A stretch of 32,233 bases of DNA, from the NCBI GenBank assembly GCA_031290815.1, contig JAISLO010000139.1, positions 1-32,233 of the forward strand, in the 5' to 3' direction. Shown here piece by piece: positions 1 through 32,233 of this stretch. The notes beneath the pieces were generated by a model. The model was given only the letters and a program-made list of their open reading frames with translations, did no database searches and was not told the origin of the DNA. How positions within the stretch are numbered: position 1 is the first letter of the stretch; each line of letters opens with the position of its first letter. The translations under genes were made by a program, and so were the position numbers. The DNA comes from Synergistaceae bacterium. GTDB taxonomy: Bacteria; Synergistota; Synergistia; Synergistales; Synergistaceae.

Positions 1-355
1 CTATCAGCGACATGACGTGACATTCGTCCGTTCCGGGTTTGATGCCAAGGATATTGATGGCGCCCATCGTGACCGGCATCCGCAGGTTCGTCACATTTCC
101 CGTGATGTACGACATATAAAGTGAACCGGGCCCCATGACCGGCATGTAGCTGATGAGTTCGGCCGGCCAATACGGCGCCAATATGATCGTTAAAGTGACG
201 ACGCCGGGAAGAAGCGCCTTCACTGGCGGCCACAGGTCATACGTGAGGCTGACCGCGAGAGGAAAGGCAATCATCATGACGCATAGCGCGAAATTAGACG
301 TGATGCCGAAGAAATGCACCCATTTATTGAAATCAGCTCTCGGCTGCAATGACAT
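1..355 (-). CDS. integral membrane protein, putative transporter component (partial, runs off the window start)
   Basis: Open reverse frame from ATG at 355 to the window edge: MSLQPRADFNKWVHFFGITSNFALCVMMIAFPLAVSLTYDLWPP...; hydrophobic; directly upstream-oriented neighbour pattern with the DUF5058-like gene. Confidence 0.6.
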   Translation of the reverse strand, partial: MSLQPRADFNKWVHFFGITSNFALCVMMIAFPLAVSLTYDLWPPVKALLPGVVTLTIILAPYWPAELISYMPVMGPGSLYMSYITGNVTNLRMPVTMGAINILGIKPGTDECHVMSLI

Positions 356-367
356 GTTTTTCACCTC

Positions 368-1087
368 TCATATCAAAAATACGCAAGCGATGATCATGCC
401 GAAAATCATGCTGAACGCCATATTGAAGTCGCCAAGCCATTTTTGGCCCGGCATCTTTTTTTGTATCTGCATGATCAGTGCGCTGACGATGAAGCTTGCT
501 CCGAATACTGTCAATTCCGATTTTCCCTTAAACCCGTAACTCGTTGTCGCATAGCCCATGATACCAGCCATACAGCCTGTTCCTACAGCTAAGACGAGAC
601 TTGGGTCGAACTTCTCTACCTGGTCGTAAACCATGGAAATCGGTTTCGTGGCAAAAATGGACCACAGAACGCAAGTACATGCCCCCAAGGACATAGTCCA
701 TGCGGCCGCCGTCCAGGCATAAGCGCTGTAGCCGTTTACGGCAAACTCTTCGCTCACGGCCTTGACGCCTATGTCAGCGGCGAGCATCTCATACATGGCG
801 GAGCCGATCACGGAAAGTCTCAGCCAAGGCAACGGAACGCCCATTAGTTTTATCAGAGAAATGAACACGATCAAAACCGGCAGCGTCGGAACGATACTGA
901 TAGTGACACCGGTCATCAACCCTTTTTTGATCTGTTCGTCCGTCATTCCGAGATCGTTCGCGCGCAGCCACGCTCGTCTCATGTAAACCAAACTCTGAGC
1001 GATCACGCCAATGAGAATGACAGATGTTAAGACGTACATCCAGGTACTGTTCGCGATCTCGGCGTATTGCATATCCACTGTGTTCAC
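368..1087 (-). CDS. DUF5058-family-like integral membrane protein
   Basis: 239 aa with several hydrophobic helices; start overlaps the amidohydrolase stop (GTGA, 1084-1087), so translationally coupled. Confidence 0.7.
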   Translation of the reverse strand: MNTVDMQYAEIANSTWMYVLTSVILIGVIAQSLVYMRRAWLRANDLGMTDEQIKKGLMTGVTISIVPTLPVLIVFISLIKLMGVPLPWLRLSVIGSAMYEMLAADIGVKAVSEEFAVNGYSAYAWTAAAWTMSLGACTCVLWSIFATKPISMVYDQVEKFDPSLVLAVGTGCMAGIMGYATTSYGFKGKSELTVFGASFIVSALIMQIQKKMPGQKWLGDFNMAFSMIFGMIIACVFLI

Positions 1088-2355
1088 CTCTCTTCGTTTT
1101 CGTTCGGTTTATATGTCTCGTAGACCACGCCGTTTTTCATGACAAAATCGCATTCGCGCAGTGCGTCCTCGTCGCTCAGCAAATCCCTGCGCCATCCGGC
1201 GATATCCGCGAGTTTGCCCGGCTCTATAGTTCCTATTTTGTCGTCCATCTCCAATATTCCGGCGTTGACGCTCGTAGCGGCTTTCAATGTACGGAACGGA
1301 TCCATCCCGGCGCGCATCCAGCTCTGATACTCATACCAGCTCTCGTAGCATTCATGCACAGCGACGAAGTCCGTGCCGTACCCCAGACGTATCTTGCTCT
1401 TCACGATGATCTCCCGCCCAGACTTCAAGCGGTCGGCGTAATAGCGCAGCTTCTCCTGGAAAAATAAAGGTTTCTTCACCAAATTCGCTTCGTCGAGGTC
1501 AATGATCTCGTTGTACGGGCAGAATGTCGGGACGAGATAGGTATCAGTCTCCTCGAACATGGCGGCGGTTTCTTCGTCCATCATCGCGCCGTGTTCCATG
1601 CCGGTGATCCCCATCTTGATGAGTTTTTGCATCAAAGGGGGCGCGTAGACGTGTGCGGTCGTGCTCTTCCGCAGCTGTTTCGCGGTAGTGATGATCGCTT
1701 CCACTTCTTCGTCGCAAAGCTGCTGATCCTCCGGCCCGTCATTGGGGGTCGAGAATCCCCCGGACATGAATAGCTTGATAAAATCTCCGCCAAATTTGAC
1801 CTCCCTTCGAACGGCTTCCCGGAAAAAATCCGCGCCGGTCCCTATTCCAGGCCCCTGACACGAATCCGACAAAGTGGGGTTTCCAGCGACGAACTGGCTG
1901 AAATCAGCGTGACTCCCGACCGTCCCCAACATGTGACACGCCGCCACTATGCGAGCGCCATGAAAATAACCTTTCTCAATCGCCTTTTTGACTGCGACAA
2001 TGCCATATCCCGGGTCTCCCAGCGCATGACAACGAATAGTCGTAAAACCTCTCTCCAGAGAGCGCTGCGACGTATGCAGATGCCCCAAGAGGCACCACGG
2101 AACCGATTGAACGGCAATCCCGGAGGCATTTTCAGAGGACAAAGAGATGAAATCCGAATGGATATGCGCGTCGATCATACCTGGGGTAACCGTCAAGTAA
2201 GAGAGGTCGGTCACAACCGTCTGGGCGGATCTGCTCAAATTTTTTCCGACCTCGACAATTAAGTTGTCCTCTATCGCGATTTCAACATTTTCGAATAACT
2301 CGTCGCTTATACCGTCGAACAGCTTACCGCAGACAATTACAGTCCTCTGTTTCAT
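1084..2355 (-). CDS. amidohydrolase family protein (imidazolonepropionase/prolidase-like metal-dependent hydrolase)
   Basis: 423 aa; VTPGMIDAHIHSD metal motif, TTAHVYAPP, MEHGAMMDE, LGYGTDF, and C-terminal GTIEPGKLADIAG typical of the superfamily. Confidence 0.85.
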   Translation of the reverse strand: MKQRTVIVCGKLFDGISDELFENVEIAIEDNLIVEVGKNLSRSAQTVVTDLSYLTVTPGMIDAHIHSDFISLSSENASGIAVQSVPWCLLGHLHTSQRSLERGFTTIRCHALGDPGYGIVAVKKAIEKGYFHGARIVAACHMLGTVGSHADFSQFVAGNPTLSDSCQGPGIGTGADFFREAVRREVKFGGDFIKLFMSGGFSTPNDGPEDQQLCDEEVEAIITTAKQLRKSTTAHVYAPPLMQKLIKMGITGMEHGAMMDEETAAMFEETDTYLVPTFCPYNEIIDLDEANLVKKPLFFQEKLRYYADRLKSGREIIVKSKIRLGYGTDFVAVHECYESWYEYQSWMRAGMDPFRTLKAATSVNAGILEMDDKIGTIEPGKLADIAGWRRDLLSDEDALRECDFVMKNGVVYETYKPNENEER

Positions 2356-2429
2356 CGCGTATCGCCTCCATGCGACAAAAACATTCTAACTCGCGCAAAT
2401 GATGAACGAGTTCAGCGTCAAGCATATTG

Positions 2430-2459
2430 ATTAGAACAAGTTCTAGAACTTGTTCTAAT
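2430..2459. promoter_or_regulatory. 30-bp perfect palindrome, candidate operator upstream of the amidohydrolase operon
   Basis: ATTAGAACAAGTTCTAGAACTTGTTCTAAT equals its own reverse complement; located 75 bp upstream of the amidohydrolase ATG. Confidence 0.65.
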
Positions 2460-2518
2460 TATTACAAACGGCAGGAGTATTTGTCAAGTTTTTTTGAAAT
2501 TTTTCCTCATATGAAAGT

Positions 2519-2536
2519 TACTGTACGGTTACAGTA
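2519..2536. promoter_or_regulatory. inverted repeat TACTGTA-CGGT-TACAGTA, candidate operator
   Basis: 7-bp perfect arms, 4-bp spacer, intergenic. Confidence 0.4.
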
Positions 2537-2630
2537 CAGCCATCCACGATGGCAAGCCATAACCAAACACCCAAAACCTCAGGGTGATGAATTTGAATCA
2601 CGTTTAGATTAGGAATGTCATTTGACCCTA

Positions 2631-2870
2631 ACGTATCCGGTTTTTTCTATCAGCTTTGGTAATTTTTTTGAGATAGATATTCTGAATTTGCTCGATAGAA
2701 AGATTCAATACAGGGTTTCGTTCGCTTACGAAGAATACGAACGCCTCTTTCGCTATCGGAGTTGGTCGAAGCTCCGCTCCGGCGTCGCGGGCCGTTTGCA
2801 GTTGACTGTCCGAGGGCTGGAGGACAAAGATGATGTCCGTTTCGCCGCATGTATACACTGCTAATGTAAG
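2631..2870 (-). pseudogene. remnant of a PstS-like/PBP-type substrate-binding protein
   Basis: Reverse frame reads TDIIFVLQPSDSQLQTARDAGAELRPTPIAKEAFVFFVSERNPVLNLSIEQIQNIYLKKIT, resembling the internal PIGKEAFVFFVN..NPV..LT.EQI.DIYSGKIT region of PBP-like proteins; N- and C-terminal parts absent. Confidence 0.6.
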
Positions 2871-2902
2871 TTGTACGACCGGCCCCTTGGCGGGCGGGCA
2901 CG

Positions 2903-2936
2903 AAAAAAGCCCCCCGTAATCAGGCGGGGGGCTTTT
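2903..2936 (-). terminator. Rho-independent terminator of the hdr-flx-frd-fum operon
   Basis: 12-bp stem AAAAGCCCCCCG/CGGGGGGCTTTT with 8-nt loop followed on the minus strand by a T6 tract; 18 bp beyond the fumarase beta stop. Confidence 0.9.
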
Positions 2937-2953
2937 CATGGATCAAGCGTGGA

Positions 2954-3511
2954 TCAGGCTGATTTCGTGTACTCTTTAACTCCTATTTCATACAGGTTGT
3001 TCCCCTGGGAGTCGATGATCACCGTCGCGGGGAAATCCTTGACAGTCAGCCTGCGGATCGCCTCCGATCCGAGGTCTTCGTAGCAGACCATCTCGCACCC
3101 CACTATGGTTTTGGCGATGAGCGCGGCGGCTCCGCCTATGGCCCCGAAGTACACAGCTCCGTATTTCTTCATGCTGTCTATGACTTCCTGCGAGCGCTTG
3201 CCCTTGCCTATCATACCTCTCAGGCCGAGCTCTATGAGCCGCGGCGCGTAGGCGTCCATGCGATAACTCGTGGTCGGGCCGGCGGATCCTATGACCTGTC
3301 CCGGCTTTGCCGGGGTAGGCCCGACGTAGTAGATGACCGCGTCGCGGATGTCGATGGGAAGTTCCTTTCCCTGATCGAGCAGATCGACGAGCCTGGAGTG
3401 AGCTGCGTCCCGCGCCGTGTACACGATACCGGAGAGCAGGACGGTGTCCCCAGCCCGCAGCGATGCGGCTGTCTCCTTGCTTATTGGCGTTGTGATCTTT
3501 TGATCGGACAT
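2954..3511 (-). CDS. class I fumarate hydratase, beta (C-terminal) subunit
   Basis: 185 aa; LRAGDTVLLSGIVYTARDAAHSRL, YYVGPTPAKPGQVIGSAGPTTSYRMD, MIGKGKRS, YFGAIGGAAAL. Confidence 0.92.
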   Translation of the reverse strand: MSDQKITTPISKETAASLRAGDTVLLSGIVYTARDAAHSRLVDLLDQGKELPIDIRDAVIYYVGPTPAKPGQVIGSAGPTTSYRMDAYAPRLIELGLRGMIGKGKRSQEVIDSMKKYGAVYFGAIGGAAALIAKTIVGCEMVCYEDLGSEAIRRLTVKDFPATVIIDSQGNNLYEIGVKEYTKSA

Positions 3512-3526
3512 TGTCTGGCCCCCCCT

Positions 3527-4393
3527 CTACAGCGTCGCCTTCATGTGGCGCGTGACATGACAGTTGATGTTGACGGCTACCGGCAGTCCGGCGATGTGGG
3601 TGGGGTGCGTCTCGATATTGAGTCCCAGCGCTGTCGTCTTTCCGCCGAAACCCTGCGGTCCTATGCCGAGCGCGTTGACCCTCTCCAGCAGTTCAATCTC
3701 CATGTCGCTGTAGTACTTGTCCGGATGCCGGCGGTTTACCGGCCGCATCAGCGCCTTTTTGGCCAGAAGCGCGACCCGGTCGAACGTGCCGCCGATGCCG
3801 ACTCCGATAACGATTGGAGGACAGGGGTTGGGGCCGGCGAGACGCACGGTCTCGACGACGAAGTCCTTCACTCCCTTTTCGCCTGCGGCCGGAGGGAACA
3901 TGTTGAGGCGGCTCATGTTCTCGGAGCCGAAGCCCTTTGGCGCGACGGTGACGGTCAGGGCGTCTCCTGGGACTATGTCAACCGTTATGACGGCCGGCGT
4001 GTTGTCCCCGGTGTTCTTGCGGCGCAGAGGATCCTCAACGACCGACTTGCGCAAAAAACCTTCGGAGTATCCCTGACGCACTCCCTCGTGCACGGCTTTG
4101 TTCAGATCGCCGCCCGTGATGTGAACATCCTGGCCGAGCTCCAGGAACACGCAGGTCAGCCCGGTGTCCTGACAGAGCGGCATCTTTTCGTTCTTGGCGA
4201 TATCAATGTTCTCTATCAGCCTGCCGAGGGTGTCTCGCGCCGGCGCCCACGGCTCCGTCTTATGGCAGGAGCGAATGCGGTCCGACACGTCGTCCGGCAG
4301 CAAGCAGTTCGCCTCGATACACATGTCGCGTACTTTTTCTGTAATGCTCGCGGCGGTTATCTCCCTCAATGCAAAGTCCTCCTTGTCAGTCAC
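3527..4393 (-). CDS. class I fumarate hydratase, alpha (N-terminal, Fe-S) subunit
   Basis: 288 aa; MPLCQDTGL, KGFGSENMSRLNM, GPNPCPPIVIGVGIGGTFD, GIGPQGFGGKTTALG, CHVTRH. Confidence 0.93.
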   Translation of the reverse strand: MTDKEDFALREITAASITEKVRDMCIEANCLLPDDVSDRIRSCHKTEPWAPARDTLGRLIENIDIAKNEKMPLCQDTGLTCVFLELGQDVHITGGDLNKAVHEGVRQGYSEGFLRKSVVEDPLRRKNTGDNTPAVITVDIVPGDALTVTVAPKGFGSENMSRLNMFPPAAGEKGVKDFVVETVRLAGPNPCPPIVIGVGIGGTFDRVALLAKKALMRPVNRRHPDKYYSDMEIELLERVNALGIGPQGFGGKTTALGLNIETHPTHIAGLPVAVNINCHVTRHMKATL

Positions 4394-4413
4394 TTAAGGC
4401 AGCAAAACAGCGG

Positions 4414-6018
4414 CTATCTTCCCTTGCGCGTATATTCAGGCAGCAGTTTCGGGGAGAAGATGTCGCTCGTGATTCCGGCCTCGGCTCTCTCCTTGTCGTA
4501 GCGCTCCACGTGCTTGAGGCTCAGTTTGCCAGGCGTCGGAATGCTCTTGACAGCCTCCGCCGTGCTCCTGCCTGCGTTGCGCCCGAACACTATTATGTCG
4601 AGGAGAGAGTTGCCCATGAGGCGGTTTCTCCCGTGGATTCCGCCCACAGCCTCGCCGGCGACGTAGAGGTTGTTCACGTTCGTGGTACGCCCGTCGGCCC
4701 TTATCTGAAGACCTCCGTTCTGGTAGTGCAGCGTCGGGTAGATGAGCATCGGCACCTCCCTGATGTCGATGCCGTACTTGCCGTACATGCGGAGCATGGC
4801 CGGTATGCGCCTCTCTATCGCGCCCTTGCCGAGGATGACCTCGATCATCGGCGAGTCGAGCCATACCCCCCAGCCCTCGGGGGTCTTTACGCCCTTGCCG
4901 CGTGTGCTGCACTCGCGAATTACGGAGGAAGCGGACACGTCGCGGGTCTCCAGCGGGTTCATGAACGCAACGCCGTCCACGTTGACGAGCTGCGCGCCGA
5001 GCGACCGCACCTTCTCCGTCACGAGGGCGCCGAATATCTGCGCCGGATACGCGACTCCCGTCGGGTGGTACTGGAGCGTATCCTGATAGAGCAGCTTGGC
5101 TCCGGCGCGATAGCCGAGTATCAGCCCGTCCGCGGTCGCCCCGTAGTGGTTGGAGGTCGGGAACCCCTGGTAGTGCATGCGTCCCGCGCCGCCCGTCGCT
5201 ATGACGACGGCCTTGGCCCTGGCCACGAAATGCTCTCCCGTCTCCATGTTCTGGAGGATGGCTCCGGCCGCATTGCCCTTTTCATCCAGCAGCAACTCTA
5301 TGGCTGCCGTGAAATCAATCACAGGGATCTCGCGGTTGAATACCTCGTCCCTCAGCGTCCGCATTATGTCAGCGCCGGAGTAGTCGGCGGCCGCGTGCAT
5401 GCGCTTGCGGGATGTGCCTCCGCCGTGCTCCGTTATCATGGTGCCGTCCGGCTTCTTGTCGAACATGACCCCGAGCTCGTTGAGCCACTTGACGGCTACC
5501 GGGCCGTCCATGACGAGCTTGCGGAGCAGGTCCGGCTGAGCGGCGAAGTGTCCGCCGCCGTAAGCGTCCAGATAGTGGATCAGCGGCGAGTCGTTCGGCT
5601 TGTCAGCCGCCTGGATGCCGCCCTCCGCCATCATGGTGTTCGCGTCACCTATGCGCAGCTTCGTGACCATGATGACCTTGGCCCCGTTTTCGTGAGCCAT
5701 GATCGCGGTTGACGATCCGGAGCCGCCGCCGCCTATTACGAGGACATCGGTGTCGTAGTCTATCTGGTCGAGATCTATGTCCAGATCCTTCACCCGGCTG
5801 TTGGCTTCAAGCAGTGCCGCCAGCTCGACCGGAGCCTTCTCGCCCTTGTTGGGCCCTATCCTCAGCGTGGTAAATCCAGCCGCTTTATAGTCAGGATGGT
5901 ACTCGTTGAGCAGATTCGTCTTCTCTTCAGCAGTCATCCTGCGCAGATCGGCGCCTATGCGTGATTCTCTCGTCGCCTCGACCTTCTTGATCGACTCGAA
6001 CATCTCGGGTGTATACAT
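4414..6018 (-). CDS. FAD-dependent fumarate reductase/succinate dehydrogenase-type flavoprotein subunit
   Basis: GGGGSGSSTAIMAHENGAKV dinucleotide fold, AEGGIQAA, QYHPTGV, HYQNGGLQI, GEAVGGIHGRNRLMGNSLLDIIVFGRNAG. Start chosen at ATG 6018 (MYTPEMF) behind an AGGAGG-like site rather than TTG 6042. Confidence 0.85.
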   Translation of the reverse strand: MYTPEMFESIKKVEATRESRIGADLRRMTAEEKTNLLNEYHPDYKAAGFTTLRIGPNKGEKAPVELAALLEANSRVKDLDIDLDQIDYDTDVLVIGGGGSGSSTAIMAHENGAKVIMVTKLRIGDANTMMAEGGIQAADKPNDSPLIHYLDAYGGGHFAAQPDLLRKLVMDGPVAVKWLNELGVMFDKKPDGTMITEHGGGTSRKRMHAAADYSGADIMRTLRDEVFNREIPVIDFTAAIELLLDEKGNAAGAILQNMETGEHFVARAKAVVIATGGAGRMHYQGFPTSNHYGATADGLILGYRAGAKLLYQDTLQYHPTGVAYPAQIFGALVTEKVRSLGAQLVNVDGVAFMNPLETRDVSASSVIRECSTRGKGVKTPEGWGVWLDSPMIEVILGKGAIERRIPAMLRMYGKYGIDIREVPMLIYPTLHYQNGGLQIRADGRTTNVNNLYVAGEAVGGIHGRNRLMGNSLLDIIVFGRNAGRSTAEAVKSIPTPGKLSLKHVERYDKERAEAGITSDIFSPKLLPEYTRKGR

Positions 6019-6031
6019 CGCAGCCGCCTCC

Positions 6032-6706
6032 TCACGCCTCAATTTCCCTGTGGTTGTAGAGATCCTTCAATTCTTCCACAGGTTTTTGCATAAATTCATC
6101 GATCAGCTTGTCATATTCCCCGTTCTCGATCTCCCTAACTCTCTTGATCAGATGTTCGGCCGGAGACGCGATGTATTTGCCGGTCAGCCTGCGGGCGAGC
6201 ACTCCGACCTGCGGGTGTGATATTCCCGCCGGACAGCGCGACGAGCAGACGCCGCACATGATGCAGTCGAACGACTCCTCGGCGCACTTCTCATACTCGC
6301 CGCGCTGAGCGAAGGCGATATACTGCATGACCTTGAGCTCCTGGGTGCAGGCCTTCGTGCAGGCGTTGCAGCCGACGCACTTGTAGACCTCGGGGTAAAG
6401 CTGCATCATGATCTGCTCGGTCGGCTTTATCTTCTCGATATCGTAGATCTCCTTGATCAGCGGGAAAAACGGCAGGGTCGCGACGTACATCTTGTCCGCC
6501 ACAGTCGTCTGACACGCGAGACAGGCCTTCAACTCACGATCTCCCTCGATGCGGTAGATCGTGGCGCAGGCGCCGCAGAAACCGTTGCGGCAGCCGCAGC
6601 CGCGCACGAGCTTGTAACCGGCGTATTCCAGCGCCTCCATGATCGTGAGCCCGGCCGGCACATCGTACTTCTTGCCATACAAAAACACTCTCACCATATC
6701 TTCCAT
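6032..6706 (-). CDS. fumarate reductase-type iron-sulfur subunit (2Fe-2S plus two 4Fe-4S motifs)
   Basis: RGCGCRNGFCGAC...CLAC (2Fe-2S), CVGCNACTKAC and CIMCGVCSSRCP (4Fe-4S). The ORF can extend to TTG 6733. Confidence 0.82.
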   Translation of the reverse strand: MEDMVRVFLYGKKYDVPAGLTIMEALEYAGYKLVRGCGCRNGFCGACATIYRIEGDRELKACLACQTTVADKMYVATLPFFPLIKEIYDIEKIKPTEQIMMQLYPEVYKCVGCNACTKACTQELKVMQYIAFAQRGEYEKCAEESFDCIMCGVCSSRCPAGISHPQVGVLARRLTGKYIASPAEHLIKRVREIENGEYDKLIDEFMQKPVEELKDLYNHREIEA

Positions 6707-6729
6707 CTTTTTAAGCGCCCTCTCTTCCC

Positions 6730-7572
6730 TCAATACTCGTCAGGCAGTTCTTCCATCGTGTCACAGCGGAACACAGGGCCGTCCTTGCAGACGTACTTGG
6801 AACCTATGTTGCACCTTCCGCATTTCCCGATGCCGCACTTCATCCGAAGCTCAAACGTGGTATAAACCTGGCTCTTGTCGAAGCCCAATGTTTGAAGCGC
6901 GGCCAGGACGAACTTGATCATGATGGGCGGTCCGCAGATGAGCGCCGTCTTCGTGGTCGGAAATTTAAGTTCCTTGACATAGTCCGGCACGAAGCCAACA
7001 TGCCCGTTCCACCCCTCCTGCTGGCGATCTATTGTGAGATGTACGTTCACATTGTCATGGCCTATCCACTCGTTGCGGATCTCGTCGATGTCGACGAGAT
7101 CGTCCGTGGACCGCGCTCCATAGACGATATCGACCAGGCCGTACCTGTCCCTGTAGTGCCTCACGTAATTTATCACCGAGCGCAGCGGCGCGAGTCCGAT
7201 TCCCCCCGCGATGAAAAGCAAGTCCTTGCCCCTGAGTTCGGTATCGACGGGAAACGCGTTCCCGTACGGACCTCTGACTGTCACCTGCTGCCCGACATCC
7301 ATCTGATGCAGCCACTCGGTGAGGTAGCCCGCCCTCTTTATGCTGAACTCCATGAACTCCGTATTCGTCGGCGACGAGGTGATGGAGAACATGGCCTCGC
7401 CAATGCCGGGGATGGAGACCATGGCGCACTGTCCCGGCATATGAGGGAAGATCACCCCTCCGCTCGGGGCTTCGACGCGAAACGTCTTCACGTCCGGAGT
7501 GTCGGTCCTGATGTTCTTCACGATCCCCAGCTGCGGGATCAACATATCGGCTATTCCGGCTGAATTAGACAC
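6730..7572 (-). CDS. flxA: FAD/NAD(P)H-binding electron transfer subunit, FlxA-like (hydrogenase gamma/AsrB/PyrK-like)
   Basis: 280 aa ferredoxin-reductase fold: RTDTPDVKTFRVEAP, GPYGNAFPVD, LLFIAGGIGLAPLRSVI, ALICGPPIMIKF; C-terminal CGIGKCGRCNIG 2Fe-2S motif. Confidence 0.82.
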   Translation of the reverse strand: MSNSAGIADMLIPQLGIVKNIRTDTPDVKTFRVEAPSGGVIFPHMPGQCAMVSIPGIGEAMFSITSSPTNTEFMEFSIKRAGYLTEWLHQMDVGQQVTVRGPYGNAFPVDTELRGKDLLFIAGGIGLAPLRSVINYVRHYRDRYGLVDIVYGARSTDDLVDIDEIRNEWIGHDNVNVHLTIDRQQEGWNGHVGFVPDYVKELKFPTTKTALICGPPIMIKFVLAALQTLGFDKSQVYTTFELRMKCGIGKCGRCNIGSKYVCKDGPVFRCDTMEELPDEY

Positions 7573-8605
7573 TGACGCTCACCCCCAATGCCCTTATCAC
7601 CTTTGCTATGTTCATTGAAATCGGACACTTCGCCACGCACCTTCCGCAGCCAACGCAGGAGTATACTCCGTCGTTGTTGGCCGGGTAGTATATGAGCTTA
7701 TGCATGAATCGCTGTCTGAATCGTTCCATCTGGCTCTTTCGGCTGTTGCCGTGAGCCATGAGGGTAAAGTCAGAGTACATGCAGGAGTCCCAGCACCTGA
7801 ACCGCTGTATCCCGTGCCCGGTGTCGAAATCCTGAATGTCGTAACACTGACACGTCGGGCAGACGTATGTGCAGGTCCCGCAGCCGACGCACGCCTGACT
7901 CAGTTCCTTCCAGAGCGGCGAGTTGAACTTTTCGAGAAGAGCGCTTTCTTCAAAGCCGTCGAGACTCAGGTCGCCAAGCGGCAGCATGCTCAAAATTTCC
8001 CTCGAACGCTCGTCCTGTTTTTTGATTATCTCCAAATCCTGCCCAGTCGCCTGAACGAGGAGGTCCTTCACGGATTCTCCGAGTGCCTTGCCCTTCTCGG
8101 TCTTGCCGTCCCAATACAGATTGTCGCCTATTATGCGGATTGTCACGTCGCCCTGCGGTTCCGCGGCGTCGATGCCGAATACGCCGCAGAAACACGTCTC
8201 CTCGGGCTCGGCGCAGGCCATCGAGACGATAACACCGTTCTCCCTGCGAGCTTTGTAGAACGAATCAACCGGGTCGCAGAGGAATACCTTGTCCAGGATA
8301 TCCAGGCTGCGGGCGTCGCATCCGCGCACTCCGAACACGACAAACGGCTCGTTTTGATCACGGTTTTCGATGATCGAGATGTCCTTGCCCTGCCTCTTGA
8401 ACGCGACGATGTTCTCCGTCTGCGGAAAGAAGAAATCCTTGGCGGATTTCACGGTCTTGAGCTGATCAAGGCGAACGACCGCATCCGGCGTCCATTGGCC
8501 GAAATTTACCTGCCCGTTGTTGTCAATTGGCAGATAGAGCGTCCTGCTCGACGCTAGCTTCTGGAACAATTCGCCTATTTTATCCTTGGAAAGTTTCAGC
8601 ATCAT
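7565..8605 (-). CDS. flxB: 4Fe-4S dicluster protein, FlxB-like (AsrA/HydB-type)
   Basis: CVGCGTCTYVCPTCQCYDIQD and CVGCGRCVAKCPISMNIAKV motifs; start ATG 8605 after AGGAGG; stop/start overlaps on both sides. Confidence 0.75.
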   Translation of the reverse strand: MMLKLSKDKIGELFQKLASSRTLYLPIDNNGQVNFGQWTPDAVVRLDQLKTVKSAKDFFFPQTENIVAFKRQGKDISIIENRDQNEPFVVFGVRGCDARSLDILDKVFLCDPVDSFYKARRENGVIVSMACAEPEETCFCGVFGIDAAEPQGDVTIRIIGDNLYWDGKTEKGKALGESVKDLLVQATGQDLEIIKKQDERSREILSMLPLGDLSLDGFEESALLEKFNSPLWKELSQACVGCGTCTYVCPTCQCYDIQDFDTGHGIQRFRCWDSCMYSDFTLMAHGNSRKSQMERFRQRFMHKLIYYPANNDGVYSCVGCGRCVAKCPISMNIAKVIRALGVSVSV

Positions 8606-9588
8606 CAAGCTCCTCCTCTCTCATACACAACGCTTGGCTCAACGTCGCCAGTTTTGTACTCGGTCAGAGGAGATTTGCCTTCCACATCCGCGCCGGCCTG
8701 ATATTCGCCGTAAAAGGCGTTGATGTCCTTGATGAACTTGCGGTTTAAGAGGTGAAGAGGTATGTTCTGCGGGCAGACCCTGCTGCATTCCCCGCAGTCG
8801 GTACAGCGTCCCGCGACGTGGAAAGCCCGTATTATGTGGAACATGTTTTCCTCGAAACTGTCCGCGTTGGACTTGGCCTGAACTCCGGATCTCGGGTTGT
8901 CGAACACGCATTTGAGACACGAACAGACCGGACACGCGTTGCGGCAAGCGTTACAGCGAATACACCTCGACAGCTCCCCTCTCCAGAACGCGAACCGCTC
9001 GTCAGGGGTCATGCCCTCCAACTCGCCGACCTTCGCAAATCGATCGAGGGTATCCCATTGCCAGGGATCGTCAACCACCGCTAACTCGTCGTACACCTTG
9101 TGCTCACTGCCCTTGCAGGACAGGCACTTCTCCAGAAGGATGTCCCTCCTGGCAAGTGTCTTGTCGCCGTAGAGCGTGTGCGCGACCAGATCGTCGCCGT
9201 TCTCATCTAGCGATTTGATGCCCTTTACGCCAAGCGTCCTCAGCTTTTCGATGTCCAGCATTCCGTCGCATCCGACGCCTATCACGTAAGTGTTCTCCCT
9301 GTTTACCTTGTGCTCCCTCAAGAGGTGATTGAAGCTGTAGGTGTCGCAGGGCTTGAGGAAGACCAGAATCCGGCCCTCCTTCTTTGTGGCGTCTATGAGG
9401 TACTTGCTGAGCATGGCGGCGGAAAACCCGTTGTAAACTAGTCCGTCGAGAGATTCCTCGGTCTCGAAGACGGCGGGGTTGGGATCATAGTAAAATTCGC
9501 CGTTCTTCCAGCCCAGCACCCTGTTTACGGTTCCCTCACGCAATAATTCGCCCGCTCTGCTACGCATCATATCTCTGATTCTACGCAT
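8605..9588 (-). CDS. flxC: 4Fe-4S dicluster/FrhB-FdhB-like subunit, FlxC-like
   Basis: VFLKPCDTYSFNHLL, CIRCNACRNACPVCSCLKCVF, CTDCGECSRVCPQNIPLHLL; start MRRIRDMMRS rather than the longer upstream ORF. Confidence 0.72.
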   Translation of the reverse strand: MRRIRDMMRSRAGELLREGTVNRVLGWKNGEFYYDPNPAVFETEESLDGLVYNGFSAAMLSKYLIDATKKEGRILVFLKPCDTYSFNHLLREHKVNRENTYVIGVGCDGMLDIEKLRTLGVKGIKSLDENGDDLVAHTLYGDKTLARRDILLEKCLSCKGSEHKVYDELAVVDDPWQWDTLDRFAKVGELEGMTPDERFAFWRGELSRCIRCNACRNACPVCSCLKCVFDNPRSGVQAKSNADSFEENMFHIIRAFHVAGRCTDCGECSRVCPQNIPLHLLNRKFIKDINAFYGEYQAGADVEGKSPLTEYKTGDVEPSVVYERGGA

Positions 9589-10022
9589 CGGATATCCTCC
9601 AGCCTCTTGCACTCTCCCAACGCGCTGATTGTCTCCGCGAATTGATTCATCGTGTTGGCAAACTTCGCGCCCTCCGCTGCGGAAACCCACTCTACCCTCG
9701 TGCGCCCCTTCTCTATGCCGAGAAAGTCAAGCATACTGAAGAGAAGGGCGGTTCTTCTGCGGGCGAAGTAGTTGCCCGAGGTGTAGTGGCAGTCTCCGGG
9801 GTGGCAGCCGCACATAATCACTCCATCCGCGCCCCTCTGAAAGGCTCGCAGGATAAAGAGCGGATTGACGCGGCATGAGCACGGCACGCGAATGACCTTG
9901 ACGTTGACCGGATAATTCAGCCGGCTAGATCCCGCGAGATCCGCGCCAGCGTAGCTGCGCCAGTTGCAGCAGAAGGCCACTATCAAGGGATTGAATGCGC
10001 CGCCTTTCTCGTTTATCGGCAT
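9567..10022 (-). CDS. flxD: MvhD/FlxD-like 2Fe-2S electron transfer subunit
   Basis: VAFCCNWRSYAGADLAGSSRLNYPVNVKVIRVPCSCRVNPLFILRAFQRGADGVIMCGCHPGDCHYTSGNYFARRR is an MvhD signature; start ATG 10022 overlaps the hdrA stop. Confidence 0.85.
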   Translation of the reverse strand: MPINEKGGAFNPLIVAFCCNWRSYAGADLAGSSRLNYPVNVKVIRVPCSCRVNPLFILRAFQRGADGVIMCGCHPGDCHYTSGNYFARRRTALLFSMLDFLGIEKGRTRVEWVSAAEGAKFANTMNQFAETISALGECKRLEDIRCVESEI

Positions 10023-12007
10023 ATCGCGTCCACCTCCGCCATGATTTGCAGGTTTGTAAATCCTTTGAGGTCCATCGCTCCGGACGGGCATGTTACGGTG
10101 CAGGCGCCGCAGCCCTGACAGACCGCCTCGTTGACGCATGCCACCCTGCGCGTCTCCCTGACCCCGTGATCGATGACCATCTTATCCTCATAGGTGATCG
10201 CGCCGTAGGGACATACGAGCTCGCAGGAAGAGCAGCCGTTGCAGAGCGGCTCGCTGCAGCCCGCCACGCACGGGTTGCCCATCAGCTTGTCCTTCGACAG
10301 CAGCCCTATCACCTTCGATGCCGCAGCCCCGGCTTGCGCCACAGTGTCCGGAATGTCCTTGGGCCCCTGGCACAGGCCGGAGAGGAATATTCCGGCGGTC
10401 GGGCTCTCGACAGGACGCAGCTTGGGGTGCGCCTCCGTGAAGAAGTCGTTGGTATCCATGCTCGCCGTAAACATCGTGCCCAGACTTCGCGCCGTCGGAT
10501 CCGGCTCTATCGCTGCCGCCAGGACGACCATGTCGGCCTTGATCACGACCTGTTTATCGGCGATCAGGTCCGATCCCTGCACGATCAGATGCCCGTCCTC
10601 CTCGGCGACCTTGCCGACCATGCCCTTTATGTAGTGAACTCCGTACTCCTCGACGGCCCTGCGATAGAACTCGTCGAAGCTCTTGCCGGGTGTGCGGACG
10701 TCTATGTAGAACACATAGGCCTCCGTGTCGGGATACTTCTCCCGCAGCAGCATGGCGTGCTTCGCCGTGTACATGCAGCAGATCTTCGAACAGTACGTCT
10801 TGCCGCAGTCGACGGTGGCGCGCGAACCAACGCACTGCACGAAGACGACCGTCTTCGGCGGTTCGTGGTCGGACGGCCTGAGCACCTTGCCCTTCGTGGG
10901 TCCGGCGGCGTTGCATATGCGCTCGAACTCGAGCGACGTTATGACGTCGGGACACTGGGCGTACTGAAACTCGTCGTACCTCTCCATCGAGATGGGCTTG
11001 AAGCCAGTCGCCAACACGACGGCGCCGTACTGTTTCGTGATTATCTCGTCTTCCTGGTCGTAATCGATGGCCTTGGCGGTGCAAACCTTCTCGCATATTC
11101 CGCACTTGCCGGTCTTGAACTTGATGCAGGCATCCCTGTCGATTACAGGCACGTTGGGTATGGCCTGGGCGAACGGAATGTAAATGGCGCTGCGATTGCA
11201 GAGCCCCTGGTTGAACTCGCTCTTCGCGCTCTTCGACGGGCACTTTTCAACGCATACGCCGCAGCCCGTACACAGATCGGAGTTGACCGCGCGCGCGCGT
11301 TTTCTGATGTTTACGGTAAAGTTGCCGACGAACCCCGAAACGCTCTCGACTTCGCTGTATGTATACAAATTGATCTTCTCGTGAGCCGAAGCGTCCACCA
11401 TCTTCGGTGTGAGAATGCACGCCGCGCAGTCCAGCGTGGGGAACGTCTTGTCGAGCATCGCCATCTTGCCGCCTATGGTGGGGGTCTTCTCGACTATGTC
11501 GACCTCGTATCCAGCGTCCGCCACGTCGAGCGCGGTCTGAATGCCGGCGATCCCTCCGCCTATTACCAGAGCCCTCTTTATGACCGGGCTCTCGCCGGCA
11601 AAGAGCGGCACGTTGCGGTTCAGTTTGGCGACGGCCGCCCTTGCCAGAATTATCGCCTTTTCGGTACCCTCGCTCTTTTCTTTGTGAATCCATGAACACT
11701 GTTCGCGTATGTTGGCAATCTCGACCATGTACGGATTCAATCCGGCAACCGCCGCAGCCTTGCGGAAGGTGGCCTCGTGCATCCTAGGTGAACACGCGCA
11801 GACTACGATACCGGTCAACCCATGTTCTGCGATAGCGTTTCTGATCGCGGACTGTCCGCCCTCAGAGCACATATACTGGTAGTTTGTGGAGAACACGACG
11901 TTCGGCTCGGTCTTTACCGCCTCCGCGACGGCTTCGACATCGACCGTTGCCGCTATGTTGCTCCCGCACCAGCAGATAAACACGCCAATTTTTTGCAATA
12001 AACTCAC
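10013..12007 (-). CDS. hdrA: heterodisulfide reductase subunit A-like (HdrA, FAD and multiple 4Fe-4S)
   Basis: 664 aa; ALVIGGGIAGIQTALDVADAGYEVDIVEK, TLDCAACILTPKM, CTGCGVCVEKCPSK, C-terminal CNGCSSCELVCP and CQGCGACTVTCPSGA. Confidence 0.93.
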   Translation of the reverse strand: MSLLQKIGVFICWCGSNIAATVDVEAVAEAVKTEPNVVFSTNYQYMCSEGGQSAIRNAIAEHGLTGIVVCACSPRMHEATFRKAAAVAGLNPYMVEIANIREQCSWIHKEKSEGTEKAIILARAAVAKLNRNVPLFAGESPVIKRALVIGGGIAGIQTALDVADAGYEVDIVEKTPTIGGKMAMLDKTFPTLDCAACILTPKMVDASAHEKINLYTYSEVESVSGFVGNFTVNIRKRARAVNSDLCTGCGVCVEKCPSKSAKSEFNQGLCNRSAIYIPFAQAIPNVPVIDRDACIKFKTGKCGICEKVCTAKAIDYDQEDEIITKQYGAVVLATGFKPISMERYDEFQYAQCPDVITSLEFERICNAAGPTKGKVLRPSDHEPPKTVVFVQCVGSRATVDCGKTYCSKICCMYTAKHAMLLREKYPDTEAYVFYIDVRTPGKSFDEFYRRAVEEYGVHYIKGMVGKVAEEDGHLIVQGSDLIADKQVVIKADMVVLAAAIEPDPTARSLGTMFTASMDTNDFFTEAHPKLRPVESPTAGIFLSGLCQGPKDIPDTVAQAGAAASKVIGLLSKDKLMGNPCVAGCSEPLCNGCSSCELVCPYGAITYEDKMVIDHGVRETRRVACVNEAVCQGCGACTVTCPSGAMDLKGFTNLQIMAEVDAICR

Positions 12008-12040
12008 TTCCTCATATCGGTTTGTTTCGATCCTCTGAGT

Positions 12041-12439
12041 CTACTTGCTGTACTTTCTGAAGGCGCTTACGATTAACTGTTGGGGTATACTCTCGTCCAG
12101 CAGGGCCGGAATCGCCTCCGGCCTCAGCCTGTTGCCTCCCTGCGGACGGACTACCTCCATCCTTACGGCCTCGATCAGGTGCGCCGGTTCCACGCCCCTG
12201 GGACAACGTTCGACGCACGCGAAACAGGACAGGCATCTCCACAGCGATTTGGATTGCAAGAGCGCCGCGATGTCGCCTTCCTCCACCATGGAGACGAAAC
12301 GGTGCGGGCGGATGTCCATCTCCGCGAAGTTGGGACACGTCGCCGAACACTTTCCGCACTTCATGCACTTCCTGACGTTCACTCCGCTGGTGCGGATTAT
12401 GATCTCCGTCAGCCTCTTCTCGTCAGCATGCATGCACAA
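12041..12439 (-). CDS. hdrC: heterodisulfide reductase subunit C-like (HdrC)
   Basis: 132 aa; CMKCGKCSATCP and CLSCFACVERCPRGV; overlaps the end of hdrB. Confidence 0.9.
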   Translation of the reverse strand: MCMHADEKRLTEIIIRTSGVNVRKCMKCGKCSATCPNFAEMDIRPHRFVSMVEEGDIAALLQSKSLWRCLSCFACVERCPRGVEPAHLIEAVRMEVVRPQGGNRLRPEAIPALLDESIPQQLIVSAFRKYSK

Positions 12440-13232
12440 GCCCTCCCTCGCGCGCCTTCACGCCAAGCGCCTCCGCCAGGAGCTCAGTGAAATAAACCAC
12501 TGGGATCTCTCCGGTTCCATTCTCATTCAGGTTGTAAAGACAGAGCGGACACGCGGTGACGATCGTGTCGGCGCCGCGCCGCGCGGCCGAACTCATCACC
12601 TTTTTTGACATCTCGCGCGATATATTCTTTGCCTCGATTGAAACGTACCCGCCGCAGCACTCGTTGCGGTACGGATACCTAACGGGCAGCGCGCCGATGG
12701 AGGATATGAAATCCTCTATGATCGACGGATTTTCGGGATTGTCGAACTTCATCACGCCGCTCGGGCGCAGCAGCATACATCCGTAGTAGGCCGCGATCTT
12801 CCTGTCCTTCAGCGGATTGGTCACCCGCTCTTTGATCTTGTCAAATCCGACGGCGTCCCGCAGCATCTCTAGATAATGGACCACCGTGGTCTCTCCCGAG
12901 TACGGGGATTCGAGCTCCAGATAGTCGTTTACCTTCGCGCGCATGTCCGCGTCGGTCTGCATATCGTTGTTGACCCGTTTTATGACGTGATGACATGCCG
13001 AGCACAGCGTCAAAAGCTGCTGATTGCTCTGTTTGGCGCTGTCGAGCGCCCTCACTGCCGACAGCCTGGTCGCGAGCTCATCCCTTGCCAAAGGATAGAC
13101 CGCCCCGCAACACTGCCATTCCGGCAGTTCTTCCATGACGACTCCGAGCGCCTCCGCCGCTGCTCTTGCAGCCCAGTCGAGCTCGGAGGCTCTTGTTTTA
13201 AGCGTGCATCCTGGATAGTAACTGAACTTCAT
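12423..13232 (-). CDS. hdrB: heterodisulfide reductase subunit B-like (HdrB, two CCG domains)
   Basis: MKFSYYPGC...WQCCGA...CSACHH and YGC...NECCGGY...CPLC: two intact CCG motifs. Alternative GTG start at 13250. Confidence 0.92.
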   Translation of the reverse strand: MKFSYYPGCTLKTRASELDWAARAAAEALGVVMEELPEWQCCGAVYPLARDELATRLSAVRALDSAKQSNQQLLTLCSACHHVIKRVNNDMQTDADMRAKVNDYLELESPYSGETTVVHYLEMLRDAVGFDKIKERVTNPLKDRKIAAYYGCMLLRPSGVMKFDNPENPSIIEDFISSIGALPVRYPYRNECCGGYVSIEAKNISREMSKKVMSSAARRGADTIVTACPLCLYNLNENGTGEIPVVYFTELLAEALGVKAREGGLVHAC

Positions 13233-13410
13233 AACTTCTTCTCCAATCACGTTTAGTATTGGAATGACACCTCCCTCTCCTCGAGTAAAGGAGCGTTCTT
13301 CCCTTTTGCCTCCGCTGCCTTCAAATGTGTTCTAAGTTGCGCCGCGCCACAAACTCACACACACCTCCTCGCCGTCTCGTCAAATTGCGAAGGAATTGCC
13401 TGTCCTCCGC

Positions 13411-14352
13411 CTATATACCCTCAAAGAAGGGCTTGATCGCCTCGGCGCTCTTATGGAGCGCAGCTTCTTCATCGGGGGCGAGTTTTGGCAGCAGTCCGCC
13501 GGAGATTCCCTTCGCTCCCACCGCGAACGGGAGGCTCACGCATACTCCGCTGATCCCGTACTGGCCGTCGAGCACTTTGCCCACCGGCAGTATCTTGTTC
13601 GTGTCGTTCAGGATGTTCTTGCATATCTCGCAGACGGACAGCGCTATGGCGAAGAACGTTGCCCTCTTGTTCTTTATGACCCTGGCCCCTGCCTCTCGGA
13701 CGTCCGTGAGAACCTCGTCCTTCCAGTTCGGGTTCTTCTCGCCGGCGAACTGCTCGACGTATGTTGCCGCGTTCACGCCAAAGATGGATGACAGCGACCA
13801 CGGGATGAACGACGTGTCCCCGTGTTCGCCCAGAACGTACGCGTCTATGTTGGCGCAGCTTACACCGATCCGCTTGGACAGGATCGCGCGCAGGCGGGAC
13901 GTATCGAGCAGCGTCCCAGAGCCCACAACCCTGCCGGCCGGCAGGCCCGAGAGCTTCGTGACGGCGTATGTGAGTATGTCCACTGGGTTGCTCACCACGA
14001 CGTAGACGGCGTCGGGCGCGTTCTTGACTATCGGGGGCACGACGTCCTCTTTGAAGAGGGCGACGTTGGTATTTACGAGGTCGATGCGGGTCATCCCGGG
14101 CTGACGCGGCTTGCCCAGAGTGAAGACGACGATGTCCGAACCGGCCGCGTCGTCATAATCGCCCGCGTAAATCTTGAACGGTGCGACGAACGGGGCTCCC
14201 TGAATGATATCGTCCGCCTCTCCTATCGCCTTCTCCTTGAAGATGTCCACCAGGACTATCTCCGAGGCGACTCCCTGAACGGCGAGCGCGTACGCTGTGG
14301 TGGCGCCCACGTTTCCAGCGCCGAGAATGGTGATCTTTCTGCCCTTTGCCAT
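13411..14352 (-). CDS. mdh: malate dehydrogenase of the lactate/malate dehydrogenase superfamily (LDH-like MDH)
   Basis: 313 aa; ILGAGNVGATTAYAL, EIVLVDI (NAD-type acidic residue), KPRQPGMTRIDLV places Arg where LDHs have Gln102, VVSNPVDILTYAV, GEHGDTSF. Confidence 0.85.
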   Translation of the reverse strand: MAKGRKITILGAGNVGATTAYALAVQGVASEIVLVDIFKEKAIGEADDIIQGAPFVAPFKIYAGDYDDAAGSDIVVFTLGKPRQPGMTRIDLVNTNVALFKEDVVPPIVKNAPDAVYVVVSNPVDILTYAVTKLSGLPAGRVVGSGTLLDTSRLRAILSKRIGVSCANIDAYVLGEHGDTSFIPWSLSSIFGVNAATYVEQFAGEKNPNWKDEVLTDVREAGARVIKNKRATFFAIALSVCEICKNILNDTNKILPVGKVLDGQYGISGVCVSLPFAVGAKGISGGLLPKLAPDEEAALHKSAEAIKPFFEGI

Positions 14353-14644
14353 TAAAATTCCTCCTCAGTACAATTCAAACGCATGATCGAAGCGCTTGTT
14401 CCAGACATCTGCGGAGAGCGTCAGATTTGACGTCTCCGACAACACCGTTGATTCCTCACAACCCTTTCTTTATGACTAGCTGAAGACTTGACACATAATA
14501 ACAGACTGCGGCGCAATTATCCAACGCAACGCACGGTATTTGAAATTTCTAGAAAGAGCTGATTCTCAAATAAAATAATGTCCCTTATCATAGATTGTTA
14601 TAAGTTTAACTAATCTTTCCTCAGGGAAGAAATGTTTTTTTGGA

Positions 14645-14668
14645 ATATCGATATATCTATATCGATAT
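14645..14668. promoter_or_regulatory. paired box ATATCGATAT-ATCT-ATATCGATAT, candidate LysR-family binding site
   Basis: Two identical 10-bp palindromes at 14-bp spacing, in the divergent mdh/lysR intergenic region. Confidence 0.65.
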
Positions 14669-14684
14669 AGCAATCTCATTATGA

Positions 14685-14714
14685 TTGACCAAATCGCTTG
14701 TGAAAAGATATACT
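14685..14714 (+). promoter_or_regulatory. sigma70-like promoter of the lysR gene
   Basis: TTGACC (14685-14690), 18-bp spacer, TATACT (14709-14714). Confidence 0.6.
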
Positions 14715-14833
14715 AAAGGTGTCTCACATATAACAGTAAGTTATGCTATCCGCAAGAGTACGGGCGTTCGCGGCGCTCAATTCAGTTCGTCTGCTGCGTG
14801 TCGTTGTTGAGGAATCGAGGAAGGTGGTACGTC

Positions 14834-15745
14834 TTGAACACGATGCATCTCAAGTACGCGGTCGAGGTAGAAAAAACCGGCTCCATAACAAAGGCTGCAA
14901 AACGGCTGTACATCAACCAACCCAACCTGAGCAAGACGATACGGGAACTCGAGGAGACCCTGGGGTTCATGATCTTCAAGCGAACCCCCAAGGGCATCGT
15001 GCCAACTAAAAAGGGCACGGAGTTTCTGGCGTGCGCGAAGAGCATTCTGTTTCAGATCGGCCGCATGGAGAACATGGCCGAGGGATCGCCCAGGACATAT
15101 CTGAACATATCGGCGCCGAGGGCTAGTTATATCTCCTGCGCGCTGGCCGAATTCATAGGCGGCCTCCCCGAGGACAGGGTCGTGGATATCGACTACAGGG
15201 AGACCAGCTCCCTCCAGGCGATAGAAAACGTCTCCGACGGAGAGAGCGACATCGGCATAATCCGCTGCAGGGGAGAGGACGAGCGGTACTTCCTGGAGTT
15301 GTTCCGAGAGAGAAACCTGCACTACGAACTGGTCAATCACTTCGAATATCTGGTCCTGCTTTCCGAAAGGCACGAACTGGCCGCCTGCGACGTGATATGC
15401 TGCCGTGATCTTGAAAGATATATAGAGATCACTCACGGGGACGCTAACTCGCCGTCGAAACGAATCCAGTGCGGCAGCAGGATCGGCGGAAGGATATCTG
15501 TTTACGAGAGGGGAAGCCGGCTCGAACTGCTGGACAAGATCCCCAGGGCCTATATGTGGACATCACCCGTGCCAACGAGCGTAACGAAAACGTTCTCCCT
15601 GGTTCAGCGCAGGAGCGACATGCCGTATAATAATCACAACAAGGATTTCCTCGTGTACAGGAGCGACTACAGATTCATCGACGAGGACAACTTCTTCGTC
15701 GAAAAGCTGCTCGAGACGGCGGAGATCACGTCATCGATAGTTTAG
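14834..15745 (+). CDS. LysR family transcriptional regulator
   Basis: MHLKYAVEVEKTGSITKAAKRLYINQPNLSKTIRELEETLGFMIFKRTPKGIVPTKKG LTTR helix-turn-helix. TTG 14834 behind AAGGTGGT preferred; ATG 14843 also possible. Confidence 0.92.
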   Translation: MNTMHLKYAVEVEKTGSITKAAKRLYINQPNLSKTIRELEETLGFMIFKRTPKGIVPTKKGTEFLACAKSILFQIGRMENMAEGSPRTYLNISAPRASYISCALAEFIGGLPEDRVVDIDYRETSSLQAIENVSDGESDIGIIRCRGEDERYFLELFRERNLHYELVNHFEYLVLLSERHELAACDVICCRDLERYIEITHGDANSPSKRIQCGSRIGGRISVYERGSRLELLDKIPRAYMWTSPVPTSVTKTFSLVQRRSDMPYNNHNKDFLVYRSDYRFIDEDNFFVEKLLETAEITSSIV

Positions 15746-15776
15746 GGAGGGTTTGGTGCGAGACATCAATATGGAC

Positions 15777-15800
15777 ATATCGATATATAAATATCGACAT
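15777..15800. promoter_or_regulatory. second paired box ATATCGATAT-ATAA-ATATCGACAT, candidate LysR-family binding site
   Basis: 21/24 identical to 14645-14668 with the same 14-bp phasing; upstream of the pyruvate:ferredoxin oxidoreductase gene. Confidence 0.65.
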
Positions 15801-15842
15801 TCTAATTTTATACCTGTTCATCTATGTATATTTATCCTAGCA

Positions 15843-15848
15843 TATAAT
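15843..15848 (+). promoter_or_regulatory. candidate -10 element for the PFOR operon
   Basis: Perfect TATAAT with no good -35 element, about 55 bp downstream of the paired-box centre. Confidence 0.4.
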
Positions 15849-16099
15849 TAGCACGTTTCCGTAATATGCATCGTGTGAGGTGTGCGGCTTATATTCGCCG
15901 TTTCTACCGAATATCTTTCCTGAAAAACAGAGTTATAATCCTTGCGGATTACGCAAAAATGCGGAAAACGCACTGAGGAGGGGAATCGAACACTGCAACC
16001 CCGCGGCTGGACAGCCGCATGTCACGGAGCATGGGGAAGGAGCTTTGGCCGGCGTCACATGGCATATCAAAGCACAGTATTAAGGGAGGTATAGACATT

Positions 16100-19000
16100 A
16101 TGTCATCGCGGTCCAACGTAACTCTCGACGGCAACGAAGCAGCGGCTTACGTTGCCCACGCAACAAACGAGGTAATTTCCATATATCCGATAACCCCATC
16201 GTCGAACATGGGCGAGTGGGCCGATCAGTGGAGCTCGGAGGAGCGGCCAAACATCTGGGGGACGGTTCCAAGCGTCGTCGAGATGCAGAGCGAGGCGGGA
16301 GCGGCAGGGGCTTATCACGGCGCGCTGCAGAGCGGGGCCCTCGGGACGACGTTCACAGCGTCCCAGGGACTGCTTCTCATGATACCAAACATGTTCAAGA
16401 TCGCCGGCGAGCTGACCAGCACCGTAATGCACGTCTCGGCCCGCACCGTGGCGACCCACGCGCTCTCGATATTCGGCGATCACTCGGACGTCATGGCGAC
16501 GCGCTCCACCGGCTGGGCGATGCTCTGCTCGAGCTCGGTGCAGGAGGTAATGGACATGGCGCTCATATCGCAGATGGCGACGCTCGAGGGCCGGGTTCCG
16601 ATCCTTCACTTCTTCGACGGATTCCGCACCAGCCATGAGGTCATGAAGGTCGAGCAGATAACATACGACGACATGAAGGCCCTGATCGACAACGATCTCG
16701 TTCACAAACACCGCGCGCGCAGGCTCACCCCGGACAGCCCCGAGCTCAGGGGATCGGCGCAGAATCCGGACACGTTCTTCCAGTCCCGCGAGGCTTGCTC
16801 CCCATACTTCGACAGGATGCCCGGCATAGTTCAGAGGGCGATGGACCGTTTCGCCGAGAGGGTTGGCCGCAAATATCACCTGTTCGACTATTTCGGAGCG
16901 CCGGATGCCGAGCGCGTCATCGTGATAATGGGAAGCGGGGGCTACGTCGCCCGCGAGGCGGCGGATCACCTGTCCGCTAAAGGCGAGAAGGTCGGGCTGC
17001 TGCTGATTCGGCTCTACCGGCCATTCGACGTCGAAGCGTTCAAAAAAGCTCTGCCCAAAACCGTGCGCAGCATAGCCGTGCTCGACCGCTGCAAAGACCC
17101 GGCGGCCCCAGGCGAGCCCCTTTATATGGATGTAGTAGAGGCCTTGTCTGACAGGCACGACATCACCATCGTCGGAGGGCGTTACGGCCTGTCGTCCAAG
17201 GACTTCACCCCGGCCATGGTAAAGGCCGTCTACGACGAACTTGGCCGCGGCGAGCCGAAGAACGGGTTCACGGTCGGAATCGACGACGATGTCGCGCACA
17301 GCAGCCTGAAGTTCGATCCAGGCTTCTCCACCGAGGACGCGAAGTGCGTGCGCTGTCTCTTCTACGGGCTCGGCGCGGATGGAACGGTCGGGGCAAACAA
17401 AAATTCCATCAAGATAATAGGAGAGGACACCGACTTCCACGCCCAGGGCTATTTCGAATACGACTCCAAGAAATCCGGAGGAATCACCACCAGCCATCTT
17501 CGCTTCGGCCCCAACCCCATATACGCGTCATACTTCATAAGCAGGGCAAACTTCGTCGCATGTCACCAGTTCTCCTTCCTCGAACGCTACGACATGCTGA
17601 GGAACGCGGTGGACGGCGCGACGTTCCTCCTGAACAGCCCCTATGACAAGGGTGAAGTGTGGAACAGGCTGCCGCTCAAGGTTCAAAAACAGATAATCGC
17701 CAAGAAGATAAAACTGTACACGATAGACGCCATCAAGATAGCGAAGGAGACGGGCATGGGCGGGCGCATCAACACCATCATGCAGACGTGCTTCTTCGCG
17801 ATAAGCGGCGTCCTGCCCAAAGATGTGGCGATAGACGCCATAAAGAAGTCCATCAAGAAGACATACAGCCGCAAGGGCGACGAGGTCGTGAAGCAGAACG
17901 TGAGCGCCGTGGACTCTACGCTGGCCAATCTCTTCGAGGTCGCCATTCCAAGCGCGGCGTCGAGCTCGTTCGACGTCAGGGACGCCGTGGCGTCAGACTC
18001 CCCTGAATTTGTCCGCACTGTGCTGGCCCCGATGATGATAAACGAAGGCGACTCCCTGAAGGTCTCGCACATGCCGGTGGACGGCAGTTACCCGACCGGC
18101 ACCACTCAGTACGAGAAGCGCAACGTTGCTATAGACATCCCCGTTTGGGACCCGTCGGTCTGCATCCAGTGCGGCAAGTGCGCTCTCGTCTGTCCGCACG
18201 CCACAATACGGGCCAAGGTGTACGACGCGGCGATCCTGAACAGCGCGCCGGCAACGTTCAAGTCCGTCAACGCGAACTGGAAGAACTTCGCCGGTAAGAA
18301 GTACACGGTTCAGGTGGCGCCTGAGGACTGCATAGGATGCGGGCTCTGCGTCCAGAACTGTCCTGCTAAGAACAAGCAGTCCGAGGGAAAGAAGGCCATC
18401 AACATGGCCCCGCAGCTTGACCTGCGCGAGACTGAGCGCGCCAACTGGGAGTTCTTCATGGGGATACCGGACGTCGACCGCAACGAGCTCAACCACTCAT
18501 CGGTCAAGGACGTTCAGCTCCTGCACCCGCTGTTCGAGTTCTCCGGCGCGTGCGGCGGATGCGGCGAGACCCCGTATCTCAAGCTCTTGTCGTCCCTGTT
18601 CGGCGACAGGGCCCTCATCGCAAACGCGACCGGATGCAGCTCCATATACGGAGGCAACCTGCCGACCACGCCGTGGACGAACAACAGCGAAGGGCGAGGC
18701 CCGGCATGGTCGAACTCGCTGTTCGAGGACTGCGCGGAGTTCGGACTCGGATTCCGCCTCACTCTCGACAAACACCTCGAGTTCGCCTCTGAGCTCTTGA
18801 AAAAACTATCGGGCGAGGTGGGGACCGACCTGGCGGAACAGATCCTGAACGCGAGCCAGGCGACCGAGAAAGAAATACTGGAACAGCGAAAGAGGGTGAG
18901 CATCCTCAAGGAAAAGTTGAGCAAACTGAGCAGTCCCGAAGCCGTCGAGCTCGCGACCGTTGCCGACACGCTCACCAAAAAGTGCGTATGGGCGATAGGC

Positions 19001-19636
19001 GGCGACGGATGGGCATACGATATCGGCTACGGAGGGCTGGACCACGTGCTGGCGTCCGGCCGCAACATCAATGTCCTCGTGCTCGACACCGAGGTCTACT
19101 CCAACACCGGCGGCCAGATGTCGAAATCCACCCCGCGCGGCGCCATTGCGAAGTTCGCGGCGGCCGGCAAGAGACAGGGCAAGAAGGATCTGGCGCTGAT
19201 GGCCATGGCCTACGGTACGGTGTACGTCGGGCGGGTCGCGATGGGCGCGAACGACGCTCACACGGTGAAGACCTTCCTGGAGGCGGAAGCCTACGAGGGC
19301 ACGTCGATAATCATAGCCTACAGCCACTGCATAGCCCACGGCATAGAGATGCACAAGGGCCTCGAACAGCAGAAAAAAGCCGTCGATTCAGGACACTGGA
19401 TCCTCATGCGGTACAATCCGGCTCTGGCGCTCGAAGGAAAGAATCCGCTCACAATAGACAGCAAGGCTCCGACGATTCCTCTCTCGGATTACATTTACGA
19501 GGAGGTCCGATACAAGGCGCTCCAGATGTCGAGGCCCAAGGAGGCGGCTCTGCTCCTGGCCGAGGAGGAGCGGGACCTGAGGGCGAAGTGGCGTTATTAT
19601 CAGCACCTCGCAGCTATGGATTACTCAGAAAAGTAG
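16100..19636 (+). CDS. nifJ: pyruvate:ferredoxin (flavodoxin) oxidoreductase
   Basis: 1178 aa from ATG 16100 behind AAGGGAGGT; GNEAAAYVAHATNEVISIYPITPSS, CIQCGKCALVCPH, CIGCGLCVQNCPAK, GGCGETPYLKLLSSLFGDR, NIN VLVLDTEVYSNTGGQMSKSTP. Confidence 0.96.
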   Translation: MSSRSNVTLDGNEAAAYVAHATNEVISIYPITPSSNMGEWADQWSSEERPNIWGTVPSVVEMQSEAGAAGAYHGALQSGALGTTFTASQGLLLMIPNMFKIAGELTSTVMHVSARTVATHALSIFGDHSDVMATRSTGWAMLCSSSVQEVMDMALISQMATLEGRVPILHFFDGFRTSHEVMKVEQITYDDMKALIDNDLVHKHRARRLTPDSPELRGSAQNPDTFFQSREACSPYFDRMPGIVQRAMDRFAERVGRKYHLFDYFGAPDAERVIVIMGSGGYVAREAADHLSAKGEKVGLLLIRLYRPFDVEAFKKALPKTVRSIAVLDRCKDPAAPGEPLYMDVVEALSDRHDITIVGGRYGLSSKDFTPAMVKAVYDELGRGEPKNGFTVGIDDDVAHSSLKFDPGFSTEDAKCVRCLFYGLGADGTVGANKNSIKIIGEDTDFHAQGYFEYDSKKSGGITTSHLRFGPNPIYASYFISRANFVACHQFSFLERYDMLRNAVDGATFLLNSPYDKGEVWNRLPLKVQKQIIAKKIKLYTIDAIKIAKETGMGGRINTIMQTCFFAISGVLPKDVAIDAIKKSIKKTYSRKGDEVVKQNVSAVDSTLANLFEVAIPSAASSSFDVRDAVASDSPEFVRTVLAPMMINEGDSLKVSHMPVDGSYPTGTTQYEKRNVAIDIPVWDPSVCIQCGKCALVCPHATIRAKVYDAAILNSAPATFKSVNANWKNFAGKKYTVQVAPEDCIGCGLCVQNCPAKNKQSEGKKAINMAPQLDLRETERANWEFFMGIPDVDRNELNHSSVKDVQLLHPLFEFSGACGGCGETPYLKLLSSLFGDRALIANATGCSSIYGGNLPTTPWTNNSEGRGPAWSNSLFEDCAEFGLGFRLTLDKHLEFASELLKKLSGEVGTDLAEQILNASQATEKEILEQRKRVSILKEKLSKLSSPEAVELATVADTLTKKCVWAIGGDGWAYDIGYGGLDHVLASGRNINVLVLDTEVYSNTGGQMSKSTPRGAIAKFAAAGKRQGKKDLALMAMAYGTVYVGRVAMGANDAHTVKTFLEAEAYEGTSIIIAYSHCIAHGIEMHKGLEQQKKAVDSGHWILMRYNPALALEGKNPLTIDSKAPTIPLSDYIYEEVRYKALQMSRPKEAALLLAEEERDLRAKWRYYQHLAAMDYSEK

Positions 19637-19642
19637 TATTAT

Positions 19643-19683
19643 TTATCCGCCGCCGGCAGACGCTTCGACCCGGCGGCGGATAA
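19643..19683 (+). other. strong RNA hairpin between the PFOR and carboxyltransferase genes (no U-tract)
   Basis: 14-bp perfect stem TTATCCGCCGCCGG/CCGGCGGCGGATAA, 13-nt loop; following bases TTGATATCC. Confidence 0.65.
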
Positions 19684-19716
19684 TTGATATCCGCAAAATA
19701 AATTTTACTTAGGGAA

Positions 19717-21231
19717 GTGACCGAATCAATTATGGAAGAGAAGGCGCAGAAATCAACCAACACAGGCAAGACGAGAGGCCCCGAGGAAAAACGCGCTGAA
19801 CCTCAGGCTGCATCAGCGCCCAGCGGCGCGGAGACGAAAAAGAGGAAGATCGGCATAACCGAGACTGGGTTCAGAGACGCCCACCAGTCGATAATGGCGA
19901 CGCGCCTGCGCACATCTGACATGCTTCCGATATGCGAGGCCATTGACGAGGTCGGCTACCATTCAATCGAGATGTGGGGAGGGGCGACGTTTGACTCGGC
20001 AATGAGATTTCTCGACGAGGATCCATGGGAGCGCCTCCGCGAGATAAGAAAGCGGGTCAAGAAGACCAAACTCCAGATGCTCCTGCGCGGACAGAACCTC
20101 CTTGGCTACCGCCACTATGCAGACGACGTGGTCCGCGAGTTCGTAAAGCGCATGATCGGCAACGGCATCGACATAGTCAGGATTTTCGACGCGCTGAACG
20201 ATCTGAGAAACACCGAGATAGCGGCGGATCAGGTGAAACGCGAGGGCGGTCATCTTCAGCTGGCCATATCGTACACGATCTCGCCCGTTCACACGCTCGA
20301 CCTATTCGCCAAACAGGCCAGGGACATGGCGGACATGGGCGCCGATTCGATATGCATCAAGGACATGGCCGGACTGCTCACTCCGGTAGCGGCGCACTCC
20401 CTCGTAAAGGCGATAAAGGAGAAGGTCGATCTGCCGGTGCAGCTTCACAGCCACTACACTACCGGCCTGGCGGCGATGGCGTATCTGGACGGGCTCGAGG
20501 CGGGGGCTGACGTCTGCGACTGCGCCATATCCCCATTTGCTATGGGGACAAGCCAGCCCGCTACCGAGACTATAGTCGCGGCGCTCGCCAACGGCCCGCT
20601 CGACACCGGGTTGTCCTTGGAAAAGCTGCTTCCCGTGGCGAACCACTTCGAAACGCTCAAGAAGAAGTACAGCAGCATAATAATGGGAGTGTCGGGAGTC
20701 GATATAAACATACTGCTGTATCAAATACCGGGCGGCATGTACTCCAACCTCCAGAGCCAGCTCAAGGAGGGCAACGCCCTTCACAAGCTGAAGGATGTGC
20801 TGGAGGAGGTTCCCCGCGTCCGCAAGGAGATGGGATATCCCCCGCTCGTTACGCCGACAAGCCAGATCGTCGGAACACAGGCCGCGATGAACGTATTGGT
20901 GGGCGAGCGATGGAAGGTGATACCCAAGGAGGTCAGGCAGTATTTATTGGGCCATTACGGCCGCACGCCGGCGCCGGTGGACCCCGAGATACAAAAGAAG
21001 GCGACAGAGGGCGAGGAACCCATCACATGCAGGCCGGGCGAGAAGATAAAGGCAGAGATGGACAAACTTCGCGAGGAGGCCAGCAGTTGGTGCCTGCAGC
21101 CCGAGGATGTCCTCTCCTATGCCATGTTCCCGCAGGTTGCCGCCGAGTTCCTCAAGAAAAAATTCGCCAGGGTGACAATGGTGAACGTCGGATTGGACAG
21201 CCCTATAGAGGATGGATCATATCCTGTTTAA
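19717..21231 (+). CDS. transcarboxylase 5S-type/oxaloacetate decarboxylase alpha-like carboxyltransferase, no biotinyl domain
   Basis: GITETGFRDAHQSIMATRLRTSDML, MWGGATFDSAMRFLDEDPWERLR, LLRGQNLLGYRHYADDVV, ADSICIKDMAGLL, LHSHYTTG, PGGMYSNLQSQL, PPLVTPTSQIVGTQA; ends ...SPIEDGSYPV without an AMKM motif. Start GTG 19717 or ATG 19732. Confidence 0.9.
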   Translation: MTESIMEEKAQKSTNTGKTRGPEEKRAEPQAASAPSGAETKKRKIGITETGFRDAHQSIMATRLRTSDMLPICEAIDEVGYHSIEMWGGATFDSAMRFLDEDPWERLREIRKRVKKTKLQMLLRGQNLLGYRHYADDVVREFVKRMIGNGIDIVRIFDALNDLRNTEIAADQVKREGGHLQLAISYTISPVHTLDLFAKQARDMADMGADSICIKDMAGLLTPVAAHSLVKAIKEKVDLPVQLHSHYTTGLAAMAYLDGLEAGADVCDCAISPFAMGTSQPATETIVAALANGPLDTGLSLEKLLPVANHFETLKKKYSSIIMGVSGVDINILLYQIPGGMYSNLQSQLKEGNALHKLKDVLEEVPRVRKEMGYPPLVTPTSQIVGTQAAMNVLVGERWKVIPKEVRQYLLGHYGRTPAPVDPEIQKKATEGEEPITCRPGEKIKAEMDKLREEASSWCLQPEDVLSYAMFPQVAAEFLKKKFARVTMVNVGLDSPIEDGSYPV

Positions 21232-21301
21232 CCTAAAACGCGGGGAATGGTATAAAATGAGATAAGGTGCAAGTAACTACTAAAATAAGGAGTTGGTTGC
21301 G

Positions 21302-22801
21302 GTGAGTGATATCAAGGAACTCATTGGGGACAAAAAACTGCATGGCAAGATAACATCGGCCGAGGAAGCGGCGCGCATCATCAAAAAGGATATGACACTG
21401 GGATGCAGCGGATTTACTCCGTCGGGGTACCCAAAGGTCGTTCCTACGGCTCTCGCGAAGAGGGCGGAGGCTGAGGGACCGATACCGGTTGGAATATGGA
21501 CTGGCGCGTCGACCGGGCCGGAGCTTGACGGTGTGCTCGCCAGCACCGGGTGCATAAAAAAAAGATTCCCCTACCAGACTAACGATGCCATACGCAAGGG
21601 GATCAACGAGGGTGACATCCAGTTCGCGGATGTCCATCTCTCTCACTGCGCCCAGAACATCAGGTACGGTTTCTACGGAAAGATCGACGTCGCCATCATA
21701 GAGGCCATCCGCATCACCCCTGAGGGCGGCATAATCCCGACGTCATCGGTCGGAAACTCCAACGCGTTCGTAGAGGTCGCGGACAAGGTGATCGTCGAGA
21801 TAAACACCGTCCAGCCGCAGGGGCTCGACGGCATTCACGACATATACTCGCCGGAGAACCCCCCGCACAGAAAACCGATTCCGATAACCAACGTTCACGA
21901 CAGGATAGGCACGACCTATATCCCGTGCGACCCGGCGAAGATCGTAGCGATAGTGGCCTCCGACGTCAAGGATTCTCAGAGACCTCTGGCCCCGGCCGAC
22001 GAGATAAGCAGCAAGATGGCGGCCAACCTCATAGACTTCCTCAGCGTCGAGGCAAACGCCGGCAAATTGCCAAAGGGGCTCCTTCCGCTCCAGTCCGGCG
22101 TGGGCAATATCGCCAACGCAGTGCTGGAGGGGCTGGTCGCGTGGCCGACAGACGGCCTTACGGTCTACACCGAGGTCATCCAGGACTCCGTCTTCGAGCT
22201 GCTGGACACGGGCAAGATCGCGTTTGCGTCGAGCACGGCGCTGACACCCAGCCCGGACGGCGCGGCGAAGTATTATCCGCGCATCAACGAGTTCAAGGAT
22301 CGCATTGTCCTGCGCCCGCAGGAGATAAGCAACAATCCAGAAGTCATCAGGCGTCTCGGGCTGATAGCCATGAACACGGCTGTGGAGGTCGACATATACG
22401 GACACGTTAATTCGACGATGGCCGGCGGAACGAGAATGCTGAACGGCATAGGCGGTTCCGGGGACTTCGCGAGGAACGCGTATCTGACCGTGTTCCTGTG
22501 CCCGTCGACATCGGGTGGCGGAAAGATATCCAAGGTCGTTCCGTTCTGCTCCCACGTGGATCACACCGAGCACGACGTGGACCTGATAGTGACCGAGTAT
22601 GGCGTAGCCGACCTGCGCGGGCTCTCCCCCAGGGAGAGGTCCCGCGAGATAATCGAACGCTGCGCTCACCCAGATTATAAAGAGCCTCTCCGCGACTACA
22701 AGCGCCGCGCGGAGGAGGGCAAGGGACACGAGCCTCACCTGCTTGGCGAGGCCTTTTCATGGCACGAGAGGCTGAGAACCAACGGCACGATGAAGAAGTA
22801 A
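21302..22801 (+). CDS. acetyl-CoA hydrolase/transferase family protein, likely succinate (propionate):CoA transferase
   Basis: GHVNSTMAGGTRMLNGIGGSGDFARNAYL, VTEYGVADLRGLSPRERSREII; GTG 21302 behind AAGGAG. Confidence 0.87.
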   Translation: MSDIKELIGDKKLHGKITSAEEAARIIKKDMTLGCSGFTPSGYPKVVPTALAKRAEAEGPIPVGIWTGASTGPELDGVLASTGCIKKRFPYQTNDAIRKGINEGDIQFADVHLSHCAQNIRYGFYGKIDVAIIEAIRITPEGGIIPTSSVGNSNAFVEVADKVIVEINTVQPQGLDGIHDIYSPENPPHRKPIPITNVHDRIGTTYIPCDPAKIVAIVASDVKDSQRPLAPADEISSKMAANLIDFLSVEANAGKLPKGLLPLQSGVGNIANAVLEGLVAWPTDGLTVYTEVIQDSVFELLDTGKIAFASSTALTPSPDGAAKYYPRINEFKDRIVLRPQEISNNPEVIRRLGLIAMNTAVEVDIYGHVNSTMAGGTRMLNGIGGSGDFARNAYLTVFLCPSTSGGGKISKVVPFCSHVDHTEHDVDLIVTEYGVADLRGLSPRERSREIIERCAHPDYKEPLRDYKRRAEEGKGHEPHLLGEAFSWHERLRTNGTMKK

Positions 22802-22831
22802 CTCTTTTTGCATAACGAGGGGGGTATTGGA

Positions 22832-23233
22832 GTGAAGACGACTGTCATCGATCACATAGGAATCGCGGTTAACAGCATCGAGGAATCGCTCAAGTTCTGG
22901 GAGGGCACGCTCGGCGTAAAGTGCGCCGGAGTAGAGACCGTGGAGGACCAGAAGGTTAAGACGGCATTCCTCCCCATAAAGGAGTCCGAGCTGGAGCTTC
23001 TCGAGGCGACGTCGCCCGAAAGCCCGGTCGCGAAATTCATAGAGAAGAAGGGCGAGGGAATCCATCACGTCGCGATACGAGTGGACAACCTCGAGGAAGC
23101 GCTCTCCGAACTGAAGAAGAAGGGCGTAAAACTGATAGACGAGACCCCGCGCAAGGGAGCCGGCGGAGCTATGATCGCCTTCCTCCATCCAAAGGCGACA
23201 GGCGGTATTCTGCTTGAACTGAGCCAAAGATAG
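22832..23233 (+). CDS. mce: methylmalonyl-CoA epimerase
   Basis: [72 protein letters not shown]. Confidence 0.93.
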
Positions 23234-23280
23234 GAAGACCGATTTGACATTAGAGGTCTGATTAAGGAGGTTTATCTGGT

Positions 23281-24840
23281 ATGGCGGAACGCACTATCGA
23301 ACAACTCTGCGGCAATCTGCTCGCAAAACGGGAGAAGGCATCGCAGGGCGGCGGGGAAAAAGCTATCGCCAAGCAGCACGAGAAGGGCAAGCTGACCGCC
23401 AGGGAGAGAATAGCCAAAATCCTCGACCCGGGCAGTTTTGTGGAGTTGGATGAGTTGGTGGAACATCGCTGCTCAAATTTTGGCATGGAGAAGACCGTGT
23501 TCGAGGGCGACGGGGTCGTCACGGGCTATGGGACCGTCGACGGCCGCATAGTGTACGTGTTCAGCCAGGACTTCACCGTCATAGGCGGCTCGCTCGGAGA
23601 GGCTCATGCGAAGAAGATCTGCAAGGTCCTGGACCTCGCCGTTCAGAACGGCGCTCCGTGCGTCGGCATCAACGACTCCGGCGGCGCTCGCATACAAGAA
23701 GCGGTCGACGCCCTGTCTGGGTATGGCAACATATTCTTTCGCAACGTAAAGGCCTCGGGCGTAGTCCCTCAGCTCTCCGTCATCGCCGGCCCGTGCGCCG
23801 GAGGAGCGGTCTACAGCCCGGCCCTGACCGACTTTGTTTACATGGTTGACAAGGTCGGCATCATGCACATAACGGGCCCGCAGGTGATAAAGGCCGTTAC
23901 GGGCGAGGACGTCACGTCGGAGCAGATCGGCGGAGCCACAGCACACAACAGGACATCCGGCGTCGCCCATTTCTTCGCGAAGGACGAGGCGGAGTGTTAC
24001 GACCAGGTTCGCAAGACACTCTCGTTCCTGCCTAGCAACAATCTGGAGGAGCCTCCCTTCAAGGAGACCGGTGACGATCCGGCGAGGGCCGACCTCTCTC
24101 TGCGCGAGGTGGTGCCGACCAATCCGAATAAGGCGTACGACGTGCGCGACGTCATAAAAAAGGTGGTTGACGACGCCGATTTCTTCGAGGTCCAGCCGAT
24201 GTTCGCCATGAACATAGTCACAGGTTTCGCGAGGGTCGGAGGCCGCGTGATAGGGATCATAGCCAACCAGGCAAGGGTCATGGCCGGCTGTCTCGACATC
24301 GACGCTTCATGCAAAGCGGCGCGCCATATCAGAATCTGCGACTCCTTCAACATTCCCATAATCACCTTCGAGGACGTGCCCGGCTATCTCCCCGGCCTCA
24401 ATCAGGAGATGGGCGGCATCATAAAGCACGGCGCGAAACTGCTGTACGCGTACAGCGAGGCGACATCCCCCAAGATAACCGTCGTGCTGCGCAAGGCGTA
24501 CGGCGGGTCCTATCTCGGAATGTGCAGCAAGGACCTCGGCGCGGACGTGGTCCTCGCGTGGCCGCAGGCCGAGATCGCCGTTATGGGAGCCGAGGGCGCC
24601 GCGAACATCATATTCCGCAAGGAGATAGACGCCGCGAGCGACAAGGCGGCGACAAGGGCCGAGAAGATCGAGGAATACCGCAATGCCTTCGCCAACCCGT
24701 ACGTGGCCGCGGCCCGAGGCTTCGTCGACAGGGTCATCATGCCGGAGGAGACGAGGCTCGCCATTCATCAGGCGCTGACCATGACGGAGGACAAGAAAGA
24801 ACTCCGTCCGAAGAGAAAACACGGGGTAATGCCGGCTTAG
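23281..24840 (+). CDS. mmdA: acyl-CoA carboxyltransferase (methylmalonyl-CoA decarboxylase alpha/propionyl-CoA carboxylase beta/transcarboxylase 12S type)
   Basis: 519 aa; KLTARERIAKILDPGSFVE, FSQDFTVIGGSLGEAHAKKI, GINDSGGARIQEAVDALSGYG, SGVAHFFAKDE, ITFEDVPGYLPGLNQE, AYGGSYLGMCSKDLGAD. Confidence 0.92.
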   Translation: MAERTIEQLCGNLLAKREKASQGGGEKAIAKQHEKGKLTARERIAKILDPGSFVELDELVEHRCSNFGMEKTVFEGDGVVTGYGTVDGRIVYVFSQDFTVIGGSLGEAHAKKICKVLDLAVQNGAPCVGINDSGGARIQEAVDALSGYGNIFFRNVKASGVVPQLSVIAGPCAGGAVYSPALTDFVYMVDKVGIMHITGPQVIKAVTGEDVTSEQIGGATAHNRTSGVAHFFAKDEAECYDQVRKTLSFLPSNNLEEPPFKETGDDPARADLSLREVVPTNPNKAYDVRDVIKKVVDDADFFEVQPMFAMNIVTGFARVGGRVIGIIANQARVMAGCLDIDASCKAARHIRICDSFNIPIITFEDVPGYLPGLNQEMGGIIKHGAKLLYAYSEATSPKITVVLRKAYGGSYLGMCSKDLGADVVLAWPQAEIAVMGAEGAANIIFRKEIDAASDKAATRAEKIEEYRNAFANPYVAAARGFVDRVIMPEETRLAIHQALTMTEDKKELRPKRKHGVMPA

Positions 24841-24901
24841 GCTTGTCCTGGCAGATTTGCTCGCGTAAGCATTCTCAAGATTTGCTTGAACCTCATACCA
24901 G

Positions 24902-24945
24902 TCCGGCTTGAGGCGACGACAGACGCCTCGGGCCGGATTTTTTTT
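24902..24945 (+). terminator. Rho-independent terminator after the carboxyltransferase gene
   Basis: TCCGGCttgAGGCG-ACGACAGA-CGCCTcggGCCGGA followed by T8. Confidence 0.88.
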
Positions 24946-25117
24946 AAGAAAAACTTTACCATTGATTTGATGATACCAAGCTGTGCCCGGCGACAAGGCA
25001 TTTTATGAGGTGAGGTAAGGCCGGGTTGCTCCTGGATTTTAACGCTCCGCCTTGTACGGCCTTTACTTGGAGATGAACTGAAAAATATCCCTTGATTATG
25101 AAGGGGGCAACAATATA

Positions 25118-26353
25118 ATGAGCTACACTGCAGACGACACGGAAATTCACGGCGGACCCGTCGTGAAGAGTCTCCTCGAAAACGACCTTTATAAATTCAG
25201 CATGTGGCAGGCGCTTATGCACAGCCACCCGGGAGCCAGGGCGGAATACACGTTCTTCTGCCGAAACAAGCCCGAGTTTCCGCTCGCTATGCTCGCCGAC
25301 GACGTCAGGAAGGAAATAGATCACCTGTGTACCATGTATTTTTCTCAGGATGAACTTGACTATCTGGGCAATTTGAACTATATCAAGGACGACTTCGTCA
25401 ACTACATGACGATCTTTCGCTTTCAGAAGAGGTTCATCGATATCGAAACGGATGGGGATGACCTGGTAATTCATTCCGCCGGCCCTCTGGTCCATGTGAT
25501 GGGATTTGAGATCTACGTCCTCTATGTGGTCAGCGAACTCTACTACAGGAGGCTGAAGAGAGAGGGGATTCTGGAGGAAGGGAGGCGAAGGCTCACCGAG
25601 AAGATAGAACTCCTCAAGAGAGAATTGAAGGGTTCGGATCCATCGACTCCTTTTGTCATGTTTGACTTCGGGCTGCGTCGGCGCTATTCCGGTTCATGGC
25701 AGAGGGAGGTCATCGGCACCCTCGTCAACGAACTGCCCGAGAACTTCAAGGGGACTTCGAATGTCTTTCTGGCTCGTGAGCTTGGCATCGCTCCCATCGG
25801 CACGATGGCGCACGAGTACATGCAGGCCTTTCAGGCCTTCGGCATCAGGCTGAGGGACTTTCAGAAAGCCTCCCTGGAGGCCTGGGTTCAAGAGTTTCGG
25901 GGCGACCTGGGCACCGCCCTGACGGACATCATCGGCATAGACGCCTTCCTCGCGGACTTCGACCTCTACTTCGCGAAGCTCTTCGACGGACTGCGTCACG
26001 ACTCGGGCAACCCATACGAGTGGGGGGAGAAGGTCATCGCCCACTACAAAAAACTGGGTATCGATCCCAAGACGAAGCGGCTCGTGTTCTCCGACGGCCT
26101 CGACATCCCGCGGGCAATCGCCATATACAGGCACTTCCGCGGACGAATTCAGACCTCGTTCGGTATCGGCACGAACCTCACGAACGACACGCCGATACCG
26201 GCGCTGAATATAGTGATGAAGATGATAAAATGCAACGGGCAGCCAGTGGCTAAGATCTCCGACTCGGCCGGCAAGACGACTTGCGTGGACCCCACGTTCA
26301 TGGCCTATCTGAGGCAGGTATTTGACAAGCACGAACGGCCGGATCAGGCATAG
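25118..26353 (+). CDS. pncB: nicotinate phosphoribosyltransferase
   Basis: 411 aa; LLENDLYKFSMWQALMHSHPGARAEYTFFCRN, MFDFGLRRRYSGSWQREVI, GTMAHEYMQAF, GLRHDSGNPYEWGEKVI, FSDGLDIPRAI, TSFGIGTNLTND. Confidence 0.95.
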   Translation: MSYTADDTEIHGGPVVKSLLENDLYKFSMWQALMHSHPGARAEYTFFCRNKPEFPLAMLADDVRKEIDHLCTMYFSQDELDYLGNLNYIKDDFVNYMTIFRFQKRFIDIETDGDDLVIHSAGPLVHVMGFEIYVLYVVSELYYRRLKREGILEEGRRRLTEKIELLKRELKGSDPSTPFVMFDFGLRRRYSGSWQREVIGTLVNELPENFKGTSNVFLARELGIAPIGTMAHEYMQAFQAFGIRLRDFQKASLEAWVQEFRGDLGTALTDIIGIDAFLADFDLYFAKLFDGLRHDSGNPYEWGEKVIAHYKKLGIDPKTKRLVFSDGLDIPRAIAIYRHFRGRIQTSFGIGTNLTNDTPIPALNIVMKMIKCNGQPVAKISDSAGKTTCVDPTFMAYLRQVFDKHERPDQA

Positions 26354-26457
26354 TCACAGCACTCCCCCGTCGGAGAGGAGCCCCGTGCTGAACACTGCCG
26401 AATGCCGAATCCGGTATTCGACGCGCAACGGTATGAATCAGAAAAGGGGTGACCGCA

Positions 26458-28527
26458 ATGAAAATTCGCACTAAACTCTTCTTGCTGGCGGCTTTTGTAG
26501 TAGTCGTCCTGGTCGTTCTGGTGTCCACGATGTATGTGAGATCGTCGAGTGTATTGATCGATATATCGAACATCGAGGGGGCCTCTAAGGTGGAGGATGA
26601 GGCTTACGCCATAAACCTCTATTTCAGCGGGCTGAGAAACATCTGCGAGAAAGCGGCGCCCGGCGCGTTGAGGTTCTTCAACGAGGATGGGAGCATGCAC
26701 GCGGACTCGATGAAATCACTGATGTCGCAGCTCTTCGAAGAACATAAGGAGAACAACGTGCTTGAGATCTACGTGGCGAGCGACACCTCCGGCGAATTCG
26801 TCTCCAGCGGCGGGTGGGTGCCCGACGAGAAGTACGATCCAAAGACCCGCCCCTGGTACATGGGCGCGAAGGCGGCAATGGATACGATAGTCACCGATCC
26901 TTATATCGACACTCAAACAAAAGACCTTGTCGTCACGGTTGCGACCCCCGTTTACGACGAAGAATCCGGCAAATTTTTCGGGGTGGTCGCGTCGGACATT
27001 TCCCTCTCTACGCTGTCCAAGAGAATTACCGATGTGCACGTAATGGGCGTCGGGTTTGGCATCCTGGTTGCCAAGGACGGAACCATTCTCGAACATCCAA
27101 ACAAGGAATACATATTGACGGAAAACATTGCCAAGTCGAGCTCCAACATCACTCCCGAGCTGGCGGAAGTCGGGAAAAAGATGATTTCCGGAAGCGGCGG
27201 CTCCGGCGATTATGTGATGCGCGGCGACAGGCAGCACATGTTCTTCTATCCCACCGCCGCCGGCTACATCCCCGGAATAGTTGTCTCGCACAAACAGATC
27301 TCGGCCATAGTCGGCAGGATAACGCTCATCCTGATAGTGGCCGGCTCTTGCGCCCTGGTGCTGCTCGTGGTGGTTATGCTGCTCATGATACCGGCAATAG
27401 TCAATCCTATCCGCATGGTGGAAAACTCGCTCGGCCGGATCGCGTCCCTGGACCTAACCATAGACGAAGAGACCGCCATGCTTGAAAAGGGCGCGAGCAT
27501 AGACACAGAAATAGGCTCGATGGTCACGTCTCTCAAGAACCTCCGGAAATCCTTCAACGATGTGATTACCAGCATGCAGCAAGACGTAACGAGGCTCACG
27601 CTGGCATCCGGCGACCTCGACGGTCTTGCCCGCAAGGCCACTTTAGAGGTCACGAGCGCTAAGGAGGCGATCCGCAACGTCGAAAATCTGTCCGGCAATG
27701 CGCTAGGGGCGATAAAGACGGCCGCCAAGTCCATAGACGAAGTGACTCAGGCCGCTACGATGACCGCCGCCTCCGCTACAAACGGCGCAGAGGCGTCCTT
27801 TAACACGTCCAAATTGAGCAGCGGCGTCGCCGGCATGGTGAACGAGTTCGTAAACGAACTTCAGAACATAGGCGGCGAAATCGTAAGGAACAACGAGGAG
27901 ATGACATTGGTCGGCACGTCGGTGGAGTCGATCTCGGCGTTCATAACGACAATCGCGAACATAGCGAGCCAGACAAACCTTCTGGCCCTCAACGCCGCGA
28001 TAGAGGCGGCCAGGGCGGGCGACGCAGGCCGCGGTTTTGCGGTCGTAGCCGAAGAGGTGCGAAAACTCGCGGAGGAGTCCAACATCGCGTCACGTCAGGT
28101 CAAGGAGCTCATTGAAAAGCTGCAGGCGGGAACGTCAAAGGCGATCCTCTCGGCGCACGAGTCCGCGAGCGGTATTTTAAAGATCGTCGAAAAGGCCGAG
28201 GAGTCACGAAAGAACTTGAAGGATACCCTTTTTGAGATCGACAAGGTCAACGAATCGGTACAGGCGATAGCGGCCGCCGCTCAACAGCAGGCCGCCTCCA
28301 GCAATGAAATCTCTGAAGCCGCCAATATCACGCGGAACAGCATCAGCGACCTGGCGGACGAAATATCGGCCGTAGGCAAGGCGGCCGCCGAGACCCTGGG
28401 CGTAGTCGAGAGCGTATCCATGGAGTCGAGCAACCTCTCAGACGTGGCCGTCGACATCGAAACGCTGATCAACAACTTCAAGGTGGACGGCGCACTTACG
28501 CAAAAGAGGCTCCACGCTCGCAGCTGA
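26458..28527 (+). CDS. methyl-accepting chemotaxis protein with periplasmic dCache-like sensor and HAMP region
   Basis: N-terminal [50 protein letters not shown] (Cache), second [45 protein letters not shown] 26449 is an in-frame alternative start. Confidence 0.93.
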
Positions 28528-28579
28528 CGTCTGAGTTCTCGTCCGTTCAAAACACTGATAAACGCCATAAGATCACTTG

Positions 28580-28606
28580 CGGGGCAGAGATTTTTTCGCT
28601 GCCCCG
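28580..28606 (+). terminator. weak/possible terminator after the chemoreceptor gene
   Basis: CGGGGCAG/CTGCCCCG stem with 11-nt loop; no clean T-run follows. Confidence 0.35.
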
Positions 28607-28743
28607 TGTGTTTGCTCATTTCGCCGTCAGCGTTTTGCGCGCGCAAAGGATTACGGGCGCGGGAAGTGACATATGAAACCATGTTCAAGGATTCCGACGT
28701 AACTCTAATAGTTCGAACTATGACACTCGATGCCTGCAAATCC

Positions 28744-29274
28744 TCACCTTACCTTATCCCTGTCTTCCGCTACTCCCTGCTCCACCCGGACGATGCAGCA
28801 ATCGTCGCCGTCTAGGACGTTTTTGTCGTGAAAACAACGGTATCCCTTGCCATAAGCCTTGTATTTCATCTGGTCAATCCAGCAATATAACCTGCCGATG
28901 CGTCTGCCGTCCTCTCCCAGCTTCTGCCATGCAACAGCAAGCGGACATGATACTATCTTGCTGATCTTTCCATCGGGCTTATCCTCGGGCATCTCGATCG
29001 GAACGGCCTTCCAGCCTACAGACGGCAGGTCCTTTCCATACCTGTAGTTTGCGAGCGTGAGATCAAGTCCTTGTGCCTCAATCTTTTCTGTCGCGCTGTT
29101 TGCCGTCAATCTGCCGTATTCGTCGATAGCCTTCAGCGTTAAGCGCTTCGCCTCCTCTTCAGAGAACTCATCTTCCAGAGTCTTCACAAAGGAGTAATGA
29201 AGAAACGCAATCCGCTCTGCCATGATTAGAACGTTTTCAAGAGCTAGATCTCCGGATACCATCTCTTTATCCAT
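28744..29274 (-). CDS. L-2-amino-thiazoline-4-carboxylic acid hydrolase-like protein
   Basis: FLHYSFVKTLEDEFSEEEAKRLTLKAIDEYGR, CPLAVAWQKLGEDGRRIGRLYCWIDQMKYKAYGKGYRCFHDKNVLDGDDCCIVRV; start at MDKEMVSGD behind GGGGGGGATGAG. Confidence 0.72.
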   Translation of the reverse strand: MDKEMVSGDLALENVLIMAERIAFLHYSFVKTLEDEFSEEEAKRLTLKAIDEYGRLTANSATEKIEAQGLDLTLANYRYGKDLPSVGWKAVPIEMPEDKPDGKISKIVSCPLAVAWQKLGEDGRRIGRLYCWIDQMKYKAYGKGYRCFHDKNVLDGDDCCIVRVEQGVAEDRDKVR

Positions 29275-29308
29275 TTTCTCATCCCCCCCAAAACTGGATT
29301 GTCTATTG

Positions 29309-30709
29309 TCATAACGATCTCCCGCCAAACGTCTTCGCGATCTTGTCAAAGAGGACACAGAGGCTGCGTGTAGCTCTTTTAAAATCTTCAACGTAGAAAC
29401 GCTCGTTCGGAGAGTGAGATCTATTTTCGGGCCGACCCCATCCAAGGATCAGCATTGATGGAATCTTCAGGGAGTCCTTGATTTCGCTGATAATGTGAAT
29501 TGTTCCACCGGAGCGGATGAAGACCGGTGACACGCCAAAACCCTCCTTTATGGCCTCCGCAGCAAGGCGGATATTTGGATCGTCGGTATCCGTAACGACC
29601 GGCGCAGCGCCGAACTGATACCGAATGTCGGCCCTCGCTCCGAACGGTAGATTTGCCGCAAAAAAATCTTCGAAGCACTTGAAGATCGCCTCGGGACGTT
29701 GATCCGGAACCAATCGTGCGCTGATCTTGGCAAATGCCTTTGCAGGGATCACGGTCTTTGAACCCTCTCCAGTGAAGCCTCCCCACATTCCGTTTATGTC
29801 GAGCGTCGGTCGCGCGCTCTTTCTAACGATCGCCGTATAACCGCGTTCTCCGACGAGCGAAGGCATGCCGAGATCTTCGGCAACGGCCGCTTCGTCGTAC
29901 GGAATCTGTGCCATTAGCGTACGCTCGCACTCACCGAGAGGGCGCACGTCGTCGTAAAACCCAGGGACTGTGATTTTCCCGTCGGAATCCTTCATCTTTG
30001 CAAGCAGCTTAGACAGAACCTCCGCAGCGTTCATGGCGACACCTCCGAAGAGGCCGGAGTGCAGATCGTGAGCCATCGTCTGCAGATCGACTTCGAATGA
30101 CGCGATACCACGAAACCCACAGGTTATAGCTGGGATGTCCTTCGATAACATGGAGCTGTCCGAGACGAAAAAGATGTCGCTGTGCAGGAGATCTTTATTC
30201 TCTCTGATAAAGCGTAACAAACTCTTGCTACCGATCTCTTCTTCTCCCTCGACCAAAAAGGTGATGTTCAACGGGATCGACCCGGTCACGCGCCTGTAGG
30301 TCTCCAGGGCTTTTACGTAGGTATATAACTGTCCCTTGTCGTCGTTGGCGCCTCTGGCAAATACAGCTCCGTCTCGAAACGTCGGTTCGAACGGAGAGCT
30401 CAACCACTCCTCCAACGGCGCCTCTGGCTGAACGTCATAATGACCGTAGATCAAAAGATTGGGAGCCGACACACTGTACTTGTGCCTAGCCACGACGATG
30501 GGCCAGCCCTCAGTGGGCAGTATATACCCGGTGAAACCAAGATCTCGCACCCTGCCCAAGAACCACTCCGCCGAGCGCGCCATTGCCTTTTCGCTGCCAG
30601 AATAGGCGCTGACGGCAGGAATACGGAGGAAATCGCACAACTCTTGTATATACCGGTCAAGAGAGCGGTCAATGTCCTTAAAATAATCTGTGTACGCTGA
30701 AACACCCAT
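29309..30709 (-). CDS. M20 family dipeptidase/metallopeptidase
   Basis: 466 aa; LLIYGHYDVQPEAPLEEW, FARGANDDKGQLYTYVKALE, FLVEGEEEIGSKSL, AHDLHSGLFGGVAMNA, SGGTIHIISEIKD. Confidence 0.92.
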   Translation of the reverse strand: MGVSAYTDYFKDIDRSLDRYIQELCDFLRIPAVSAYSGSEKAMARSAEWFLGRVRDLGFTGYILPTEGWPIVVARHKYSVSAPNLLIYGHYDVQPEAPLEEWLSSPFEPTFRDGAVFARGANDDKGQLYTYVKALETYRRVTGSIPLNITFLVEGEEEIGSKSLLRFIRENKDLLHSDIFFVSDSSMLSKDIPAITCGFRGIASFEVDLQTMAHDLHSGLFGGVAMNAAEVLSKLLAKMKDSDGKITVPGFYDDVRPLGECERTLMAQIPYDEAAVAEDLGMPSLVGERGYTAIVRKSARPTLDINGMWGGFTGEGSKTVIPAKAFAKISARLVPDQRPEAIFKCFEDFFAANLPFGARADIRYQFGAAPVVTDTDDPNIRLAAEAIKEGFGVSPVFIRSGGTIHIISEIKDSLKIPSMLILGWGRPENRSHSPNERFYVEDFKRATRSLCVLFDKIAKTFGGRSL

Positions 30710-30794
30710 GCGCTCACCTTCCTAATTCGCACAAAACGCGAAATTGCGGCATTTGGAAAGGCTTGCCGTCCCGCGCTTTGTCCCTAGCGTACGT

Positions 30795-31370
30795 TCACCG
30801 TTTCGCCTCTTTTGCCGCCCATCCGTAGTGCCCGATCAACCTGTTCAGCGTCCAGTACTCCTGCGCGTTGTAGCAGAACGCGAAAGGCTTGAACTTATCG
30901 ATCATGACCTTGTTCTCATCGTTCAGCACATCTTCGTCTGCATGGGTTGCAACGACTTCTGCGATGAAAATATCGTGGGAGCCAAGGGCGATGATATGCT
31001 TGGTGACGCATTCGATATTAACTGGGCACTCCTCGATCATGGGAACTTTGACGATCGATGCGGGGATCTTCGTCAGATTGCTAGCCTCCCACTTGTCAAG
31101 CTTGCTCGCGCTTATGATACCGCAGAGATCCGTCTCCTCCGTCAGATTCTCGCCAGGAATGTTGATGACAAACTCTCCTGTCTCTTTCAACATGGGATAG
31201 GAGTAGCGCGTATCGCGCACCGACATGTAGACCATCGGCGGTACGGCGTTAACGATGCCGCCATAAGAAATCGTGATAAGATTCGAATTACCCGCCTTGT
31301 CTGCGACTGTCGCAATAAAAGCCGGAATCGGGGAAACTGCAGCAATGGCACCAATATTCTTCTTAGCCAT
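30795..31370 (-). CDS. flavin reductase family protein (FMN-binding)
   Basis: 191 aa; VSPIPAFIATVADKAGNSNLITISYGGIVNAVPPMVYMSVRDTRYSYPMLKETGEFVINIP. Confidence 0.88.
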   Translation of the reverse strand: MAKKNIGAIAAVSPIPAFIATVADKAGNSNLITISYGGIVNAVPPMVYMSVRDTRYSYPMLKETGEFVINIPGENLTEETDLCGIISASKLDKWEASNLTKIPASIVKVPMIEECPVNIECVTKHIIALGSHDIFIAEVVATHADEDVLNDENKVMIDKFKPFAFCYNAQEYWTLNRLIGHYGWAAKEAKR

Positions 31371-31399
31371 GACAACTACCTCCAGTATATACGTTTCTC

Positions 31400-31795
31400 T
31401 TACTTACACGGTACGTCATTGACAACCCACATGCGCGTTTTGGCCTGCCAGATCGCTATGCCTCCCATAAGTCCCCAACATGTCTCAGGGATACGCAGAA
31501 ATGTGAAATACGCGCGATGTGGGGGTACTCCGAGCGCTTCCGTCAACAGCGGCGTAAGCGTGGCAGAAATGTCGTTGTTCGTCTTGTGCTCGATACCCAC
31601 CATGCTTCGAATATCGACGAACACCATCGGGTCGGTCGAATTCCCCATCACGCCGTCAACGTGCTGCAACGTGACCATAACGGCATCTTCATTCTTGTGG
31701 GCCTGCTCGACCATCACTCTGGTCGCTCCGCTCAAGATCTTGTCTCTGGCGCTTTCGGAATATGATACATTTGTCTGAATGAGTACTATGGGCAT
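31400..31795 (-). CDS. MIF-like tautomerase family protein
   Basis: 131 aa starting MPIVLIQTNV (Pro1), VDIRSMVGI, ISATLTPLLTEALGVPPHRAYFTFL. Confidence 0.72.
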   Translation of the reverse strand: MPIVLIQTNVSYSESARDKILSGATRVMVEQAHKNEDAVMVTLQHVDGVMGNSTDPMVFVDIRSMVGIEHKTNNDISATLTPLLTEALGVPPHRAYFTFLRIPETCWGLMGGIAIWQAKTRMWVVNDVPCK

Positions 31796-31835
31796 TCTGG
31801 CATCTCCTCTTTATATTATATTTTATTACAAATAC

Positions 31836-31853
31836 ATTTGAATGGATTCAAAT
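31836..31853. promoter_or_regulatory. inverted repeat ATTTGAAT-GG-ATTCAAAT, candidate operator
   Basis: 8-bp perfect arms in the intergenic region about 41 bp upstream of the tautomerase ATG. Confidence 0.4.
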
Positions 31854-31866
31854 CCACGTTATACCT

Positions 31867-32233
31867 TTACAGTCCGTAAAGTGGTTCGAATTTCCGCCTG
31901 AGGTAATCAATGTAATGGCTTGCAGAGAGCGTCTCGCCTGAGAATTTGCGAAGGATTTCTGAAGCGGAGTAGAGCGCGCCGTATCTACGGATATTCTCGT
32001 TGTGCCACGCGTTGATCTCTCCAAATTCGCCGCAAGCTACCAGTTTCCAGAAATCAGTAACGGACTCTTGCAACGAGGCGAGGAAGTGTCCGTCATAGCA
32101 GTTTGCAAGCACGTAGTTCTGGTAATACCCAATCCATCCGCTGAACCACTGTACATCCTGCAATATACCTTCGGCATAATTTTGGGGACGAACTCCTAAA
32201 TATTCATCATACTTGTCCGCCCACAAGCTCGGC
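31867..32233 (-). CDS. M32 family carboxypeptidase (Taq-type), C-terminal portion, truncated by window end
   Basis: Frame open to the window edge: PSLWADKYDEYLGVRPQNYAEGILQDVQWFSGWIGYYQNYVLANCYDGHFL...WHNENIRRYGALYSASEILRKFSGETLSASHYIDYLRRKFEPLYGL matches the M32 C-terminal pattern. Confidence 0.88.
   Translation of the reverse strand, partial: PSLWADKYDEYLGVRPQNYAEGILQDVQWFSGWIGYYQNYVLANCYDGHFLASLQESVTDFWKLVACGEFGEINAWHNENIRRYGALYSASEILRKFSGETLSASHYIDYLRRKFEPLYGL

Follow-up and report, generated by a model that had tools for sequence, protein, structure and literature searches.

A paired palindromic box at Synergistaceae fermentation promoters as the predicted operator of a divergent Rex paralogue

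Two boxes around a lysR gene

A gene for a LysR-type transcriptional regulator (LTTR) in a Synergistaceae bacterium is flanked by two copies of a paired box, and the locus raises the question of which regulator reads them. The window, as the whole stretch of DNA analysed is called here, is the 32,233-nucleotide contig JAISLO010000139.1 of assembly GCA_031290815.1 (Table 1). A first-pass annotation had described the boxes as two 24-mers identical at 21 of 24 positions, and had proposed that one regulator, LysR, autoregulates and switches both metabolic arms. Direct inspection confirmed both 24-mers, and the distances given from the boxes to the start codons of mdh (14352) and nifJ (16100) are likewise correct.

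Table 1. Features of the lysR locus and the rexB gene of the same genome (G000). G003 is the sister species.
Feature	Position	Strand	Description
box 1	14645..14668	.	ATATCGATAT-N4-ATATCGATAT; between the divergent mdh and lysR; centred near -64 of lysR and near -61 of mdh
box 2	15777..15800	.	ATATCGATAT-N4-ATATCGACAT; 5' of nifJ; centred near -61 relative to the family-type promoter
third degenerate unit	15763..15772	.	ACATCAATAT; 14 bp 5' of, and in phase with, box 2
lysR	14834..15745	+	LTTR; HTH_1 E 1.7e-17, weak effector domain; TTG start 14834
mdh	13411..14352	-	heads the minus-strand cluster mdh-hdr-frd-fum
nifJ	16100..19636	+	pyruvate:ferredoxin oxidoreductase (PFOR); heads nifJ-pycB-scpC-mce-mmdA
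lysR -35	14685..14690	+	TTGACC; kept in G003
lysR -10	14709..14714	+	TATACT; kept in G003
predicted mdh -10	14603..14608	-	TAAACT; 36 bp from box end
nifJ copy of the -38 element	15809..15816	+	TATACCTG; consensus GTATCTWC
predicted nifJ -10	15838..15843	+	TAGCAT; 37 bp from box end, in line with the family spacing; overlaps the start of TATAAT 15843-15848
second candidate nifJ -10	15934..15939	+	TATAAT; kept in G003
rexB	G000:C275:2912-3535	-	divergent Rex paralogue on a different contig

The minus arm (2954-14352) holds mdh, Hdr-like and fumarate reductase-like genes and fumarase, and the plus arm (16100-24840) holds genes for PFOR, pycB, scpC, methylmalonyl-CoA epimerase and mmdA; the box-flanked directions carry the two arms of the succinate-propionate pathway. 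The mdh product passes the curated cut-off for L-lactate dehydrogenase (329.7 vs 303.55 bits). It contains the sequence GKPRQPGMTR, in which Arg occupies the substrate-selecting position and, by the motif rule, presumably denotes malate dehydrogenase. The product should thus be a malate dehydrogenase despite the L-lactate dehydrogenase model, which makes this an annotation trap. The lysR product has both LTTR domains, HTH_1 and a LysR substrate (effector) domain, the latter weak at 21.7 bits vs 28.

By 100 dinucleotide-preserving shuffles of the window, zero matches to the boxes are expected by chance. Scanning the genome for the motif, a check that the annotation itself had suggested, recovered the two boxes as the only loci within two mismatches of ATATCGAYAT-N4-ATRTCGATAT in the 2.32-Mb, 87.5% complete assembly, and at up to three mismatches the sole additional matches were the same two loci shifted by 14 bp. 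Phylogenetic footprinting gave a divided answer. The sister species (its contig is apparently the public JAIRWR010000062.1 of Synergistaceae bacterium isolate Gsp477_bin120) retains box 1 against a 66% identical background, and boxes stand beside LysR orthologues in other genera, whereas box 2 is degraded in the sister species, its units lying 17 bp apart instead of 14 (spacing +3). Confidence in box 2 is lower than in box 1, since it is degraded in a genome in which the second candidate nifJ -10 is kept. That one box is a recent copy of the other was ruled out, as their flanks are unrelated. Works found in a literature search for ATATCGATAT were unrelated.

The lysR promoter, TTGACC-N18-TATACT, was borne out as described, with box 1 at its noted distance, and is kept in the sister species. 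For nifJ, the annotation's placement of the box near -65 of a TATAAT promoter stands in part: TAGCAT fits the spacing seen across the family, replacing or standing besides that TATAAT. Further downstream, in the stretch 15934-15990, the second TATAAT and CCTTGCGGATTACGCAAAA are both kept in the sister species. An Rfam scan of 14300-16200 gave no match, and the nifJ leader is therefore not a known riboswitch.

A divergent Rex paralogue that accompanies the box

In a first scan of 151 related genomes the box was found in the same family and in a few members of the order, with one match in total for the reversed control. Across the class the box reads TATCGATA-N6-TATCGATA. Many boxes flank orthologues of the window LysR (44-61% identical), next to adjoining genes that vary by genus, and in several genomes the gene directly 5' of lysR is a Rex homologue (PF06971 plus PF02629). 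This gene, rexB, adjoins lysR in nine genomes; in the window's genome and the sister species it is located elsewhere.

Rex is a textbook example of a redox sensor, and its operator hardly varies. A PF06971 search splits the lineage into ordinary Rex-A (E <= 2.2e-16) and divergent Rex-B (4e-10 to 3e-15). Rex-B has the DNA-binding and NAD-binding domains of Rex, scores 275.7 bits with the curated model NF003994 (cut-off 130) and matches solved Rex proteins, the best being PDB 3wg9 (E 4e-34), which we take to be the Rex of Thermoanaerobacter ethanolicus. The sequence VRKDL in the recognition helix, with the equivalents of Arg48 and Lys49, is retained in all Rex-B proteins. The conserved Gly-rich wing is lost: GKRGVGY becomes GKPRVGF or GNPRIGF, with one inserted residue that is lacking from 3wg9 in the alignment. 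As the family models are passed despite the altered wing, Rex-B is a divergent member of the family. Asn replaces Asp191 of the NADH switch while the Tyr100 equivalent is retained, so that the response of Rex-B could differ from that of ordinary Rex.

Ordinary Rex accompanies Rex-B in many genomes of the box-bearing lineage; it was not found in the 87.5% complete assembly of the window's genome. A literature search found no paper on Rex in Synergistetes or Synergistaceae. At the position expected to hold the NADH-stacking Tyr100, the Rex-A proteins of Synergistia (L114-L120, L122, L123) carry His or Asn. In G175, the rexB match (L184 6714-7349, G175:C146) has a single TAA in frame.

Rex-B was found in 17 of the 183 genomes available for the class, and the box, at up to one mismatch, in 18: 15 of the 17 with Rex-B and three of the 166 without it. 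The exact box occurs in 12 genomes, all of them Rex-B positive. Fisher p values for this association are about 3e-17 (up to one mismatch) and 3e-15 (exact), with kinship ignored; they overstate independence because the genomes are related. A prediction set beforehand, that three newly found Rex-B genomes would carry the box, held in two (G175 and G176, exact), while the third, which has the most distant Rex-B, shows a 15-bp-phased TTTCGATA variant 5' of its lysR-rexB pair. No box at up to one mismatch was found in the Rex-B genomes G023 and G173. The box is present in 14 of 15 genomes with a LysR orthologue, and it follows Rex-B at least as closely as LysR. Rex-B and LysR co-occur so tightly that the genomes can hardly separate them, the main discriminator being G029.

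The form of the box also points to Rex. TCGATAT-N4-ATATCGA has the same even-centred 7-4-7 inverted-repeat frame as the Rex operator TTGTGAA-N4-TTCACAA. In the structure of Thermotoga maritima Rex with DNA, Arg48 reads G5 and Lys49 reads A8, whereas Arg60 and Gly61 of the wing read T4 and T3 (PMC8836258). The box retains G5 and A8, the positions read by Arg48 and Lys49, and T4 becomes C; suggestively, the changed bases would match the changed residues of the Rex-B wing. Judged by sequence, autoregulation, the target set (AdhE, hydrogenase, PFOR, MDH/LDH) and the NAD-binding domain would also be shared with known Rex systems. In contrast, the half-site letters TCGATAT are not those of the canonical ROP, and the box units are palindromic and repeated in a 14-bp phase, unlike the canonical operator. 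Further departures are the altered wing, the Asn at Asp191, the fixed -61 position at targets, and the presence of a second paralogue beside ordinary Rex. The canonical motif TTGTKAA-N4-TTMACAA is absent from the window's genome, and in relatives it does not exceed its reversed control.

Arrays of three units in 14-bp phase are frequent (L068 6260-6297, L067 4235-4272, L062 716-753 and 2403-2440, window 15763-15800). Such arrays are seen again at the adhE and rexB-hydrogenase sites, as though Rex-type dimers sat side by side on back-to-back half-sites of the palindromic units.

The genes behind the boxes encode AdhE, iron alcohol dehydrogenases (Fe-ADH), GldA (glycerol dehydrogenase), phosphoglycerate mutase, [FeFe]-hydrogenase, a flavin oxidoreductase of the old-yellow-enzyme type and thiolase, and one target cluster also includes an NfnA-like gene; in the window's genome the box targets encode PFOR and malate dehydrogenase. 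In Caldicellulosiruptor, Rex controls the hydrogenase and PFOR genes (PMC6391272), and by analogy the box targets appear to be the kinds of gene that are under Rex control elsewhere.

Promoter geometry and the roles of two regulators

In 29 target promoters (lysR excluded) the best -10 begins 36-38 bp past the box, whose centre therefore falls at -60 to -62. The annotation's placement of the box near -65 of start sites is thus general, in the form of about -61. The mean -10 score at the family spacing is 5.1 vs -0.4 +/- 0.8 in other windows (32 promoters, lysR included), a statistic that describes only the chosen set, since the promoters were selected by hand among box-bearing loci, and a few of the sites lack a clear gene assignment. 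A C follows two bases past the box in 27 of the 29, and a four-base A/T-rich tract sits between box and -10. The element GTATCTWC, which has the half-site TATC in common with the box, lies at about -38; mdh and hydrogenase promoters have CATTTC instead, and in other genera the hydrogenase promoters have a -10 that resembles that of mdh in both position and form. The combination of GTATCTNC with a spaced TATNAT does not occur elsewhere in the window. The rigid spacing from box to -10 argues for activation rather than simple blocking, and the -61 placement fits an activator-like role, unusual for a Rex repressor.

The rexB promoters are arranged differently. A box is centred on the rexB -10 in G015, G017, G029, G030, G031 and G116, for example as TTGCAT-N16-TATAAT within TATCGATA-TATAAT-TATCGATA, and in genus 16 (G067, G069, G071) the rexB promoters bear two boxes, the second lying on the -10, giving nine genomes overall. 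The rexB genes of G000, G003, G131, G175 and G176 have no box of their own. In G029 no LysR orthologue was found, yet the box is on the rexB -10; this is its only box, and as none was found at -61, the -61 boxes could depend on LysR.

LysR-type promoters have a recognition site near -65 and an activation site near -35. The layout here is similar, with boxes flanking lysR, box centres between -60 and -64 and GTATCTWC near -38, the latter a putative activation site. It is conceivable, but unlikely, that LysR itself binds the boxes (recognition at -61/-65, activation at -38), controls its own gene and switches both arms, with Rex-B a mere neighbour or bound elsewhere. The position and rigid spacing of the boxes, their presence beside LysR orthologues across genera despite differing target genes, the shared TATC and the missing -61 boxes of G029 agree with this reading. 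Against it, no T-N11-A dyad, on which the annotation had based LysR binding, is conserved (the best pair is present in 62% of 29 promoters), and the even-centred, 14-bp-phased units differ from the usual LysR dyad. Moreover, in a Clostridia MAG whose LysR (42% identical) has a similar recognition helix, no box lies near the lysR gene; the single 1-mismatch site in that genome apparently lies in a coding region, and the control also gave one match. In that MAG (L036 5995-10093), LysR is followed by NAD kinase- and NfnAB-like genes, identified by eye. LysR paralogues of 39-41% identity (G122, G123, G128, G078; second copies in G023 and G031) had no box pairs near those examined; they leave the binder undecided, because their recognition helix differs where readable. 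Of the annotation's proposal, what finds support is that the boxes are regulatory and lie about -61 to -65 from the starts of lysR, mdh and nifJ. LysR as sole binder is not supported, in view of the box's tracking of Rex-B, the rexB -10 box of LysR-less G029 and the Rex-like geometry and targets.

The boxes are, instead, probably operators of Rex-B, through which LysR-driven promoters of fermentation genes would be gated by NADH/NAD+. Conservation of the box, its co-occurrence with Rex-B, the promoter geometry and the target set are observed directly. Rex-B is predicted to form a winged-helix dimer that senses NAD(H) and whose half-site has shifted from TTGTGAA to TCGATAT with the 7-4-7 spacing kept. 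At the rexB promoter of relatives it would occupy the -10 and repress its own gene. At the lysR, mdh and nifJ promoters, the box, fixed at about -61 beside the -38 element, would control activation, and Rex-B would most likely gate activation by its partner LysR, a frequent neighbour gene. As rexB lies next to lysR in nine genomes, a two-regulator switch is favoured, with Rex-B on the box; this pairing and the activation-site-like element at -38 make LysR the natural activator, and LysR probably participates in the regulation. Fermentative, NADH-consuming genes would thereby track the NADH/NAD+ state. Binding of Rex-B, binding of LysR at -38 and -61, the sign of regulation and the response to NADH are what we infer from these sequence patterns.

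Rex-B might also act alone, as a direct class I activator at -61 (with the alpha-CTD contacting the A/T tract near -44) and a repressor at its own -10, LysR being a target only. The identical box at both positions, the fixed helical phase with an A/T tract between box and -35, and the Asn in place of Asp191 would suit such a role, which is nevertheless somewhat unlikely: a literature search found no paper tying Rex to direct activation, and this reading would account neither for the conservation of GTATCTWC nor for the pairing of rexB with lysR. It is highly improbable that a third regulator binds the boxes, with rexB and lysR merely members of its regulon, since it would have to share the pattern of occurrence of Rex-B across the 183 genomes and happen to use the operator geometry of Rex. 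A more speculative extension, which we put forward tentatively as a fair possibility, is that Rex-B and LysR share the -61 box, integrating NADH/NAD+ and the LysR effector by competition, in a module that has moved between unrelated fermentation genes of Synergistia.

Consequences for NADH control

If Rex-B does read the boxes, a differently coded Rex paralogue beside ordinary Rex would give a cell two separate NADH-controlled regulons, and the two proteins would be a natural pair for studying how specificity is determined by the Rex wing. With its fixed placement at -61, the box calls into question whether Rex sites act simply as road blocks. As the boxes bracket both fermentation arms (mdh-frd-fum and nifJ-scpC-mmdA), the switch would govern the whole succinate/propionate pathway in this uncultured lineage.
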